Assembly: GCF_009467825.1 (NCBI RefSeq) | Contig: NZ_WIOK01000013.1 | Span: 21,878 to 85,877, forward strand | Reading direction: 5' to 3' | Origin: Cyclobacterium xiamenense | GTDB lineage: Bacteria > Bacteroidota > Bacteroidia > Cytophagales > Cyclobacteriaceae | Length of the DNA: 64,000 bases | In this document: in pieces, positions 1-64,000 of the stretch | Numbering within the stretch: the stretch's first letter is position 1 | Layout of the letters: the number at the start of each line of letters is the position of its first letter | Position numbers and translations under genes: made by a program | Notes under the pieces: model-generated | What the model saw: the letters and a program-made list of their open reading frames with translations, nothing else | Database searches by the model: none | Told to the model about the DNA's origin: nothing

Positions 1-335
1 GGAGGCGGCCACGGGGACGTGTTCGTAAGCGTGGACTTCGGCAGGCTCAGCACACGGGGGACGTGTTCGTAAGCGCGGACTTCGACAGGCTCAGCCCACG
101 GGGATGTGTTCGTAAGCGTGGACTTCGACAAGCTCAGTCCACGCGTAAGTATCCGTCCTGGCCGATGCCTGAGCTTGTCGAAGGCGGAGGCGGCCACGGG
201 GACGTGTTCGTAAGCGTGGACTTCGGCAGGCTCAGCACACGGGGGACGTGTTCGTAAGCGCGGACTTCGACAGGCTCAGCCCACGGGGGACGTGTTCGTA
301 AGCGTGGGCTTCGGCAGGCTCAGCCAACGCGTAAG
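1..335. repeat. 44-bp tandem array with a 185-bp higher-order duplication
   Basis: Six copies of a roughly 44-bp unit begin with ACGTGTTCGTAAG (one is ATGTG) at 17, 61, 104, 202, 246 and 290, each ending in a CTTCGACAGGCTCAGC-type core. Bases 1-103 are repeated without a difference starting at 186. Between copies 3 and 4 the core occurs inverted (123-137 against 169-183), forming a palindrome. The core resembles the dispersed REP-like palindromes common in environmental bacteria (family knowledge). No gene is supported here; the array runs off the left window edge. Confidence 0.85.
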
Positions 336-499
336 TCAACTTGAGGCATTCGGATATTAGTATACGTTCCAGCGCCTGAGGCAGTCTGTAGCTGTACGTA
401 GGCGTTTGTAAATCGGAAGACTTTTTCCAGATGCGGTGGATTGACGGGTATATTTCGCCCCTGCAGGGCTTGGGATGCTGGGATCGAGACGATCTATCA

Positions 500-546
500 T
501 AGGGCTACACCCTGTGCTTTGGTGTTTGGCGCCTTCAGCGCTGGAA
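500..546 (+). repeat. Dispersed repeat family A, copy 1
   Basis: AGGGCTACACCCTGTG makes a small hairpin, followed after about 12 bases by GCGCCTTCAGCGC, a second hairpin. Related copies lie at 917-964, 25278-25328, 25596-25624, 25650-25693 and 25991-26027. Confidence 0.7.
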
Positions 547-679
547 ATGGTCATCGCCTTGTATGGTTACAAAAATCGGAACCATCTAAGGGCGTAGAAG
601 GGGGGTACGAACGAAATGGCATAACCGATCTGCCAGGCGGGGTTAAAAAATTGGGAACGGTATTGGAGCGGGTTCGGGA

Positions 680-709
680 TCTCTTATATGCCTTAAATGG
701 TTCAAAAAA
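680..709 (+). repeat. Dispersed repeat family B, copy 1
   Basis: TCTTATATGCCTTAAATGG followed by TTCAAAAAA recurs almost unchanged at 25840-25869 and in part at 25507-25530. The sequence 5' of it (570-680) also matches the sequence 5' of the 25840 copy, so the repeated unit is about 140-155 bp. Confidence 0.65.
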
Positions 710-916
710 GCGGCAGAACAAGACGTGTTGAACCCTATATGGGCATATTTTGTGCACGTTTCTTTCACGCACGTTCCGCTAAGACCTGCACGCCCAAAAG
801 GTCATCAGCTTTGAGGTCTTCCAGACCTCGAAGGTTTATTTTGTGCAACTTTTTTTCATACACATTCGGGATTCGCTCAATAAACGCCAAAGGTCCGGGT
901 ATACCCTTTTTACTAG

Positions 917-964
917 CACAGGGCTCCACCCTGTGCTGTGGTGTTTCGCGCTTTCAGCGCTTGG
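917..964 (+). repeat. Dispersed repeat family A, copy 2
   Basis: CACAGGGCTCCACCCTGTG is a hairpin, followed by GCGCTTTCAGCGC, the second hairpin of the family. It is nearly the same as the unit at 500-546. Confidence 0.7.
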
Positions 965-1094
965 TGTTATTCGAGCACCAGGCTTTCGTCTGCGATTGGG
1001 TTTAGACCGATAAACCCCAAGGGCCTTCCTTCGTTCCAGCCCTCCTTCGCTCCCGTACTTCCTCGCGCCTGTCTGGGAAGCGCGCGGATATGGA

Positions 1095-2369
1095 CTAATT
1101 GCCAGCCACGTAAAAAGGATCGATGGAGAATAAGTTGGGGTTATCCGGGTCGATTTCTACCTGTACCGCGTGCATGTCCCGATCGCCAAATACCTGTACG
1201 GCCGTAAAATTCGTCATCGTGCGGCCACTGCTGTCCCGAAGCGGCTGGTCCACCATAAATCGGTGCCGGTCCCCGTAGAGCAGCAAGACCGGCTTCCCAA
1301 AATCCAGTACTTCCTTGCGGAGGATGGTTACAAAGCTCGCATGCCCGTTGCGCTCGTCCCGGGTTTGGTAATTCAGACCGGCGTGTAGCACCAGGACCAG
1401 ACCCTTACTTTGTGCTTCCCTTGCCTGCGCAAATAGTTGCTCCAGCCAAAAGTTATTGGCCAGTTCCCGCTCGTAGAATTCATCGTTTAGCGCACCTGAA
1501 TCCAATTTAAAATTATTATTGGAGCCAATTACATGCAAGGTACCAAAGGTCACTCCTCCCTGTTGCCAGCGTGCATTTTCGGGAAATTTCTCAAACCCCT
1601 CCCAGCTGTTTTGCCGCTGCAGCGGCATGGGCTGTTTGCCCTGACTTTGCTCCCCGGCAAAAAAAAGCTGCCGGAGTTTGTCCAGGCGTTCCTCCGGCTC
1701 GTAACCACCGCAGGCCTCCCGGTGGCAATCCGTCCATTCGTTGTCTCCCGGCGTGTAAATCAGCGGCTGCTCAAATGCATCGAAATAGTTTTTGATGGTT
1801 TCAAAATAGGCATCCGAACAGGGCGTTCCGCCGGATTTGATATCACCCACGTGCAGGGAAAAATCCGGTGCCGCCGCATTGATGGCTCCAATCATCCGCT
1901 CAAACCGCACGAAATCTTCGGGAAGGTGGTAGGGAACGTCTCCCATCGCCATAAATCGCACTATTTTTTGCTCCTCAGGCGCGCAGGCAGCAAGGAGGCA
2001 ACCAATAAGGAGCAGGACCAGGGCCCCCTGGCGATACCGGGTTGTCTGCGAAAAACCGGCTACACCTCTCGGGAACTGTTGGCCGATGGAGGCCGGCAGG
2101 GTGGTGGACTTCGAAAGCGGGCTCCTGGAAATCCGGTTGGGGGAAGCAGGAGAAAATGGCCAGTACGTTTGGGCCTCCTCCACGAGGTGGGCAGGTGGTT
2201 TTTGTTCACACATCTCTTGAGTAGTTGTCAGGATCGAAAGCGTTGCTGCAAGGCTCCGGGAAGCACTGCGCCACCCGGGCTGCGGTTGGTAACCACGGAG
2301 GCTATTGCAGCAGGTACGAATGTAAATCGAAGGAGTTGATTTTGCTAAATAAAAAGCCAAATTCCGCAT
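1095..2369 (-). CDS. Secreted metallophosphoesterase-like lipoprotein
   Basis: The C-terminal 290 residues are a calcineurin-like phosphoesterase: MGDVPYH carries the first metal Asp, HVGDIKSGG the second, GDNEWTD stands where GNH(E/D) usually is, and YGDRHRF replaces the usual GHxH. The substrate is unknown. A lipoprotein signal, LLLIGCLLAAC, is followed by APEEQ, so the protein should be anchored outside the cytoplasm. The N-terminal 115 or so residues of this frame look non-coding, yet no ATG, GTG or TTG lies close upstream of the signal; the next internal ATG is at 2213. The true start is therefore uncertain: a CTG start, or a small indel or error upstream, are possible. It is the last gene before the repeat region at the left end and is divergent from the sulfate block. 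Confidence 0.7.
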   Translation of the reverse strand: MRNLAFYLAKSTPSIYIRTCCNSLRGYQPQPGWRSASRSLAATLSILTTTQEMCEQKPPAHLVEEAQTYWPFSPASPNRISRSPLSKSTTLPASIGQQFPRGVAGFSQTTRYRQGALVLLLIGCLLAACAPEEQKIVRFMAMGDVPYHLPEDFVRFERMIGAINAAAPDFSLHVGDIKSGGTPCSDAYFETIKNYFDAFEQPLIYTPGDNEWTDCHREACGGYEPEERLDKLRQLFFAGEQSQGKQPMPLQRQNSWEGFEKFPENARWQQGGVTFGTLHVIGSNNNFKLDSGALNDEFYERELANNFWLEQLFAQAREAQSKGLVLVLHAGLNYQTRDERNGHASFVTILRKEVLDFGKPVLLLYGDRHRFMVDQPLRDSSGRTMTNFTAVQVFGDRDMHAVQVEIDPDNPNLFSIDPFYVAGN

Positions 2370-2818
2370 ATTCTCGACCTAACCCATAGGGAAAGCAGGA
2401 AAAAAAATGAGTGTTGCTGAAAATGGATCGGATTGCAAAAAATTTTTCTAACAACAGTTAATTTACTATAAAATACGAAATTAGGTATTTAAAAAATTAA
2501 CCCCTTCAAATCTGTTTGGGATTATCGCTGGAAGGGGCTGGCAGGCCCCGGTATAATTGGCTCGAAAATTTTGAAATAAATGCCTGCCCGACTACTTTTG
2601 AGCGTTTGAAAAGCCGTGACTTGCAGATCGTTCTTCACCCTGCAGGATACCGGCAACCCAATCGGTAAAAATCCCCGGGTAAACGCAACAAGTTGGCTTC
2701 GTCCGGAGAATGGATTGTTCAGGAGCCCGCTTTTTGCCCCCGGCTCCGGATTGGCGAATAAATTCGGTCTTTTTCGGGACTCACCGGGCGAAGCTGTGTT
2801 TCGTCCTTAACCCTGGTT
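2370..2818 (+). other. Long leader region upstream of the sulfate block with competing stems
   Basis: There is no gene here. On the plus strand CCCCTTC (2501-2507) can pair with GAAGGGG (2531-2537), GGGGC (2534-2538) with GCCCC (2545-2549), and GGCAGGC (2540-2546) with GCCTGCC (2582-2588). The second pairing excludes the other two, as in attenuators and riboswitches. The gene downstream starts at 2819. I do not recognise a known riboswitch family, and transcription through this segment is not shown. Confidence 0.35.
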
Positions 2819-4576
2819 ATGTTTAGCCCCAGCCTGATTACCTTGTATATAGTAGCGGGATTGGTACTGGTACTTTACCGGGACCTGCTGCGACCGTCCT
2901 TTGCATTTTTGGGGGCGGTTTTTTTATTGTTGCTTCTGCAGATCATTCAGCCGGAGGAATTTTTGATGGGTCTGGCCAACAAACAGATCGTGGTCATATT
3001 CCTCCTGATCGGACTCACGGCAGGCATACAGCAGAATATCGGCACGGGGTTCTTTTTCCGGATTTTCAGTCAGAAACTCCGGCCGGGGATATTCCGGGCG
3101 CGCATGATGTTGCTCGTGGGAAGTTTGTCGGCGGTACTGAACAACACCCCCGTCGTGGCATTTATGATTCCGTATGTAAAGGAATGGACCAAGACCAATC
3201 AGGTTCCCGCTTCGAAATTCCTGATTCCGCTCTCCTTTTCCACGATCCTGGGCGGAATGATCACCGTGGTGGGTACTTCCACCAACCTGGTATTGAATGG
3301 ACTGATTAGTCAGTACGGGCTGCCGCTGCTGGGTTTCGAGGATTTTTTGTACCTGGGATTGCTGGTAGCGTTCTCGGGAATACTTTACCTCAGCATTGCT
3401 TCCAACCGCTTGCTTCCGGATCGAGAGGAAAACAAAAGCGAAATCATCGACCACCTGAACGAGTACCTGGTAGAAACCCATCTTCCCCTGGGTTCAAAAA
3501 TGCACGGAAAAACGGTTAAAGAGGCGGGCCTACGCAAGTTGCGGGAAATCTTTCTGGCCGAGATCAAGCGGGGCAATCAGGAGATTTCTCCCGTTGGCCC
3601 CAACGAGCTGCTGCAGGAGGGAGACAAGCTTTTTTTTACTGGCAATACGGATGCCATTCTGCAGCTGATTCAGGAAGAAAACGGTTTGAGCCTTCCGGAG
3701 GAGGGGCACGTGTCCAACTACGGATTTTTTCAACTTACCGAAGCCGTGGTGCCTGCCAGTTCCTCGCTGATCGGAGAAAAGATAAAGGACAGTGATTTTC
3801 GGAATCGGTACCAGGCCTCGATTATCTCCATACACCGGAACGGAACGCAACTAAAGGGAAATATCGGGGAAACCAAAGTGCAGGCCGGAGATCTGTTTCT
3901 GATGCTAACCGGCAAGGACCATAACCGCAACGATTACCTCAAAGACCTGATTGTCATTACCCTTCGCGGGGAAATCAACGCCGAAAACGGACGGTTTCGG
4001 CGGTTGCCTTCCCTACTTGCATTGACTTTATTGTTTACGGGAATTGTCGGCTGGGTGGATCTTTTTATGGCAGCTTTTGCCGGAATTCTTACCCTGTATC
4101 TATTTAAAGTATTAAATTTGCAGACTTTACGGAAAGCCGTGGACCTGGACTTGCTGCTAATACTGGTATGTTCCCTTTCCCTGGGAGTGGCCTTGAACAA
4201 TTCCGGCGCGGCCACCATGCTGGCATCGGGATTGCTCTTTCTGACGCAGGGGGCGGCACCGGTTTGGGCCTTGACCTTGCTCTTTGTGGTGACCCTGGTT
4301 TTGACCAGTCTGATTACCAATGCGGCGGCCGTGTCCATCATGTTCCCCATTGCCATGGAGCTGGGGCAGCAATTGGGGCAGCCCTTAACGCCTTTCTTTG
4401 TGGCCATCGCTTTTGCGGCTTCCGGAGACTTTATGACGCCGATTGGGTATCAAACCAATTTGATGGTCATGGGGCCGGGAAATTACAAGTTCAGGGATTA
4501 TTTTGCCATTGGGTTTCCCCTGACCCTGATCTACGGTACCGTGGTGATGGTATTTATTCAATGGTATTATTTGTAA
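2819..4576 (+). CDS. SLC13-family permease with two RCK_C domains, probable sulfate importer
   Basis: At 585 aa this has the layout of SLC13/DASS-type transporters that carry a soluble insert: membrane segments in residues 1-200, two TrkA-C/RCK_C-like domains at about 205-290 and 300-375, then membrane segments to the end. The paired family motifs are [11 protein letters not shown] with GTSTNL in the first half, and [11 protein letters not shown] with PIGYQTN in the second. Family members move sulfate, dicarboxylates or other anions. Sulfate is inferred here because the next gene, 34 bp downstream, is cysC and three further sulfate-activation genes follow. The ATG start directly precedes a hydrophobic segment. 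This is the first gene of the block. Confidence 0.9.
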
Positions 4577-4610
4577 CCGATTCAAAAGCGCTTCCAACAA
4601 GCGAAAGTCC

Positions 4611-5204
4611 ATGCAGGAAAACATTCATCCGTCGAAATTTAAGATTACCCAGGAGCTCCGCCAACAGGCGTTGGGGCAAAATCCGGCGCTGATCTGGTTC
4701 ACCGGATTGTCCGGTTCCGGCAAGTCCACCCTGGCCAATGCGACCGAGCAGGCACTGCATGGACAGGGGTACCACACCTACCTGCTGGATGGTGACAATG
4801 TACGTACCGGTCTAAACCGGGACCTGAACTTCAGCAAGGAAGACCGGGTGGAAAATATCCGCAGGATCGCCGAGGTGGCCCACTTGATGATGGACGCCGG
4901 GTTGATCGTGCTTTCGGCCTTTATTTCTCCCTTTCGCTCCGATCGGGAAATGATCCGTGAACTGGTCGGATCCGGCCGGTTTTTGGAAATCCACGTGGAT
5001 TGCCCCCTTAAAATCTGCGAGGAACGGGACGTGAAAGGATTGTATCAAAAAGCCCGCAAAGGGCTGATCAAGGATTTTACAGGCATTGATTCGCCCTACG
5101 AAACACCGGAATCCCCCTTTAGAGTCATTAAAACCGCCGAAGTCCCCCTGGATTTGGCGGTACACCAACTGGTAGAAGCATTAGATAAAAAACTCAAACG
5201 TTGA
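4611..5204 (+). CDS. cysC: Adenylyl-sulfate kinase
   Basis: It phosphorylates adenylyl sulfate (APS) to PAPS in the cytoplasm. The P-loop GLSGSGKST is at residues 32-40. It is followed by [15 protein letters not shown], the [10 protein letters not shown] motif of APS kinases, and the substrate-loop sequence GLYQKARKG. The length of 197 aa is normal for a free-standing CysC. It lies 34 bp after the permease and its stop codon sits 2 bp before the cysD ATG, so the three are very likely one transcript. Because CysC is separate, the CysN of this locus is not a CysN-CysC fusion. Nothing unusual is seen. Confidence 0.95.
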
Positions 5205-5206
5205 TT

Positions 5207-6112
5207 ATGGCACATTACTATTTATCCCACCTGGAAGAACTGGAAGCGGAGGCAATTTTTGTTATCCGGGAGGTGGTCTCCCAATTTGAAAAACCGGCCC
5301 TTTTGTTTTCCGGCGGTAAGGACAGCATCGTGCTGGCGCATCTTTCCCGAAAAGCGTTTTATCCTTCCAGAATCCCTTTTCCCCTGATCCATATCGATAC
5401 CGGGCACAATTTTCCCGAAACCATTGCATTTCGGGATGAACTGGTAGAAAAATTGGGGGTACAGCTGATCGTAGGATCCGTGCAAAAAAGTATCGACGAC
5501 GGCAAGGTACGGGAAGAAACCGGTGCCAACGCCAGCAGAAATGCCTTGCAAACGGTAACCCTGCTGGATACGCTGGAAGAGTACAAGATCGATGCCGCCA
5601 TGGGTGGGGCCAGAAGAGACGAGGAAAAAGCCCGGGCGAAGGAACGGTTTTTCTCCCACCGGGATGAGTTTGGGCAGTGGGATCCCAAAAATCAACGGCC
5701 CGAGCTGTGGAACCTATTCAATGGCAAAAAACACATGGGCGAGCATTTTCGGGTGTTCCCAATTTCTAACTGGACCGAAATGGACGTCTGGCAGTACATA
5801 CAGTACCAAAACATCGACCTGCCCTCCCTGTACTTTTCCCACCAACGGGACTGTGTGGTCCGAGACGGGGTGATCCTGGCCCGATCGGAATTTATCCAAC
5901 TGAAACCCGAAGAGGAAATACGTACCATGACCGTTCGCTACCGTACCTGCGGCGACATGCCCATTACGGGAGCGGTGGAATCCGGGGCCGATACCCTGGA
6001 AAAAATCATCGCGGAAGTCGCCACCACCCGAACCACCGAACGCGGTACCCGGGCCGACGATAAGAGGGGGGAAACGGCCATGGAAGACCGCAAGAAAAGC
6101 GGCTACTTTTAG
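5207..6112 (+). CDS. cysD: Sulfate adenylyltransferase subunit 2
   Basis: This is the catalytic small subunit that forms APS from ATP and sulfate together with CysN. The PP-loop motif SGGKDS is at residues 35-40. HIDTGHNFPET and GGARRDEEKARAKERFFS are typical of CysD, and the C-terminus ends in the family's arginine-rich tail GTRADDKRGE followed by KKSGYF. I chose the ATG at 5207 rather than the TTG at 5201: it gives 301 aa, matching the usual length, and places the start 2 bp after the cysC stop. A 308-bp gap separates it from cysN, which is unusual since the two subunits are commonly adjacent or overlapping. Confidence 0.95.
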   Translation: MAHYYLSHLEELEAEAIFVIREVVSQFEKPALLFSGGKDSIVLAHLSRKAFYPSRIPFPLIHIDTGHNFPETIAFRDELVEKLGVQLIVGSVQKSIDDGKVREETGANASRNALQTVTLLDTLEEYKIDAAMGGARRDEEKARAKERFFSHRDEFGQWDPKNQRPELWNLFNGKKHMGEHFRVFPISNWTEMDVWQYIQYQNIDLPSLYFSHQRDCVVRDGVILARSEFIQLKPEEEIRTMTVRYRTCGDMPITGAVESGADTLEKIIAEVATTRTTERGTRADDKRGETAMEDRKKSGYF

Positions 6113-6420
6113 CATTTCGTCGAGCCAGGGAAGAAGCGCCCCCTTCGCAGAAAAGGATTTAGACGTTCAAAAAAAGGAGCGGTTCGAAAACCTTTTTCCC
6201 GATTTGGAGAAAATGGCCTACTGACACCAGACGTTGCTTCATTCGGGCAGGAGTCGCCGAAAGGCCGCAGAAGTACTTACAATCCTTCCGCGCATACAAA
6301 CAAACGGAAATACAAACAGCGGATGCCTCAGCTACCTGTAGAAAGTGATACCAACCAGATACGTACAACCACGAACATCGCATCGGTTCCGATGCGGATC
6401 GCGGAACTAACTCAACGCGC
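6113..6420 (+). other. 308-bp spacer between cysD and cysN
   Basis: No gene, clear terminator or promoter was found. A 93-codon minus-strand frame covers most of it but has no recognisable protein character. The spacer could carry an internal promoter for cysN, but I cannot support one. Confidence 0.4.
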
Positions 6421-7680
6421 ATGAACATACAAGAAACCAATCAACTCTTACGATTTACCACTGCCGGATCGGTGGACGATGGGAAAAGTACCCTGATCGG
6501 AAGGCTTTTATTTGATTCCAAGTCCATTTTTGAAGACCAGATTGCGGCCGTTAAAACTTCCAGTGAGAAGAAAGGCTTTGACTACGTGGATCTTTCCCTA
6601 CTCACCGATGGGCTGAAATCGGAGCGGGAGCAGGGCATCACCATTGACGTGGCCTACCGGTATTTTGCCACGCCCAAGCGGAAATTCATCATCGCCGATA
6701 CACCGGGACACATACAGTATACGCGCAACATGGTCACCGGCGCTTCTACGGCCAACCTGGCCATTATCCTGATCGACGCCAGAAAAGGCCTGCTCGAGCA
6801 AACGTATCGCCATTCCTTTATCGCATCCTTGTTGAAGATTCCCCATGTCATCGTTTGCGTAAACAAAATGGATCTGGTGGATTACGATGAAACCGTGTTT
6901 GAAACCATTATCAAGGATTACAAGGCCTTTGCGAGCAAAATGGAAATCAAGGACGTACACTTCGTACCCATCTCCGCATTAAAGGGAGACAATGTGGTGG
7001 ATCGTTCCAAAAACATGGACTGGTACGAAGGGCCTACCCTGCTTTACCTGCTGGAAAACGTACACATCGCTTCCGACCTGAATCACATCGACTGCCGTTT
7101 CCCGGTACAGATGGTCATTCGACCCCATACACACGAGCACCGGGACTTTCGTGGATATGCCGGACGGATTGAAGGCGGAATCTTTAAACCCGGCGACGAA
7201 GTGAAGGTATTGCCATCCGGATTTACCTCCAAAATAAAAACCATCGAGCTGAATGGACAACCCATCGCCGAGGCCTTTTCGCCCATGTCCGTCACCATGA
7301 CGTTGGAGGACGAATTGGACATCAGCCGGGGCGACATGCTGGTGCGGCCCAATAACGTACCCACCGTCGGGCAGGACCTGGATGTGATGATATGCTGGAT
7401 GAGCCAGCAAAAGCTGGCAGGGAGGAGCAAATTGCTGCTGCGACATACCACCAAAGAGTGCCAGGTGATGGTGAAACAGATCCTGTACCGGGTAAACGTA
7501 AACACCCTGCACCGGGAAGAAGGGGTAGGCGAAATTGGAATGAACGACATTGCCAGAATCAGTATTCGTACGGCCCAACCCTTGTTTTTTGACCCTTACC
7601 GCCGCAACCGACAAACCGGCTCCATCATCCTGATCGATCCCAATACCAACGAAACCGTCGCTGCTGGAATGGTGATTTAA
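6421..7680 (+). CDS. cysN: Sulfate adenylyltransferase subunit 1 (GTPase)
   Basis: This EF-Tu-like GTPase subunit drives APS synthesis by CysD. All the G motifs are visible: GSVDDGKST at residues 16-24, EREQGITIDVAYR (switch I), DTPGHIQYTRNM (switch II), NKMDLVDY and SALKGDNV. Two beta-barrel domains follow and the protein ends at 419 aa with no fused APS kinase, consistent with the separate cysC upstream. It lies 308 bp after cysD and 86 bp before cysQ, all on the same strand. Confidence 0.95.
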   Translation: MNIQETNQLLRFTTAGSVDDGKSTLIGRLLFDSKSIFEDQIAAVKTSSEKKGFDYVDLSLLTDGLKSEREQGITIDVAYRYFATPKRKFIIADTPGHIQYTRNMVTGASTANLAIILIDARKGLLEQTYRHSFIASLLKIPHVIVCVNKMDLVDYDETVFETIIKDYKAFASKMEIKDVHFVPISALKGDNVVDRSKNMDWYEGPTLLYLLENVHIASDLNHIDCRFPVQMVIRPHTHEHRDFRGYAGRIEGGIFKPGDEVKVLPSGFTSKIKTIELNGQPIAEAFSPMSVTMTLEDELDISRGDMLVRPNNVPTVGQDLDVMICWMSQQKLAGRSKLLLRHTTKECQVMVKQILYRVNVNTLHREEGVGEIGMNDIARISIRTAQPLFFDPYRRNRQTGSIILIDPNTNETVAAGMVI

Positions 7681-7766
7681 GACGAAGGGTACGCGCCGGG
7701 CTTATGAGAGCGTAGCCGGCACCTGAAAACAGTGCCCATTCAGCAAAAATTTTTGAACAGAAACAG

Positions 7767-8525
7767 ATGATCGACCTTACAAAATTAACGCAACTTGCCG
7801 TCGAAGCTTCGAGGGAGGCAGGAGCGGAAATCCTGAAGATATACCATTCGGCGGATTTTGGGGTGGAAATGAAAAGCGACGATTCTCCCCTGACCCGCGC
7901 CGATAAGGCTGCTCACGAGGTAATCATGCAACACCTCAAGGAAACCCCCTATCCGGTTCTTTCGGAGGAAGGTAGGGATATTCCCTATACCGAGCGAAAA
8001 AACTGGACCTATTTTTGGATGGTGGACCCCTTGGATGGCACCAAAGAGTTTATCAAGAAAAACGGGGAGTTTACCGTCAATATCGCCTTAATTCATCGGG
8101 ATACGCCTGTATTGGGCGTGGTCTATGCGCCCGTGTTGGATTGGATGTACTGGGGCAATGCCCAGGAAGGTTCCTGGAAGCAGGAGGGGCAGGCTGAGGC
8201 GCGGTCTTTGCAAGCACCGGCGGACCAAACGGTGCGCTCCATCGTGGCCAGCCGCTCTCACCTGAGTCCGGAAACCCAGGAGGTAATCGACCGGTATCCC
8301 GACGCCGAAGTGATCAGCATGGGCTCTTCCCTTAAATTTATGCTTCTGGCCGAAGGAAAAGCCCAACTCTATCCCCGCTTTGCTCCGACCATGGAATGGG
8401 ACACGGCGGCGGCGCACGGCGTATTGCTGCCGCTTGGCTATACCGTCAAAAAAACGGACGAAGAGAGCCCCCTTTTGTACAACAAAGAAAACCTGCTCAA
8501 TCCCTGGTTTATCTGCTCCAGCTAA
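7767..8525 (+). CDS. cysQ: 3'(2'),5'-bisphosphate nucleotidase
   Basis: This is a Mg-dependent inositol-monophosphatase-fold enzyme that removes the 3' phosphate from PAP (and PAPS), the by-product of sulfotransfer or PAPS reduction. Visible motifs are DSPLTRADKAAHE, LSEEGR (metal Glu pair), WMVDPLDGTKEFIKKNGEF (the DPxDGTxEF signature of CysQ) and MEWDTAAAHG near the C-terminus. The length of 252 aa is usual. It is the last gene of the sulfate block and is followed by a bidirectional terminator. CysQ is expected where PAPS is made. No PAPS reductase or sulfotransferase lies in the window. Confidence 0.93.
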   Translation: MIDLTKLTQLAVEASREAGAEILKIYHSADFGVEMKSDDSPLTRADKAAHEVIMQHLKETPYPVLSEEGRDIPYTERKNWTYFWMVDPLDGTKEFIKKNGEFTVNIALIHRDTPVLGVVYAPVLDWMYWGNAQEGSWKQEGQAEARSLQAPADQTVRSIVASRSHLSPETQEVIDRYPDAEVISMGSSLKFMLLAEGKAQLYPRFAPTMEWDTAAAHGVLLPLGYTVKKTDEESPLLYNKENLLNPWFICSS

Positions 8526-8632
8526 GTAGACCTGCACACCGGTCTTAATGCTGGTTGATCGGAATTTTTTGTAGGGAGGCAATGCCTGCCTGCTGTAAGA
8601 GGAGAAAGAATTAGGTAGAATACCCGAAAAAA

Positions 8633-8670
8633 AACCGTTGAGACCTGTGGTGGATTCAACGGTTTTTTTA
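8633..8670. terminator. Bidirectional Rho-independent terminator
   Basis: AACCGTTGA (8633-8641) pairs with TCAACGGTT (8656-8664) and is followed by TTTTTA. The left arm is preceded by an A-run, so it works as a T-tract on the other strand. It lies between the convergent cysQ and porin genes and can serve both. Confidence 0.85.
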
Positions 8671-8757
8671 TTTCCCAAAGGGGACGCTGCTTACCCCAGA
8701 GGCTGCGCAGCTACGTTTGCTGCCCGTATCCGTCCGGCTAAACGATTTCCCGGAAGA

Positions 8758-10119
8758 TCAATTTCCCGGCAGCGTGTAATTAAGAATCAGGTTGGTATGA
8801 AACAGGTTGACTTTGTTGTATACCCAGGCAGGTCGAAGGTCTTCCTGATCCAATGCTACCTTGCTCATCAAAATTAAATGCAGGTTGAGCCCTTTTATCC
8901 AGGTTTTTGGGGCATACCGCAGCCCCAGGTTTGCCTGCCCGTAGGAAGGCACAGCGTATTTGTTTCGTTTTGCATCCGCCGGGTCGGGTAGGAAATACAG
9001 GCCCAGGTAGCTGTATAGTTGCAGGGATTTTTCCGGAAAAGCCTGTTGAAAATAGGTACTAACGGCATCTACCTGTTCCATTCCTTCGTTTCGTTCCCGC
9101 GGAATAAACGTGTAAAACGGATCTTTTCCCCATTCCCTGGGGCTCAAATACCGCCCATTACCCTGCATTTTGGTGTAGTTGAGGTGCCATTGTGTTTTTT
9201 TGGATTTGAGTCCGATCCTTCCGCTTAGTATCCAATTGGCATCCTCCGGATTTTTGTAACGGAGGGCTATTTCCTCGTTTCCTCCCTCCCCAATGCCGTG
9301 CTGTACGGTGGCTTGCAGTCCCGTGATTCCCTGCACCTGTGGAAGGGGCAATTCCCAGGTTTGGTCCCACTGTGCCAGGTAGGTACTGTAAATGTTTTGC
9401 ACCAGGGTATGGTTTAGTAGCAGGGAGGATCCCGGTTGTAGCTGTAGGTCCAGCTCCAGCACCTGGGCAAGGTCCGCCTGCGTATTGCCAAAATAAGCAG
9501 AGGGCTGCCCAAATTCGTCCCGGGCCACGGGGTACATACCGATGCTTTCGCCCAAACCAAACCAGTGTCCGGTGGACCGGGGAGAAATGCCCCAAATTAG
9601 CTGATGCCTTACCGCCAATTTCGGATGCGCCTGCAACTCCCAGCGAAAACCTTCCACAAAGGTGGGGCTTAAGCGCCCATCCTGTGCGTTGATAAAGGGG
9701 GTGTTGATCTCCATTCGGCCCAATCGGGCCTGAAATCGGGCATGCCGGTAATCCAGGTACAAATTACCGATTTTCCCAAAAACAGCCCGGTCCAGGTGAT
9801 TTACGTCAAATAAACCTACCTCGTATCGGTTTAGATTGGGGACGCGGGGATCCAGTTGGGTCAGATCGGAACTGGCCAGCCGAAAAAATCCCAGGTAATC
9901 GGCCTTTAGCTGAAAGCCCAGAGGAAGGCGGCTCCCCAGGGATACCCGTGCCATCTGCCCCCAGGCGTAATCGTCCTTAAAATCCTCCCAATAGGAAGTA
10001 CTCATAAAATAGGACCGCAGACTGACGCCCAGCTCCGGTTTCCAGCGCGTGGAATCTTCCTGACCGAAGCCGGGTAGCCACCACAGCAGCGCTACCAGCG
10101 AAAAACAGATTTTCTTCAT
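8758..10119 (-). CDS. OprD-like outer-membrane porin
   Basis: The 453-aa product has a cleavable signal peptide (MKKICFSLVALLWWLPGFGQ) followed by alternating hydrophobic/polar strands of the kind that form an outer-membrane barrel. It ends in LILNYTLPGN rather than a canonical terminal Phe. The strands RHARFQARLGRMEINTPFI and FEVxG-type repeats resemble the OprD/OprP-like porin group; substrate-specific channel function is an inference. Its ATG overlaps the stop of the cytochrome gene (ATGA at 10116-10119), so the two are translationally coupled. A role in bringing the cytochrome's substrate to the periplasm is plausible but not shown. Confidence 0.7.
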   Translation of the reverse strand: MKKICFSLVALLWWLPGFGQEDSTRWKPELGVSLRSYFMSTSYWEDFKDDYAWGQMARVSLGSRLPLGFQLKADYLGFFRLASSDLTQLDPRVPNLNRYEVGLFDVNHLDRAVFGKIGNLYLDYRHARFQARLGRMEINTPFINAQDGRLSPTFVEGFRWELQAHPKLAVRHQLIWGISPRSTGHWFGLGESIGMYPVARDEFGQPSAYFGNTQADLAQVLELDLQLQPGSSLLLNHTLVQNIYSTYLAQWDQTWELPLPQVQGITGLQATVQHGIGEGGNEEIALRYKNPEDANWILSGRIGLKSKKTQWHLNYTKMQGNGRYLSPREWGKDPFYTFIPRERNEGMEQVDAVSTYFQQAFPEKSLQLYSYLGLYFLPDPADAKRNKYAVPSYGQANLGLRYAPKTWIKGLNLHLILMSKVALDQEDLRPAWVYNKVNLFHTNLILNYTLPGN

Positions 10120-11171
10120 TTGGTTTCATTTTTTGCCGCCAAAATGGGTTGAAAGGGGCCGTACTTGTGCTGTTCTTCGGAAAAAGGGTCTGAATACGGA
10201 CCAAACGGATGGTCCATTGGTTTTTTGGAGATATCCGGCCAATCTCCGGAAAGGTCTTTGGCGGGGCGTTCCATGGAATTCACGTAAGCGGCCAGATCCC
10301 AGGCCTCTTCGTCGCTGAGCAAGGGGCGTTTGTAGGTGGCACCCAGCGGCATATTGGCTTTTACGTACCCGGCAAAGCGAGACAATCGAAACAAGCCGGC
10401 GCCCTGATTGTAGCTGGCAGGTCCCCAGAGGGGTGGGTACAGGTAGGCCGTTCCAGAAGGGGTTTTCATGCCCAGGCCATCTGCCCCGTGGCAACTCACA
10501 CATTGGCGATCGTATACCGTCTTTCCCTTCACCGGATCAGCGGCCCGGTCCAGCAGGGGGACCTCGTAGATACCTACTCCGGGAAGCTTTTGCCCTTTAG
10601 GTACGTCTTGTCCCAACCATTCCATATAAGCCACCATGGCCTGCATTTCTTTGCTATCCGTTTCCAATCCGCGCCCGTTTAGACTCCGTTCAAAACAATC
10701 ATTGATCCGCTTGGGGATGTCTTCGGAGCGTCCCGAGCGGTTTCGCACCTTGGGATAGGTGGCCGCTACCGCACCAAAATTATTTCCCAACGGAGCCGTG
10801 CCCGCCTCCAAATGGCAGTTTTGGCAATTCATGCCGTTGGAAATGCGCAGCACCTTCCCCTCCGGTCCCAGGTACTCGGCCGTATGCGCCACCAACTCCC
10901 TGCCGTATTCGATTTGGGCTGCATTGGGGGCTTCGGCCACCCTGCTCCAGTCAGGTGCCTGCCAAATTCCTTCCGCTGAAATCAAGGAAGGATCCGGTGC
11001 CGCAGGGGCTGTTGGTTGGCTGAGTTGCATGGATGCAGTGCCTGGAGTGCCGGATTGGGTCCACTGACTGAGGACCAGGCCGGCAACAAACAAGGTGAGC
11101 AAGAATACGACTAGCAACAAGCCGAAAAGTCCCCGGATCAAGGGCAATATGGTTTGGGATGATTTTTTCAC
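10116..11171 (-). CDS. TsdA-like dihaem cytochrome c (thiosulfate dehydrogenase family)
   Basis: The 351-aa periplasmic dihaem protein is held by an N-terminal membrane anchor (residues 10-35). The two haem-binding motifs are CQNCH (116-120) and CVSCH (224-228). Around them are features of the TsdA family: GMNCQNCHLEAGT, the RINDCFERSLNGR block with Cys159 where TsdA has the thiolate haem ligand, PPLWGPASYNQGAG, and NMPLG (distal Met). TsdA oxidises thiosulfate to tetrathionate or runs in reverse; the direction here is unknown. The start is GTG at 11171, about 19 nt from the predicted transcript start. It is coupled to the porin gene, and its promoter carries a CRP/FNR-type site, suggesting control by oxygen, redox or nutrient state. 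Confidence 0.82.
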   Translation of the reverse strand: MKKSSQTILPLIRGLFGLLLVVFLLTLFVAGLVLSQWTQSGTPGTASMQLSQPTAPAAPDPSLISAEGIWQAPDWSRVAEAPNAAQIEYGRELVAHTAEYLGPEGKVLRISNGMNCQNCHLEAGTAPLGNNFGAVAATYPKVRNRSGRSEDIPKRINDCFERSLNGRGLETDSKEMQAMVAYMEWLGQDVPKGQKLPGVGIYEVPLLDRAADPVKGKTVYDRQCVSCHGADGLGMKTPSGTAYLYPPLWGPASYNQGAGLFRLSRFAGYVKANMPLGATYKRPLLSDEEAWDLAAYVNSMERPAKDLSGDWPDISKKPMDHPFGPYSDPFSEEQHKYGPFQPILAAKNETK

Positions 11172-11193
11172 ACTACAGTAAATTTTATCTGTA

Positions 11194-11223
11194 CAAAGCT
11201 AGCCCTATCGGTACCCGAAAAAA
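11194..11223 (-). promoter_or_regulatory. Bacteroidota-type promoter of the TsdA-like gene
   Basis: On the minus strand TAGCTTTG (11201-11194) is an exact match to the -7 consensus TAnnTTTG. A T-rich stretch lies about 19 bp upstream in the place of the -33 box, without a perfect TTTG. The transcript would start near 11190, about 19 nt before the GTG start. Confidence 0.6.
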
Positions 11224-11237
11224 GTGATTTGTATCAC
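11224..11237. promoter_or_regulatory. CRP/FNR-family operator-like palindrome
   Basis: GTGATTTGTATCAC is a perfect 5-4-5 inverted repeat of the CRP/FNR half-site type (TGAT N4 ATCA core). Its centre is about 40 bp upstream of the predicted start of the TsdA-like transcript, the position used by activating CRP/FNR dimers that touch polymerase at -41.5. It could also act on the divergent heparinase-like gene. Confidence 0.6.
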
Positions 11238-11421
11238 ATAATAGGTACAGCGATACCAAAGAAATGCGTATCTTTCCCAGAAAATAAACCCCGTAAACAC
11301 ACCAAAAATGGCTGCCGGACACCTGGTCGTGGCTGCTAATTTCTGGACCTGGTGCAACGGGAATAGGCCTTCCGATAGGCGGTATGGCAACAACCCAATT
11401 GACCAACAAAAAAAAGCCCCG

Positions 11422-13377
11422 ATGAAGATTTCTGCAAAAACGTATTGGATTACCCTGCTGGCCCTGGGAATCACCTTGTATGCCAAGGCCCAACGGCTGG
11501 TCAGCGGAACCTACACCGAAGACGATCTATCCGAATTACTGATTCCCCTTTCCGAATGGCAGCCCTTCCCCAGGCTGGACGACCGGTCTGCCTGGGAACA
11601 GGCCGATCGCGCCCTTTTGCAACAATACCTGGACTATGCCGAAGAAAACCTGGATTACCAGTGGCCCTATATACCTGCCACCAAATCCTTGCTGATCGAT
11701 CGGACGGGAGACCGGGACGAGTACCAGGCCGTTACCTTCGAAAAGCGGCGAATCCTTGGTAGCATGATTTTGGCAGAGATTGCCGAAAACAAAGGCCGTT
11801 TTATCGATCCCATCGTCAATGGCATCTGGTCCATCTGTGAGGAGTCCTTTTGGGGAGTACCCGCCCACTTGCCAAAGACCGAGGAGTACTCGGGATTGAT
11901 GGACGTGTCCAAACCCTTTGTGGATTTATTTGCTGCCGAAACCGCCACCTACCTGGCTTGGGCGGATTATTTTCTTGGGGAGAAGTTTGATGAGATTTCG
12001 CCGCAAATTCGCAAGCGCATCCGCTACGAAACCAACAAGCGGATCTTTGAGCCCCTGATGAATCAGCACCACGGCTGGATGCGTGCCAACGAAAACGGCC
12101 GTCCGCCCAATAACTGGAACCCCTGGATTTGCTCCAACTGGATCAATGCCGCACTCCTCCTGGAGGAAGACGAAAATCAGCGGGCAAAATTGATCTTTAA
12201 AGCCATGCAGGTAGTGGACGAATTTCTCGGTCCCTACCCGGCAGATGGAGGCTGTGACGAGGGGCCCAGCTACTGGGGAGCGGCTGCAGCCTCCCTTTTT
12301 GACACGATTTCCCTGCTGGATCTGGCCACGGAAGGGGCGTTTCAGTACGTATATGCCGACGAAAAGGTGAAAAACATGGGGAAGTTCATTTACCGCGCTC
12401 AGATTAGCCCCGACTATTTCCTCAATTTTGCCGATGCCGATCCCCAGCCCAGCATGGCTGCCTCCATGATTTACCGCTACGGTAAGGCCATAAACGACCC
12501 GGACATGATGCGGTTTGGAGCCTATTACCGGGAGAAAGAAGCGGCCTCATTGCCGCGGTTTCATTATTTTAGGAAGTTCTTCGAGCTTTTCATGCAGGAG
12601 GAGTTTCGCCAGGCCGAAACAGGGCTTCCGCTTCCAAAAGATGTTTGGCTTCCGGATACCCAGGTGATGGTGGCCAGGGACCAGGAGGGAAGCACAGAGG
12701 GGTTCTTTTTTGCCGCCAAGGGAGGCCATAACGACGAGAGCCACAACCACAACGATATCGGAAATTACGTAGTCTACTACGACGGCCTCCCGCTCTTGAT
12801 CGATGTAGGAAGGGGTACTTACACGCGGAAAACGTTTAGCGGTGAGCGTTATACCATTTGGTACAACCGCTCCGATTACCACAATTTACCCACCGTCAAC
12901 GGCCTGACGCAGTTGCCCGGAAGCCGGTACCGCGCTAAGGAGCTGGACTACCGGACCGGAAACAATCACAGTACCCTTCGCATGGACCTGGCTGGTGCCT
13001 ATCCGGAGGATGCAGGTATCCAATCCTGGCAACGTACGCTGCGTTTGGATCGGGGAAAGAAGGTTCGCATCAGCGATCGCTACGAGTTAGCGGAAGGGTC
13101 CACGATTACCCAGCACCTGATGACCGTGTTTCCGGCGCAGGTTGTTCGCCCGGGAGAGGTGCGCATTCCGTTTCAGCTTGCGTCCGGCGAAATCCAACCC
13201 TTCGTACTTGCCTACGATCCGGACAAAATGGAGGTGACCGTGGAAAAAATCGCCCTCACCGAGCCGGAAGATAGAGGGGTGGGGCAGAAATGGGGCGACC
13301 GGATTTACCGCATCAATTTTGTCCATACTACGCCTGGTGAACGCGGAGAATCCAGGTTTGAGCTCTACCGGGAATAG
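11422..13377 (+). CDS. Heparinase II/III-like polysaccharide lyase
   Basis: The 651-aa exported protein starts at the ATG at 11422, which opens a signal peptide (MKISAKTYWITLLALGITLY, then AKAQ); the longer upstream frame lacks protein character. Residues 40-380 form the alpha-helical (alpha/alpha) toroid, with NNWNPWICSNWINAA and PADGGCDEGPSYWG. From about 400 comes the heparinase II/III C-terminal beta domain, with the characteristic GGHNDESHNHNDIG stretch and LLIDVGRGTY. Such enzymes cleave uronate-containing glycans by beta-elimination; the exact substrate cannot be read. It stands alone between the divergent cytochrome gene and a MATE exporter 33 bp downstream. Confidence 0.85.
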   Translation: MKISAKTYWITLLALGITLYAKAQRLVSGTYTEDDLSELLIPLSEWQPFPRLDDRSAWEQADRALLQQYLDYAEENLDYQWPYIPATKSLLIDRTGDRDEYQAVTFEKRRILGSMILAEIAENKGRFIDPIVNGIWSICEESFWGVPAHLPKTEEYSGLMDVSKPFVDLFAAETATYLAWADYFLGEKFDEISPQIRKRIRYETNKRIFEPLMNQHHGWMRANENGRPPNNWNPWICSNWINAALLLEEDENQRAKLIFKAMQVVDEFLGPYPADGGCDEGPSYWGAAAASLFDTISLLDLATEGAFQYVYADEKVKNMGKFIYRAQISPDYFLNFADADPQPSMAASMIYRYGKAINDPDMMRFGAYYREKEAASLPRFHYFRKFFELFMQEEFRQAETGLPLPKDVWLPDTQVMVARDQEGSTEGFFFAAKGGHNDESHNHNDIGNYVVYYDGLPLLIDVGRGTYTRKTFSGERYTIWYNRSDYHNLPTVNGLTQLPGSRYRAKELDYRTGNNHSTLRMDLAGAYPEDAGIQSWQRTLRLDRGKKVRISDRYELAEGSTITQHLMTVFPAQVVRPGEVRIPFQLASGEIQPFVLAYDPDKMEVTVEKIALTEPEDRGVGQKWGDRIYRINFVHTTPGERGESRFELYRE

Positions 13378-13410
13378 TCCGGTGGCGGTACCTATGAAGG
13401 AATTTTTCCA

Positions 13411-14805
13411 ATGAAAAAACGAATGCCACTTTGGAAATTGATTGGGGCGTCCATTCGGGGAGAGGAGCAGGACTATACCCGTATTCCGATCAAAACGGGG
13501 ATTGTACTTTTGGCGGTTCCGATGATCCTGGAAATGATCATGGAATCCCTCTTTGCCGTGGTGGATATTTTTTTTGTGGGCCGGCTAGGCGAAGATGCCG
13601 TCGCCACCGTGGGCCTGACCGAGGCTGTTCTTACCATCATTTATTCCCTGGGTGTGGGCATCAGCATGGCAGGTACGGCCATGGTGGCCCGCCGCTTTGG
13701 TGAAAAAAACTACCAACGGGCGGGTACCGTTGCCTTCCAATTGCTGCTGGTTGGCCTGTTAGCCTCGCTGGCTTTGGGCCTGGGAGGTTTTCTGTATTCC
13801 CGGGAAATCCTGGGCCTAATGGGAGCGGAAACCGGTGTATTGGAACAGGGTACCTCGTATACGGAGATCATTTTTGCCGGCAATACGGCCATCATGCTGC
13901 TGTTTTTAATCAACGGGATCTTCCGGGGTGCGGGTGCTCCCCACCTGGCCATGCGGGCACTTTGGATTTCCAATGGTCTGAATATTCTCCTGGACCCGCT
14001 GCTGATTTTTGGTGTGGGCTCCTTCGAGGGGCTGGGACTGGTCGGAGCCGCCTGGGCTACCACCATCGGCAGAAGCGTGGGCGTGCTGTATCAGGTTTAC
14101 CACCTGGTCAACGGCAAGCACCGCCTGGTAATCGGTCGGCAAAACCTGAAGGTTCGCTGGCTTACCCTGAAAAAAATTATTCGCATATCCATTGGCGGTA
14201 TGGGGCAGTTTCTGGTGGACTCGGCCGCATGGATTGTGCTCACCCGTATTGCGGCAGAATTTGGGAGCGCTGCCGTGGCGGGCTATACCATTGCCTTTCG
14301 CATTTTGCTATTTAGCCTGATGCCGGCATGGGGCCTTTCGGCTGCCGCAGCCACATTGGTGGGGCAAAATCTCGGTGCCGGGAAGGCGTTTCGGGCGGAA
14401 CTTTCTACTTACCTGACGGCCCGGTACAATTTCATTTTTCTGGCCTCCGTCACCCTTATTTACCTACTTTTTGCCGATAGCCTGGCGGGCATATTTGTAC
14501 AGGGGGAAGAAGTGCGAACAATCGCAGCCACCGGGCTGAAAGTAACCGTTTTGGGCTATATCTTTTATGCGGTGGGTATGGTGATGGTACAGGCGTTTAA
14601 TGGGGCCGGTGACACCCGCACACCCGCTTACATCAACGTGGGGGTGTTTTGGTTGCTGGAAATACCCATGGCCTATGTCCTGGCGGTCACTTTCGACCTG
14701 GAAACGTTGGGGATTTTTAGTACGATCGCCTTTTGCCATTCCCTGCATGCCCTGATTGCCCTCTGGTTTTTTCGAAAGGGGCGGTGGAAATTTGCAAAGG
14801 CCTGA
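13411..14805 (+). CDS. MATE-family multidrug/Na+ antiporter
   Basis: The 464-aa inner-membrane protein has about twelve hydrophobic segments in two MatE repeats (residues about 30-190 and 250-415). PMILEMIMESLFAVVDIFFV and GLTEAV near the N-terminus, and the matching ...QAFNGAGDTRTP in the second half, are typical. Family members export drugs or metabolites against Na+ or H+. It follows the lyase gene by 33 bp on the same strand and may be cotranscribed with it, though no functional link is evident. Confidence 0.92.
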   Translation: MKKRMPLWKLIGASIRGEEQDYTRIPIKTGIVLLAVPMILEMIMESLFAVVDIFFVGRLGEDAVATVGLTEAVLTIIYSLGVGISMAGTAMVARRFGEKNYQRAGTVAFQLLLVGLLASLALGLGGFLYSREILGLMGAETGVLEQGTSYTEIIFAGNTAIMLLFLINGIFRGAGAPHLAMRALWISNGLNILLDPLLIFGVGSFEGLGLVGAAWATTIGRSVGVLYQVYHLVNGKHRLVIGRQNLKVRWLTLKKIIRISIGGMGQFLVDSAAWIVLTRIAAEFGSAAVAGYTIAFRILLFSLMPAWGLSAAAATLVGQNLGAGKAFRAELSTYLTARYNFIFLASVTLIYLLFADSLAGIFVQGEEVRTIAATGLKVTVLGYIFYAVGMVMVQAFNGAGDTRTPAYINVGVFWLLEIPMAYVLAVTFDLETLGIFSTIAFCHSLHALIALWFFRKGRWKFAKA

Positions 14806-14867
14806 GGGCCGTACCCAGCCCGATTTGGGAAAATGGTCAAGAAAAAAAGGATTAATCCAGTATTTTC

Positions 14868-14900
14868 CTTGAAATTGAACCCGAGGATGCCTTAACTTGG
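14868..14900 (+). promoter_or_regulatory. Possible promoter of the CoA-transferase gene
   Basis: TAACTTGG (14893-14900) matches the -7 consensus TAnnTTTG at all but one position. A TTGAAATTG stretch lies upstream in the -33 zone. The ATG of the gene follows at 14923. The match is modest and rests on the sequence alone. Confidence 0.3.
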
Positions 14901-14922
14901 CGCCAACATTTGCATCAATCGA

Positions 14923-16482
14923 ATGAATCGGTACCCCCAACAGATCACAGCCGGCGAGGCAGCGGCACTCGTCAACAATGGACAGACGCTTTGTATTGGT
15001 GGAGGCGGAGCGGGACATGCCATTCCCGACGCGTTGCTGAAGGCCATTGGGGAGCGCTATGCCCGGGAGCAAAGCCCCGCCGGACTGACTATATTGCATC
15101 CCTGCGGGTTGGGGGACTCGGACCAACTCGGACTCAACCACCTGGCACAGCCGGGGTTGGCCCGGCGGGTTATTGGTGGATTTTTTGGAAATGCCCCCAA
15201 AATGGTGGCCTTGACCCAAGCCAATCAGATCGAAGCCTACAATTTTCCGCAGGGGGTGCTCAGTCACCTGATGCGAGCCACTGCCGGTGGAGAAAAGGGC
15301 CTGCTCACCAAAACCGGTCTGCATACCTTTGTGGATCCCCACCTGGAGGGTGGGAAGGTTAACGAAAAGGCTGTGGAAGACCTGGTCAGCCGGGTGGATA
15401 TCCTTGGAGAACCCCATCTTTTTTTCAAAACCCATCCGGTGGACGTGGCCTTGATTCGTGGAACCAGCTTGGACAAGCACGGCAACCTGTCCATGGAAGG
15501 GGAGGTGGCCAGTTTTGCCATGCTCTCGGAAGCCCAGGCGGCCAGGGTCAACGGGGGCATTGTAATTGCACAGGTGCAGGCCCTCCGGCCTGATCGATGT
15601 ACCCCCGCCATCCAGGTAAAAGTGCCGGGAGCCCTGATCGATTACGTGGTCGTGGAACCGGAGCAGCCCATGACCTACCTTACCCCCTACGATGCCTCGC
15701 TTATTTCCAAAGAGGGGGCCATTGCATCGGAAGAGCAGCTGCAGCTTTCCGGCATCAAGCGCATCATCAGCAGAAGGGCAGCCCTGGAGTTGTTTCCCGG
15801 GGCCTTTGTGAACTTGGGCTACGGCATGTCCGACGGCGTTCCCATTGTGGCCAGGCAGGCCGGTGTATTTGGGCAGTTGACCTTTTTGATTGAGCAGGGC
15901 CCGCTGGGAGGCATTCCCACCACGGGTTTAAATTTTGGTGCCATGCATCAGCCGGATGCCATCCTCGACGATGGCTACCAATTTGACTTTTTTCATGGAG
16001 GGGGACTGGACCTGGCTTTTTTGGGATTTGCCCAGGTGGATCAGTACGGAAACGTGAATTCCAGCAAATTTGGGGGCAAGCTTACCGGTTGCGGTGGCTT
16101 TATCGACATCTCTCAGCACAGCAAGAAAGTCGTTTTTTGCGGCGGTTTTGCCGCCCGGTCGGTGGTGGAAACCGGAGAACAGGGAATTCGTATCACGGAT
16201 CCTGGCTCATTCAAAAAGTTTGTTTCCCGGGTGGAACAGGTGACCTTTAGTGGCAGCTATGCCCTGGAGAAAGGCCAGGAAATCCTATACCTGACCGAAA
16301 GGGCACTCTTTACCCTGACGGCCGGAGGCCTGGAACTGATAGAAATCGCCCCGGGGGCCGACCTGCAGACGGATATACTGGATTCGATGGATTTTCGTCC
16401 CCGCATTTCCAGTCAATTAAAAACCATGGATGCCGGGGTTTTTGCTGCGGCAAAACCCTACTTAGCCAATTTTAAGCAATGA
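14923..16482 (+). CDS. Acetate/propionate-type CoA-transferase family protein
   Basis: The 519-aa cytoplasmic protein has the two fused CoA-transferase domains of the propionate/acetate CoA-transferase (Pct, YdiF) family: an N-terminal half with CIGGGGAGHAIPDALL, and a C-terminal half with GYGMSDGVP. The stretch LIEQGPLGGIP carries the catalytic glutamate expected in the E-x-G motif. Such enzymes exchange CoA between short-chain or other carboxylic acids. Its stop overlaps the start of an enoyl-CoA hydratase (ATGA at 16479-16482), so the pair probably activates and then hydrates one acid in a degradation pathway; the acid is unknown. Confidence 0.85.
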   Translation: MNRYPQQITAGEAAALVNNGQTLCIGGGGAGHAIPDALLKAIGERYAREQSPAGLTILHPCGLGDSDQLGLNHLAQPGLARRVIGGFFGNAPKMVALTQANQIEAYNFPQGVLSHLMRATAGGEKGLLTKTGLHTFVDPHLEGGKVNEKAVEDLVSRVDILGEPHLFFKTHPVDVALIRGTSLDKHGNLSMEGEVASFAMLSEAQAARVNGGIVIAQVQALRPDRCTPAIQVKVPGALIDYVVVEPEQPMTYLTPYDASLISKEGAIASEEQLQLSGIKRIISRRAALELFPGAFVNLGYGMSDGVPIVARQAGVFGQLTFLIEQGPLGGIPTTGLNFGAMHQPDAILDDGYQFDFFHGGGLDLAFLGFAQVDQYGNVNSSKFGGKLTGCGGFIDISQHSKKVVFCGGFAARSVVETGEQGIRITDPGSFKKFVSRVEQVTFSGSYALEKGQEILYLTERALFTLTAGGLELIEIAPGADLQTDILDSMDFRPRISSQLKTMDAGVFAAAKPYLANFKQ

Positions 16483-17195
16483 GTGAGGCCTATATTGAAC
16501 ACTACACCGAGGGAACAACCCTGTTTATCGTACTCAATCGTCCCGAAAAGTACAACTGTTTTGGTATGTTGGAACTGGAAGCCGTGGAGCAGCTACTGAT
16601 GGAAGCGGAAACGGATTCGGAAATCCGGACCGTGGCGTTTCAGGGCAAAGGGGAGAAGGCTTTTTCCACGGGAGCCAACCTGGGAGAATTTAAGGCATTG
16701 GACGATCAAGGCATAGCAGACTGGATTCGGAAAGGGCACGCGGTATTCAATTACCTGGCCCGATTTCCCAAGCCAACGGTCGCTTTGTTGCAAGGATACG
16801 TTTTGGGTGGGGGGCTGGAACTGGCGCTGGCTTGCGACTTTCGTCTGGCCAGCGACACGGCATTGTTGGGCTGCCCGGAGCTGCGGCACGGCTGGCTGCC
16901 GGGTTGGGGAGGCATGCACCGGTTGCAGCAGATGGTAGGTGATCCTGCGGCACGGGAGCTGGTGTTTTTATCGGATAACCTGGGTGCGGCGGAGGCCTTG
17001 CGACTTGGCCTGGTACACCGGGTGTTTGGGAGCGCAGATTGGGAAGCCGAATGCGACGCCTGGCTGGAAAAACTCGCCCGGGCGGATCCGGAGGCATTCA
17101 AAATGGCCAAGGAGGCATTTTCCAATAAGAGTCAAACGGATGCTTCGGCCATAGAAAAAGACGTACAAAGTACCCTTCGCCTACGGGCGAGCTGA
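16479..17195 (+). CDS. Enoyl-CoA hydratase/isomerase family protein
   Basis: This is a 238-aa crotonase-fold enzyme. The oxyanion-hole segments GANLGEF and YVLGGGLELALACDF are present. PELRHGWLPGWGGMHRL has the glutamate of the first catalytic position, and GAAEALRLGLVHRVF the second. The usual reaction is hydration of a 2-enoyl-CoA, though the family also includes isomerases and lyases. It overlaps the preceding CoA-transferase gene by 4 bp, and its last residues stop just before a long intergenic stretch. Confidence 0.88.
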   Translation: MSEAYIEHYTEGTTLFIVLNRPEKYNCFGMLELEAVEQLLMEAETDSEIRTVAFQGKGEKAFSTGANLGEFKALDDQGIADWIRKGHAVFNYLARFPKPTVALLQGYVLGGGLELALACDFRLASDTALLGCPELRHGWLPGWGGMHRLQQMVGDPAARELVFLSDNLGAAEALRLGLVHRVFGSADWEAECDAWLEKLARADPEAFKMAKEAFSNKSQTDASAIEKDVQSTLRLRAS

Positions 17196-17999
17196 AAAAG
17201 GTTTTCCCTGGCTGTGGCATTTTTTATACAGCCCTCCGTTTCTATAAAGCAAACAACGAGGCTTTTGAATTACCGGTTTGTTGGTAGAAAACCAGTAAGC
17301 CTTCGTAAGCGAGGTTCAGGTACTTTCGACCTCTTAGAAATTCGAAATATCTCGGGTGAACCGTACGAGCTGGGCTAGTCAGGGTTTCCCGTAAGCGGGA
17401 AGGCAGGAAGAACGGTCAGCATCTACGAATGTAGTCATATCTGCAAGCCTTTGGACTAGTCGGGGAGGGGTAAAAGAAAACTACCGGACATTCAGCAGAC
17501 CGGTAGTGAGGTTAGGTACATAGGATTTGATAAGTAATAATGCCATTACGTGTATCACGTTGGAATGACAAAAGTATCGACAAAGAATGGAAATAGGGGT
17601 AGTCATTTGTATCAATATGGGGTACAAAATGTTTCATTGGTAAGAAAAAAGACGACTATTGATCGGAAAGCCGGCTTTTCCAGAACGTTTCGATGAGTCC
17701 TCAGATAGATCAGTTTTCCCAAAATTTGAAATACCGGCAGGGGTAGTAAATGAGGCTTTTGGAAAGTAATTCCATCCATGCTTCGTTGGAATGAGATAAC
17801 CAAGGGTGGAGATTATTCTACGGGCAGGGGAGAGTTGTCCTTCGTGTTGCCCATGCAACAATTCCCCGCACCTCTGATCACTGGCCTGTCCATCGCCTGT
17901 TTGTATAAAGAATTTCGATACACAAAGGATCCGAAGGTTTGTGTAGACAGAAATTGGGATGGGACCTTGTGCTGTGGAAATTCAAGTAAGCAGTATGCC
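17196..17999. other. 800-bp convergent intergenic region containing a structured element
   Basis: No gene is supported between the convergent ends of the hydratase and channel genes. Its first half is rich in complementary segments (see the RNA candidate at 17290-17510). A perfect inverted repeat ACGTGTATCACGT lies at 17548-17560. The rest (17600-17999) shows nothing I can name. Confidence 0.4.
17290..17510 (+). ncRNA. Candidate structured RNA or intron remnant
   Basis: Several nested pairings are visible: GGTTCA (about 17320) with TGAACC (about 17357), CTAGTC (about 17375) with GACTAG (about 17453), and within that span TTCCCG-TAAG-CGGGAA, CTAC-GAAT-GTAG and GGCAG...CTGC/GCC. A further strong hairpin, CTACCGG with CCGGTAG, follows at 17481-17507. 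The strand is assigned only by convenience. It could be an orphan ncRNA or the remains of a group II intron domain; no reverse transcriptase or intron domain V was found. Confidence 0.3.
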
Positions 18000-19967
18000 T
18001 CAGTAGACGGTGGTTAAGACCACCAGGCGGTCGTTTTCGGTGAGCGGACGTTTTTGTTTTTTTTCTGGATTGAGCAGCAGAGAGTTTGTCCGATGCAGCA
18101 GGGGATCAAGCGCCAGTCCAAGGACCGTCTCGCCATGTACGGCGGCCAGGGACTCAATTTCCTGAAAAGAGATTTCTCCGGGTGAGATTCCGTAAGCCGC
18201 CGGCTCTCTAAAAATGATCTCTGCGCCTCCGACTGTAAAGAGTTCGTTGTAAATGCTGTTTAGATCTCGTTGCAGGGCAATACCCGCCAGCAGGTGGCTC
18301 AATACCATCGGGCTGATGATAACCTCGGCCTGAAACCGCCGGATCAGCGATTCGTTGCTGGGGTCGGCCAATTCCAACAATACGGAGGGCCGTTTGGGTG
18401 CCTTGTCCAGCACTTCTTCGAGCAGCACATAGCCCACCATGGTCCGGGCGTCTGCTTCCTCCTCTTCTTCCATGCGGTCGCTACTGACCATGACGATGTG
18501 GTCGAAACTTCCCGCTTCCGTTCGTAGAATCTCGGATTCCCGAATGTAATCGGCTATCACGTGTTCCAGCGTTACGCGTTTTTGGGGCTCGTTGAGGAAT
18601 TGAAGTTCTTTCTCCCGTTCGTTCAGGGGCCTCAGAGCCACCAGTCGTACGAAATAGCTTTCCTCTTCGTAGGAACAGAGCTCTTTGATCAGGGAAGGTA
18701 CGTGTTCGTTCCAGCCCAGGATCAATACCCGAATGGTTTCAGCGGGCTCTTCCACAGGGAGTGGGGTCTGGGTCAGCGAGTCAATCGGTTCCCTGGACAG
18801 CAGGTCCGAATTCCAGACCAGATCGGCGGAACTCTTTGCCAAAACTACCAGGCGCTCCTCGGATGCCAGGAGGTGGTTTTCCGGCAAATTTAAATCGGGG
18901 ACCCGGGTACTCTCTCCCTTCGGGTTACGTACCACACCGAGAATGACCGCCTTGGTAAATGCTTTTTTCAGACTTCCGATGGTAAAGCCGACCAGTTCGG
19001 GAAACTGTTGACAAAACAGGTTGTTGTTGACGATTTGCGACAGGATCTCGTTGTACACCTCCGAGAGACCTGGATGGCGGATATTTTGAGCCATGAGTCT
19101 GCTCAGAATGGTATTGCTTCCCACTACCTCCAAGGGACCGCTATAGGATCGATAGGCGGCCGCTACTTTGAATTCGTCTTGAATTTCGGCTACGACATAG
19201 GGTAACTTGTGGCCGGGGTATCGGCTGGCTTCTGCATTCAGGGACAGCAGGCATTTAATGGTTTCTATATCGGGATTGATCAGTTCCCGCCTACCGTATG
19301 CCAGGCTGGGCACAATGATGGCAGAGGCATTCAGACTATCCACCCGACGCAGGTGCTCCCGGTCGATGGCCGATCCGGTTCGCAACACAATTTCACTGGC
19401 GCGGCTTCCAATCATGGGATGGTCCTTGAGTTCCTGCATTTGAAAGGGACCCACCTCTTCGGATAAAATGATTACCTGTAATTTACTGGTCCCAAAGCGC
19501 AGCAGAAATCGTTTGATTCGGCCCACCGATTGAAAGATTTCGGCAGCAATGTGAATGGTTCGGTTGGACCAGCCCAATATCAGCAAGTGGTTATTTGCCG
19601 TCACATGCGTTAACCCCTGTTCCAGATCCCGAATTTTTCGGTTCATCCAGGTGGTGATAATGGCCACCAGTGATCCCAAAAAAACGACGTAGCCGGCGAC
19701 GGTAATGAGGGTGGAGATCAACCTGCGCCAACCTCCCTGGTCATCGCCCAGATAGCCCGGGTCGGAAAGTCGCAAAAAGGCCCACCATACCGACTCGCCC
19801 AACCGGGAGGTAGGCGGACCGGAGGGCATGACCAGCAGTCCACCAACGAGGGATAGGATGCCGATAAGTGCGGCCACCAGCAATAGTTGGTAGTGTGCAC
19901 CTTTGACCAATTGCCTTTCTAAGGTAAATAGGATTTTTTGCCGAATACGGAGTTTTGTAAAGCGCAT
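18000..19967 (-). CDS. CASTOR/POLLUX-like ion channel protein with RCK domains
   Basis: The 655-aa protein has an N-terminal membrane segment (about residues 25-45), a pore-like stretch containing WWAFLRLSDPGYLGDD, a second membrane segment (about 85-108), then two large Rossmann-like RCK_N/TrkA-type domains starting near ANNHLLILGWSNRTIHIAAE and TIRVLILGWNEHVPSLI. This arrangement is that of CASTOR/POLLUX/DMI1-related channels, which conduct K+ or Ca2+ in plants; bacterial versions are poorly studied. It has its own promoter and is probably a single-gene unit. Confidence 0.85.
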   Translation of the reverse strand: MRFTKLRIRQKILFTLERQLVKGAHYQLLLVAALIGILSLVGGLLVMPSGPPTSRLGESVWWAFLRLSDPGYLGDDQGGWRRLISTLITVAGYVVFLGSLVAIITTWMNRKIRDLEQGLTHVTANNHLLILGWSNRTIHIAAEIFQSVGRIKRFLLRFGTSKLQVIILSEEVGPFQMQELKDHPMIGSRASEIVLRTGSAIDREHLRRVDSLNASAIIVPSLAYGRRELINPDIETIKCLLSLNAEASRYPGHKLPYVVAEIQDEFKVAAAYRSYSGPLEVVGSNTILSRLMAQNIRHPGLSEVYNEILSQIVNNNLFCQQFPELVGFTIGSLKKAFTKAVILGVVRNPKGESTRVPDLNLPENHLLASEERLVVLAKSSADLVWNSDLLSREPIDSLTQTPLPVEEPAETIRVLILGWNEHVPSLIKELCSYEEESYFVRLVALRPLNEREKELQFLNEPQKRVTLEHVIADYIRESEILRTEAGSFDHIVMVSSDRMEEEEEADARTMVGYVLLEEVLDKAPKRPSVLLELADPSNESLIRRFQAEVIISPMVLSHLLAGIALQRDLNSIYNELFTVGGAEIIFREPAAYGISPGEISFQEIESLAAVHGETVLGLALDPLLHRTNSLLLNPEKKQKRPLTENDRLVVLTTVY

Positions 19968-20289
19968 ACAGGGAAAGACGAAAGCGGTGGTTGTATCCCC
20001 TCCAATATAGGCATTTCATCAGATTAACTAAACGAACGGTCCCGTCATTTTTGATTCCTGCGATTTTCCAATCTCCATCAAAGGGCAGGGAAGCGAGCGC
20101 CGTGCTACCCGTGTCTTGCCGAAGAAAGCTCCGTTGGCACCAGAGGCCTCCAACCGATTAGGTAAAAAATGCCCGATAGTATTCCGCTTGTCTCTTTCCA
20201 ATAAATTCGAACGATTCGATTGCCACTGAATAGAAATTGACCGGGGAGCAGCTGTTTTCTCCGGAGGTAGGCTACCGGGAGTTTCGGAT
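19968..20289 (-). other. Intergenic region upstream of the channel gene
   Basis: There is no gene. It contains the probable promoter of the channel gene at 20002-20032. The remainder, which follows the end of the Trm112-like gene, shows no clear terminator. Confidence 0.4.
20002..20032 (-). promoter_or_regulatory. Probable promoter of the CASTOR/POLLUX-like gene
   Basis: On the minus strand TATATTGG (20009-20002) is one mismatch from TAnnTTTG, and TTTA (20032-20029) lies exactly 19 bp upstream, the usual spacing to the -33 TTTG box. The start codon follows about 28 nt after the predicted transcript start. Confidence 0.45.
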
Positions 20290-20577
20290 TCACGTATCTT
20301 CTGTCTGCCCGCTATCGAGTAAACGAAATGCTTTCACCTGCCGGCCTTTCAATTGCTTTTGCCAACGGTCGAGCAGGGGTTGTTCCAGGCTGGGTTCCCG
20401 GTATTCATCCGGGTTCATGATGGGAATTCCTTTTACGATCGGGTAGATGCGTTTGCATTGGCCGCAATGCAGCCAGCCTTCTTCAATTTTTCCATTCAGG
20501 TCTTCGGTAATTCGGGTCAGTTCCAGGTCCGACCGGTCGAAGGGACAACATAGTTTTTCAATTGTCGTTGGTTTCAT
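20290..20577 (-). CDS. Trm112-like small zinc-ribbon protein
   Basis: This is a protein of about 95 aa, using the ATG at 20577 (MKPTTIEKLCCPFD). LCCPFDRSDLEL and GWLHCGQCKRIYPIVKGIPI match the two halves of Trm112/YcaR-type proteins, which bind zinc and activate partner methyltransferases. The second Cys of the first CxxC knuckle is absent (CCPFD), while the second knuckle CGQC is intact. The start overlaps the end of the ThiE-like gene by about 20 bp, and a class I methyltransferase is encoded at the head of the same operon, so a methyltransferase-activator pair is a fair inference. Confidence 0.7.
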   Translation of the reverse strand: MKPTTIEKLCCPFDRSDLELTRITEDLNGKIEEGWLHCGQCKRIYPIVKGIPIMNPDEYREPSLEQPLLDRWQKQLKGRQVKAFRLLDSGQTEDT

Positions 20578-21223
20578 TTTGTTGGTTCGTTTGTAGTAGA
20601 TCAATAAATTCAGTCAGGGCCGCTTCCGGGTCGGGCTGCGCCAAGATTCCGGAAATCAGTGCCAGGCCCCGGTAGGGGATGCCTGCCAGGCGATGCAGGT
20701 TATCGGTTCGTATTCCCCCGGCCAGAAAAAAGGGCAATTGGCTTTCCGTTGATGCAACGGTAAGCGTTTCCGCGCTAACCAGCTCGCAGGCCCCTGCACT
20801 GGGAGAGGGGAACACCGAGCAGAAGGAAATGTAATCGAATCCGTTTTTCTCCGCCCAGCGCATGGAGGAGAGATCGTTGGTGCAGGTCAGTCCCAGAAGG
20901 GCATTTTCGGGTAGTTGGCTTGAGATTTCTGCGAAGTTTTCGGGAATTTCGTCAAAATGCACCCCGTCCAGGTTGGTCCTCGCTACCCATTCCCAGCCGT
21001 TGTTGATCAGTACCGGAAAGGGGTAAGGAGCCGCCAGCGAACACAGCTTTTCTATAAAGCGCCGTTTGTGTTGGTCATCGAAAAAATTGTCCCAGATTTG
21101 CAAGGCGACCAAGGGCTGCCGAAAGACCCGCTCCAATGTTTGAAACAGCTCTATTTCGGGTTTTGAGGAGGGATCTACTACCAGATAGATTCCTTTTTCG
21201 GCTGATAGATGAAGTGGTTTCAT
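20558..21223 (-). CDS. Divergent ThiE/TenI-like TIM-barrel protein
   Basis: The 221-aa protein belongs to the thiamine phosphate synthase/TenI superfamily: GVHFDEIPEN corresponds to the GxHxGQxD segment, DYISFCSVFPSPSAGA to the phosphate-loop strand, and FFLAGGIRTDNL to the GGI-N motif. Real ThiE enzymes have T-x-T-K at the phosphate loop; here it reads PSPSAG with no Lys, and the segment normally GQED reads FDEI. Thiamine phosphate synthesis is therefore doubtful, and a TenI-like or new activity is more likely. The start overlaps the stop of the preceding gene (ATGA), and no other thiamine gene is present. Confidence 0.72.
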   Translation of the reverse strand: MKPLHLSAEKGIYLVVDPSSKPEIELFQTLERVFRQPLVALQIWDNFFDDQHKRRFIEKLCSLAAPYPFPVLINNGWEWVARTNLDGVHFDEIPENFAEISSQLPENALLGLTCTNDLSSMRWAEKNGFDYISFCSVFPSPSAGACELVSAETLTVASTESQLPFFLAGGIRTDNLHRLAGIPYRGLALISGILAQPDPEAALTEFIDLLQTNQQNETNDN

Positions 21224-22272
21224 TTCTTTCCCTGTTTGTACGCGTTTAGGTAAGCGGCCCAGTACGGATCCGTTTGCTGGTAGCGCAGCGGCTCCTTGGT
21301 TTCTCCATCTTGCAGGTAGGCGCCTTCCCCGGCTGTGGTGAGTTTGCCCACCTGGGTGCAGGGGATCCCTGCGCTTTCCAGCCGGCGTTGAACCGCCGCT
21401 GCGCCCGACTCCTTGCAGGCGATGATCATGGAGCCGGCGCCGATGCTCCGCAAGGGGTCCAGCTCAAAAAGCCCGCATACCGCTGCCTGCACCGGTCCCA
21501 CGGGAAGTTGCTCTTTTTCGAGCAATACCCCGCACCCGGCTGCTTTGGTTAACTCGTAGATGCCACCCAGCAAGCCGCCTTCGGTCACGTCGTGCATGGC
21601 CGTAACCGAAGTATTGCCGTTTTCCCCCACCGCCAGCAAGGCATCTTGCAGGGAAGAGGTGTCGTAAAAGGAAGCGCAGGCATGCCGATAGATTTCCTTT
21701 CCAAGATTGTTTTGCGTCGTTTCAGGGAAGCTCATTGCCAGAATCGCTGCGGAGGAAATGGCGGCGGATTTGCTGACCAGCAATACATCGCCAGCCTGAG
21801 CTTTGTTTGCGGTGAGCGCCCGGTCTTCCGGTAGAATGCTGATAAACGTTCCTCCCCCAGCGATGGTAGAATGCTGCCCTTCGACAAATCCCGTATGTCC
21901 TCCGGTAATGGCCAGCCCTATTTTCTGACAAAAGGAATGGATGTATTCCCAGTACCGATTAAAATCTTCCCTGGAAAAACCCTCCGGGAGGTTCAGCACA
22001 AACTGCCCGTATTGGGGGGCAAAGCCGGTGGTTGCCATGTCATTGGCCATCAGGTGCACCGACAGCCAGGCAGACTCCTCCAATCCCAGTCCAGGGATAA
22101 GGGAAAGGGGGTCACTGGTCAGTGCCAGCACCTGCTTTCCCGGCAGGGACACCAGCGACACGTCTCGTCCGAATCCCGGCTTTACCACTACTTCCGGACG
22201 ATCTTGTCCGCAGCGATTGGCGATAAAATTCTCGAGGAAAGCTTCGTCTATTTTTCCAACTGATTTACTCAT
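21220..22272 (-). CDS. AIR-synthase-related (PurM/HypE/ThiL-superfamily) ATP-binding protein
   Basis: The 350-aa protein of the PurM-fold superfamily is closest by motif to HypE-like proteins: GRDVSLVSL near the N-terminus, SDPLSLIPGLG and MANDMATTGFAPQYG (metal/ATP-binding Asp residues), GGHTGF, and HDVTEGGLLGGIYEL, the signature of HypE and related proteins. It lacks the C-terminal PRICxC-type tail of true HypE, ending in NAYKQGKK, so it is not a hydrogenase maturase. The family activates a carbonyl or amide with ATP. It starts on the base following the methyltransferase stop codon (TAAATG) and overlaps the ThiE-like gene by 4 bp. Confidence 0.78.
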   Translation of the reverse strand: MSKSVGKIDEAFLENFIANRCGQDRPEVVVKPGFGRDVSLVSLPGKQVLALTSDPLSLIPGLGLEESAWLSVHLMANDMATTGFAPQYGQFVLNLPEGFSREDFNRYWEYIHSFCQKIGLAITGGHTGFVEGQHSTIAGGGTFISILPEDRALTANKAQAGDVLLVSKSAAISSAAILAMSFPETTQNNLGKEIYRHACASFYDTSSLQDALLAVGENGNTSVTAMHDVTEGGLLGGIYELTKAAGCGVLLEKEQLPVGPVQAAVCGLFELDPLRSIGAGSMIIACKESGAAAVQRRLESAGIPCTQVGKLTTAGEGAYLQDGETKEPLRYQQTDPYWAAYLNAYKQGKK

Positions 22273-23007
22273 TTAGCGTTCATCCAATAGTTTGACATAC
22301 AAGCCGAAAAAATCTCCGTATGGCAACCGCCATTGCTGCACGGGAAACCATTTCGGTAGGCCGGTGCAGGACCATTCGATTGTGTAGTCTCGTCCCTTGA
22401 GCGCTTCCTGAATGATTTGGATCAATCGATCGGGCGTGTAGAAGGTAGCTGTCACGTAAAAAGGATTTTTACCAAAGAGTTGTTGCACCCGTCTTCGCAG
22501 TACCTTGGGAGAATTGCGGTTCATCATGCCCATGGCGATGCCATACCGGGCCACCCGCGCGGCTTCCCGAATGACTCGAACGGGATCCTTGTAGTACTCA
22601 AAGGTGGTAATGAATGCCAGCGCATCAAAGGTGTGGTCTTTAAAGGGCATGTGGTGGGAATCGGCCATGACCAGATCGCCCTCAAAAAGATGAATCGCCT
22701 GAGATAACATCAGCGGAGAAATATCTCCACCAGAAGCTTCGATGCCAATTTCTTGCCACCATCGGGTAAAACGTGTGGTGCCACAGCCAAATTCCAATAG
22801 GGTTTGGATCCGGCTGTCCTTGGAGACCAGTTGCTCCATCACCTTTTTTTGCCAGACTTCCGCCCGTTTGTACCGGCCTTCGTACCAGAGCTCGTAGGTA
22901 TCCGTATGTTTTCTGTTGAAGAACCATTCCGGCCGGTTCTGCCAGTTTTGTTGGTGTTGAGGTAGCAGGCCGGTGGTGCCTGAAGGGTTGATTTCCATGT
23001 CTTTCAT
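22273..23007 (-). CDS. Class I SAM-dependent methyltransferase
   Basis: This is a 244-aa Methyltransf_11-type protein. Motif I is LLEFGCGTTRFTRWW, followed by GGDISPLML (the acidic residue that holds the ribose), MADSHHMPFKDHTFDALAF (motifs II-III) and VIREAARVARYG. The substrate is unknown. It is the first gene of a four-gene minus-strand operon with an AIR-synthase-like protein, a ThiE-like protein and a Trm112-like protein. The presence of a Trm112-like activator in the same operon suggests a partner relationship, as known for eukaryotic Trm112 methyltransferases. The ATG at 23007 is used; an internal Met (MEINPS) is also possible. Confidence 0.85.
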   Translation of the reverse strand: MKDMEINPSGTTGLLPQHQQNWQNRPEWFFNRKHTDTYELWYEGRYKRAEVWQKKVMEQLVSKDSRIQTLLEFGCGTTRFTRWWQEIGIEASGGDISPLMLSQAIHLFEGDLVMADSHHMPFKDHTFDALAFITTFEYYKDPVRVIREAARVARYGIAMGMMNRNSPKVLRRRVQQLFGKNPFYVTATFYTPDRLIQIIQEALKGRDYTIEWSCTGLPKWFPVQQWRLPYGDFFGLYVKLLDER

Positions 23008-23324
23008 TTGCCTGAAAATAAAAATTCCATTCGATTGGAAAGACCAAAGGAATGGAGCGACAACTAACAGATCGTGAATTGGTTGGCTTGCATCCCTACG
23101 TTGGCATTATCCAAATCAGGTTTCGGGTCTGATCTCAGCCTGGCCTCCGCCAAGCACCCCGTGCATTTATTTGGATCAAACATACGGAAATTTATTCGTG
23201 CATCCAATTGGTTGGGTTCTTTCCGGTAACGTTTTTCCCCGCTCCCGGACATTCGCAAACATTTTTTAGTATATTTAACAGTTACGAGTCCTAGGCAATA
23301 CACTGAAACAAAACCCATTACCCC
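23008..23324. other. Divergent intergenic region, methyltransferase operon and oxidase gene
   Basis: There is no gene. An AT-rich segment with TATATTTA (23270-23277) is a weak match to the -7 box for the plus-strand oxidase gene; no matching -33 box was seen. The minus-strand operon must also have its promoter here but I could not place it. Confidence 0.3.
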
Positions 23325-25244
23325 ATGAGTGCTGTATCGAACTTTCTAACCTGGAAAAAAGGAAATACCCTGGTCTCCTGGGTGCTTTTTCGCCTGCTGA
23401 TTCAGGTATTGTTTCATCGGGAGAACGTGCCCCGGCACATCGAATTATTGGACGATACCCTTACGAACCACTGCTCCCGGCAAAAGCGAAACCGATGGGT
23501 AAATACAATTAATTTCCTGGTTGGTCCCCGTTTTGTTCGTAGACTGATCGAAAATCGCCTGAACAAAGGCATGGCCAAGCACGAGCGGGTCTTCCTTTCA
23601 CTGGACAAGGAACTGAAGCAGGAGGATGTTTTTTCCAAAGACAAAACTTTTCGGCAAAAGTGGGGGAATTGGTACGGCAACCATTTTTCCGAACCCCTGC
23701 AGTTTTTTGTTCCCGGCAACGGTGCCTACGAGGATTTTTCACCGGAGGCGGAGTCCTGCAGTACCTACGATTATGAGGGATTGGTAGAGGTAGTGGATTT
23801 GGTAAAGGAGGCAGAAAAGAACGGAAAGAAGATACGGGCGGTAGGATCCGGACATGCGCTGACCGAGGTGGCGCAATGCGAGGACTACCTGGTCTGCACC
23901 CAACACTTAAACCAGACCCAGCGACCGGCCCGTGATTGCATCAAGGCAGCCTATGTGGATGGATTTACGGTAGCGGTCAATTATTGCAACGAACCAGGGA
24001 CCGAAATGCACTACCTCTTTGAAACCGGGGGAGGAACCAAAATCCGGCACCTGATTCAGGCGCTGACGCACCATGGGTATGCCCTGATCAATCAGGGAGG
24101 ATCAAGTATTCAGTCGATTTCCGGGGCCATCGCCACCTCGACCCACGGGTCGGGTATAAACATCGGGCCCGTTTCTGCCTTTGTGCGTTCCATGACGCTG
24201 GTGGGCAAGGGCGGCAAGGTGTATCGGGTAGAACCTACCGATGGCATTACGGATCCGGATTGGTTTGAAAAGGACGAGATGGTGCAAAAACACGGGATTA
24301 CCCTGATTCAGGATGACGAAAAGTTCAATGCCGTTATGGTAGGGATAGGGTCCGTGGGTATTGTTTTTTCCATGATCCTGGAAGCACAGCCGGAGTACCG
24401 CCTACAGGAAGAGCGCATCATGCGCAACTGGGAAGATGTAAAGGTGGAAATGCAACAGGGGGACCTCTATGCCTACATCAATTCGCACCGGCATTTTGAA
24501 GTACTGATCAATCCCTATCGAGATTTGGATGCGGCGACGGAGGCGGAGCAACAGCGTAAATGCCTGGTGACCACGCGTAATTACAGCCAGCAGCAACATG
24601 AAAAACACCATGCGGGTAGGGAGCGTAATTACATTTCTACTTTCATTTCCGGCATTGCCATTTCCGGTAAACTGTCGCCCTGGGTGTTTAACAAAAACCA
24701 CCTTTCCATTCCCCGGATGACGAATAATTCCATCAAACGGCTGGTGGACCACAAAGGTGACGAAGGGGGAGGGTACGAGGACCTGGCCCGAAACGTATTG
24801 GACCAGGGCCTGGGTGAATTGAAATTCTACGGGTACGCCATTGAATTCGGATTTCCGATCGACCGGGTGTTTGAGGCTGTGGACCGGATCATTGCGGTTT
24901 GCGAGGAATCCCAACGGTACAACCAACTATTAGCGGCCCCTTTTTCCCTACGCTTTGTGAAGCAGTGTCCGGCGCATTTATCGATGATGCAGCAAGGGGA
25001 TATGTGCATGATCGAATTGGTGAGTGTCAAGGGTGTGACCGGCAGCCTGCCCTTGTTTATGCGCCTGGAGCGGGAATTGCTGGCCATAGGCGCCGTGCCA
25101 CATTGGGGCCTTTCCGTGGAACCCTGGTACAGGGAAATGGTAGAAAAGGCCTTCCCCCGGTTTTCGGATTGGGAAAAGGAGCAGGAGTTTTTTGGCGGAG
25201 ATACCTTCCGCAATGCGTTTTTGGATCGAATCAAACAATCGTGA
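23325..25244 (+). CDS. FAD-binding oxidoreductase, D-arabinono-1,4-lactone oxidase type
   Basis: The 639-aa protein has an N-terminal extension of about 140 residues, then a PCMH/VAO-type FAD-binding domain: KKIRAVGSGHALTEVA, GGGTKIRHLIQALTHHGYAL, NQGGSSIQSISGAIATSTHG with the usual HG, and GSVGIVFSMILEAQP. The C-terminal part (about 430-639) resembles the substrate-binding domain of sugar-lactone oxidases, ending RFSDWEKEQEFFGGDTFRN. These enzymes oxidise sugar lactones or alditols with O2. The N-terminal extension is unusual and of unknown role. No signal peptide is evident and it appears monocistronic. Confidence 0.78.
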   Translation: MSAVSNFLTWKKGNTLVSWVLFRLLIQVLFHRENVPRHIELLDDTLTNHCSRQKRNRWVNTINFLVGPRFVRRLIENRLNKGMAKHERVFLSLDKELKQEDVFSKDKTFRQKWGNWYGNHFSEPLQFFVPGNGAYEDFSPEAESCSTYDYEGLVEVVDLVKEAEKNGKKIRAVGSGHALTEVAQCEDYLVCTQHLNQTQRPARDCIKAAYVDGFTVAVNYCNEPGTEMHYLFETGGGTKIRHLIQALTHHGYALINQGGSSIQSISGAIATSTHGSGINIGPVSAFVRSMTLVGKGGKVYRVEPTDGITDPDWFEKDEMVQKHGITLIQDDEKFNAVMVGIGSVGIVFSMILEAQPEYRLQEERIMRNWEDVKVEMQQGDLYAYINSHRHFEVLINPYRDLDAATEAEQQRKCLVTTRNYSQQQHEKHHAGRERNYISTFISGIAISGKLSPWVFNKNHLSIPRMTNNSIKRLVDHKGDEGGGYEDLARNVLDQGLGELKFYGYAIEFGFPIDRVFEAVDRIIAVCEESQRYNQLLAAPFSLRFVKQCPAHLSMMQQGDMCMIELVSVKGVTGSLPLFMRLERELLAIGAVPHWGLSVEPWYREMVEKAFPRFSDWEKEQEFFGGDTFRNAFLDRIKQS

Positions 25245-25277
25245 GCATAGTCTCGGATCCGAAAGTCTGACGATCGA

Positions 25278-25328
25278 TCACAGGGCTTCTTCCGGTGCTG
25301 TGGTATTTCGAGCTCTCAGCGCCTGGAT
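25278..25328 (+). repeat. Dispersed repeat family A, copy 3
   Basis: ATCACAGGGCTTCTTCCGG followed by GTGCTGTGGTATTTCGAGC and TCTCAGCGCCTGG aligns with the units at 500-546 and 917-964. Its hairpins are partly degraded. Confidence 0.6.
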
Positions 25329-25595
25329 TCGTATCCAACCGGTGAGGTCTTTGGGAACTCGAAGGCTTTTTTTATTGGAATCATAATAAGGTTATGTGCC
25401 TACATATAAGTTCGACTTCGCTTGGGAAGGTTCTTTTTTTTCGTCCAGGCACTTGGTAAAAATACCAACCTTCAATCTACCAAATTCAAGCTGCTTCTAT
25501 TTCCGTTTATGCCTTCTATGGTTCAAAAAAAGGGTTGGAACCATATAAGGACATATAAGTTGGTTTTTGACGGGGATGGTTCTTTTTTGATTGAC

Positions 25596-25693
25596 GTTGG
25601 TATCTCGCGCCTTCAGCGCTTGGGATACTGCGATCCGTAGTGTTATCCAAGGCTACACCCTGTGGTGCGGTATTTTGCGCTTTCAGCGCCAGG
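25596..25693 (+). repeat. Dispersed repeat family A, copies 4 and 5 in tandem
   Basis: GGTATCTCGCGCCTTCAGCG (25599-25618) is the second half of the family A unit; AGGCTACACCCTGTGG (25650-25665) with TGCGCTTTCAGCGCC (25676-25690) is a full unit. They lie about 50 bp apart in the same direction. A further partial copy is at 25991-26027. Confidence 0.65.
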
Positions 25694-25839
25694 AATGCAA
25701 GACCCTTACGTGGTTTAATAAAAATAATTGGAACCTTATACGGACATAAAAGTACATAGAAGGGGTACTAACAGAATGACATAAGCGACCAGACAGACGG
25801 CGCTCAACGATTTAAGAAGGAATAGAAGCACACTCGACA

Positions 25840-25870
25840 TCTCTTATATGCCTTCTATGGTTCAAAAAAA
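25840..25870 (+). repeat. Dispersed repeat family B, copy 3
   Basis: TCTCTTATATGCCTTCTATG followed by GTTCAAAAAAA differs from the copy at 680-709 at only two bases. A shorter copy is at 25507-25530 and ends in the same GGTTCAAAAAA. Confidence 0.65.
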
Positions 25871-26264
25871 TGATTAACCGGTATAAATGGTTCGTTAACG
25901 ATCAGGGTTCATCAATCGATCGGTTCTTGGTCGTCATACAGGTTTCCGAATTATAGGCAAGGGCGGATCTCTTCCTGCAATTGGCGTTTGGATTGACGCC
26001 TTTATTTCGCGCCTTCCGCGCTTGGATTGTAGGGTTGTGCGCTTTGATGGCTATAGGTTTATATTCGTTGCTACTCAACCGTTGGACATCCTATTATCGA
26101 TTGGGTCTGGCTTCCAACGCATCGTACCAATTTTCAGCATTGAATGTGCGTCATCCCCCAGCGATGGTTGCAGCCCATTGTCGCCATAGCAATGATTGTA
26201 TCGTTAAGTGCTGGAGGGGTGCGATAGTTTCCTGCACGGGAGAGGGATCAGTGCAGGTTCGGAT

Positions 26265-27221
26265 TTACTGTGTTTTCCGAAAGGCTGCCAACTCTTTGTA
26301 TACCCTTCTTCGCGCCCGGTTGATTCCGCCTACGGGCGTGTGATCCACCAGTCCGATCCAGGGCGAAAACTCCATTTCTTCACCCAGGGCGATGCGTTCG
26401 GGAAGGTCAAATTTCTGAATGGGGAGCGTTAGGGTGGCCAATGGAACCGTCGCCGCTTTCCATACTTTTGAGGTGTTTTCCAGGGGATGTTTGGACTCAT
26501 TTTCGTGGAGTTGGGCGGAAAGCGTAAAGGAACGAGCGCTTTTTTCCATATCCTGAACCAATTGTTCTTTCAGAAAGGAGTCCGACTTGGGTTTGTCCAG
26601 GGTGTAGCCCAGCGAAGCATCCTGAGGATGGAGCACGAATTTAACGAACCGATCGGGCCCGAATCGAAATGCACCTCCCGAAAAATAGGTTTGGGATAGC
26701 AAGTTGTCGTGTTTGGCGGAATAGGTCAGCGTAAGGAAAATACTTCGCCAGTGCCAGGGGTTCAGGGCGAAGGTTAGTTGTGCCCAGAAACCAAACAAAA
26801 CAGCCCGGATGGCTTTTTTATACAGGCGGATGTTCCAGGCAGAAAGGATGGGACTGGTCGTCAGTAAGAAGTTTTGGCTGGGAACGCCGATTGGATCCGC
26901 TTCCAGCATTTCTCCTTCCACATCCAGTACCTTGATGGCCAGCCCCCTGCCGGAAGCAGGTTTATCGGATTGCACCTTGGGCGGGGCATTGGACAGTCGA
27001 ACCCAGACTTCGTAGCTTTTCGGTTCTTTAAACATACCCTGTCGTAATTCGGGCGGAATGTCCGGAAGCACCTGAAGCGTTCCTTTCAGCAATCCATGCA
27101 TTTTGGGGTGGAAGTTTCTCAGCACGGTACCTTCGGGGTAGGTCGCTTTCAGAAACGTCTTCATCTCCTGAATCAGTTCCTGTATGTCTCTTTCTTCCGC
27201 TTCTGTAAACAAATCATCCAT
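26265..27221 (-). CDS. Catalase-like haem protein (allene-oxide-synthase/SrpA-type)
   Basis: The 318-aa protein has a short catalase fold. RNFHPKMHGLLKG corresponds to the distal haem segment of catalase-related proteins, VWVRLSNAPPKVQSDKPASG to the region before the haem pocket, and NRARRRVYKELAAFR to the proximal Arg-x(3)-Tyr region that ligates haem. At 318 aa it lacks the C-terminal domain of classical catalases, as do SrpA-like and coral allene oxide synthase-like proteins. It might act on organic peroxides rather than H2O2. It overlaps the DyP-type peroxidase gene by 8 bp and is the last gene of a three-gene operon. Confidence 0.78.
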   Translation of the reverse strand: MDDLFTEAEERDIQELIQEMKTFLKATYPEGTVLRNFHPKMHGLLKGTLQVLPDIPPELRQGMFKEPKSYEVWVRLSNAPPKVQSDKPASGRGLAIKVLDVEGEMLEADPIGVPSQNFLLTTSPILSAWNIRLYKKAIRAVLFGFWAQLTFALNPWHWRSIFLTLTYSAKHDNLLSQTYFSGGAFRFGPDRFVKFVLHPQDASLGYTLDKPKSDSFLKEQLVQDMEKSARSFTLSAQLHENESKHPLENTSKVWKAATVPLATLTLPIQKFDLPERIALGEEMEFSPWIGLVDHTPVGGINRARRRVYKELAAFRKTQ

Positions 27222-28629
27222 TGGCTAACAAGTAGTGCAGGGCCCGGATTCCAGGAAAGAAGAAATAGGCCCCGCCTTTAAGTCGTGTAAAATTAGGTAG
27301 GTCGGTAAGTACCTTTCGTACCGGATACTCCGGGATGCTAAAGGAATCGGTTTTTCTCCGCTCGTTTTGGTAATGGTTGCCGATAATGGGATCGGAATCG
27401 TTTTCCAGTCCACCGAATTTATGGAAGTTCACCCAGTTGTTTTGGACAAATTCAAATTGCCGTCGGATATCGGTGACCAGGCAAATAAAATGCAAGCCCC
27501 GCTCTTCCCCGTCCTCCGTGCGTTGCAGCAGGGTATGGGGATCCAGTTCCGGGCTTAGGGGAGGTCCATAGGGTCTTCCTTTTCGTAACATGCGGTGTTT
27601 GGCTGCCATCTCCCGGGAATCCTTTTGCGTTCGTTCTGTCACCAGGTGGTCCCGGGGATTGGTTCGCCGGATATGCGCACCGATGGGACACTTTAAACCT
27701 GCTTTGTCTTCCTCCCAGAAACCAAAATCGTTGGCATCGGAAAGGGAAGGGTCGGGTTTCACGGGACAGCGCGTCAGGGGCGAGCCGTCGGGCCACCTGC
27801 CGACCATTTTACTTGCCAATGCGATGGCTGCATCCGCATCTCCTGCTTTGGTTTTCATGTACTGCCAAAAATCGGAAACCCGTTGTTCCATTTGCCGGAA
27901 CACCAGGTAGCATCCATTCTTGCCCAGGTCGCGTTGCTCCTGCTCATCCGGGTGGGGTGGGAGTTTGTTTTCGGGATCCAGTTCCTTGGGCACAGTGGGT
28001 GCGGGGGCAAACTCGTCGTACAGGTTTTTGTAGCCCATGATAAACTCCCCCGCAGGAAAGCTGGTCTCCGGGTCCAACTCGGGGCTATCCGCCAACTCGC
28101 GAATGATGGGGCGGGAAATGTCATCACGAAAGCCGAAATGCTCTTTTTTTCCATACAGCAAGCCGGTTGGCAACGCCTGTTTCAGCTGTACTGCATGGGT
28201 CTGAGCCAAGGACTTAAGCCAGGAGATCCTTTCTTCCAATTGCTGCTCGTCTTTTGCATACACTAAAAGGAGGAAATGTACCGGTTCATTTCCCCAGTTC
28301 CAATGGTGAGCGGCATGTTCACCGGTGTCCCCCAGGATTAACTGTCGGTGGATGTCGTTCATGCCCTCTTTAAATTCCCTGGAAAAGGAATCCAACACTA
28401 CTTCGGGAAGCTGCAGAAACGCCAGTCCCGGATGCGTAAACGCTACCTGAAAGGCTACCGATTCCGGTTTTTCCGAAGCGGGAGTGATTTTTGGAAGGAT
28501 GGTACGGAGAAATCCCAGGGTCATTTCCGGCTCGGTACCGGTGTAGAGGAGGTACCGGGCAGTAGGCAGGTTGCCGTAGCCCCGAACCAACAATCCCTGA
28601 ATGTCTTCTTTTTCCAGTTTCTTCATCAT
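27214..28629 (-). CDS. DyP-type haem peroxidase
   Basis: This is a protein of about 471 aa. The DyP signature GFRDDI (GxxDG-type, with the distal Asp) is at about residue 157, and CPIGAHIRRTNPRD in the second half holds the proximal haem His. The C-terminal part ends in the usual GGAYFFFPG. DyP peroxidases oxidise dyes, phenolics or lipid-derived compounds with H2O2. I chose the ATG at 28629 because it overlaps the stop of the upstream gene (TGATG), giving coupled translation; the frame is open to 28647. It has no visible signal peptide. Its partner genes are an unknown membrane protein and a catalase-like protein. Confidence 0.85.
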   Translation of the reverse strand: MMKKLEKEDIQGLLVRGYGNLPTARYLLYTGTEPEMTLGFLRTILPKITPASEKPESVAFQVAFTHPGLAFLQLPEVVLDSFSREFKEGMNDIHRQLILGDTGEHAAHHWNWGNEPVHFLLLVYAKDEQQLEERISWLKSLAQTHAVQLKQALPTGLLYGKKEHFGFRDDISRPIIRELADSPELDPETSFPAGEFIMGYKNLYDEFAPAPTVPKELDPENKLPPHPDEQEQRDLGKNGCYLVFRQMEQRVSDFWQYMKTKAGDADAAIALASKMVGRWPDGSPLTRCPVKPDPSLSDANDFGFWEEDKAGLKCPIGAHIRRTNPRDHLVTERTQKDSREMAAKHRMLRKGRPYGPPLSPELDPHTLLQRTEDGEERGLHFICLVTDIRRQFEFVQNNWVNFHKFGGLENDSDPIIGNHYQNERRKTDSFSIPEYPVRKVLTDLPNFTRLKGGAYFFFPGIRALHYLLANG

Positions 28630-29948
28630 CAAATACGTAATAGCCATTCCCGGATGGCGCTAGTGTCCATTTCTTTAAAAAGGCCTTCCCGAAAAGCCCG
28701 GTTTCGTTTCAGGTTTTCCACGCTCAAGTCCCGGTTGTAACTATACCAAAACTGGGTAATTTTCTGGTGGGCACGAACGCCCTTCATGTATTCGCTGCGG
28801 TGGTTGTATAGCTTGTGTACGAGCCAGCGGGTGGCAGGGAAGCCAAAGGCATGGCTGAAAATAACGGCCATGTTCATGGACCTTCGCTCACTGTCGACAA
28901 AATCATGGGCGTAGGCTTCGGATAAATTGTCAAAATTGGCGATAAAAACCAGGCGCTTTCCCCGGTCCATTTGCAGCCATCGGGCCGTATGGACGGTGGG
29001 GATGTAGGCAAAATAGGCCACCAGCCCCACCAGTTTTAGGGTTACCGCCAAAAATACCCGGCGGATCCATCCCTTCTTCAAGGGGGCAATCACGGTCATT
29101 TCATTGATTACCGGATTCGTCTCCAACGCAACGATCTCACGTACCTTCTCGTCCGGTAGGGGATCGGAAGGTTCGTGGGGATTATTTTCGTTCAGGCGCA
29201 GGAGTAAAAAAAGCAGGAGCAAGGTGAGTACAAATGCCGGGAAAATCCAGGCAAGCCACTGAAATACCGCGGCATCTGAAAAAAACAAGGCGATAAGCGA
29301 GCCGATGGAGGCAATCATCACGAGGGAAAAGACAACCAATGGAGCCAGCATCTGCAGTTTATTTCGAAAGGAAAACGGGATCCCCCGCGACGCCCAATGG
29401 AGCTTCGGGTGGTTTTTAACGTACCGCTCTATCTTTTCCTTCACCTCGGAGGGGTTGGAGTCGGAATTGATATCCGGAGCAGCCTGCAGGTAGTCCAATA
29501 CGGCAGCTTTCAATGCTGCCTCTCTGTCTGCTTCCCGGGTGGTAATGAATTTGAACCCGGAGTAAAACGTATTGGGAATGCTTTTTCTCTGTAAAAACCG
29601 AATCAATTCCTGTTCGTCGGTTTCACCCGTAGGAAATTCCGGACTTTGGCTAAAAACCTGTCGTAGCTGAGGTCCCAGAAACGCCACCAGCTCTCTGAGA
29701 TGGGCCGCTTTGCTTCCCACATAGCTACTCAGTAACAGAATCCGTGCGGGAAGACGTTCTTTTCCAGCATATTGCTGTTCCGGAAGCGTCAGCCAACTGA
29801 TAAAAAAAGTAGTGGAAAGGGACTTTCGGTAGGTTTCCTGATAGATCTTAAGGTCTTTACGGTACTCCGACAGCAGCCCGTTCACGTAGGGGATGTTTTT
29901 TTCATCCAATCTAACGGTAACGGTCAGGCCTTTGTGGACAGTAGACAT
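28629..29948 (-). CDS. Unknown membrane protein of the DyP/catalase-like operon
   Basis: I do not recognise a named family for this 439-aa protein. It has a soluble N-terminal half (MSTVHKGLTVTVRLDEKNIP, charged and partly helical), two hydrophobic segments near 207-230 and 238-262, and a soluble C-terminal half with GKRLVFIANFDNLSEAYAHD and WLVHKLYNHRSEYMKGVRAH. Its stop overlaps the start of the DyP peroxidase (TGATG), so all three genes should be made together. Linkage to two haem enzymes that use peroxides suggests a membrane platform or substrate-handling role, but this is inference only. Confidence 0.75.
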   Translation of the reverse strand: MSTVHKGLTVTVRLDEKNIPYVNGLLSEYRKDLKIYQETYRKSLSTTFFISWLTLPEQQYAGKERLPARILLLSSYVGSKAAHLRELVAFLGPQLRQVFSQSPEFPTGETDEQELIRFLQRKSIPNTFYSGFKFITTREADREAALKAAVLDYLQAAPDINSDSNPSEVKEKIERYVKNHPKLHWASRGIPFSFRNKLQMLAPLVVFSLVMIASIGSLIALFFSDAAVFQWLAWIFPAFVLTLLLLFLLLRLNENNPHEPSDPLPDEKVREIVALETNPVINEMTVIAPLKKGWIRRVFLAVTLKLVGLVAYFAYIPTVHTARWLQMDRGKRLVFIANFDNLSEAYAHDFVDSERRSMNMAVIFSHAFGFPATRWLVHKLYNHRSEYMKGVRAHQKITQFWYSYNRDLSVENLKRNRAFREGLFKEMDTSAIREWLLRI

Positions 29949-30199
29949 AGAAAAAGCATCTATTTTTACACAATATATTCATTATGATTTATGAAATGAA
30001 ACCATTTGTACTTATTTTCTATGTAAAACACCTGTTTTTTCAAAGAATATTTTTTGCCAGCCGACGATTACCGGTAAGCGGTTGTTTTTCCGGTGTAGAG
30101 AATGAGGCTCATCTGCTTGCTTTTTCGTCCATTGCTATCAAAAATCGAATAATTTGATTTATTTTATGAAATTCCCAGTAAACGTTAAACCGACCCAAA

Positions 30200-32074
30200 A
30201 TGAAACACTTTACCTATTGTCTCTTTTTTCTGTACTTGGTTTCCTGCCAGTCTGCCAAGAAAGACCTGCCTCCCCCGAATATTCTATGGATTACGAGCGA
30301 GGACAACAGTCCCTTTGCTGGTTGTTACGGGGATACGTTTGCGACCACACCAAACATGGACGCGTTGGCCGCATCGGGATTTTTATACACCCATGCCTAT
30401 GCGAATGCGCCGGTCTGTGCACCCACCCGAAATACCATTTTAACCGGCGTTTATGCCAATTCGGGTGGACACCAACACATGCGTAGCTATTACGATAAAT
30501 CCGAGGTGGTGGGCTTTTATCCCCGAATGCTTCGGGAGGCGGGGTACTACTGCACCAATAATTCCAAAGAAGACTACAACATCAACCCGGAGCAAAATGC
30601 GGACATCTGGGACGAGTCCAGCCGTACGGCCCACTACCGCAACCGGCCGGAAGGAAAGCCCTTTTTTGCGGTTTTCAATTCGACCATTTCGCACGAAAGC
30701 TCCATTCACAAGTCCATCCCTTCGGACGAGCTGCGGCACAAGCCCGAGGACGTGACCTTGCCGCCTTACCATCCAGATACCCCCGAAATGCGGCACGATT
30801 GGGCCCAGTATTACGACAAAATCGAAGACATGGACCAGGTGATCGGCGAGTTGCTGCAGGAACTGGAGGAAAGTGGTGAAGCAGAAAATACCATTGTATT
30901 TTATTACGGAGACCATGGGGGGGTGTTGGCTCGAAGCAAACGCTACGTGTACGAATCCGGTACCCGCGTGCCCTTTATCGTACGTATACCTGAAAAGTAC
31001 AAACACCTGTATCCTGCAGAAAAACCGGGTTCCGAGGTGGACCGGCTGATCAGTTTTGTGGATCTCGTGCCCACTTTGCTGAGCCTAACCGGCCAGGAAA
31101 TACCGGAATATTTACAAGGAAACGCCTTTTTGGGAGAACAAAAAACGGATGATCCGGAATACGCCTTTATGTTTCGGGGCAGGATGGACGAGCGGTACGA
31201 CATGAGCCGATCCGCCCGGGATAGCAAATACCGCTACATTCGAAATTACATGCCTTACCGGGTATACGGCCAGTTTTTGGAATACCTTTGGCGCGCTCCC
31301 TCCATTCGGTCCTGGGAAGCCGCCTACGAGGCCGGAGAATGCAATGAAGTACAATCCAGGTTCTGGAATACCAAACCGGCAGAAGAACTCTACGATACCG
31401 AAAACGATCCCTGGGAAGTGAATAATCTGGCAGCGGATCCGCAGTACGCCGAGGTGTTGGAGCGCATGCGGTCCGCTACCCGCGACTGGATGCTGGAAAT
31501 CAACGATACGGGCTTTATTCCGGAGGCAGAACTGATTGACCGTACCGCCGAAACAACTGCGTACGACTACATGAGAACCTCCGGCATTGATCTGAATGAA
31601 CTGGTTGACGGTGCCAATCTGGCCTCGAACCCAAGGAAAGGAGACATTCCTTTTTTGCAGGAGATGGTGGCCAGCGAAGAGCCTGCCATCCGGTATTGGG
31701 GGGCAACGGGGTTATTGATACTTGGGACCGAGGCGAAAGAAGCCGAAGAGGCGTTGTGGACCGCCCTGGCAGATGCGTCTCCGAATGTAAAGGTGGTGGC
31801 CGCCGAAGCCATGTACCGGCTGGGAAATACCGAACAGGGACTACAGGCCCTTTACGAGGTGCTGGAAACCCCCAATTCATTTGCCCGTACCCATGCATTG
31901 AATGCCATTGACTGCATCGAAGACAGCGCTCCTTCCACCCAGCAGGCGGTGCTGGACATGATCGGTAGGGTGGGTGAGTTTAACCGGAGTCATTACGATC
32001 TTCGGGCAGCCAAAGGTCTCCTGACAAAATGGGGGGTGGATCCCCAGGACCATGGCTACGATATGGATTGGTAA
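30200..32074 (+). CDS. Family S1 sulfatase lipoprotein with a C-terminal HEAT-like domain
   Basis: The 624-aa exported lipoprotein has a signal ending LVSCQS. The N-terminal alkaline-phosphatase-fold domain includes the metal-binding NILWITSEDNSPFAGCYGD, the maturation motif CAPTR at residues 73-77 (Cys73 becomes formylglycine), YYGDHGG with metal ligands, and SFVDLVPTLLSLTG. Residues about 490-610 form helical repeats (EPAIRYWGATGLLILG, SPNVKVVAAEAMYRLG), a HEAT-like extension. It removes sulfate esters from a glycan. It is first in an operon, 3 bp before a metallophosphoesterase gene and upstream of an alpha-L-rhamnosidase. Confidence 0.92.
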   Translation: MKHFTYCLFFLYLVSCQSAKKDLPPPNILWITSEDNSPFAGCYGDTFATTPNMDALAASGFLYTHAYANAPVCAPTRNTILTGVYANSGGHQHMRSYYDKSEVVGFYPRMLREAGYYCTNNSKEDYNINPEQNADIWDESSRTAHYRNRPEGKPFFAVFNSTISHESSIHKSIPSDELRHKPEDVTLPPYHPDTPEMRHDWAQYYDKIEDMDQVIGELLQELEESGEAENTIVFYYGDHGGVLARSKRYVYESGTRVPFIVRIPEKYKHLYPAEKPGSEVDRLISFVDLVPTLLSLTGQEIPEYLQGNAFLGEQKTDDPEYAFMFRGRMDERYDMSRSARDSKYRYIRNYMPYRVYGQFLEYLWRAPSIRSWEAAYEAGECNEVQSRFWNTKPAEELYDTENDPWEVNNLAADPQYAEVLERMRSATRDWMLEINDTGFIPEAELIDRTAETTAYDYMRTSGIDLNELVDGANLASNPRKGDIPFLQEMVASEEPAIRYWGATGLLILGTEAKEAEEALWTALADASPNVKVVAAEAMYRLGNTEQGLQALYEVLETPNSFARTHALNAIDCIEDSAPSTQQAVLDMIGRVGEFNRSHYDLRAAKGLLTKWGVDPQDHGYDMDW

Positions 32075-32077
32075 GTC

Positions 32078-34294
32078 ATGAAACGAAGGAAATTTATTTC
32101 CCGGCTGGGTGCCAGTTCCTCGCTGTTTCTGTTGGGATCCGCCGTCGAAAAAGAGCGAGGCCCTGTGGTACCTCCCTTTTCCTACCCTCAGCCCTTCGGT
32201 TTTTCCGAGGTGCTAAACCAGCAGGGGCAGTTCCAATTGCGGCTGGAGATTCGCTCGGTGGAACAGGTAGCCCCGCTATTGGTGCTTCTGGAGGTAAAAA
32301 AGCCCGGAGCCCAATTGAACCGGGTTAACGCCTATCCATTTGCAAACAAGCCAGCAACCAGTGGGGCAGACAAGCGCAGCTTTCGCTTTTCCGTAGGGAA
32401 AGCGTTTCCATTTATTTTTGCCGCCTGGATCGATCGCCCGGAACCCGGTACGAAGGTTCACCTGCTGCTGAATGGCAAAAGCTGTGAATTTACCCTGGAA
32501 ACCCTGGTTCAGGAGCAGCAGCTGTCCTTTACGGAGGATCAGGGGCTGCAACTTCGCTGCAATTACCTCTTGGATAAGGAAATCGGCGTCTTGGATCCGG
32601 CTACCCTGGGCAGGGTGCCGGATCGGCAAAAGTTTTCCTTTGTGGTCATGGCAGATCCGCAAGGGGGAGATCCAGCGACCCCCAGGGCGCATCCCACCCG
32701 AATGAAAATCCACAATGCCTTTATTTGGGACAGCGTGAACCGCGTCAATGAGTTGACTCCTAAACCCGCCTTTTCCTTGGTCTTGGGCGATATCGTGGAC
32801 AATCAGGGGGAGGTGTCTCATTTTGAGGCCATGCATGCCTACCTTAAAGACATCCAAACACCCGTTCTTTACGCCATAGGGAATCACGAAACCCGCTACC
32901 AGGCAACCTTTACACCCGGCTATAGGATGGACGAGTTTGATGCCTATTTTGGTGCACAAAAAGCCATGAATGGAATGGAATGGCTGCTCTATAGTTTTGA
33001 CCTGGGCGATTGGCATTTTATTGTGTGGCCGGATCCGCTGCGCAGTGATTTTTTTGAGACCCATCCCCATTATTTTGACTGGCTGGAGCGGGATCTGGAA
33101 CGAAACAAGGAGAGGCCTACCCTGTTTTTTCAACACGTACCCGCCCACCCGATAGGCATCGATCCACTGATCAATTATGCCGAGTCGGTGGCGGTAAAGC
33201 AGTTGCTACTCGATACCCTGGCCCGACAGGGCAATGTCCGGTACATCTTTAGCGGTCATGTACACATTCCCATCCGGGCCTCTTTCAAAACGGCTACCGA
33301 GTATAAGGGGATGCGAATGATCAATTTACCCGCTGCCGGCTACCGTCCCCGGGGGTTTGGAGAAGAAGAAATGCACGGAGGACCTTCCCAGGGTATTTTG
33401 GTGGTAGCTATCGATGGGAAGAAGTGCGGAGTTTCTTTTAAAACCGTCACGGAGGAAGTATATGCCTACCCGGAAAACCTGCCGGCATTTGATGCGCAAA
33501 ACTATCCGCTATGGCTCAACTACAAATGGCAGCTGGAGGCGTCTTCAGCTATTAAAAACGGAGATTTTTCCCAGGGCCTGGAATCCTGGAATACCCGGTA
33601 TGTGTACCGGGAAGACGACAACCCATCCAACCGCATGGAAGTCCGGGATTTTCGGGGATACCGGGCGCTTTACCTGTTCTCTTCCAAACGAAAATACCAC
33701 ATTCCCGGACAAGACCGGCTTCCCCAGACCATCAACCACCTGTGTCAGGCCCTGCATGTAGGCGAGACTCCATTTTTGATTCAGTTCGATTATTGCCTCG
33801 AAAAGGAAACCGCCAGGCAAAGGGATGGTTGGGCAGGTGGGTTTGTTTGGCTGGAGGGCTTTCAGGGTAGCGTCAAACTGCTTAACCTGGCCTATTGGTT
33901 GGGGACGGGCTACAGCCAGCTATCGGACCGTTTTTCCGATAGTGCGGACGTTCCACTCCTGCATTACCAGCTGCCGACTCCCGATGAGCAATGGCGAAGT
34001 ACCCAACTCAATTGGTTACAGGATTACCAAGCGGTGGGCCTGGACCTATCGGGTCTGGATCGTTTGGTAATCAACCTGGGCACCTGGCACATCAACGATG
34101 GAAACAGCCCCGGATTTGGGTTCTATGTTACCAACCTGAAGCGCCTATCGGGTTCCGGTCCTTCGGTAGTGGAAGGAATCGGGGTTCAGCCCATGCCTGA
34201 CGAGGCCTTGTGGCGGATGAATAAATACGAACCCTTTGTACACATAGCCGGGGAGCACCGGTACATTCGATCTACCCAACAAACCGATCCATGA
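32078..34294 (+). CDS. Tat-type exported metallophosphoesterase, two-domain
   Basis: The 738-aa protein has an N-terminal twin-arginine-like start, MKRRKFISRLGASSSLFLLG. The calcineurin-like domain (about residues 190-450) shows FVVMADPQGG, VLGDIVDNQGE, AIGNHE and FSGHVHIPI; the first motif has DxQ where DxH is usual. A C-terminal domain (about 490-730) with DNPSNRMEVRDFRGYRALYL and a series of beta strands resembles carbohydrate-binding or lectin-like sandwiches. The substrate is unknown, but the gene sits between a sulfatase and a rhamnosidase and overlaps the latter by 4 bp (ATGA), so a phosphorylated or sulfated glycan fragment is plausible. Confidence 0.82.
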   Translation: MKRRKFISRLGASSSLFLLGSAVEKERGPVVPPFSYPQPFGFSEVLNQQGQFQLRLEIRSVEQVAPLLVLLEVKKPGAQLNRVNAYPFANKPATSGADKRSFRFSVGKAFPFIFAAWIDRPEPGTKVHLLLNGKSCEFTLETLVQEQQLSFTEDQGLQLRCNYLLDKEIGVLDPATLGRVPDRQKFSFVVMADPQGGDPATPRAHPTRMKIHNAFIWDSVNRVNELTPKPAFSLVLGDIVDNQGEVSHFEAMHAYLKDIQTPVLYAIGNHETRYQATFTPGYRMDEFDAYFGAQKAMNGMEWLLYSFDLGDWHFIVWPDPLRSDFFETHPHYFDWLERDLERNKERPTLFFQHVPAHPIGIDPLINYAESVAVKQLLLDTLARQGNVRYIFSGHVHIPIRASFKTATEYKGMRMINLPAAGYRPRGFGEEEMHGGPSQGILVVAIDGKKCGVSFKTVTEEVYAYPENLPAFDAQNYPLWLNYKWQLEASSAIKNGDFSQGLESWNTRYVYREDDNPSNRMEVRDFRGYRALYLFSSKRKYHIPGQDRLPQTINHLCQALHVGETPFLIQFDYCLEKETARQRDGWAGGFVWLEGFQGSVKLLNLAYWLGTGYSQLSDRFSDSADVPLLHYQLPTPDEQWRSTQLNWLQDYQAVGLDLSGLDRLVINLGTWHINDGNSPGFGFYVTNLKRLSGSGPSVVEGIGVQPMPDEALWRMNKYEPFVHIAGEHRYIRSTQQTDP

Positions 34295-37002
34295 AAATCA
34301 GTTCGCTTCTTTTATCCCTGTTCGTTAGTATCGGGTTTGCATGCAGCCAGCAACCCGAAGTTGCGGTCCATTCGCTAACCACCAACCACATGGACCGCCC
34401 CCTGGGCCTGGAAGAAAACCCGATCTTTGGCTGGCAAATCCAGGCAGCAAACGGTTTCAGTCAGGAAGCCTACCGACTTTTGCTTGGTACCCATCCAGAT
34501 AGCCTGGGATCCGGGAAGTCAAGTAGGTGGGATTCCGGGAAAGTGTTCTCCAGTCAATCTCAGGGCCTGGCCTATCCGGGAGCATTGCCCGGAGAAGGAG
34601 AGCGGCTGTATTGGCAGGTGCAGGTTTGGGATCAGGCCGGCCGGACGGCTGTTAGCAAGCCTTCCTGGTTTGAAATGGGCTTGTTGCGGGAAGAGAATTG
34701 GAAAGCCAGTTGGATTTCACACCTGGGGGAGGATACCGATGTTCCCCCCCTAACCGCGGCTCCTTATTTTCGAAAGACCTTTGACCTACCCGGGCCCATT
34801 CAATCCGCCAGGCTGTACATCGCCGGTGTGGGTTACCACGAAGCGGTCATCAATGGGCAGAAAGTGGGAGACCATGAACTGGATCCGGCCATGACACGGT
34901 ACGACAAACGGGTCAAGTACCTGGTTCACGATGTAAGCTCCTTGCTGCAACAGGGCGAGAATGTCCTTGGAGTTGTTTTGGGTAATGGCTGGTACAACCA
35001 ACACACGCGTGAAGCCTGGGACTTCGACCAGGCACCCTGGAGGGATTCCCCGGCGCTCCGGTTGCAAGTAAGGGTGACGGATACGGACGGAGTGGACCAT
35101 TGGATCGTTTCAGACAAAGAGTGGAAATTCAGTCTGGAAGGACCAATTATTTTTGACGGGGTACACAATGGGGAAACCTATGACGCCCGCAAGGAAATGC
35201 CGGGTTGGGCTGCTCCTGGATTTGCCGACGACTACTGGCAGCCTGCCATTGAAATTTCCGGCCCGGAAGGCAAACCATCCGCCCAGGTAATGCCGCCCAT
35301 CCGGGTGACCGGCAGCCGGGCGCCGGAAAGCACTTGGGTGGTCAATGACAGCACCGTCATGATGGATTTTGGTCAGAATCTTACCGGCTGGGCCACTATC
35401 CGGGTAGCAGGGCCAGCGGGTTCACGTGTTAAGTTGCGGTATGGCGAACGCATCTATCCAGATAGCACGCTGGATGTGGAGGAACTCAGCCGTTTTATTT
35501 GGACTGGGGATACCCAAACCGACCGGTATTACCTGAAAGGTCGGGGAGAGGAATCCTGGCATCCGATCTTTACCTACCAGGGATTTCAGTATGTGGAAGT
35601 GACACGCAGTGATCCTGAGGTGGAACTATTGGAAATACAGGCCGATGTGGTCCATACCGATCTGGCCGATAACGGCTATTTTCGAAGCTCCAACGAACTA
35701 TTCAATCGGCTTCAGGAAAACCTGCGCTGGTCGTTTCTGGGCAATTACCATGGCTATCCCACGGATTGTCCCCACCGCGAAAAAATGGGCTGGACCGGAG
35801 ATGCCCTGTTGGTGGCCCAGACGGGAATGTACAATTTCGACCTGACCGCAGCCTATCGGAAATGGCTGGACGACTTTGTGGACGAACAACGGGACAGCGG
35901 TGACCTGCCGGGAATCATCCCTACCAGTGGCTGGGGTTATACCTACAAACAAAGTGCAGATCCGGAACGCGGCTACGGCCCCCAGTGGGAAGGCGCCTTT
36001 CTCGAAGTTCCCTGGCAACTGTACCGGTTTACGGGAGATACCTCCCTTGTCCGCAAGTATTATCCGGCCCTGAAGCGCTACGTGGATTACCTTGAAGCAC
36101 ATGCCGATGGGTACCTCCTGAATTTCGGCATTGACGACCACAAGCAGCTGGAAAACAAGACCCAGGGGCCTTTCCTGGCATCCGCCTTTTTCTATTATTT
36201 CAGCGATAGGCTCTCCCGAATGGCAGCAATTGTAGGAGAGACCCAGGACCAGCAAACCTATGCCAATCTTGCCGACAGGATCCGGGAGGCGTTCAATGAC
36301 CGGTATTTTGATCCGCAGGGTGGTACCTACGATCACGGCGGGCAGGCCGCTCAGGCCGTGCCCTTGTTTGTGGGCCTGGTGGAAGACGATCAGAAAACGG
36401 AGGTTCTGGCAAAGCTGTTGGAAGCCATTCAGGAAAAGGGAGGGCATATCGATGCCGGGGTAGTGGGTACCAAGGCCCTGCTACAGGTGTTGATGCGGTA
36501 CGGGCAGCAGGAGGTCCTCTATGCCTTGGCCAATAAGCGAACCTTTCCCGGTTGGGGATACTGGGTAGACGAATTGGGAGCCACCACGCTTTTTCAGAAT
36601 TGGGACGGATCCCAATCCAGAAATCACATCATGTTTGGGTCCATTGGGGATTTCTTTTTTCAGGGGCTTGGAGGCATTCAGCCGGTGGAGGAAGCAGCAG
36701 GATTCAAGCAGATACTATTAAAGCCATCTTTTCCCGATGACCTGGACTGGGTAGAGGCCGGTCATCGTTCGCCCTATGGCTGGATCCGATCCCATTGGAA
36801 GCGAGAAGGGGAGCGCATCCGTTGGGAAGTAGAGGTGCCGGGCAATTCATCGGCCGAAATCCGTTTGCCTGAGGGCCTGGGAGAGTATTTGCGGTTGAAT
36901 GGAAAGCAGGTACCTGCTGCCGAATTGTTCCGGAATACCGATGCCGCCGGCCCCTATACGGGGATGGTTGTTGGTAACGGCATGCAAGTCCTAGAGTTTT
37001 GA
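34291..37002 (+). CDS. Alpha-L-rhamnosidase, GH78 family lipoprotein
   Basis: The 903-aa protein has a lipoprotein signal (ISSLLLSLFVSIGFACSQ). The domain order is typical of GH78: an N-terminal beta domain (Bac_rhamnosid_N), the RhaD4 and concanavalin-like domains, and the (alpha/alpha)6 catalytic domain from about 470, with TDCPHREKMGWTGDALLVAQ, the GPQWEGAFLEVPWQLYRFTG stretch and TLFQNWDGSQSRNHIMFGS. It releases terminal alpha-L-rhamnose. The C-terminal beta domain ends LRLNGKQVPAAELF...GMQVLEF. This tail is clearly related to a remnant found at 54370-55697. Overlap with the preceding gene supports one operon acting on a sulfated rhamnose-containing glycan. Confidence 0.93.
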   Translation: MKISSLLLSLFVSIGFACSQQPEVAVHSLTTNHMDRPLGLEENPIFGWQIQAANGFSQEAYRLLLGTHPDSLGSGKSSRWDSGKVFSSQSQGLAYPGALPGEGERLYWQVQVWDQAGRTAVSKPSWFEMGLLREENWKASWISHLGEDTDVPPLTAAPYFRKTFDLPGPIQSARLYIAGVGYHEAVINGQKVGDHELDPAMTRYDKRVKYLVHDVSSLLQQGENVLGVVLGNGWYNQHTREAWDFDQAPWRDSPALRLQVRVTDTDGVDHWIVSDKEWKFSLEGPIIFDGVHNGETYDARKEMPGWAAPGFADDYWQPAIEISGPEGKPSAQVMPPIRVTGSRAPESTWVVNDSTVMMDFGQNLTGWATIRVAGPAGSRVKLRYGERIYPDSTLDVEELSRFIWTGDTQTDRYYLKGRGEESWHPIFTYQGFQYVEVTRSDPEVELLEIQADVVHTDLADNGYFRSSNELFNRLQENLRWSFLGNYHGYPTDCPHREKMGWTGDALLVAQTGMYNFDLTAAYRKWLDDFVDEQRDSGDLPGIIPTSGWGYTYKQSADPERGYGPQWEGAFLEVPWQLYRFTGDTSLVRKYYPALKRYVDYLEAHADGYLLNFGIDDHKQLENKTQGPFLASAFFYYFSDRLSRMAAIVGETQDQQTYANLADRIREAFNDRYFDPQGGTYDHGGQAAQAVPLFVGLVEDDQKTEVLAKLLEAIQEKGGHIDAGVVGTKALLQVLMRYGQQEVLYALANKRTFPGWGYWVDELGATTLFQNWDGSQSRNHIMFGSIGDFFFQGLGGIQPVEEAAGFKQILLKPSFPDDLDWVEAGHRSPYGWIRSHWKREGERIRWEVEVPGNSSAEIRLPEGLGEYLRLNGKQVPAAELFRNTDAAGPYTGMVVGNGMQVLEF

Positions 37003-37590
37003 TCGGTACCTGCGACCGATCATGCTCGCTTTGGAAGTTGATTTGGGAGGGATGGCTTTCCTGAAGCAGCAAAAAATTGCGAGAAGGGGACGGATTGCCG
37101 AGTCAGCGTAAGAAAGGCGATCTTTTTTCGGGCGAACGAACGGTAGGATAGCCATTTATTCCTTTGCACGAATTAAGATTTGTACGGCTACCGGGTGTTA
37201 CCGGCAAGATTCGCTAATTGGAAATTATCATCAAAGGAATCATCGAAAGAAGGTGAGGGAGTTTCTAATTTTAGGAGTTCAATTAAATTTTTGTCGGTAG
37301 GAGTGGGGATTTCGGATGCTACTATGAACGGATGAGGTTACATTTTTTTAATCCTGGAGCCGATAATGGTGAATTTGAGATCGTTCAAAAAAATTAACTA
37401 GCTGAATATAAGAATATTACTAATATACAATGAAGTTTTTTAAATAGTATGGGTTACATTTCCAAAAGAATTTGCTTTTCAAAGTGAATACCAATTCTTA
37501 TTTGTCTGATGGGTAGAATCACGAAATAGACAGTTTAAATAAAGCTCCCTCGTGACCAAATGGCCAAGGAAAAAGAAGCAAAAGCCCAAA
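37003..37590. other. AT-rich intergenic region before the first sigma-factor gene
   Basis: There is no gene. From about 37250 the sequence becomes AT-rich and probably holds the promoter of the sigma/FecR cassette, but no TAnnTTTG match is convincing. No terminator was recognised after the rhamnosidase gene. Confidence 0.4.
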
Positions 37591-38202
37591 ATGCCTGTGA
37601 ATAAACCTTTACCCTCTGATTTTAAACCGGATAAGTCCCCACCTGGCGAAGAACCCGTTGCATTCTCCGCGGATGCATCGGCCTGGAAAGCCTTTCGGCA
37701 GGGCAATGAGTCCGCCTTTATCTATATTTATGAGCGATATTTCCGGGTGTTGTATGCCTATGGCTTTAGGATCGTCGCGGATTCTTCGGTGGTCAAGGAT
37801 GCTCTTCAGGACATGTTTATCGACCTACGGGAGCGGAGGCGGTATCTTGGAGATACGGAAGATATAAAGTTTTACCTATTTAAATGCCTCAAAAGACGTC
37901 TGATCAGGGATTTTTCTGCCTGGCAGGGAAAAAAGGAAGGTTTGGAGGCGATTCCGGAAGGGATCCATTTTTCTCTTTCCCATGAAACTCAATTGATAGA
38001 TCAGCAACTTACCAAGGAAAAGATAGTCAAGCTGAACGCAGCCATTGCCCGATTAAGTCCACGCAAAAGAGAAATAATCTACTACAGCTTTTATGAGGGG
38101 CTTACGTATGCACAAATTCAGGAGATTATGGGGTTGGAAAATCAACAAACTACGAGAAATCTAATGTATAAAGCCATCCGATATTTACGGAAAATGATTT
38201 AA
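37591..38202 (+). CDS. ECF-family RNA polymerase sigma factor, PUL cassette 1
   Basis: The protein is about 203 aa. Region 2 includes AFRQGNESAFIYIYERYFRV and DALQDMFIDLRER; region 4 (SPRKREIIYYSFYEGLTYAQ) carries the helix-turn-helix that reads the -35-type element. The upstream GTG at 37552 gives a basic tail with no likeness to the family; the ATG at 37591 is preferred. The adjacent FecR-like anti-sigma gene starts 75 bp downstream. In Bacteroidota such pairs sense glycan binding through a SusC with an STN domain and drive transcription of the susC-susD genes. The protein is a close paralog of the factor at 55986. Confidence 0.9.
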   Translation: MPVNKPLPSDFKPDKSPPGEEPVAFSADASAWKAFRQGNESAFIYIYERYFRVLYAYGFRIVADSSVVKDALQDMFIDLRERRRYLGDTEDIKFYLFKCLKRRLIRDFSAWQGKKEGLEAIPEGIHFSLSHETQLIDQQLTKEKIVKLNAAIARLSPRKREIIYYSFYEGLTYAQIQEIMGLENQQTTRNLMYKAIRYLRKMI

Positions 38203-38277
38203 TCAGATCAAGATACTCGCTTTCGGAAAAATGAATATAAATGCATCATCAATATTATCAGCTTGCCTGTGAAAGAA

Positions 38278-39324
38278 ATGAAAAAAATAGAAGATTTTTT
38301 GATCCATCCGGAGTTTATCCGATGGGTAAAGCAGCCGGATAAGGAACTGGAGGCCTATTGGGATCAATGGCGAAAGGCTAATCCCAAACAACTCCCCCAC
38401 ATGCTACTTGCCAGGGAGATTTTGCTGCGTGCAGCGTTTGATCACGAAGAACCACCAGCGGATACAAAAGAGGAGGTGCTGCAGGAAATTTTGAAGGAAA
38501 GGAGGAAAGGAAGGCGCGGGGGGCTAAAACTAGCAGAAATAGAAGGTTCAAACCGGACAGGCTTTTTTTGGTATGGCTTGGGGCAAATGACCCGTGTTGC
38601 GGCGATTCTGACAGTGAGTTTGGTTTTTGGATGGATTTTAGTACCAGTTTTTCAGGTAAACCGAGAGCTCCAACTGGTCCAGGTTGAAGAAATAAACGTT
38701 CAGAAAAACACGGAAAGAGGAGAGAAAATGCAGTTAACCTTAGGCGATGGCACCAAGGTATGGCTTAACTCCTCCAGCGAAGTGTATTTTCCTGAGAAAT
38801 TTGCAGGGGAACGGCGCCTGGTCAAGCTTAAGGGGGAGGCGTATTTCGATGTGGTGCATGACAGCTTACGGCCCTTTATCGTCCAGACCGATGATTTGAT
38901 GACTACAGTTTTGGGTACCAGCTTTAATGTCAATACCAAGGAGTCCGGGAGAACCAAAATTTCTCTTGTAAGCGGAAAAGTCAACGTATCATCCAGAAGT
39001 GGCCAAGTTTCTTTGGCACCAGGCGAAATGCTGAACTATGACAATATCAGCGCCTCCTTTTATGTCAGCGGATTTGATGTTTCGCAGGTGTTGGGTTGGA
39101 AAGATGGGGTACTTCGTTTTCATAGGGCTTCTCTCCGGGACGTGAAGGAAGGGCTTGAGGACTGGTATGGGGTAGAAATCAATCTAAAAAATGCACGGGG
39201 CATACATTGGCAGTTCTCGGGGGAATATCCGCAGCAGATGCTGGAAGAGGTGCTTGAGAGTATGTCCTATATCAAGGATTTTGACTACCAAATAAATGAC
39301 AAGACAGTAACGCTAACTTTCTAA
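38278..39324 (+). CDS. FecR-family anti-sigma factor, PUL cassette 1
   Basis: The 348-aa inner-membrane protein uses the ATG at 38278. An N-terminal cytoplasmic sigma-binding part (residues 1-105) is followed by one membrane segment (AAILTVSLVFGWILVPVF), then the periplasmic FecR domain (LTLGDGTKVWLNSSSEVYFP) and a C-terminal DUF4974-like domain (VLGWKDGVLRFHRASLRDV). It holds the partner sigma factor until the STN domain of the outer-membrane SusC signals. A close paralog is at 56890. The region to susC (39325-39478) carries two conserved hairpins. Confidence 0.92.
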   Translation: MKKIEDFLIHPEFIRWVKQPDKELEAYWDQWRKANPKQLPHMLLAREILLRAAFDHEEPPADTKEEVLQEILKERRKGRRGGLKLAEIEGSNRTGFFWYGLGQMTRVAAILTVSLVFGWILVPVFQVNRELQLVQVEEINVQKNTERGEKMQLTLGDGTKVWLNSSSEVYFPEKFAGERRLVKLKGEAYFDVVHDSLRPFIVQTDDLMTTVLGTSFNVNTKESGRTKISLVSGKVNVSSRSGQVSLAPGEMLNYDNISASFYVSGFDVSQVLGWKDGVLRFHRASLRDVKEGLEDWYGVEINLKNARGIHWQFSGEYPQQMLEEVLESMSYIKDFDYQINDKTVTLTF

Positions 39325-39353
39325 GATCATGAACAATAGAGACACATCATAGA

Positions 39354-39389
39354 AAAAGCCGGAGAGGAGAAATCTCCCAGCCGGCTTTT
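39354..39389 (+). terminator. Terminator-like hairpin between fecR and susC, cassette 1
   Basis: AAAAGCCGG (39354-39362) pairs with CCGGCTTTT (39381-39389); inside, GGAGA pairs with TCTCC. The right arm ends in a T-run, so it may terminate or attenuate transcription. A GC-rich hairpin in the same position is found in cassette 2 (57962-57984), followed in both by the conserved loop element. Confidence 0.6.
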
Positions 39390-39393
39390 GAGG

Positions 39394-39439
39394 AAACCTG
39401 TGCATGGCAATCATTGGGGAATGGCACCATGGCAGGTTT
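39394..39439 (+). ncRNA. Conserved susC leader hairpin, cassette 1
   Basis: AAACCTG (39394-39400) pairs with CAGGTTT (39433-39439), and after a small internal loop CATGG (39403-39407) pairs with CCATG (39427-39431). The loop of 19 nt (39408-39426) contains CATTGGGGAATGG. The cassette 2 leader has the same architecture and loop but different stem bases, all compensated. The susC ATG follows 39 nt later. It may be a cis-regulatory RNA or a site for an sRNA or protein. Confidence 0.6.
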
Positions 39440-39478
39440 GGTTTACCGAAATCGATAATTCAATAAACGTATGTAAAT

Positions 39479-42400
39479 ATGAAAAATAAATTACAAAAGA
39501 CAATCATTATGTTGTCCAAATGCTTTCTATACGGGTTAGTTTTGCAGACCCTGATGCTAAATTTGGTGTTTGCCCTGAATGCGAATGGGCAATATAAAAA
39601 TATAGAGGAGGTCAGGGTCACATTATCGGCAGAACAGTTAAGTCTGAATCAGTTTTTTAGGGAGGTGCAGCGGCAGACCCCCTTTAAGTTTTCCTATGAG
39701 TACCGGGATGTGGATAGACAGCAATCTGTAACCTTTGCTAAAAAGGAAGGCCCTGTTATTGATTTTTTAAGGGAGGCCGCACAGCAAAGCCAACTGTCTT
39801 TTCGGCAGGTAAATCATGGGATTGATGTGGTGAAAAAGAAGGAAAGTGATGTGGGGGTGACAGTGATCGATCCAATTACCATAAGTGGAAAGGTGTTTGA
39901 TGAAAAAAGAGAACCTTTGCCGGGCACTACTATAACAGTATTGGGTAGTAGCAGTGGTACAGTAACTGACATTGATGGTAATTATTCAATTACTATTCCA
40001 GAGGGTTCCACTTTAGTATTTTCCTATATAGGGTATGCGTCCAAAACCGTTATGGTAGGCGCACAAAGTACGGTTAATGTCATGTTGATCGAAGATCAGA
40101 CCTCGTTGGATGAATATGTTGTTATTGGATATGGGACTCAACTTAGAAAGAACCTTTCCAGCTCTACTTCTAAAGTGGATGTTGAAAATGTTAATTTCTT
40201 GGGTGTCAATTCTTTTGAAGCGGCACTACAAGGAATGGCAGCTGGGGTTCAGGTCACACAAAGTAGCGCATTGGCGGGTTCAGCTGTAAATATTAGGATT
40301 CGTGGTAGTTCTTCGGTAGTAGCAAGTAGTGAGCCATTGTATGTTATAGATGGAATACCGGTAGAAGCTGGAGCGATAGGTGGTTCAAACCCGGGGCAGG
40401 CCGCAAATAACTGGAATCTTCAAACAGCCGCAAATACTAACGTATTGGCAAGTTTAAATCCAAACGATATCGAATCAATTGAAATACTCAAAGATGCAGC
40501 TTCTGCTGCTATTTATGGCTCAAGGGGCTCAAATGGTGTGGTTTTAATTACAACAAAAAAAGGGACTGTCGGAAAACCCAAGATCAATGTTTCTTCAACT
40601 TTCGCTATTTCTGAACCAACACGTAAAATCCCACTTTTAAACAGTCAGCAATATATAGAATTGGCACAGGAGGCTTGGGTAAATTCAGGGAATAATCTAG
40701 TGGACTTTTGGTCTCGAAGTGGGGTGTTACAGAATGGTTTAACGGAAGCTGAGGCAAAGGAAACCAATACAAATTGGGTCGATGAAACATTAAGGACAGG
40801 TTATCTCCTGGATCACAATTTTTCAATGTCCGGTGGCACAGAAAAAACCATCTATTTCATCAGTGCTAATTTAAAAAATCAAAAATCTATTCTCCAAGGA
40901 AATGATTATAGGAGTTATGGATTTCGTTTAAACCTTGAACACACGGCAAATAATATTTTCTCATTTGGGGCAAATATGTCTATGGGTCACGTTAATAACA
41001 ACCAGGTTCCAACAAGTTGGGCAGGTGGTGTCGGTCATGTTAACGAGTTGTTACCCATTTGGCCAGTTTATAATAGCGATGGCTCCTATTTCCGGCCACG
41101 AAATAATCCTGTAGCCCAAATCAACCTTCGGGATATGAATTTCAAAAGTAACCAATTTTATGGAACTTGGTATGTAAGGGCTAGAATCGCAGAAGGTCTT
41201 ATGTTTCGATCAGAGTATGGTCTTAATTTCCTGAATAATGACGATTATCATTTTAGAGACGGAATTACTCTATGGACTGGAAGATCTTCGGCCGCAACAC
41301 TTATTGGAAACAATGTTTCCTGGAACTGGAATAATAGCCTGAATTATCAGAAGCAATTTAAAGGTCATAATTTAGATATTTTATTAGCTACCGAAGCTCA
41401 GAAATCCATTCGGACAGAAAATACAGCATTAGGAGAAGGTTTCTTCAATTCTGCAACTATTTATCCACAGGATGCTGCTATTAAAATACTCGGCTATTCG
41501 CAAAGTGGATACTCCTTCAATTCCTATGTAAGCCGGATAAATTATGACTTTAAAGGTAAGTATCTTTTTTCTACGAGCTTGAGGACTGATGGTTCGTCCC
41601 GCTTTGCGGTAAATAGCCGATGGGGTTATTTCCCCGCCGCATCTATTGGATATATTATTAGTGAGGAGGAGTATTTCAGGTCTTTAGGGAACACCTTAAA
41701 TTTTTTAAAATTAAGGGCTAGTTACGGCGTTGTTGGAAATGCCGGGATTGGAAACAATACATTTACCACCAATTATAATACAGCCACTTATAATGGTAAT
41801 GTTGGAATTTTTATGAGTAATCTGGGAGATAATAGACTGGGATGGGAAAAGACCGCGCAATTGGATATTGGGCTTACTTGGGGGGCTTTAAATGATAGAA
41901 TCACAGGAGAGATTGATTACTATTACAAACGTACCGACGATCTACTATTAGGTTATCCTGTTTCAGCTTTAACTGGAGTGGATAATATCACGACAAATGT
42001 AGGTATACTTACTAATAGGGGTGTTGATATCTCACTAAATTCGGTCAACGTCAGAAAGGCGAATTTTGCATGGGAAACAAAATTCAACATAAATTTCAAC
42101 GAAAATAATATTGTAGAGGTTTTGCCAGGCCGAGCAGAAGGTGTGACACTTAATACTTGGTTAGGATCCACTACACTCCAACCAGGTTTACCAGTGGGTA
42201 TTTCACAAATGGTCGTATGGAAAGGTGTTGATTCGGCAACAGGTCAGGATACATATCTTGAACAAGAGACAGGTAATATTTTAACCACAGGTGAAATAAA
42301 TACCAATTATGGAAATTTCAATAATTTTTGGAATGAAAACTTCATTTTCACAGGTAATCCTTGGCCTAGGAACACAGGAGGGCTTTGGAATGGATTTAGC

Positions 42401-42865
42401 CGGAAAAACTGGGATTTAAGCTTTCTGTTTACTTGGGCAGTGGGGCAGGAATATGTTTTTGGTGATGTTAAGAGATACTTGGATCCATTTGGGGGTTACA
42501 AAGTTAATCCACCAACCCATTTGTTGGACAGATGGCAAAATCCAGGCGATATAACCAATGTTTCTCAGGTAACTACTCAAAATATACAATGGGGTAATAC
42601 TACAGAGCATTTATTTCGAACTGATTTTTTGCGCTTAAAAGACGTTAATATTGGCTACACTTTTAGCGGGAGTCAGAATTCTATTTTGAATGGGTTAAGG
42701 ATGTCCATGAGATTTTCAAATCTTTTAACCTTTACCAAGGCACCTGATTTCTTTTGGGATCCCGAATTTACCGGTGTAAATTTTAACAATAGTTCTGCTT
42801 TGGGTGCAGATAAAGGCGCGCCCCAGGCGAAAACTTATATGTTGAGTGTGTCCTGGGACTTTTAA
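39479..42865 (+). CDS. SusC/RagA-type TonB-dependent transporter with STN domain, cassette 1
   Basis: The 1128-aa outer-membrane protein has a signal segment (residues about 1-38), then an STN domain (about 45-120, LSLNQFFREVQRQTPFKFSY) that passes a ligand signal to FecR. Next come a CarboxypepD_reg-like domain (about 135-215, ISGKVFDEKREPLPGTTITV), a plug domain with PLYVIDGIP and IYGSRGSNGVVLI, and a long beta-barrel ending in Phe. It imports glycan fragments with the SusD lipoprotein encoded 27 bp downstream. The STN part resembles cassette 2 in base composition, while the rest of the gene becomes clearly AT-rich. Confidence 0.95.
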   Translation: MKNKLQKTIIMLSKCFLYGLVLQTLMLNLVFALNANGQYKNIEEVRVTLSAEQLSLNQFFREVQRQTPFKFSYEYRDVDRQQSVTFAKKEGPVIDFLREAAQQSQLSFRQVNHGIDVVKKKESDVGVTVIDPITISGKVFDEKREPLPGTTITVLGSSSGTVTDIDGNYSITIPEGSTLVFSYIGYASKTVMVGAQSTVNVMLIEDQTSLDEYVVIGYGTQLRKNLSSSTSKVDVENVNFLGVNSFEAALQGMAAGVQVTQSSALAGSAVNIRIRGSSSVVASSEPLYVIDGIPVEAGAIGGSNPGQAANNWNLQTAANTNVLASLNPNDIESIEILKDAASAAIYGSRGSNGVVLITTKKGTVGKPKINVSSTFAISEPTRKIPLLNSQQYIELAQEAWVNSGNNLVDFWSRSGVLQNGLTEAEAKETNTNWVDETLRTGYLLDHNFSMSGGTEKTIYFISANLKNQKSILQGNDYRSYGFRLNLEHTANNIFSFGANMSMGHVNNNQVPTSWAGGVGHVNELLPIWPVYNSDGSYFRPRNNPVAQINLRDMNFKSNQFYGTWYVRARIAEGLMFRSEYGLNFLNNDDYHFRDGITLWTGRSSAATLIGNNVSWNWNNSLNYQKQFKGHNLDILLATEAQKSIRTENTALGEGFFNSATIYPQDAAIKILGYSQSGYSFNSYVSRINYDFKGKYLFSTSLRTDGSSRFAVNSRWGYFPAASIGYIISEEEYFRSLGNTLNFLKLRASYGVVGNAGIGNNTFTTNYNTATYNGNVGIFMSNLGDNRLGWEKTAQLDIGLTWGALNDRITGEIDYYYKRTDDLLLGYPVSALTGVDNITTNVGILTNRGVDISLNSVNVRKANFAWETKFNINFNENNIVEVLPGRAEGVTLNTWLGSTTLQPGLPVGISQMVVWKGVDSATGQDTYLEQETGNILTTGEINTNYGNFNNFWNENFIFTGNPWPRNTGGLWNGFSRKNWDLSFLFTWAVGQEYVFGDVKRYLDPFGGYKVNPPTHLLDRWQNPGDITNVSQVTTQNIQWGNTTEHLFRTDFLRLKDVNIGYTFSGSQNSILNGLRMSMRFSNLLTFTKAPDFFWDPEFTGVNFNNSSALGADKGAPQAKTYMLSVSWDF

Positions 42866-42892
42866 CTAAATCTTATCTTTAAATTAAGTTTT

Positions 42893-44251
42893 ATGAAAAA
42901 TATAATATTAAGTTTACTAATTCTAACATTTATTTCGTGCAGTGATGACTTCCTTGATATTCCACCGGCAACCGGTCTCACTGACGATAAATTGGTAGAT
43001 CTTACTGCAATGAGAGCCTTAATCAATGGTGCCTATAGTCTTACAAGAGGAAACCAAGGAGTACCTTTTTGCGGAGAATCCTCTTTGTATGGAACGACAA
43101 TGGTTCGTGATGTGGTGGTAAGGAATAATAACAATTATCCTCAATTTTTCGATCATCTTCTAGCAAATGATTTAGGTTATTTTGTAAGGGGATATCGAAT
43201 ATTAAACACGCTAAATACCATAGCAGTTAAGGATTTGTCCATCATGGAGGGAACCGACGACCAAAAGAAAGCTATTTTAGGCGACATGCATTTCTTGAGG
43301 GCACTGATTTATTTTGATTTGAACAATTATTTCGAGCTTTCTTCTACAGGGTATTCCGTTCCCCTATTGCTCAAACCACTTGGTGTGGATGAAACGATTA
43401 GCAGCAGTAAGACTGGAGAGGTAAGAAACGCTATAGAAGAAGATATTGAGCAGGCGAGGTTCAATTTTCAGAATAATCTCAGTGGGGTTGCAAATTACCA
43501 AGCTGCCACTGCCTTGGCTGCCAGAATTTACTTTTTTCATAAAAAATATGACAAAGCTTATGAAATGGCGGACGAGGTAATCAAAACGGGTGATTTTATC
43601 ATTGAATCAGATGTAAAGGCACCATTCAATCCACTCGGGACTTCTCGTGAAAATATTTTTTCATTCAAATTTAATCCAGGTGACAATGCCAACCCACGGC
43701 CCACGACAAGTTTACGAAATGCCTACCAGCCAAATGAGACAACAGGCAGTCTCAGTCTAAATCCGAATGGTGTTTTGTCCAGATTAATGAATGCTGATCT
43801 CCAGGATAACCGTTGGAGTTTTTACACTGTCCAACCTAATATTACTTATATAGACGGTAAATATTCCAGTGATCAAATGGACATGATTTATATAAGATTG
43901 GCTGAAATGTATTTGATCCGTGCAGAGTCCAATATAATGAATAACAATAGTGTTAGCCAACAGGATGTTGATGATATAAATATATTAAGGTTTAGGGCTA
44001 ATCCTTCAACAATCCTTACTTTTATTCCTGAAAAAAATGCAGCTCTCGATACCTTATATAACGATAGGACGAAGGAGTTAGCTATTGAGCTTGGAGATCA
44101 TTACCTAAACACTAGACGACTTCAAAAAGGAATAATTAAGACTGATCAAGAAGGGGTCGGAATAAAACCATATAGTGAGTATGCTGATTTACTAGCTTTC
44201 CCTTTTCCGTTGAATGAGATTCAGATTCATGGATTAAACCGAAAGCCGTAA
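42893..44251 (+). CDS. SusD/RagB-type glycan-binding lipoprotein, cassette 1
   Basis: The 452-aa lipoprotein (signal LLILTFISCSDDFLDIPP) has SusD-fold TPR-like helices, including LGDMHFLRALIYFDLNNYF, ARIYFFHKKYDKAYEMADEV and MDMIYIRLAEMYLIRAESN. It caps the SusC barrel on the cell surface and binds the glycan. At 452 aa it is shorter than typical SusD proteins (500-600 aa). A strong hairpin after the gene (44287-44338) marks the end of the susC-susD transcript. Confidence 0.93.
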   Translation: MKNIILSLLILTFISCSDDFLDIPPATGLTDDKLVDLTAMRALINGAYSLTRGNQGVPFCGESSLYGTTMVRDVVVRNNNNYPQFFDHLLANDLGYFVRGYRILNTLNTIAVKDLSIMEGTDDQKKAILGDMHFLRALIYFDLNNYFELSSTGYSVPLLLKPLGVDETISSSKTGEVRNAIEEDIEQARFNFQNNLSGVANYQAATALAARIYFFHKKYDKAYEMADEVIKTGDFIIESDVKAPFNPLGTSRENIFSFKFNPGDNANPRPTTSLRNAYQPNETTGSLSLNPNGVLSRLMNADLQDNRWSFYTVQPNITYIDGKYSSDQMDMIYIRLAEMYLIRAESNIMNNNSVSQQDVDDINILRFRANPSTILTFIPEKNAALDTLYNDRTKELAIELGDHYLNTRRLQKGIIKTDQEGVGIKPYSEYADLLAFPFPLNEIQIHGLNRKP

Positions 44252-44286
44252 TCTTAAATATATACTTATTCCCCTTTTTTATGTTG

Positions 44287-44345
44287 GAAGCAAGAAAGGA
44301 ATTAATCTGAATATTTATGATTTTTTCCTTCTTGCTTCTTAATTT
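44287..44345 (+). terminator. Terminator-like hairpin after susD, cassette 1
   Basis: GAAGCAAGAAAGGAA (44287-44301) pairs with TTCCTTCTTGCTTC (44325-44338) with one bulged A, followed by TTAATTT. It may end the susC-susD message or reduce read-through to the downstream enzymes. Confidence 0.55.
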
Positions 44346-44532
44346 AAATTAGTCAAGAATGAATAGGTATATTAATTGAAAAATGGTATATATACTACAT
44401 ATTATTTGGTTTAAATTATAGGATTAATAATATTTTAAGTAAAATATTATTAAATAATTTATGCTTCAATATATCATATTTTTCTGTATTTATATTTTAT
44501 TATCGCTAATTAAATTTCCTTTCTATTTCTTT

Positions 44533-46374
44533 ATGAAAACAATCAAAGCTTTATTAGCCTTCTTGGTTCCGTTTTATGCTTTCTCTCAAAACATTGACCG
44601 TGCCGAACCACCATTCTGGTGGATTTCGATGGAAAGTACGGAACTTCAGTTGATGTTATATGGTGAAAATATTGGTTTCTTAAAACCGGAAATTGATTAT
44701 GAAGGAGTAGCAATAAAAAGAACTGTAGCCGTAGAAAATAGCAACTACTTGTTTGTTTATATGGATATCTCTAAAGATACAAAACCCGGTAATTTTGACT
44801 TAATACTTAAAAATGAAGAAGGGAAAGTTCGTTGTCTTTATAACTACGAATTGCTTAAGCGTGAGGATGGTTCCAGTCAACGGAAAGGATATGACAATTC
44901 AGATGTCATGTACCTGATTACCCCCGATCGATTTGCCAATGGGAATCCAGATAATGATGCTGTGGAAGGAATGCTTGAATTGCCTGATCGTGAAAACAAA
45001 GGAGGAAGACACGGCGGAGATATAGAAGGAATCATAAATAGTTTGGAATATCTGCATGAGATGGGGTTCACTTCAATCTGGCTTAATCCGGTCCTTGAAA
45101 ATAACCAGGAACAGTATTCATACCATGGTTATTCTACCACCGATTATTACAAAGTAGACCCACGGTTCGGAAGCAATGCGGAGTATAAAAAACTCTCTGA
45201 AACTGCCAATCAAAAAGGCATAAAAATTATCATGGATATGATAATGAATCATTGTGGTTCAGGTCATTGGTGGATGAACGATTTGCCCTCAACTGATTGG
45301 CTAAATAATACAAATAATTATTTTATGACCACCCATCGCAGAACTACTCTACGGGATCCGTATGCTTCGTATTATGATTTAGAACAGTTTACAGATGGAT
45401 GGTTTGTACCTACTATGCCTGATTTGAATCAAAGAAATCCGCTGGTTATCGATTACCTAATTCAAAATACAATCTGGTGGATTGAATATCTTAATCTGGC
45501 TGGAATACGGATGGACACCTATTCCTATTCCGATAAAGATTTCATGAGCGACTGGACATGCTCCATTATGAGAGAATACCCTAATTTTAATATCAGTGGT
45601 GAAGAATGGAGCTTGAATCCTGCTGTATTAGCTTATTGGCAAAGGGGAAAGGTTAATTCCGATGGATATACTTCCTGTCTTCCCGGACTATTAGATTTTC
45701 CTATGCAGAATGCGTTGGTTGAAGCATTGACTAATAATGAAAAATGGGATGCAGGTATGATTGATTTGTACGAAATGCTTTCTAATGACTTTCTGTATGC
45801 CGATCCTTTTGTGCATGTCATTTTTCCGGACAACCATGATATGAGCCGTATTTATTCACAACTTAACGAAGACTATCGTCTATTTAAACTGGCCATGGTA
45901 TATTTTGCCACAATGAGGGGTACACCACAGTTTTATTACGGAACCGAGATTTTGATGTCGAATACTGGAGATGACAGCCATGGGAATATTCGCAGCGATT
46001 TCCCGGGAGGGTGGAAAGGTGATGAGGTTAATGCTTTTTCAGGAGAAGGCCTATCCAGCGAGCAAAAGGAAGCCCAGGATTTTGTAAAAAAACTACTTAA
46101 CTGGCGAAAAACAGCACCAGCCATTCATACGGGGAAACTGATGCATTTTGTTCCAAACGATGGAGTATATGTTTATTTCAGGTATAATGCCGACCAGAAG
46201 ATTATGGTGGTAATAAATAAAACAGATAAAGATAAGCATATAGACTTGTCACAATTTTCAGAGATGGCTGTCTCTGGAACTGTTGCAAGAGATATTATAA
46301 CTGAAGATAAGTATTTTTTAAATGATGTTTTAAATATAAAAGCCAGACAGCCCTTAATATTTGTTTTCCAGTAA
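44533..46374 (+). CDS. GH13 alpha-amylase family glycosidase (neopullulanase/cyclomaltodextrinase-like)
   Basis: The protein is about 613 aa. The ATG at 44533 opens a signal peptide (MKTIKALLAFLVPFYAFSQ); the 24 codons upstream are extra hydrophobic sequence. An N-terminal beta-sandwich (about residues 25-125, WISMESTELQLMLYG) of the Cyc-maltodext_N type precedes the (beta/alpha)8 domain. Catalytic residues fall in GIRMDTYSYS (nucleophile Asp about 328), SGEEWS (acid Glu about 357-358) and FPDNHD (Asp about 436). It cleaves alpha-glucans or related oligosaccharides in the periplasm or at the membrane. It sits in an AT-rich tract with the following genes. Confidence 0.9.
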   Translation: MKTIKALLAFLVPFYAFSQNIDRAEPPFWWISMESTELQLMLYGENIGFLKPEIDYEGVAIKRTVAVENSNYLFVYMDISKDTKPGNFDLILKNEEGKVRCLYNYELLKREDGSSQRKGYDNSDVMYLITPDRFANGNPDNDAVEGMLELPDRENKGGRHGGDIEGIINSLEYLHEMGFTSIWLNPVLENNQEQYSYHGYSTTDYYKVDPRFGSNAEYKKLSETANQKGIKIIMDMIMNHCGSGHWWMNDLPSTDWLNNTNNYFMTTHRRTTLRDPYASYYDLEQFTDGWFVPTMPDLNQRNPLVIDYLIQNTIWWIEYLNLAGIRMDTYSYSDKDFMSDWTCSIMREYPNFNISGEEWSLNPAVLAYWQRGKVNSDGYTSCLPGLLDFPMQNALVEALTNNEKWDAGMIDLYEMLSNDFLYADPFVHVIFPDNHDMSRIYSQLNEDYRLFKLAMVYFATMRGTPQFYYGTEILMSNTGDDSHGNIRSDFPGGWKGDEVNAFSGEGLSSEQKEAQDFVKKLLNWRKTAPAIHTGKLMHFVPNDGVYVYFRYNADQKIMVVINKTDKDKHIDLSQFSEMAVSGTVARDIITEDKYFLNDVLNIKARQPLIFVFQ

Positions 46375-46455
46375 ATAGGGTTAATGAATAAAAATATAAA
46401 GAAACTTGTTTATAGTTTCAAAAAACAACGGTCAATCTTTAAAAATTATATAGAA

Positions 46456-48155
46456 ATGAAAATTAGATTAATTTATTTGATGTTGATTATCTCATCTCAT
46501 GTCGTTGCTCAAAAAACCGGGTTTATTAATCCCATCATTCCGGGTGGTCATCCAGATCCATCAATTTGCAGGGTAGGGGATGATTATTATATTGTTAACT
46601 CCAGTTTTGAATATTTCCCAGGATTGCCTATTCATCACAGTAAGGATTTGGTTAATTGGGAATTAATTGGTTATGGACTGCATCGGGAGGATCAGTGTAC
46701 GGGTGCAGTAAATTTAGTTGATGTGCAGCAAAACGGAGGCATACATGCGCCAACTATACGTTATAATAACGGTACATTTTACATTATTGTAACCAATGTA
46801 TATTCTCCACCAGCAGGAGGCCCTGGACAAATGGTTAATTTTATCATCACTGCTGAAAATCCTGCAGGTCCATGGTCAGAACCTCATGTGATAGAAGGTG
46901 CACCAGGCATTGATCCTGATTTGTTTTTCGATGATGACGGAAAGGTATATTTTGTGGGAACTCATGCTGTTGGAAAGCCAAATGAAAACGGTATTGGCGA
47001 AATATGGGTTCAAGAACTGGATCTGAATCAATGGGAACTTGTGGGAGAACGTTACTCGGTATGGCGTGGGGCATGTGATGGTTGTTGCGTTGAAGGTCCA
47101 CATATGTATAAAATAAATGGCAAGTATTACCTTATGGTAGCTGAAGGAGGGACCAGTTATAATCATGCAGTTATGATTTCTGCCAGTGATAGTGTTTTCG
47201 GCCCTTTTGATTCAAATCCACGTAATCCGATTCTTACTTCCCGGCATTTGACAAAGAATAATTGGGTACATGTACCGGACATGCCGATTTAGTTGAATTG
47301 AAAGACGGAAGGTGGTATATGGTTTTTTTGGGTATCCGGAATGATGAAGAGGGAACTTCAAATATGGGAAGGGAAACTCATTTGGTGCCGGTAGCCTGGG
47401 AACCGTCAACTGTTCGATGGGAAGAAGTAAGCAAAGGAAACTGGCAGCCAGTGGAATATTTATGGCCGGTTGCTTCACCGGAAACAGGGAAAGTTGAACG
47501 TTACACTTCACTTCCATTTCCTGAAAATCCGCAATATTTTAATGATGCTTTTACTGACAATTTTGATGCAGAAGAATTGGGCCATGAATGGAATTTCAGA
47601 CGTGTACCTCTGCCTGGAACATATTCTTTATCTGCTTTCAAAGGATTTTTAAGGCTACACCTGAAGCCTGAAACCTTCAAGTTACTTGGCCGCTACAGTT
47701 TAATGGGCATCCGCCAAAAGGAGAGCGATTTTGATTATAGCGCAAAGATGCACTTTGAACCTAACAAAGAAAATGAAGAAGCTGGTATCAGCATCTTTCA
47801 GCAAGATGATAACTATGTGAATTTCACAGTTGTGAAAAAAGGAAAGGGAGTGAACTTAAAGCTGACGGTAAAAGAGCGTGAAAAAGAATTGGAAGTGTTA
47901 AAAGAAGAAATTATTGATAAATACCAGGGCGAAATAATATTCAAACTGAGTGCTAAAAACAATACTTATCAATACTTATATTCTCTTGATGGGGGAAATA
48001 CCTTCAGACTTTTTGCTGAAACTCAAAGCAATATTGTTTTATGCAAAGGATACATAGGAACCTATGTCGGTATATATGCCACAAGTAATGGCAAACCTAC
48101 AAAAGAATATGCTGATTTTGACTGGGTAAGTTACAAAGGGTATCCCCGCTATTAA
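46456..48155 (+). pseudogene. GH43 family glycosidase, interrupted by a one-base frameshift
   Basis: The first part, from the ATG at 46456 (signal MKIRLIYLMLIISSHVVAQ), encodes the five-blade propeller of GH43: NPIIPGGHPDPSICRVGDDY carries the catalytic base Asp, and VEGPHMYKINGKYYLMVAEG holds the acid Glu. It stops at 47292. The rest continues in another frame from about 47262 (GHADLVELKDGRWYMVFLG) through a C-terminal concanavalin-like domain to 48155. The joint lies near 47265-47276, where one missing base turns V-H-V-T-G-H-A-D into a premature stop. An intact gene of about 566 aa is expected, probably a beta-xylosidase or arabinofuranosidase type. A sequencing error is possible. Confidence 0.8.
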
Positions 48156-48167
48156 AATATGTGGGTT

Positions 48168-50210
48168 ATGAAGAAACAGTTATTACATATTTTGGGATTA
48201 ATCCTTGGGGCTATGATTCTAGTAGTCACATCTTGTAGTGCCCAAGAATCAAATATTACACTGCCTGAGCTGTTTTCCAACAATATGGTTCTTCAGCACA
48301 ACAGCACTACACCAATTTGGGGCTGGGCTTCACCAGGAAGCGAAATCAAAGTCAAAACCTCCTGGGGAGCTAATGCTTCCGCCATTACTTCATCTGAGGG
48401 GAAGTGGAAACTGAATCTACAAACTCCGGAAACTGATGGAAATATTCAATCTTTGATTGTTTCTTCATCAGATACCAGCATTATTTTAAACAATGTATTG
48501 CTTGGCGAAGTCTGGCTGTGTTCCGGGCAATCGAATATGGAAATGCCGGTTAGTGGCTGGCTACCCAACGACACGCTTTATAATTCTGAAAAGGAGATTA
48601 ATGAAGCAAATTATCCGGCTATTCGTATGTTTACCGTAAAGCGTAATAAATCGTTTACTCCACTGGAAACATGCGAAGGTACCTGGCGTGTTTGCAATCC
48701 TGAAAATGTCCCGGAATTTTCCGCAACCGCTTATTTCTTCGGAAGGGAATTACACAAAGAATTGAATGTACCTGTTGGACTCATTCATTCCAGTTGGAGC
48801 GGCTCTCCTGCAGAAAGTTGGGTGGAAGCCGATTTTATAGAACATGTTGACGGCTATCAAGGTATTAAGCAACAAATTGCCAGAGCCACTGATAAATCCT
48901 CCCCCTACAACCAATGGCTATTTTCGATGAAACGAAAGTCACAATATGAGTTTATTCAGAACGAAAAATTTAACCTGGTTGATAATAGTTTTCACGGCAT
49001 AATGAAAACTGACTTCGATGATTCAGCTTGGGATACAGTAAGCACTTCATCAATGGATAAGGTGTTTCAACTTAATGATTTTAATGGAATGGTATGGTTT
49101 CGCCAAAATTTTACCTGGAATGAGGATGTCCACACTGATAATCTGCAAATTAACGTTGGAATAGTTGATGATTTGAATACTGTTTTTATAAATGGGACAA
49201 TGGTAGGTCGTAAGGAGAATTGGGGAGGAAAAGATGGTGACCAAATCTACCCGATTCCGGTAAGCTTGTTAAATAAAGGAAAAAACATCCTTGCCGTCCG
49301 TGTTATCGATGTATGGGGAAGAGGGGGGCTGTTAAGTCAACCCTCTATTCAAACTAAAGGAGGGAAGGAAGTTCAAGCTTTGAGCAATAGCTGGAGATAT
49401 TTACCATCAGCCATTCTTTTGAATGAATATTTCTTTGTTTTAAAACATGGATTTGAAAATAGGGTAAAACCCGAATCCGATCTTTTATCCCTGAATTCGC
49501 ATACACCTACCGCGCTCTACAATGCCATGATTGCGCCTTTAATTCCTTACTCGATTAAGGGTGTTATCTGGTATCAGGGAGAATCCAATATTAGCAAGTC
49601 AAAACAGTATCGGACATTATTCCCGGCTGTAATTAACAGTTGGCGCAATGAGTGGGACATTGGCGATTTTCCGTTTTATTATGTGCAGTTGGCTTCTTTT
49701 GACTATGGTAGCGATAAAGTGGCAGAATTGCGTGAAGCACAACTAGAAATACTCAATGAAAAAAACGTGGGTATGGCTGTTACCATGGATATTGGTAGTC
49801 CTATCACCATACATCCCCCCAATAAACAGGGTGTGGGTAAAAGATTGGCTTTGTGGGCCTTGGCAAAGGATTATGGGAAAGACAGTCTGGTTTATTCCGG
49901 TCCGTTATACAAAAGTGTGGAGTTTAGTGATGGGAAGGCCGTTGTTTCTTTCGACCATGTTGGCAGCGGATTGTATTGTCCGGATGAGAACGTACGTGAT
50001 TTTGAAATAGCCGGTAAGGATTTGGTTTTTTATAACGCTCATGCAGTTGTTGAAGGTAACAATGTGGTTGTAAAATCAGAGATAGTGCCTGCTCCCAAAT
50101 TTGTGCGGTTTGCATGGAGTGATATTGCCATGCCCAACCTGTTCAATAAAGTGGGATTGCCTGCTTCGCCTTTCAGGACTGGTAAAGAAACCGGAACCGG
50201 GATCGAATGA
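48168..50210 (+). CDS. Sialate O-acetylesterase-like SGNH esterase
   Basis: The protein is about 680 aa. An ATG at 48168 begins the signal, which ends VTSCSAQES (lipoprotein). The block VWLCSGQSNMEMP holds the catalytic Ser of the SASA/SGNH family and IKGVIWYQGESN is the second conserved block; a jelly-roll domain (WFRQNFTWNEDV...) is inserted in the middle, as in family members. These enzymes remove O-acetyl groups from sugars. It lies 12 bp after the frameshifted GH43 gene and shares its AT-rich composition. Deacetylation is a common partner activity to xylan-type or pectin-type glycan breakdown. Confidence 0.88.
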   Translation: MKKQLLHILGLILGAMILVVTSCSAQESNITLPELFSNNMVLQHNSTTPIWGWASPGSEIKVKTSWGANASAITSSEGKWKLNLQTPETDGNIQSLIVSSSDTSIILNNVLLGEVWLCSGQSNMEMPVSGWLPNDTLYNSEKEINEANYPAIRMFTVKRNKSFTPLETCEGTWRVCNPENVPEFSATAYFFGRELHKELNVPVGLIHSSWSGSPAESWVEADFIEHVDGYQGIKQQIARATDKSSPYNQWLFSMKRKSQYEFIQNEKFNLVDNSFHGIMKTDFDDSAWDTVSTSSMDKVFQLNDFNGMVWFRQNFTWNEDVHTDNLQINVGIVDDLNTVFINGTMVGRKENWGGKDGDQIYPIPVSLLNKGKNILAVRVIDVWGRGGLLSQPSIQTKGGKEVQALSNSWRYLPSAILLNEYFFVLKHGFENRVKPESDLLSLNSHTPTALYNAMIAPLIPYSIKGVIWYQGESNISKSKQYRTLFPAVINSWRNEWDIGDFPFYYVQLASFDYGSDKVAELREAQLEILNEKNVGMAVTMDIGSPITIHPPNKQGVGKRLALWALAKDYGKDSLVYSGPLYKSVEFSDGKAVVSFDHVGSGLYCPDENVRDFEIAGKDLVFYNAHAVVEGNNVVVKSEIVPAPKFVRFAWSDIAMPNLFNKVGLPASPFRTGKETGTGIE

Positions 50211-50346
50211 CTTAATTACAGGAAGCCTTTAAAAATCGATATTTATAAAAATTGACTACCTATGTTATTTACTCTTAACTATGAAGTTTAAAATATATGA
50301 GTCGATTTTTATTACAACAATTTATTAATTATTAAATAAATCCATT

Positions 50347-51684
50347 ATGTCGAAATTTAAAAAAAATACAAACAAAATTATAATGAATTATATGAGAGGA
50401 ATTACGTCTAAAAAAAATATTTTTTTACGAATAGGCTTCAACTTGAAAGTGCTTTTGGTAATTATATCGTTTTGCCTATTTTATAGTCTAAATGGGTATT
50501 CACAAAGCCAAAATAAAATATCTCAGAAGGATTTAAGAGAGAAAATATCTGGTTATTGGATTGGACAACTGGTAGGGAACTTCATGGGATTTCCCTTTGA
50601 AAATTGTTACATAGAAGAACCTATTCCTATTTTGATTGATCGATATTATCAATTTGATGACGATAGTTCCTTGATTATCAATAGAAATGATATGAGGGGA
50701 TATAGTGCGATTGTTACAAGTTGGATAGAAGGTGCATTTTCTGATGATGATACCGATATTGAATTTGTGACCTTACATGCAGTTGAAAAATACGGATTAG
50801 ATATTAATTATGCGGAAATAACAGAAATGTGGAAAAAACATATCAACCGTAAAATATGGGTAGCTAACCGTACAGCCAGAGACCTAATGTCGGAAGGATT
50901 CATCCCACCGGATACTGGCAGTAAAGAAAATAATAATGATTGGTTTCAAATTGATGCCCAATTGGTTAATGAAATATGGAGAGTCTTTTACCCCGGAATG
51001 ATTCAGAAAAGTGTTGAAAGAGCTGACTGGGGAGCTAGAATAACAAACGATGACTGGGGTACTCACCCCACAATTGCCTATTCAGTTATGTATAGTGCTG
51101 CATTTTTTGAAAAAGATGTGAATAACCTTGTTGATTTGGCATTAAAATTTATTCCTGAAAGCAGCCCATTTTATGAAGGAATGAACGATGTAATTGCATG
51201 GCATAAGCAAAATGAGGATTGGCGCATAACCAGAAAAATGATTTTTAATAAATATCACAGATACAAAAGAGGATCTTATGAAGCACCTGTTTCTATTGTA
51301 TCTTCCTTATCTAACGGACTATTTGGAATTATGGCTATTTTATATGGAGAGGGAGATTTTGAAAAAACTACCGGAATTGCTGTTTCAGCCGGATTAGACT
51401 GTGATAATCAAGCTGCAACTTGTGCTGGTTTGATTGGAGTAATGCATGGTGCATCTGTAATTCCTTCCAGATTAACTTTGGGATTATCAGATGAGCCAAT
51501 CTGGAAACAACCCTTCAATGATACTTACCTAAATTTTACGCGAGATGGGTTGCCTAATGTCACAAAAATAAGCGATATAGTAAATAGAATTATGGTTATT
51601 ACAGAGAATGCTATTTTGAAAAACGGCGGACAAAAGATTACTCAGAATGGCCAGATATATTATTTAATTAATAGCGATATATAA
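50347..51684 (+). CDS. Secreted ADP-ribosylglycohydrolase-family protein
   Basis: The protein is 445 aa. After a long N-terminal segment with a hydrophobic stretch (VLLVIISFCLFYSLNGYS), the rest is the ADP-ribosylglycohydrolase fold: GYWIGQLVGNFMGFPFEN near the start, SDDDTDIEF and GLDCDNQAAT holding the metal-binding Asp residues, and YEAPVSIVSSLSNGLFG. In characterised enzymes this fold cleaves ADP-ribose from proteins in the cytosol; here a signal peptide places it outside, and its neighbours are glycan enzymes. A glycosidase-like action on a nucleoside or sugar linkage is possible but unproven. Confidence 0.85.
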   Translation: MSKFKKNTNKIIMNYMRGITSKKNIFLRIGFNLKVLLVIISFCLFYSLNGYSQSQNKISQKDLREKISGYWIGQLVGNFMGFPFENCYIEEPIPILIDRYYQFDDDSSLIINRNDMRGYSAIVTSWIEGAFSDDDTDIEFVTLHAVEKYGLDINYAEITEMWKKHINRKIWVANRTARDLMSEGFIPPDTGSKENNNDWFQIDAQLVNEIWRVFYPGMIQKSVERADWGARITNDDWGTHPTIAYSVMYSAAFFEKDVNNLVDLALKFIPESSPFYEGMNDVIAWHKQNEDWRITRKMIFNKYHRYKRGSYEAPVSIVSSLSNGLFGIMAILYGEGDFEKTTGIAVSAGLDCDNQAATCAGLIGVMHGASVIPSRLTLGLSDEPIWKQPFNDTYLNFTRDGLPNVTKISDIVNRIMVITENAILKNGGQKITQNGQIYYLINSDI

Positions 51685-51786
51685 TTTTTTAAATGTATGA
51701 TTGGCATTAGCAGGGATGCGTTATCTTTTAAAGATGTTATATAATTTATTAATTGTTAGCAGTATATATATGTTCCCCCGCTGACG

Positions 51787-51837
51787 CGAGATTGTATCTC
51801 GTACCTCTTTTGGAAATGCCTGACCTGCAGGATTTCC
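51787..51837. repeat. Two small REP-like hairpins between convergent genes
   Basis: CGAGAT-TGT-ATCTCG (51787-51801) and, 10 bp later, GGAAAT...CCTG / CAGG-ATTTCC (51812-51837). They lie in the gap between the ADP-ribosylglycohydrolase-like gene and a minus-strand barrel gene, and may serve as terminators or be dispersed palindromes. Confidence 0.5.
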
Positions 51838-51839
51838 AA

Positions 51840-52406
51840 CTAATCCTGAAGTTGTCTTACCCTGAAATAACTGGCCATCAGATCAAGCGAACTTCTTTCA
51901 CCCAAAAGAAAGGCTAGTCCAAATCCCCAACCAAAATTGGCTACTGAAAATTTAGTATCTGCAATAAGTCCTGAACCTAAGGTTTCTTGGCTTCTCGTTC
52001 CAAAAAGAGAGTTGATTTCTGCAAAAGGCAGGAGCTTTCCCGATGGAAAATAATACCGGGCAAAAGGTCCAACGCCCAGAAAGGAGAAGTTGGACTCCAA
52101 TTCTATTCCATCTGTCTCTGTAGTGCCACTACTCGTAGATATAGCCACCTCCAATCCGGCTGCAAAGCCATCCGCAAAAAAATACCCTCCCTTGGAGGAA
52201 ATAAAGAAAGAAGTCATGCGGTCTTCCAGTTCACTTCCATCAGCTAGCTCCAAGGTGGAGCGATTGAAAGCTAATCCCATCAGTCCATCACTCTGACCCA
52301 TTCCGAGAGTAGTCCTAACTCCCAACAGCTTAGTACCTTTTTCTGTTTGGGCCATTGCTCCAAAAGCAAAAAGGTTAAGAAGAAGTATAATCCAAATTTT
52401 CTTCAT
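51840..52406 (-). CDS. Outer-membrane beta-barrel protein
   Basis: The 188-aa protein begins with a signal peptide (MKKIWIILLLNLFAFGAMAQ) and continues with eight or so amphipathic strands such as LGVGPFARYYFPSGKLLPFA and FGWGFGLAFLLGERSSLDLM, as in small OmpA/OprW-type barrels. No function can be assigned. It lies 30 bp downstream of a truncated beta-propeller gene on the same strand and may once have formed a unit with it. Confidence 0.75.
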   Translation of the reverse strand: MKKIWIILLLNLFAFGAMAQTEKGTKLLGVRTTLGMGQSDGLMGLAFNRSTLELADGSELEDRMTSFFISSKGGYFFADGFAAGLEVAISTSSGTTETDGIELESNFSFLGVGPFARYYFPSGKLLPFAEINSLFGTRSQETLGSGLIADTKFSVANFGWGFGLAFLLGERSSLDLMASYFRVRQLQD

Positions 52407-52436
52407 TTTGTAATTAATTAAGTTTTGATCATCTAC

Positions 52437-52895
52437 CTACCTATACGCTTCAAAGCAATACGCATTATTACCCGTCAGGGATATCACTTTTCCCTTCTTT
52501 CCATTTTCTCCGGCGAGGGTATAGATGGCCGTTCCCCTAAAGGCTTCATCGGGAAATTCCCCTATCAGTTGGGGGTCGATCTTCCATACGGTCTTTCCCT
52601 CTCGGATATCTATTGCATGGAGCCTGCCGCTTGCTCCCCCGTTGAAATAGACCACCCCATTCATATACCTCATTTTGCTGCTTGTACCTGAGTCCCGGAC
52701 CTTCCAGAGCTGATTGCCGGTCATGGGGTCAAGGGCATAGACGTATTGATCCTCATTGTTCACGATAACCATATCTTCTTCGATCAGGAAGTTGGAGAAG
52801 AAGATCTCCCTGCTAAACTTCTTTCGCCAGTACTGCTGCCCGGTGCGTAGGTCATGGCAGGCTAGCTTTTTATCAGGTTTAGGGCATAGGGTTCT
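52437..52895 (-). pseudogene. Truncated PQQ-like beta-propeller protein, C-terminal fragment
   Basis: The frame reads DLRTGQQYWRKKFS, YVYALDPMTGNQLWKV and LHAIDIREGKTVWKIDP, repeats of the eight-bladed PQQ-like (BamB-type) propeller, and ends at 52437. Upstream it is open only to 52895, where an in-frame TAA stands, and no signal peptide or start is present, so the 5' part is missing. The break lies just before the IS4-family transposase gene, suggesting that insertion of this element or a linked deletion cut the gene. The remaining 153 codons probably are not expressed as a working protein. Confidence 0.8.
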
Positions 52896-54302
52896 TTACT
52901 CCTGAAGCAGGTGTCAATTTTTGGTGCGATATGTTGTATTTTCTTCTCTTTCTTTTCCTTTTTTGCTATTTATAGTATTGGTTGGTCCTTGCCGGTTTTC
53001 CCAGACCCTTTCTGGAAAATTTTCTTCCCTTTTTTACTGCTACCAGCTTTCGGGCTATCTTGTTGACCAGGGTTTCCAGTATTTTTTCCACACTTTCGCG
53101 GCTGAACAACTCCACAATTCTTTTTCTGAGTTGTAGAAAAGCATTTTTCCAGTTGTATTTGTACGTCAATTTCCGTTTCTTTTTCCTGGACCTACTTTTC
53201 TTTTCAATCTGCTCAGTAGCAGCTACTCCAGCAAGTGCTACCATGTTCATGGCCAGGATATGGGCATAAAATTCCTGATAGATTCCCTGCGGCTTTCTAC
53301 ATCCGAACTGCTCCACTTTTATTTTTGGCTTAAGGTTTTTGATGCCTTCCTCAACGCCCCATCTCATGTCATAAAGTTCCACAAGATCTTCAATTTTAAA
53401 TGATTCCATATCCTGTAGGCTGCTTACCAGGAGTTCCGTTTCACCCGTTTCCAGAACGGCTTTGGTTACCCTAACCCGTACAGGATCCGAGGTTTTGGCC
53501 GTTCCCCTCTCTGATTTGCTGGGTACCCATTCGGTGATAAAATCCATCCTGCTGTCAGCCATTACCTCTTTTGCAAAATTGGATATCCCGGTAGACATCC
53601 GGATGCAGAAGGGTCTTCCTTCACTAGTCATTCTGTGCGCCATGTGGAAGTGGCCAAAGTTCCTGTCCAGCACCAGCAGGTCATCCGGCTTGGGTGGAAT
53701 TTCAAACAGGCAGTCACCGAGTAAGGCGGATTCGCCCGTACTCATTCTTCCGAGTCTTGCCTGTAGCGTAAGGCCGGTAAGTACCTCATAGACAAGAAGT
53801 ATCCTGGCTAGTGAGGTCTTTGAACTACTGGATTGAACTCCAAAATATCCCCTTATCTGTTTGGATGCTGGTAGATTTAGGGTACTTCCATCACCACCAA
53901 AAACCCTGTACCCCTTCCATCTGGCCGTAGTGAACCTGTCATAATCTTCTGAACTAATAGCACAGAGATCAGAGAAAAATTGCCATTCAATTTTATAGCG
54001 CCCCTGTGAGAAAGCACTTCCGGTGACTTCTCGCTTCCCCAGCTTGGAAAGGACGCCTTCAGTATCAGAATTGGCGGATTCTTTGAACAGTTGGAGCACT
54101 GAAAGTACTACAGTTTGGAAGTCGAGAGGGGAAGACCTGGAAAAATGAGCGGGGTCCGAGCAGTAAGTAACCTGATTTTCAGGTGATTGTATTTTTTCAA
54201 AGATTTTTTTTCGGACAATCGCAAGATATATCCATCGTGTTTTGGTTGGTATTTTGTACCTTCGTAGCTATATGTTTAAGACAACACAATTTACCTAAAG
54301 TA
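52896..54302 (-). mobile_element. IS4-family insertion sequence, ends uncertain
   Basis: The bounds are approximate: the left end is near the point where the beta-propeller gene is broken (about 52896), and the right end lies beyond the coding start (about 54240-54300). I did not find convincing terminal inverted repeats or a target duplication. Confidence 0.5.
52966..54099 (-). CDS. IS4-family DDE transposase
   Basis: The 377-aa frame begins with GTG at 54099. Visible catalytic features are DGSTLNLP (first Asp), LLVLDRNFGH (second Asp) and the Y-(2)-R-(3)-E-(6)-K signature YDMRWGVEEGIKNLK with the final Glu. Coding character continues upstream of the GTG to about 54290 (for example FEKIQSPENQVTYCSDPAHF) without any usable start in frame. 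The only ATG (54235) is in another frame and joins it by a +1 shift at an A8 run (54211-54204 on the minus strand). The gene therefore has either a slippage-dependent start or a small indel. Terminal inverted repeats were not identified. Confidence 0.85.
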   Translation of the reverse strand: MLQLFKESANSDTEGVLSKLGKREVTGSAFSQGRYKIEWQFFSDLCAISSEDYDRFTTARWKGYRVFGGDGSTLNLPASKQIRGYFGVQSSSSKTSLARILLVYEVLTGLTLQARLGRMSTGESALLGDCLFEIPPKPDDLLVLDRNFGHFHMAHRMTSEGRPFCIRMSTGISNFAKEVMADSRMDFITEWVPSKSERGTAKTSDPVRVRVTKAVLETGETELLVSSLQDMESFKIEDLVELYDMRWGVEEGIKNLKPKIKVEQFGCRKPQGIYQEFYAHILAMNMVALAGVAATEQIEKKSRSRKKKRKLTYKYNWKNAFLQLRKRIVELFSRESVEKILETLVNKIARKLVAVKKGRKFSRKGLGKPARTNQYYK

Positions 54303-54337
54303 GGCCGGTTTTCATAAGGAAAACCGGCTTATTTTGT
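54302..54337 (+). terminator. Rho-independent terminator-like hairpin
   Basis: GCCGGTTTTC (54304-54313) pairs perfectly with GAAAACCGGC (54319-54328) around ATAAG and is followed by TTATTTTG. It lies between the IS4-type element and the GH78 remnant. On the plus strand it has no intact gene upstream, so it is probably left over from a lost gene. Confidence 0.55.
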
Positions 54338-54466
54338 CTCCTGAGGCCATTTTTTTCTTAACTTAATAGCATTGGGTAGTAGATGACCTCCGACTAAATG
54401 GAAGGCCGGTAGCTGCATCGGACCTGGTCAATACCACCGGAGCTTACACCGGACTAAAGGTGACTA

Positions 54467-55669
54467 GTGTCATGTCATATATACTTTGACGTATAAATTC
54501 ACTATCTTTGGAAAAACCCAAAGATAGAAATGGTAAAATACAAGGTAACATTAAGTCAAGAAGAGAGAGATGAACTGATTTCCCTGACCAAAGGAGGCAG
54601 CATTCATCCAAAAAAGTAATTCATGCGTTGATTCTCCTTAATTGTGATGAAGGGGAATTTTCAGATAAGGTAAAAAACGAAGAAGTGGCCAAAGTCCTAA
54701 AGATCGGAGTGAGGACTATAGACAGGGTAAAAAAAAGATTTGTGGAAGAGGGCTTTGAGGCAGCATTGGAGAACAGGCCCACCAGCAGGGTCTATGACCG
54801 GAAAGCAGACGGAGAAGTGGAAGCCCATTTAATTGCCCTGAGTTGCAGCGAGGCTCCGGAAGGCTATTCCAGATGGTCTTTGCGGCTCTTGGCCGACAAA
54901 ATGGTGGAGTTGAATTATGTGGACGAAATTTCCTATGAAACCGTAAGGCGGGTTTTAAAAAAAACGAACTTAAACCCTGGAAAGTAACGGGCTGGATAAT
55001 CCCCCCAAAACAGAACGGTGAATTTGTGGCCAATATGGAGTGTGTGCTGGATGTCTATAAAAGGCCATTTAACAAAGATTTTCCTGTGATTTGTATGGAT
55101 GAATCCCCGAAACAGCTTATCAAAGAGACCCGGTTGGCAATCGCAATGAGACCTGGCCAGGAGGCCAGGGAGGATTTTTAATATGAACGTTGCGGTGTAG
55201 CCAATGTATTTTTGGCATCGGAGCCATTAACGGGCAAAAGGTTTGTGGAAATAACCGAAAGAAAGACGAAAGTTGACTGGGCAAGGTTTATAAAACAAAT
55301 AGCGGATGAATGGTATAGAGACGCAACAAAAATAACCCTAGTAATGGATAATTTGGGGACCCATAAACCGGGGGCTTTATATGAGTTGTTTGAGCCAGAG
55401 GAGGCAAAAAGGATATGGGACCGGTTTGATTTTATTTATACCCCTAAACATGGCAGCTGGCTGAACATGGCAGAAATAGAATTAAATGTTTTGACCGCGC
55501 AGTGCCTGAACCGGAGGATAGATAACATTGAAACAATGAAGAGGGAAGTAAAAGCATGGCAGATACATCAAAACAATAAAGAAAGTAAAATAAAATGGCA
55601 ATTTACCTGCCAAGACGCAAGGATAAAACTTCTAAAACTTTATCCGTCAATCAATGTGTGACATGACAC
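54467..55669 (+). mobile_element. IS630-family insertion sequence, decayed
   Basis: The 1203-bp element is bounded by GTGTCATGTCA (54467-54477) and its complement TGACATGACAC (55659-55669). IS630 elements duplicate a TA target: TA is present on the left (54465-54466) and CA on the right (55670-55671), a TA with one change. Removing element and one copy restores the reading frame of the surrounding GH78 tail. A perfect 10-bp hairpin (54502-54511 with 54518-54527) lies just before the transposase ATG. Confidence 0.85.
54530..55661 (+). pseudogene. IS630-family transposase, broken by two frameshifts and a stop
   Basis: Starting at ATG 54530 (MVKYKVTLSQEERDELISLT), the frame ends early at 54619. 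It resumes in another frame with the helix-turn-helix part (VAKVLKIGVRTIDRVKKRFV) up to 54987, where loss of one A in an A-run shifts it again (LKPWKVTGWIIPPKQNGEFV). A TAA at 55179-55181 replaces the expected acidic codon before YERCGVANVF. The catalytic residues are in CMDESPK (Asp), VMDNLGTH (Asp) and NMAEIELN (Glu). At least three inactivating changes mean the element cannot move on its own. Confidence 0.88.
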
Positions 55670-55697
55670 CAGTGGCGGGCATGTGCTGGAGTTTTGA

Positions 55698-55985
55698 TGG
55701 CTGCCTTCCCGGGTGCGGTTTTGCGATGGGATGGTATTGGGGAAAGGCTGCTTGAGGAAGCAACTAAAAGTCGCAGAAAAAGGGACGGTTTGTCTGGCTA
55801 CGGTAGGAAAGGAGATTTTTTTGGGAATTTTCGGGGAAGCGGAAGCTGTTTGCATACAAGCCGACCTACCCGACGACAAAATTCGGCAGTTTAGAATTTG
55901 GGAAATTAGATATATTCGTTTGTAAAGAGTAGGATATGTCCGATTTGTTGGTAAATTTATCTAATAAATACCAACAAAACCCTAC
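55698..55985 (+). other. Spacer after the GH78 remnant with a coding-like frame
   Basis: A frame from 55713 to 55925 (MRFCDGMVLGKGCLRKQLKV, later GEAEAVCIQADLPDDKIRQF) has protein-like composition but no recognised family and is in the same frame as the preceding remnant. It may be another gene fragment. No promoter for the following sigma gene was placed with confidence. Confidence 0.35.
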
Positions 55986-56594
55986 ATGCCTGTTTCTCAT
56001 TTTACCGTTTCGAAACGGTTTCTTATCGAAAAAAAGAACGCCCGGTCGGTGGATAAAATCCCGGATGCAGCCCTTTGGGATCAGTTCCGGAGTGGAAGTG
56101 ATGCGGCGCTTATACAGGTATACGAACAGAATTTTGACCGGCTGTATGCGTATGGGATGCGGTTGACCCGGGATGAATCCCTGACCCAGGATGGGATACA
56201 GGAGGTTTTTTTCGATTTAAAACGACTCCGCAAGAAGCTGGGGCCTACGAACCATATCCGGTTTTATTTGCTAAAATGCCTGAAACGAAAGTTGTTTCGA
56301 CTAAGGGACGGATGGGAACAGCGTCGCGTGGACCTGGCGGAGCGGGAGGGTTTTGGGTTTGAGTTATCCCACGAACAAATCCTGATAGACCAGCAGCTGG
56401 ATGGGGAGCGTATCGAGCAGCTGAACCGGGCCATTGCCGAACTAAGTCCCAGGAAGAAGGAAATCATTTATTATTTTTTTTACGAGGACCTTTCCTATGC
56501 GGAGATTCGGGAATTAATGGGATTGGATAGTGACCATACCACCCGCAACCTGATGTACAAGGCGCTGGCCTTTTTGCGAAAAGCCCTGGGGTGA
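55986..56594 (+). CDS. ECF-family RNA polymerase sigma factor, PUL cassette 2
   Basis: The 202-aa protein shows region 2 (FRSGSDAALIQVYEQNFDRL, QDGIQEVFFDLKRLRKKLG) and region 4 (LSPRKKEIIYYFFYEDLSYAE). Overall likeness to the factor at 37591 is high, down to the core LIDQQL followed by a basic stretch, so they are paralogs. It starts at an ATG after a short AT-rich leader and is followed by the FecR gene about 295 bp downstream, an unusually long gap compared with cassette 1. Confidence 0.92.
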   Translation: MPVSHFTVSKRFLIEKKNARSVDKIPDAALWDQFRSGSDAALIQVYEQNFDRLYAYGMRLTRDESLTQDGIQEVFFDLKRLRKKLGPTNHIRFYLLKCLKRKLFRLRDGWEQRRVDLAEREGFGFELSHEQILIDQQLDGERIEQLNRAIAELSPRKKEIIYYFFYEDLSYAEIRELMGLDSDHTTRNLMYKALAFLRKALG

Positions 56595-56639
56595 TCCGTA
56601 TGGACCAAGCCTCCCAGCTCCCATATCTTCGCCCACATT

Positions 56640-56730
56640 CACAACATCAACCAATCCCCATCAATCCCCATCAATCTCCCTCAACCTGCTTCAATCTCAA
56701 TCAATCTCTTTCAATCCCCATCACCTCCTC
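56640..56730 (+). repeat. Degenerate ATCAATCCCC-type short repeat
   Basis: Eight or nine imperfect copies of a 10-bp unit (CAATCCCCAT, CAATCTCCCT, CAATCTCTTT and related) follow each other in the spacer between the sigma factor and FecR genes. The top strand is almost free of G. There is no equivalent in cassette 1. Confidence 0.6.
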
Positions 56731-56889
56731 TCCCAGTCCCTAAGTCCCCAGTCTCTAAATCTTTATATCAAAATTTTTTGGAATACGGCAGATTTTTTTT
56801 TACCAGCATTTTTTATAAAAAAAAGTAAATTTTTTGGGTGTTGTTTTGCATACAGTCCGCATTTACTGGAAAGAAGGAAGACAACTCGC

Positions 56890-57927
56890 ATGAAGACCAA
56901 AGAGGATTTTCTGGCTGATCCAGAATTTATTGCTTGGGTAAAGCATCCCAACGAGCAGTTGGATCGCTATTGGTCCAACTGGATGGCGGCCAATCCCGGT
57001 CAGGTGGGGGAGTTGAAACTAGCCAGGGAAATCCTACTCCGGGTTCGGTATTCAGAATACCCGGCACCCAAAAGAGTCCGGGAGGACATCCTGCAGCAAT
57101 TGCTTCGGGAACCGGAGCCCCAGGAGCAACCTGAAAAAGCTGCGGGAAAAAGGGTCCTAACGTTTGGTTGGAAAGCTGTCGGGCAAGTTTACCGCATTGC
57201 CGCGATTCTGCTCCTATCTTTTGGTTTGGGCTGGTGGCTTTCGCCCCCATCTGCGCCCATTTCTTCGGGTACGCTGGCAGAGGAGATTTCCTGGATCGAA
57301 AAGGTTACCCAACCGGGCGAGAAATTGCTGTTGACCCTAGGGGACGGCAGTCGGATTTGGTTGAATGCCAACAGCAAACTCTACTTTCCGGAGAAGTTTG
57401 ACTCATTGGAGCGCAGCGTACGGCTGGAAGGTGAGGCCTACTTTGAGGTAGAAAAAGACAGTTTACGGCCCTTTCATGTAGAAACCAATGGGTTGGTGAC
57501 CACGGTATTGGGCACTACCTTCAATATCGCCAACCGGGAAGGATCGGCAATCGCTATTTCTCTGGTGTCCGGTGCCGTGAAGGTAAGGGAGAAAACCGCA
57601 ACCGACCCGGTTTGGCTCAAGCCGGGAGAGGCCCTGCACCACGACGCCGTTTCAGGAAAGCAACGCGTAAGGAGTTTTGATCCGAATGTGGTGCTGGGCT
57701 GGAAGGAAGGATGGATTCGGTTTGAACATGCCTCGCTCAACGAGGTGCTGCAAACCCTGGAAAACTGGTACGGGGTGGCGTTTCGGGTACAGGGTTCGAA
57801 GCCCGTCGCCTGGGAGTTTTCCGGAGAGTACAAGGAGCAGACCCTGGAGGAGGTGTTGCGTAGTATGGCTTACATACAGGGCTTCCAATTCAGTATAGAA
57901 GAAAAAATAGTTCACTTAAAGTTTTAG
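56890..57927 (+). CDS. FecR-family anti-sigma factor, PUL cassette 2
   Basis: The 345-aa inner-membrane protein has an N-terminal cytoplasmic region (DFLADPEFIAWVKHPNEQLD), a membrane segment at about 100-118 (IAAILLLSFGLGWWL), then the FecR domain (LLTLGDGSRIWLNANSKLYF) and a DUF4974-like C-terminus (VLGWKEGWIRFEHASLNEV). It is a clear paralog of the protein at 38278, sharing the DPEFIxWVKxP opening. It should control the sigma factor at 55986 in response to the SusC at 58078. Confidence 0.93.
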   Translation: MKTKEDFLADPEFIAWVKHPNEQLDRYWSNWMAANPGQVGELKLAREILLRVRYSEYPAPKRVREDILQQLLREPEPQEQPEKAAGKRVLTFGWKAVGQVYRIAAILLLSFGLGWWLSPPSAPISSGTLAEEISWIEKVTQPGEKLLLTLGDGSRIWLNANSKLYFPEKFDSLERSVRLEGEAYFEVEKDSLRPFHVETNGLVTTVLGTTFNIANREGSAIAISLVSGAVKVREKTATDPVWLKPGEALHHDAVSGKQRVRSFDPNVVLGWKEGWIRFEHASLNEVLQTLENWYGVAFRVQGSKPVAWEFSGEYKEQTLEEVLRSMAYIQGFQFSIEEKIVHLKF

Positions 57928-57961
57928 ACCTATGATATACATTCACGCGCCATAAAAAAAA

Positions 57962-57984
57962 CCGGTTGGTAAAAAACCAACCGG
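57962..57984 (+). terminator. GC-rich hairpin between fecR and susC, cassette 2
   Basis: CCGGTTGG (57962-57969) pairs with CCAACCGG (57977-57984) across a TAAAAAA loop. Unlike cassette 1 no T-run follows (CTACTGG), so it is probably not a strong terminator. It occupies the same place relative to the conserved leader hairpin. Confidence 0.45.
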
Positions 57985-57991
57985 CTACTGG

Positions 57992-58040
57992 CTGGTCTGA
58001 TGATGGTGTACATTGGGGAATGGGGCCATCAAGAGACCAG
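57992..58040 (+). ncRNA. Conserved susC leader hairpin, cassette 2
   Basis: CTGGTCT (57992-57998) pairs with AGACCAG (58034-58040); an internal loop GA/AG follows; TGATGG (58001-58006) pairs with CCATCA (58026-58031). The 19-nt loop (58007-58025) contains CATTGGGGAATGG, as in cassette 1. All the stem bases that differ between the two leaders are compensated. The susC ATG is 37 nt downstream. Confidence 0.6.
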
Positions 58041-58077
58041 GCTTATTGAAATTAGTTTCCAATAAACATCCAAAATT

Positions 58078-61000
58078 ATGAAAAATTATTTACTAAAGAC
58101 AATACTCATGTTGTCGAAAGGCTTTTTATACGGCTTACTTGTGCAGATGCTGTTGGTCAATGTCGCCAGCATCATGCAGGCAAAGGGACAGTACAAGCGG
58201 ATCGACGAGGTCAGCATTCGCCTATCCGCCCCTTCACTCAGTGTTCGGCAATTTTTTAACGAAGTAGAACGAAAAACGCCTTTTAAGTTTGCCTACGACA
58301 ATAAAAAAGTGGATAAATCGCAAATCATCCAGTTCAAAAACGAGTCCGGGACAGTAGAAGACAGGCTAAAAGATGCCGGTCAACAACTAAGTTTGGGTTT
58401 TCGGCAGATGAACCATTCGATTGCTGTGGTACCCAGGAGTCAACCGATAGTCGAGGTTTTTGCCGAAGAGGAGTTAATGCCGATTACCGGAAAAGTGGTT
58501 GATGAAAATGGAGAGCCTATTCCGGGGGCCACGGTATTGATTGAAGGTACCACTACCGGCACAGCCACGGATATCGATGGTAGATTCAATTTGGATGCAG
58601 AGGAAGGAGTTGTCATTTTGGTTTCTTTTATCGGTTATCAATCACAGCGCATCACTGTCGGTAATCAAACCAGTTATTCCATAACTTTGATTGAGGATCA
58701 ATCCTCGTTGGAAGAAGTGGTTGTTGTGGGGTACGGGACACAGGAAAGGGCGAAATTAACCGGATCGGTCGCAAGTGTTAAATCGGACGATATTGATTTT
58801 ATACCAACATCCAATTTGTCAAATGTATTGGCTGGGAGGGCGCCCGGTGTACAGGTTGTCCAATCTTCCGGATTTGCAGGCGCTCCTTCTAGTATTTCAA
58901 TTCGGGGGAGTGCAGCAATCGCAGGTTCTTCCCCCTTGTATGTAATTGATAATATTATAAAAAGCCGGGAAGATTTTGATGCATTGGATCCCAACGAGGT
59001 GGAGAGCGTCAGTTTTTTAAAGGATGCTGCTACGGCTGCCATTTATGGTGCGAGGGCGGCAAATGGCGTTGTTTTGGTAACTACCAGACAGGGAAAATCA
59101 GGGAAGCCTGTTTTTACGTATAAGAGTTTTATCTCTACTTCAAGGCCTACCCGACCTTTACCTCGATATACAGCTACTCAAGAATTAGAATACATCAATT
59201 CCCACGCAGAAACATTTGGAAATCCACAGCCAATTACAGAAGAAATTTTCCAATATTTTGAAGACAAGAATTACGAATTGAATGATTATATATGGCGGAA
59301 TCCATCCTCTCAACAACATAATTTGAGTGTGAATGGGGGGAATGAAAGTCTCACGTATTACATGATGTTGGGAACCAATTCCGACAAAGGTTCATTCACC
59401 AATACCGATTACTCCCGATATAACTTTAGAAGTAATGTCACGGCGAAAATTACGGATAACCTTAAAGTTAATCTTAATTTAAGTGGAAATAAAAGGGTTA
59501 CGAATCGTTTTTTCTGGCCATATGATTGGGATGGAGGAGAAGGGTTTGAACTATCGGATTTTTATAGAACCACGTTTAATTGGAGCAGATTATATCCGTT
59601 TTTTGTTGACGAGCAGGGTAACCCTACTACGGATACCGAAAATGGGTTACCTATAGGGAGAGGGGCTTGGAATCCGGTTTTAATGCTGGAAAACGGCAAT
59701 TACAGAAAGATCAACAGGAACACATTCAATGGCATCATTCGAATTGACTACGATCTTCCTTTTATTGATGGCTTAAGTACTAGCCTGATGGCCAATTATT
59801 CCTTTGATTCCAGAAATCAAAAGAACTTTGTGATTCATAATAGGTCGTATCGCTTCCAGCAAGGCTCAGCTACTAACCCCTACGTGCCAGGCCCGATTGA
59901 TCCGACAGACCTGAATGTACACAATCTATCCAGATCCTTTGAGGGGATTGATGAAAGTGCGAATTTCGGGGATAATTACCAGTTAAACTGGTTTTTAAAC
60001 TACGAAAAGGTGTTTGGTGAGCATAGCGTGGCCGGGACGGTCATTTATGAGCAGGCTGCGTTTACCGGTAAAATGTTCAATGGTTCGGCCAATCAATTAC
60101 TGACAAGTAGTGTAGATCAGATTTTTGCAGCTTCAACGGATACGCAGCGCAGGTATTTCTCAGGCAGCGAATCTGAAACAGGAAGAGCGTCCTGGATTGG
60201 CCGTACCCGATATGAATATTCGAGTAAATATATTGCTGAATTTTCGTTTCGTTACGATGGTAGTTACCGATTTCCTAAGGACACAAGGTGGGGTTTTTTC
60301 CCATCTGGCTCTTTTGCCTGGAGAATTTCGGAAGAAAATTTTGTAAATATTCCTTCAGTTAGTGAGTTTAAATTGAGGGGCTCAGTAGGCACCACAGGTG
60401 ATGACAACGTGGCTCCATTTCAATTTCAGAATAATTTTGTTCCGAGTTCCGGATACGTTTTTGGAAATACGCTATACAACGGCATACGGGCTGGAACACC
60501 TCCCAATCCCAATATAACCTGGGCGAAAATGATTGCTTATAATTTTGGTTTTGACTTTGGGTTGTTTAATGATAGGCTGGTCGGAAATTTCGACTATTTC
60601 CACAATCATCGGTACGATCTTTTGAGGCGGCGAATTAGGGTGATACCGGGAACCTATGGAGCGCCCTTAAGTGATGAAAATTATGCCGAGATCGATGTAC
60701 GCGGTGTTGAATTTTCAATGAATTACCGAAATAGTATCGGAAGATTCAATTATACCATTGGAGGAAATATTGGATATGCTAAGGATGAAGTAGTGGTAAT
60801 CGACGAGCCAGTGGGCCTGGAAGATTGGAGAACAGCGATAGGACATCCGATAAATCGGATCTGGGGTTATCGCTCAAATGGTATTATCAGAGATCAGGCT
60901 GCCTTAAATGCGATTCCGGAAGGGTTTACTCAATTTGGTAGGTCACCCATGTTGGGTGTGATTTTGTACGAAGACATAAGAGGGGTGAATAGAACAGAAG

Positions 61001-61533
61001 GGGCTGATGGTATCGTTGATCAAAATGACCAGGATTGGCTCTCAAATAATGCTATTCCAAGAATAAATTATGGTATTAATGGAGGATTTAGCTGGAAAAA
61101 TCTAAAAGTTGATTTCTTGCTTCAGGGAGTGGGTGCATTTGATAAAATTGTTAAGACTCAGAATACCCGTTCTGGTGGTGTTTTCCAAACAGGGGATAGA
61201 CCCTATTTTGACCTTTGGACAGATCGGTGGACCCCTGATAGGACGGATGCCCCTTACCCAAGAGCAGGGGGATGGGGAATGCCGGAATTCGGTTGGGGGC
61301 CTTCAGATTTTTGGATCAGGAGCGGCGCATACCTTCGGTTAAAAAATTTAAATGTTGCCTATGATCTACCTATGGAATGGTTAGCTACCAATAATATCAA
61401 TTTGCAGGTCTTCTTTAATGGGACCAATCTTTTCGTTCTGTCACCATTTAAGGAATATGATCCTGAGCAGGATAGGTTAGATTCCTACCCTTTAATGAAG
61501 TCATTTACAGGTGGTATAAATGTTAGATTTTAA
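58078..61533 (+). CDS. SusC/RagA-type TonB-dependent transporter with STN domain, cassette 2
   Basis: The 1151-aa outer-membrane protein has a signal segment, an STN domain (about 45-120, LSVRQFFNEVERKTPFKFAY), a CarboxypepD_reg-like domain (ITGKVVDENGEPIPGATVLI), a plug (PLYVIDN and IYGARAANGVVLVTT) and a barrel that ends in the usual Phe (GGINVRF). Its first 120 residues closely resemble the SusC at 39479, but the barrel is diverged, so the two should take up different glycans. The SusD partner starts 11 bp after its stop. Confidence 0.95.
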   Translation: MKNYLLKTILMLSKGFLYGLLVQMLLVNVASIMQAKGQYKRIDEVSIRLSAPSLSVRQFFNEVERKTPFKFAYDNKKVDKSQIIQFKNESGTVEDRLKDAGQQLSLGFRQMNHSIAVVPRSQPIVEVFAEEELMPITGKVVDENGEPIPGATVLIEGTTTGTATDIDGRFNLDAEEGVVILVSFIGYQSQRITVGNQTSYSITLIEDQSSLEEVVVVGYGTQERAKLTGSVASVKSDDIDFIPTSNLSNVLAGRAPGVQVVQSSGFAGAPSSISIRGSAAIAGSSPLYVIDNIIKSREDFDALDPNEVESVSFLKDAATAAIYGARAANGVVLVTTRQGKSGKPVFTYKSFISTSRPTRPLPRYTATQELEYINSHAETFGNPQPITEEIFQYFEDKNYELNDYIWRNPSSQQHNLSVNGGNESLTYYMMLGTNSDKGSFTNTDYSRYNFRSNVTAKITDNLKVNLNLSGNKRVTNRFFWPYDWDGGEGFELSDFYRTTFNWSRLYPFFVDEQGNPTTDTENGLPIGRGAWNPVLMLENGNYRKINRNTFNGIIRIDYDLPFIDGLSTSLMANYSFDSRNQKNFVIHNRSYRFQQGSATNPYVPGPIDPTDLNVHNLSRSFEGIDESANFGDNYQLNWFLNYEKVFGEHSVAGTVIYEQAAFTGKMFNGSANQLLTSSVDQIFAASTDTQRRYFSGSESETGRASWIGRTRYEYSSKYIAEFSFRYDGSYRFPKDTRWGFFPSGSFAWRISEENFVNIPSVSEFKLRGSVGTTGDDNVAPFQFQNNFVPSSGYVFGNTLYNGIRAGTPPNPNITWAKMIAYNFGFDFGLFNDRLVGNFDYFHNHRYDLLRRRIRVIPGTYGAPLSDENYAEIDVRGVEFSMNYRNSIGRFNYTIGGNIGYAKDEVVVIDEPVGLEDWRTAIGHPINRIWGYRSNGIIRDQAALNAIPEGFTQFGRSPMLGVILYEDIRGVNRTEGADGIVDQNDQDWLSNNAIPRINYGINGGFSWKNLKVDFLLQGVGAFDKIVKTQNTRSGGVFQTGDRPYFDLWTDRWTPDRTDAPYPRAGGWGMPEFGWGPSDFWIRSGAYLRLKNLNVAYDLPMEWLATNNINLQVFFNGTNLFVLSPFKEYDPEQDRLDSYPLMKSFTGGINVRF

Positions 61534-61544
61534 ATTTGAAGACC

Positions 61545-63254
61545 ATGAAAATATATATAATTTCCTTATCGTTACTAGTACTTGGACTTCTACTTCCCGG
61601 TTGTGCGGAAGACGTATTGGAGGTAAAAAATTTGTCTGTATATAATCCTGAGGATGTATGGAATGATCCAACACTTTCGAATGCCTATCTGGTCGATTTA
61701 TATGCTTCTACCTTTACTGGTTGGCCATTAAATGATGGAAATAACGCTGATGAATCCGTCGGAATATTAGGTGAAGGATTTGTCCAAACTACCAACGGGT
61801 CTTTTAAACACTGGCCTTTTACCCAGATCCGAAAGGTGAATGTATTACTTGATGAAATCGACCAGGGCATGTTGCCAGATCTCGAGAAGAATGAAATAAA
61901 AGCTCAGGCCTATTTTCTGAGGGCGTTTCATTACTTTAAAACAGTAATATACCATGGAGGTGTGCCCATTATTCGGGAGCCCCAATTGTTGACCGATGAT
62001 TTGATGGTTCCCCGGAATTCCACCCAGGAATGTTTTGATTTCATCTTAGAGGATTTGGAAATGGCCATTTCAGCTTTACCGGAGAAGTTTACTGGAAATG
62101 ATTTTGGTAGGGTGGATAAAGGGGCTGCATTGGCTTTTAAAGGACGGGTACTATTGTATATGGCCAGTCCGCAATTTAATCCGTCTAATCCTTATGGAAA
62201 TTCTCATTGGGAACGTGCTTATATGGCCAATAACGAAGCCAAGGAATTTTTAGACGCTGGGGGTTACGGACTCTTAGATAATTATTCAGATATTTGGATG
62301 CAACCCGGAAATCGGGAAGTTATTCTGGCAACAGTTTACCAGAATCCTGTGAAAGTCAATGGCAGACAAGAGCACTGCGTGCGACCACTATCTCAATCCA
62401 GGAATTGTACGGGAGGAGATCAGCCCATATGGTCCTTAGTGGAGGCCTATCCTATGAAAGACGGATTTTTTCCCGGTGAATCACCCAATTATGCGTACGA
62501 TGTTCAAAGCTTTTGGGAGAATAGAGACCCAAGATTTTACGAAACCATTGTTTATAATGGATCGCTATATGAGCTGGGTGGGCAAACCGGTAGAAGGCAA
62601 TATACAGATATTCAATTGGGCGGTATAGATGACGGGTTTGGGCCAGGTTCCAATTCTGGCAGATCGGGTTTTTTCACTAAAAAGGGGATACAAGTGGAAC
62701 TTCCAATAGAGCAGGCAGAACTAAACGATGTGGATTGGGTGGAAATTCGATACGCTGAAGTGCTGTTTAATTTAGCTGAGTCTGCAAATGAAACGGGTCG
62801 GCCAGAAGAAGCACTAGAGGTTTTATTGCAGATAAGAGAAAGAGCTGGAATTGAACCCGGGATCGATTCGATGTACGGATTGCGAGTGGGGATGACCCAG
62901 GATGAACTAAGAGAAGCCATCTATCACGAAAAAAGGATAGAGTTTACCTTTGAAGGGAAAAGATTTTGGGACCTTAGACGGGCCAGAAAATTACATACTG
63001 AGATTGATGGAATGAGGAAATTTGGTTTGCAGGCAAAACTAAAAGATGGTCTAGATCCGGTTGGAGGTGATGAATTTTTGCCTGAAGATTTTGATTACGA
63101 GGTTACTGAATTATTTAATACAGGACAAACAGAAATGTTTACTCCAGAATCGTATTACTTCTTTCCTATTCATCGTGATGAGATAGAAAAAAATCCTAAT
63201 TTGGAACAGAATATTGGATGGGATGGTGGTACATTTGATCCTACGCTAAACTAA
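61545..63254 (+). CDS. SusD/RagB-type glycan-binding lipoprotein, cassette 2
   Basis: The protein is about 569 aa, from the ATG at 61545, with a lipoprotein signal LLVLGLLLPGCAEDVLEVKN. SusD-fold landmarks include IKAQAYFLRAFHYFKTVIYH, KGAALAFKGRVLLYMASPQF, VEIRYAEVLFNLAESANETG and the C-terminal IEFTFEGKRFWDLRRARKL. The last motif is characteristic of the RagB/SusD carboxy-terminal half. It binds a glycan at the cell surface with the SusC upstream. No terminator was recognised after it. Confidence 0.95.
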   Translation: MKIYIISLSLLVLGLLLPGCAEDVLEVKNLSVYNPEDVWNDPTLSNAYLVDLYASTFTGWPLNDGNNADESVGILGEGFVQTTNGSFKHWPFTQIRKVNVLLDEIDQGMLPDLEKNEIKAQAYFLRAFHYFKTVIYHGGVPIIREPQLLTDDLMVPRNSTQECFDFILEDLEMAISALPEKFTGNDFGRVDKGAALAFKGRVLLYMASPQFNPSNPYGNSHWERAYMANNEAKEFLDAGGYGLLDNYSDIWMQPGNREVILATVYQNPVKVNGRQEHCVRPLSQSRNCTGGDQPIWSLVEAYPMKDGFFPGESPNYAYDVQSFWENRDPRFYETIVYNGSLYELGGQTGRRQYTDIQLGGIDDGFGPGSNSGRSGFFTKKGIQVELPIEQAELNDVDWVEIRYAEVLFNLAESANETGRPEEALEVLLQIRERAGIEPGIDSMYGLRVGMTQDELREAIYHEKRIEFTFEGKRFWDLRRARKLHTEIDGMRKFGLQAKLKDGLDPVGGDEFLPEDFDYEVTELFNTGQTEMFTPESYYFFPIHRDEIEKNPNLEQNIGWDGGTFDPTLN

Positions 63255-63719
63255 CGTACCGCACGATTTTACAGAGATAGTAAATGATTGAATTGCCTTT
63301 CTCTTTGATGTCAAATAAAATGTGAAGTTATTGGTGATTATTCGGAAAATAAGTTGATATACGTGACAACTAATAATGAATGATTCGATTGCCAATAATT
63401 TCACATTTTTTTATCTACGGTTTTTTTGAATAAGGAATTTCGTATGCCTGGTTTTGTTTCGTTTCTTCAGGTATCAAATCGTTTTCAAACTGGAAAAAAG
63501 CCTTTCTCTTTTGATTTTGTTCCTTACAGGAGTACTAATTTTTAGTTTTTTCATCTGTAATAAATAAAATGGCATTTTAGTGGTTGAAATTATTTCTTAT
63601 CGTGCACCGTAAAAGTTAAAGTAAGTCAACTTCATAAAGTTTATATAAATATTCAATCGATCGGGGACCAGCCCGATGGGGCTAAGGATTTGGATGTTAC
63701 AAATTAATAACTAGCAAAG
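63255..63719 (+). other. AT-rich intergenic region after susD, cassette 2
   Basis: There is no gene. ATCGGG-GACCAG-CCCGAT (around 63658-63676) is a small hairpin 45 bp before the next gene. It does not share the loop motif of the susC leaders. No promoter could be placed with confidence. Confidence 0.4.
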
Positions 63720-64000
63720 ATGAATAAATTACTCCTATTGGCAGTGGCTATGGTTTGCGTAACAGCATGTCATATTTCAAACAATGAATCACCTCTCGAA
63801 AACGATTATTTTGAGATATGCCTTGACAGCCAAGGACAGGTAACAGCACTAGTAAGAAAAAAATCGGGAAAAAATCTTTTGATGCCAGGGTACAGTGTTT
63901 CGTTGGTAACGATTGAGAGTGAAGGAAACGAGTATTCCATTTCGAGCTGGAAACCTAGTGGCGAATTGTTAAAACTCAGATTTGATGAGTTGGGAGCAGA
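63720..64000 (+). CDS. Lipoprotein gene, 5' part only
   Basis: An ATG at 63720 opens 93 codons that run off the window. The signal MNKLLLLAVAMVCVTACHIS ends in a lipobox, so the product is exported and anchored. The mature part (ENDYFEICLDSQGQVTALVR, later WKPSGELLKLRFDELGA) resembles the N-terminal beta domains of exported glycoside hydrolases of Bacteroidota PULs, but no family can be named from this length. Position after susD supports a glycan enzyme. Confidence 0.75.
   Translation, partial: MNKLLLLAVAMVCVTACHISNNESPLENDYFEICLDSQGQVTALVRKKSGKNLLMPGYSVSLVTIESEGNEYSISSWKPSGELLKLRFDELGA

Follow-up and report, generated by a model that had tools for sequence, protein, structure and literature searches.

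Conserved hairpins upstream of susC in Cyclobacterium xiamenense and other Cyclobacteriaceae point to a probable DonS-like antisense RNA

The window analyzed here, a 64,000-nucleotide stretch of the C. xiamenense genome, carries two cassettes with the gene order ECF sigma factor, fecR, susC, susD, assigned with Pfam and located at 37552-44251 and 55986-63254. In cassette 1 the plus-strand genes for the ECF sigma factor (37552..38202), the FecR anti-sigma protein (38263..39324), and SusC (39479..42865) are followed by susD (42893-44251), and in cassette 2 the corresponding genes lie at 55986..56594, 56890..57927, and 58078..61533, all on the plus strand, with susD at 61536-63254. The whole genome yielded 13 FecR matches. 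A DDE transposase gene (52966-54099) separates the two cassettes. Elsewhere the window holds a GH43 xylosidase-type gene in two overlapping frames (46384-48155; Pfam positions 3-237 and 242-284 of 288), a frameshift that is either genomic or derived from the assembly, as well as a TPP riboswitch (23076-23171) and a match to Acido-Lenti-1 RNA (917-961) that barely reaches the gathering score (37.1 versus 37).

Each fecR-susC spacer contains two hairpins, exactly where a first-pass annotation of this DNA had placed them. Hairpin 1 is found at 39353..39389 in copy 1 and 57954..57986 in copy 2, and hairpin 2 at 39394..39439 and 57992..58040, with its loop core at 39412-39423 and 58011-58022; the susC ATGs (39479 and 58078) follow 39 and 37 nt past the hairpin 2 stem, as that annotation had stated. 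The 19-nt loop that it described is indeed present but is not open, since four base pairs (CATT/AATG), capped by GGGG, form a helix inside it. This inner helix changes in step among relatives, becoming TATT/AATA in two leaders (L181 and L325) and TTCT/AGAA in two others (L305 and L315). The only two exact occurrences of CATTGGGGAATGG in the window, and likewise in the whole genome (5.78 Mb), are those in the two spacers. A third leader of the same genome with the 12-mer core (L194; G000:C62:136447-136502) precedes a SusC gene, and no FecR-like frame was found when 1.5 kb upstream of it was searched; it is perhaps an orphan or degraded cassette. While the two hairpins of the original description of the spacers stand, that description missed a third hairpin, promoter-like boxes on the minus strand, and a tiny open reading frame (ORF), all of which are presented below.

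The predicted folds of the two-hairpin spacers were clearly more stable than those of shuffled sequences, with z scores of -3.8 (copy 1) and -7.2 (copy 2) and none of 200 dinucleotide shuffles equaling either; for hairpin 2 by itself, 4 of 200 shuffles of copy 1 and 0 of 200 of copy 2 folded as well. We then aligned hairpin 2 from related leaders (30 rows from 36 unique segments, all found via the exact loop, so that the invariance of the loop in this alignment is by construction). Its covariation score was 0.358, versus 0.162 ± 0.018 in shuffled alignments, and the number of double-change cells was 83, versus 36.8 ± 4.8, neither value being reached in 500 shuffles, while two further measures applied to the same 30 sequences gave unremarkable values (52/500 and 239/500). 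Two of the measures thus support the earlier proposal of selection on RNA structure, with compensated stems around a fixed loop. No named leader RNA had been recognized here before, and a search of both spacers against Rfam agreed, giving nothing above the gathering score and nothing credible at a low threshold.

The element is tied to susC, as that annotation had proposed. Across the family Cyclobacteriaceae, 56 non-redundant susC leaders combine the loop core CATTGGGGAATG with stems that have been rewritten and covary; these remained at 93% identity from 88 candidate loci, 87 of which passed (the start of L110 was not recognized). The distance from the end of the loop to the susC ATG was 46 to 65 nt over the 56 loci and 51 to 58 nt in 48 of them. 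The exact 13-mer was present in 59 of 196 genomes of the family, with a reversed-pattern control giving 12 matches. Among the 90 places listed for it, 88 were examined (all except G159:C101 and G051:C427), and at least 29 of these were leaders directly upstream of a SusC-type start; this figure is a lower bound because 55 of the other 59 places were only flagged by a script as overlapping, on either strand, a frame of 80 or more codons. On a larger scale, the pattern CATTGGGGAATGGN{24,54}CAATAAAC run over contigs of 84,980 species returned 30 stretches, 27 of them real, from Cyclobacterium, Lunatimonas, Pleomorphovibrio, Cognataquiflexum, Belliella, Aquiflexum, and Lunatibacter, including also a Cyclobacteriaceae MAG (two stretches) and a Spirosoma fluviale MAG contig (one). 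Two Pedobacter matches and one Nitrospirae match to this pattern were judged to be due to chance.

A covariance search, which the first-pass annotation had called for, was run with a model designated R1 and gave matches with E values of 0.1 or lower in 48 of 390 genomes of the family. Inspection of 29 weaker or new places identified 21 susC leaders and 8 positions inside coding sequence (L170, L173, L180, and L186-L190), which were set aside. At the order level, 9 of 390 genomes were matched, eight of them from the family and one with a match (L191) that was also set aside as coding-like from its sequence. Where upstream frames were tested among the relatives, FecR was found in 5 of 5. Since the stems have been rewritten across genera, recent duplication alone could be ruled out as the source of the two copies, and the structure must be ancient.

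The annotation had taken the element for a leader or attenuator in the sense transcript, bound by a protein or an sRNA. This was not supported by the polarity of hairpin 1, the counts of G.U pairs, or the third hairpin, and we infer that the selected RNA is the strand opposite the susC leader. A G.U pair on one strand corresponds to an A.C mismatch on the opposite one, so the strand matters when wobbles are counted. Wobbles flanked by Watson-Crick pairs favored pairing on the minus strand over the plus strand by 24:5 in hairpin 2 and 28:2 in hairpin 1, and a sign test by clusters of related loci gave 20:3, 18:3, 15:3, and 12:3 at thresholds from 0.93 to 0.62 (P = 0.0002 to 0.018, minus favored). 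Hairpin 1 was more stable on the minus strand in 48 of 56 loci and on the plus strand in 5. According to a script count, it was preceded on its 5' side by a run of at least four A's in 38 of 42 loci and followed on its 3' side by a run of at least four T's in none of the 42, a run inside the arm being scored as 3 (TTTT lies in the arm of copy 1, L001, and of L098); it thus has the features of an intrinsic terminator for minus-strand transcription. The U-run is on the minus strand in both copies (an eight-T run in copy 2); the plus side of copy 1 also has CTTTTG, and copy 2 has no plus-strand T-run. A strong hairpin 1 was missing in 14 of 56 loci. Outside the family the polarity was weak, as among 25 FecR spacers of at least 75 nt from the phylum and the order, 22 had a strong hairpin, 6 an A-run of four or more, and 1 a T-run of four or more. 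Hairpin 2 as a whole gave a sign opposite that of the other strand tests, being more stable on the plus strand in 40 of 56 loci and on the minus strand in 15; its stems alone were strand-neutral (27 to 26).

Hairpin 3, located in the stretch that separates hairpin 2 from susC (39440..39468 in copy 1 and 58041..58067 in copy 2), stands out on the minus strand only. Its mean energy was -7.0 kcal/mol on the minus strand, -2.0 on the plus strand, and -2.0 for the shuffled minus strand, and in 55 of 56 loci the minus-strand value was below the mean of the locus's own shuffles; in these shuffles, as in those for the antisense-leader duplexes described below, only the single-base composition was kept. 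An alignment of all three hairpins, with a structure taken from the minus strand, comprised 25 of the 56 loci; 28 had been chosen for a readable 3' run, L126, L175, and L016 were then removed, and L021 and L147 were shortened at their 3' tails. In this alignment, 94% of the cells were paired, there were 93 double-change cells versus 27.3 ± 5.2 in shuffles, and the covariation score was 0.479 versus 0.257, neither value being reached in 500 shuffles; the G.U pairs numbered 84 on the minus strand and 7 on the plus strand. Counts of G.U versus A.C favored the minus strand in every one of the three hairpins. RNAalifold scored the same alignment at -21.1 on the minus strand and -19.3 on the plus strand, the covariation term being better on the minus strand (4.5 versus 2.2) and the folding term slightly better on the plus strand (-17.1 versus -16.5). 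A consensus fold restricted to the hairpin 3 columns gave no structure on either strand.

From these features, a minus-strand RNA with three hairpins can be predicted in each spacer, at 39353..39468 in copy 1 and 57954..58067 in copy 2, both ends being putative. Its predicted length is about 115 nt, or 108 to 115 nt over the three copies of this genome. R2, a model of the full length constructed from minus-strand sequence, matched 31 of 196 genomes of the family, and its three matches in C. xiamenense were all on the minus strand, including those at the two spacers (G000:C11:61228-61345, equal to window 39351-39468, E = 9.3e-13, and G000:C11:79831-79944, equal to window 57954-58067, E = 1.2e-16). 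At 30 of the 37 R2 loci found in the family and the class, a SusC-type start lay 10 to 12 nt from the 5' end. No such start was seen at the remaining matches, L411-L417 (E = 2.8e-5 to 0.0099), two of which (L411 and L413) are too truncated by contig ends to be judged. When R2 was applied to 395 genomes of the class, seven were matched (C. xiamenense itself, one further family member, and five others); outside the family no match was convincing, a SusC-type start being seen only beside the matches of C. xiamenense.

The predicted 5' end is preceded by promoter-like boxes. For the primary sigma factor of Bacteroidota, a -7 consensus of TAnnTTTG and a TTTG near -33 have been described (PMC7366714). 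In both cassettes a minus-strand -7 box extends into the susC start codon, as an exact TAnnTTTG in copy 2 (TAATTTTG, 58071..58078) and in an imperfect form in copy 1 (TATTTACA, 39472..39479), and a -33-like TTG (plus-strand ACAAT) lies at 58099..58103 and 39500..39504, respectively. The poor -7 box of copy 1, the very copy to which the first-pass annotation referred, is a real weakness. Across the loci, 46 of 56 susC starts, versus 0 of 111 control ORFs, have the form [CT]AAA..TATG, whose minus-strand equivalent is TAnnTTT[A/G]; the exact TAnnTTTG is present in 18 of 56. Codon 8 of susC was ACA in all 36 cases of threonine and GCA in all 7 cases of alanine, versus 24 to 25% in nine genes of the window, a bias that fits a minus-strand TTG positioned 21 nt from the -7 box. 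Codon 12, for its part, was TTG in 42 of 56 loci, versus 25% of the leucine codons of the same nine genes. In sum, the statistics show selection on minus-strand hairpins, the polarity of a terminator, promoter-like boxes, and a fixed register to the susC ATG, and predict that an antisense RNA is produced.

A tiny ORF follows fecR in both cassettes, encoding MNNRDTS-stop in copy 1 (39329..39352, plus strand) and MIYIHAP-stop in copy 2 (57932..57955, plus strand; orthologues read MVYIHAP, MVLIHAP, and MVMIHAP). It precedes hairpin 1, and its stop adjoins the predicted 3' end of the antisense RNA. An ORF of 3 to 10 codons with its stop 33 to 65 nt upstream of the loop was found in 49 of 56 loci, and in 30 of 56 it ended in [DN][TS][ST]-stop. 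The last two codons plus the stop were spelled in 23 ways, with serine encoded as TCN or AGY, and this variety of synonymous spellings points to selection on the peptide. The ORF also occurs upstream of susC genes without the GGGG loop, the strict ending [DN][TS]S being present in 9 of 31 leaders chosen independently of the loop. A tiny ORF reading MKTNSS-stop was also seen at L221, a locus from a different family of the same class. The literature searched held no evident report of a tiny ORF between an anti-sigma gene and a transporter gene.

We also collected leaders by similarity of SusC instead of by the loop, keeping 31 of 83 (those in which no upstream stop was found were excluded, among them L305, L315, L325, L335, and L347) and adding 7 from C. 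xiamenense itself, 38 in total. In leaders gathered by SusC similarity the inner helix varies and the core T-GGGG-A remains, and in all accepted leaders of this loop class the GGGG is on the sense strand; the hexamer TGGGGA by itself was not clearly enriched in the 38 leaders (7 versus 2.7, with a shuffle maximum of 8). A second loop, TTTGGCGA, is carried by the antisense strand in L005, L008, and L009 (from C. xiamenense), L318, and L294, and by the sense strand in L328, L336, and L292; it was found 8 times in the 38 leaders versus 0.2 in shuffled ones. The combined motif TTGG[GC]GA, picked after the loops had been seen, occurred in 12 of the 38 leaders (7 on the plus and 5 on the minus strand) versus 1.5 in shuffled ones (maximum of 7 over 200 shuffles). 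When the loops were tested for the U-turn motif YUNR, UUGG was found in the GGGG loop on the sense strand and in the TTTGGCGA loops on either strand. The occurrence of the U-turn loop in either orientation is the main reason for which we prefer loop-loop kissing to protein binding as its probable role. Leaders with the loop CATCGCCAAATG, which form a second class, were seen before SusC genes at L005, L008, and L009 (C. xiamenense), L196-L204, L207, L212, and L213. Folding of ten of these loci (L196-L204 and L207) gave a hairpin that looks like a minus-strand terminator (-18 to -28 on the minus versus -8 to -17 on the plus strand), and the pattern of this class turned up at 19 places, 12 of them preceding a SusC start, with 15 of 196 genomes represented.

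Three other readings of the element were weighed. A function of the hairpin within the susC mRNA, either in attenuation or in binding a protein or a trans-acting sRNA, would agree with the invariant loop, which suggests a partner in trans, with the greater stability of the whole hairpin 2 on the plus strand (40/56), and with the GGGG always being on the sense strand in accepted leaders of its class; we nevertheless regard it as unlikely, since the wobble asymmetry, the terminator polarity, and hairpin 3 all favor the minus strand and the second loop class uses either strand. We give slightly less credence still to a real minus-strand RNA acting mainly in trans through a CCCC loop seed, its overlap with susC being incidental. 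Retention of the loop across paralogues speaks for such action, as do the 27 genomic occurrences of the 10-mer ATTGGGGAAT, versus 5 for a reversed control, and the precedent of RbpB and FopS in Bacteroides, described as trans-acting sRNA control at susC starts (PMC11697453). Against it, 20 ATTGGGGAAT sites that were viewed comprised 10 in frames, 7 opposite frames, 1 intergenic site, and the 2 leaders of the window, and the 5' end of the predicted RNA holds its 10- to 12-nt register to susC. Least plausible, and in our view very improbable, is a DNA element in which the dyad CATT-GGGG-AATG serves as an operator or the ECF -35 region of susC with the hairpin secondary, for although the dyad symmetry and the near-constant distance to the ATG would suit it, the half-sites covary like a helix (TTCT/AGAA and TATT/AATA), and neither a -10-like block conserved at a fixed distance past the loop nor any other conserved block that could mark a sense ECF promoter of susC was identified downstream of the loop.

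The reading that we consider fairly probable is that each fecR-susC spacer encodes a DonS-like cis-antisense RNA whose loop would kiss the susC leader and which would lower susC expression. Transcription of this RNA would start from a housekeeping-type Bacteroidota promoter, with the -7 box overlapping the susC start codon, 10 to 12 nt before the susC ATG, and would end just past fecR, beside the tiny ORF; the RNA would fold, from 5' to 3', into hairpin 3, hairpin 2 (which bears the conserved loop), and the terminator hairpin 1. The antisense loop would first meet its complement, the loop in the leader of the susC mRNA, aided by the U-turn loop UUGG[G/C]GA on one of the two RNAs. Pairing would then extend over the leader to just upstream of the susC start, and susC translation or stability would drop for as long as the sense transcript driven by the ECF sigma factor stays too scarce. 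The sense hairpin is the likely partner of the antisense RNA, because most copies of hairpin 1 have no T-run on the sense strand, and read-through from the sigma factor gene and fecR should consequently cross the leader. A consideration that counts against the antisense reading is that a purely cis-acting pair needs no conserved loop. Non-cognate duplexes between the antisense RNAs and leaders of C. xiamenense were computed at -69 to -103 kcal/mol, versus means of -37 and -39 for shuffles of the third leader with two of the antisense RNAs, but as internal structure was ignored, these values are a hint of cross-talk only. One could imagine a genome-wide loop code, in which the antisense RNAs of paralogous susC genes share a kissing loop, have diverging stems, and seal only their cognate leader, with a ribosome on the tiny ORF deciding on the duplex; we regard this as a speculative and rather doubtful extension.

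Several known systems resemble the one proposed here. The DonS-like antisense RNAs of Bacteroides, 78 to 128 nt in length, are described as divergent to susC and as having a negative effect on it (PMC7366714, PMC11697453), and 32 antisense RNAs associated with polysaccharide utilization loci (PULs) have been listed in Bacteroides thetaiotaomicron (PMC10994844). Like these, the predicted RNA (minus strand) lies opposite the susC homologue (plus strand) of such a locus, and its length of about 115 nt falls in the range given for DonS-like RNAs (PMC7366714); it differs from their description by the family, Cyclobacteriaceae, in which it is found, the conserved loop with rewritten stems, and the tiny ORF. 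The likeness is thus one of position and predicted length, the two being set side by side by description. An own promoter and a Rho-independent terminator would also be expected of a DonS-like RNA; in this regard the loci show the terminator A-run in 38 of 42 cases and the promoter-like box in 46 of 56 in its relaxed and 18 of 56 in its exact form, the box of copy 1 being poor. The antisense RNAs of plasmid copy control, which are described as starting with loop-loop kissing through a YUNR U-turn (PMC4485353), share complementary sense and antisense hairpins and a motif that UUGG fits, whereas the present element is chromosomal, concerns a transporter gene, and would kiss by prediction. The FopS sRNAs, acting with RbpB in B. 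thetaiotaomicron, are likewise reported to exert RNA-based repression at susC translation starts, but are depicted as having a single-stranded 5' seed and one terminator hairpin, as serving several PULs, and as belonging to Bacteroidaceae (PMC11697453).

The structure upstream of susC is real and ancient, and the RNA that it belongs to is probably an antisense one of the DonS type, unusual in its conserved loop. If so, antisense control of the kind investigated with DonS in gut Bacteroides would extend to the Cyclobacteriaceae, with covariation evidence that bears on the RNA itself and with a covariance model, precise predicted ends, and a proposed strand. The conserved tiny ORF between the anti-sigma gene and the transporter gene appears as a separate element. 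The finding raises the question of why the paralogous copies of a cis-antisense RNA should all retain the same loop; were the loop code to hold, each antisense RNA could make contact with all susC leaders of its class, which would allow cross-talk and a ranking of nutrient loci.
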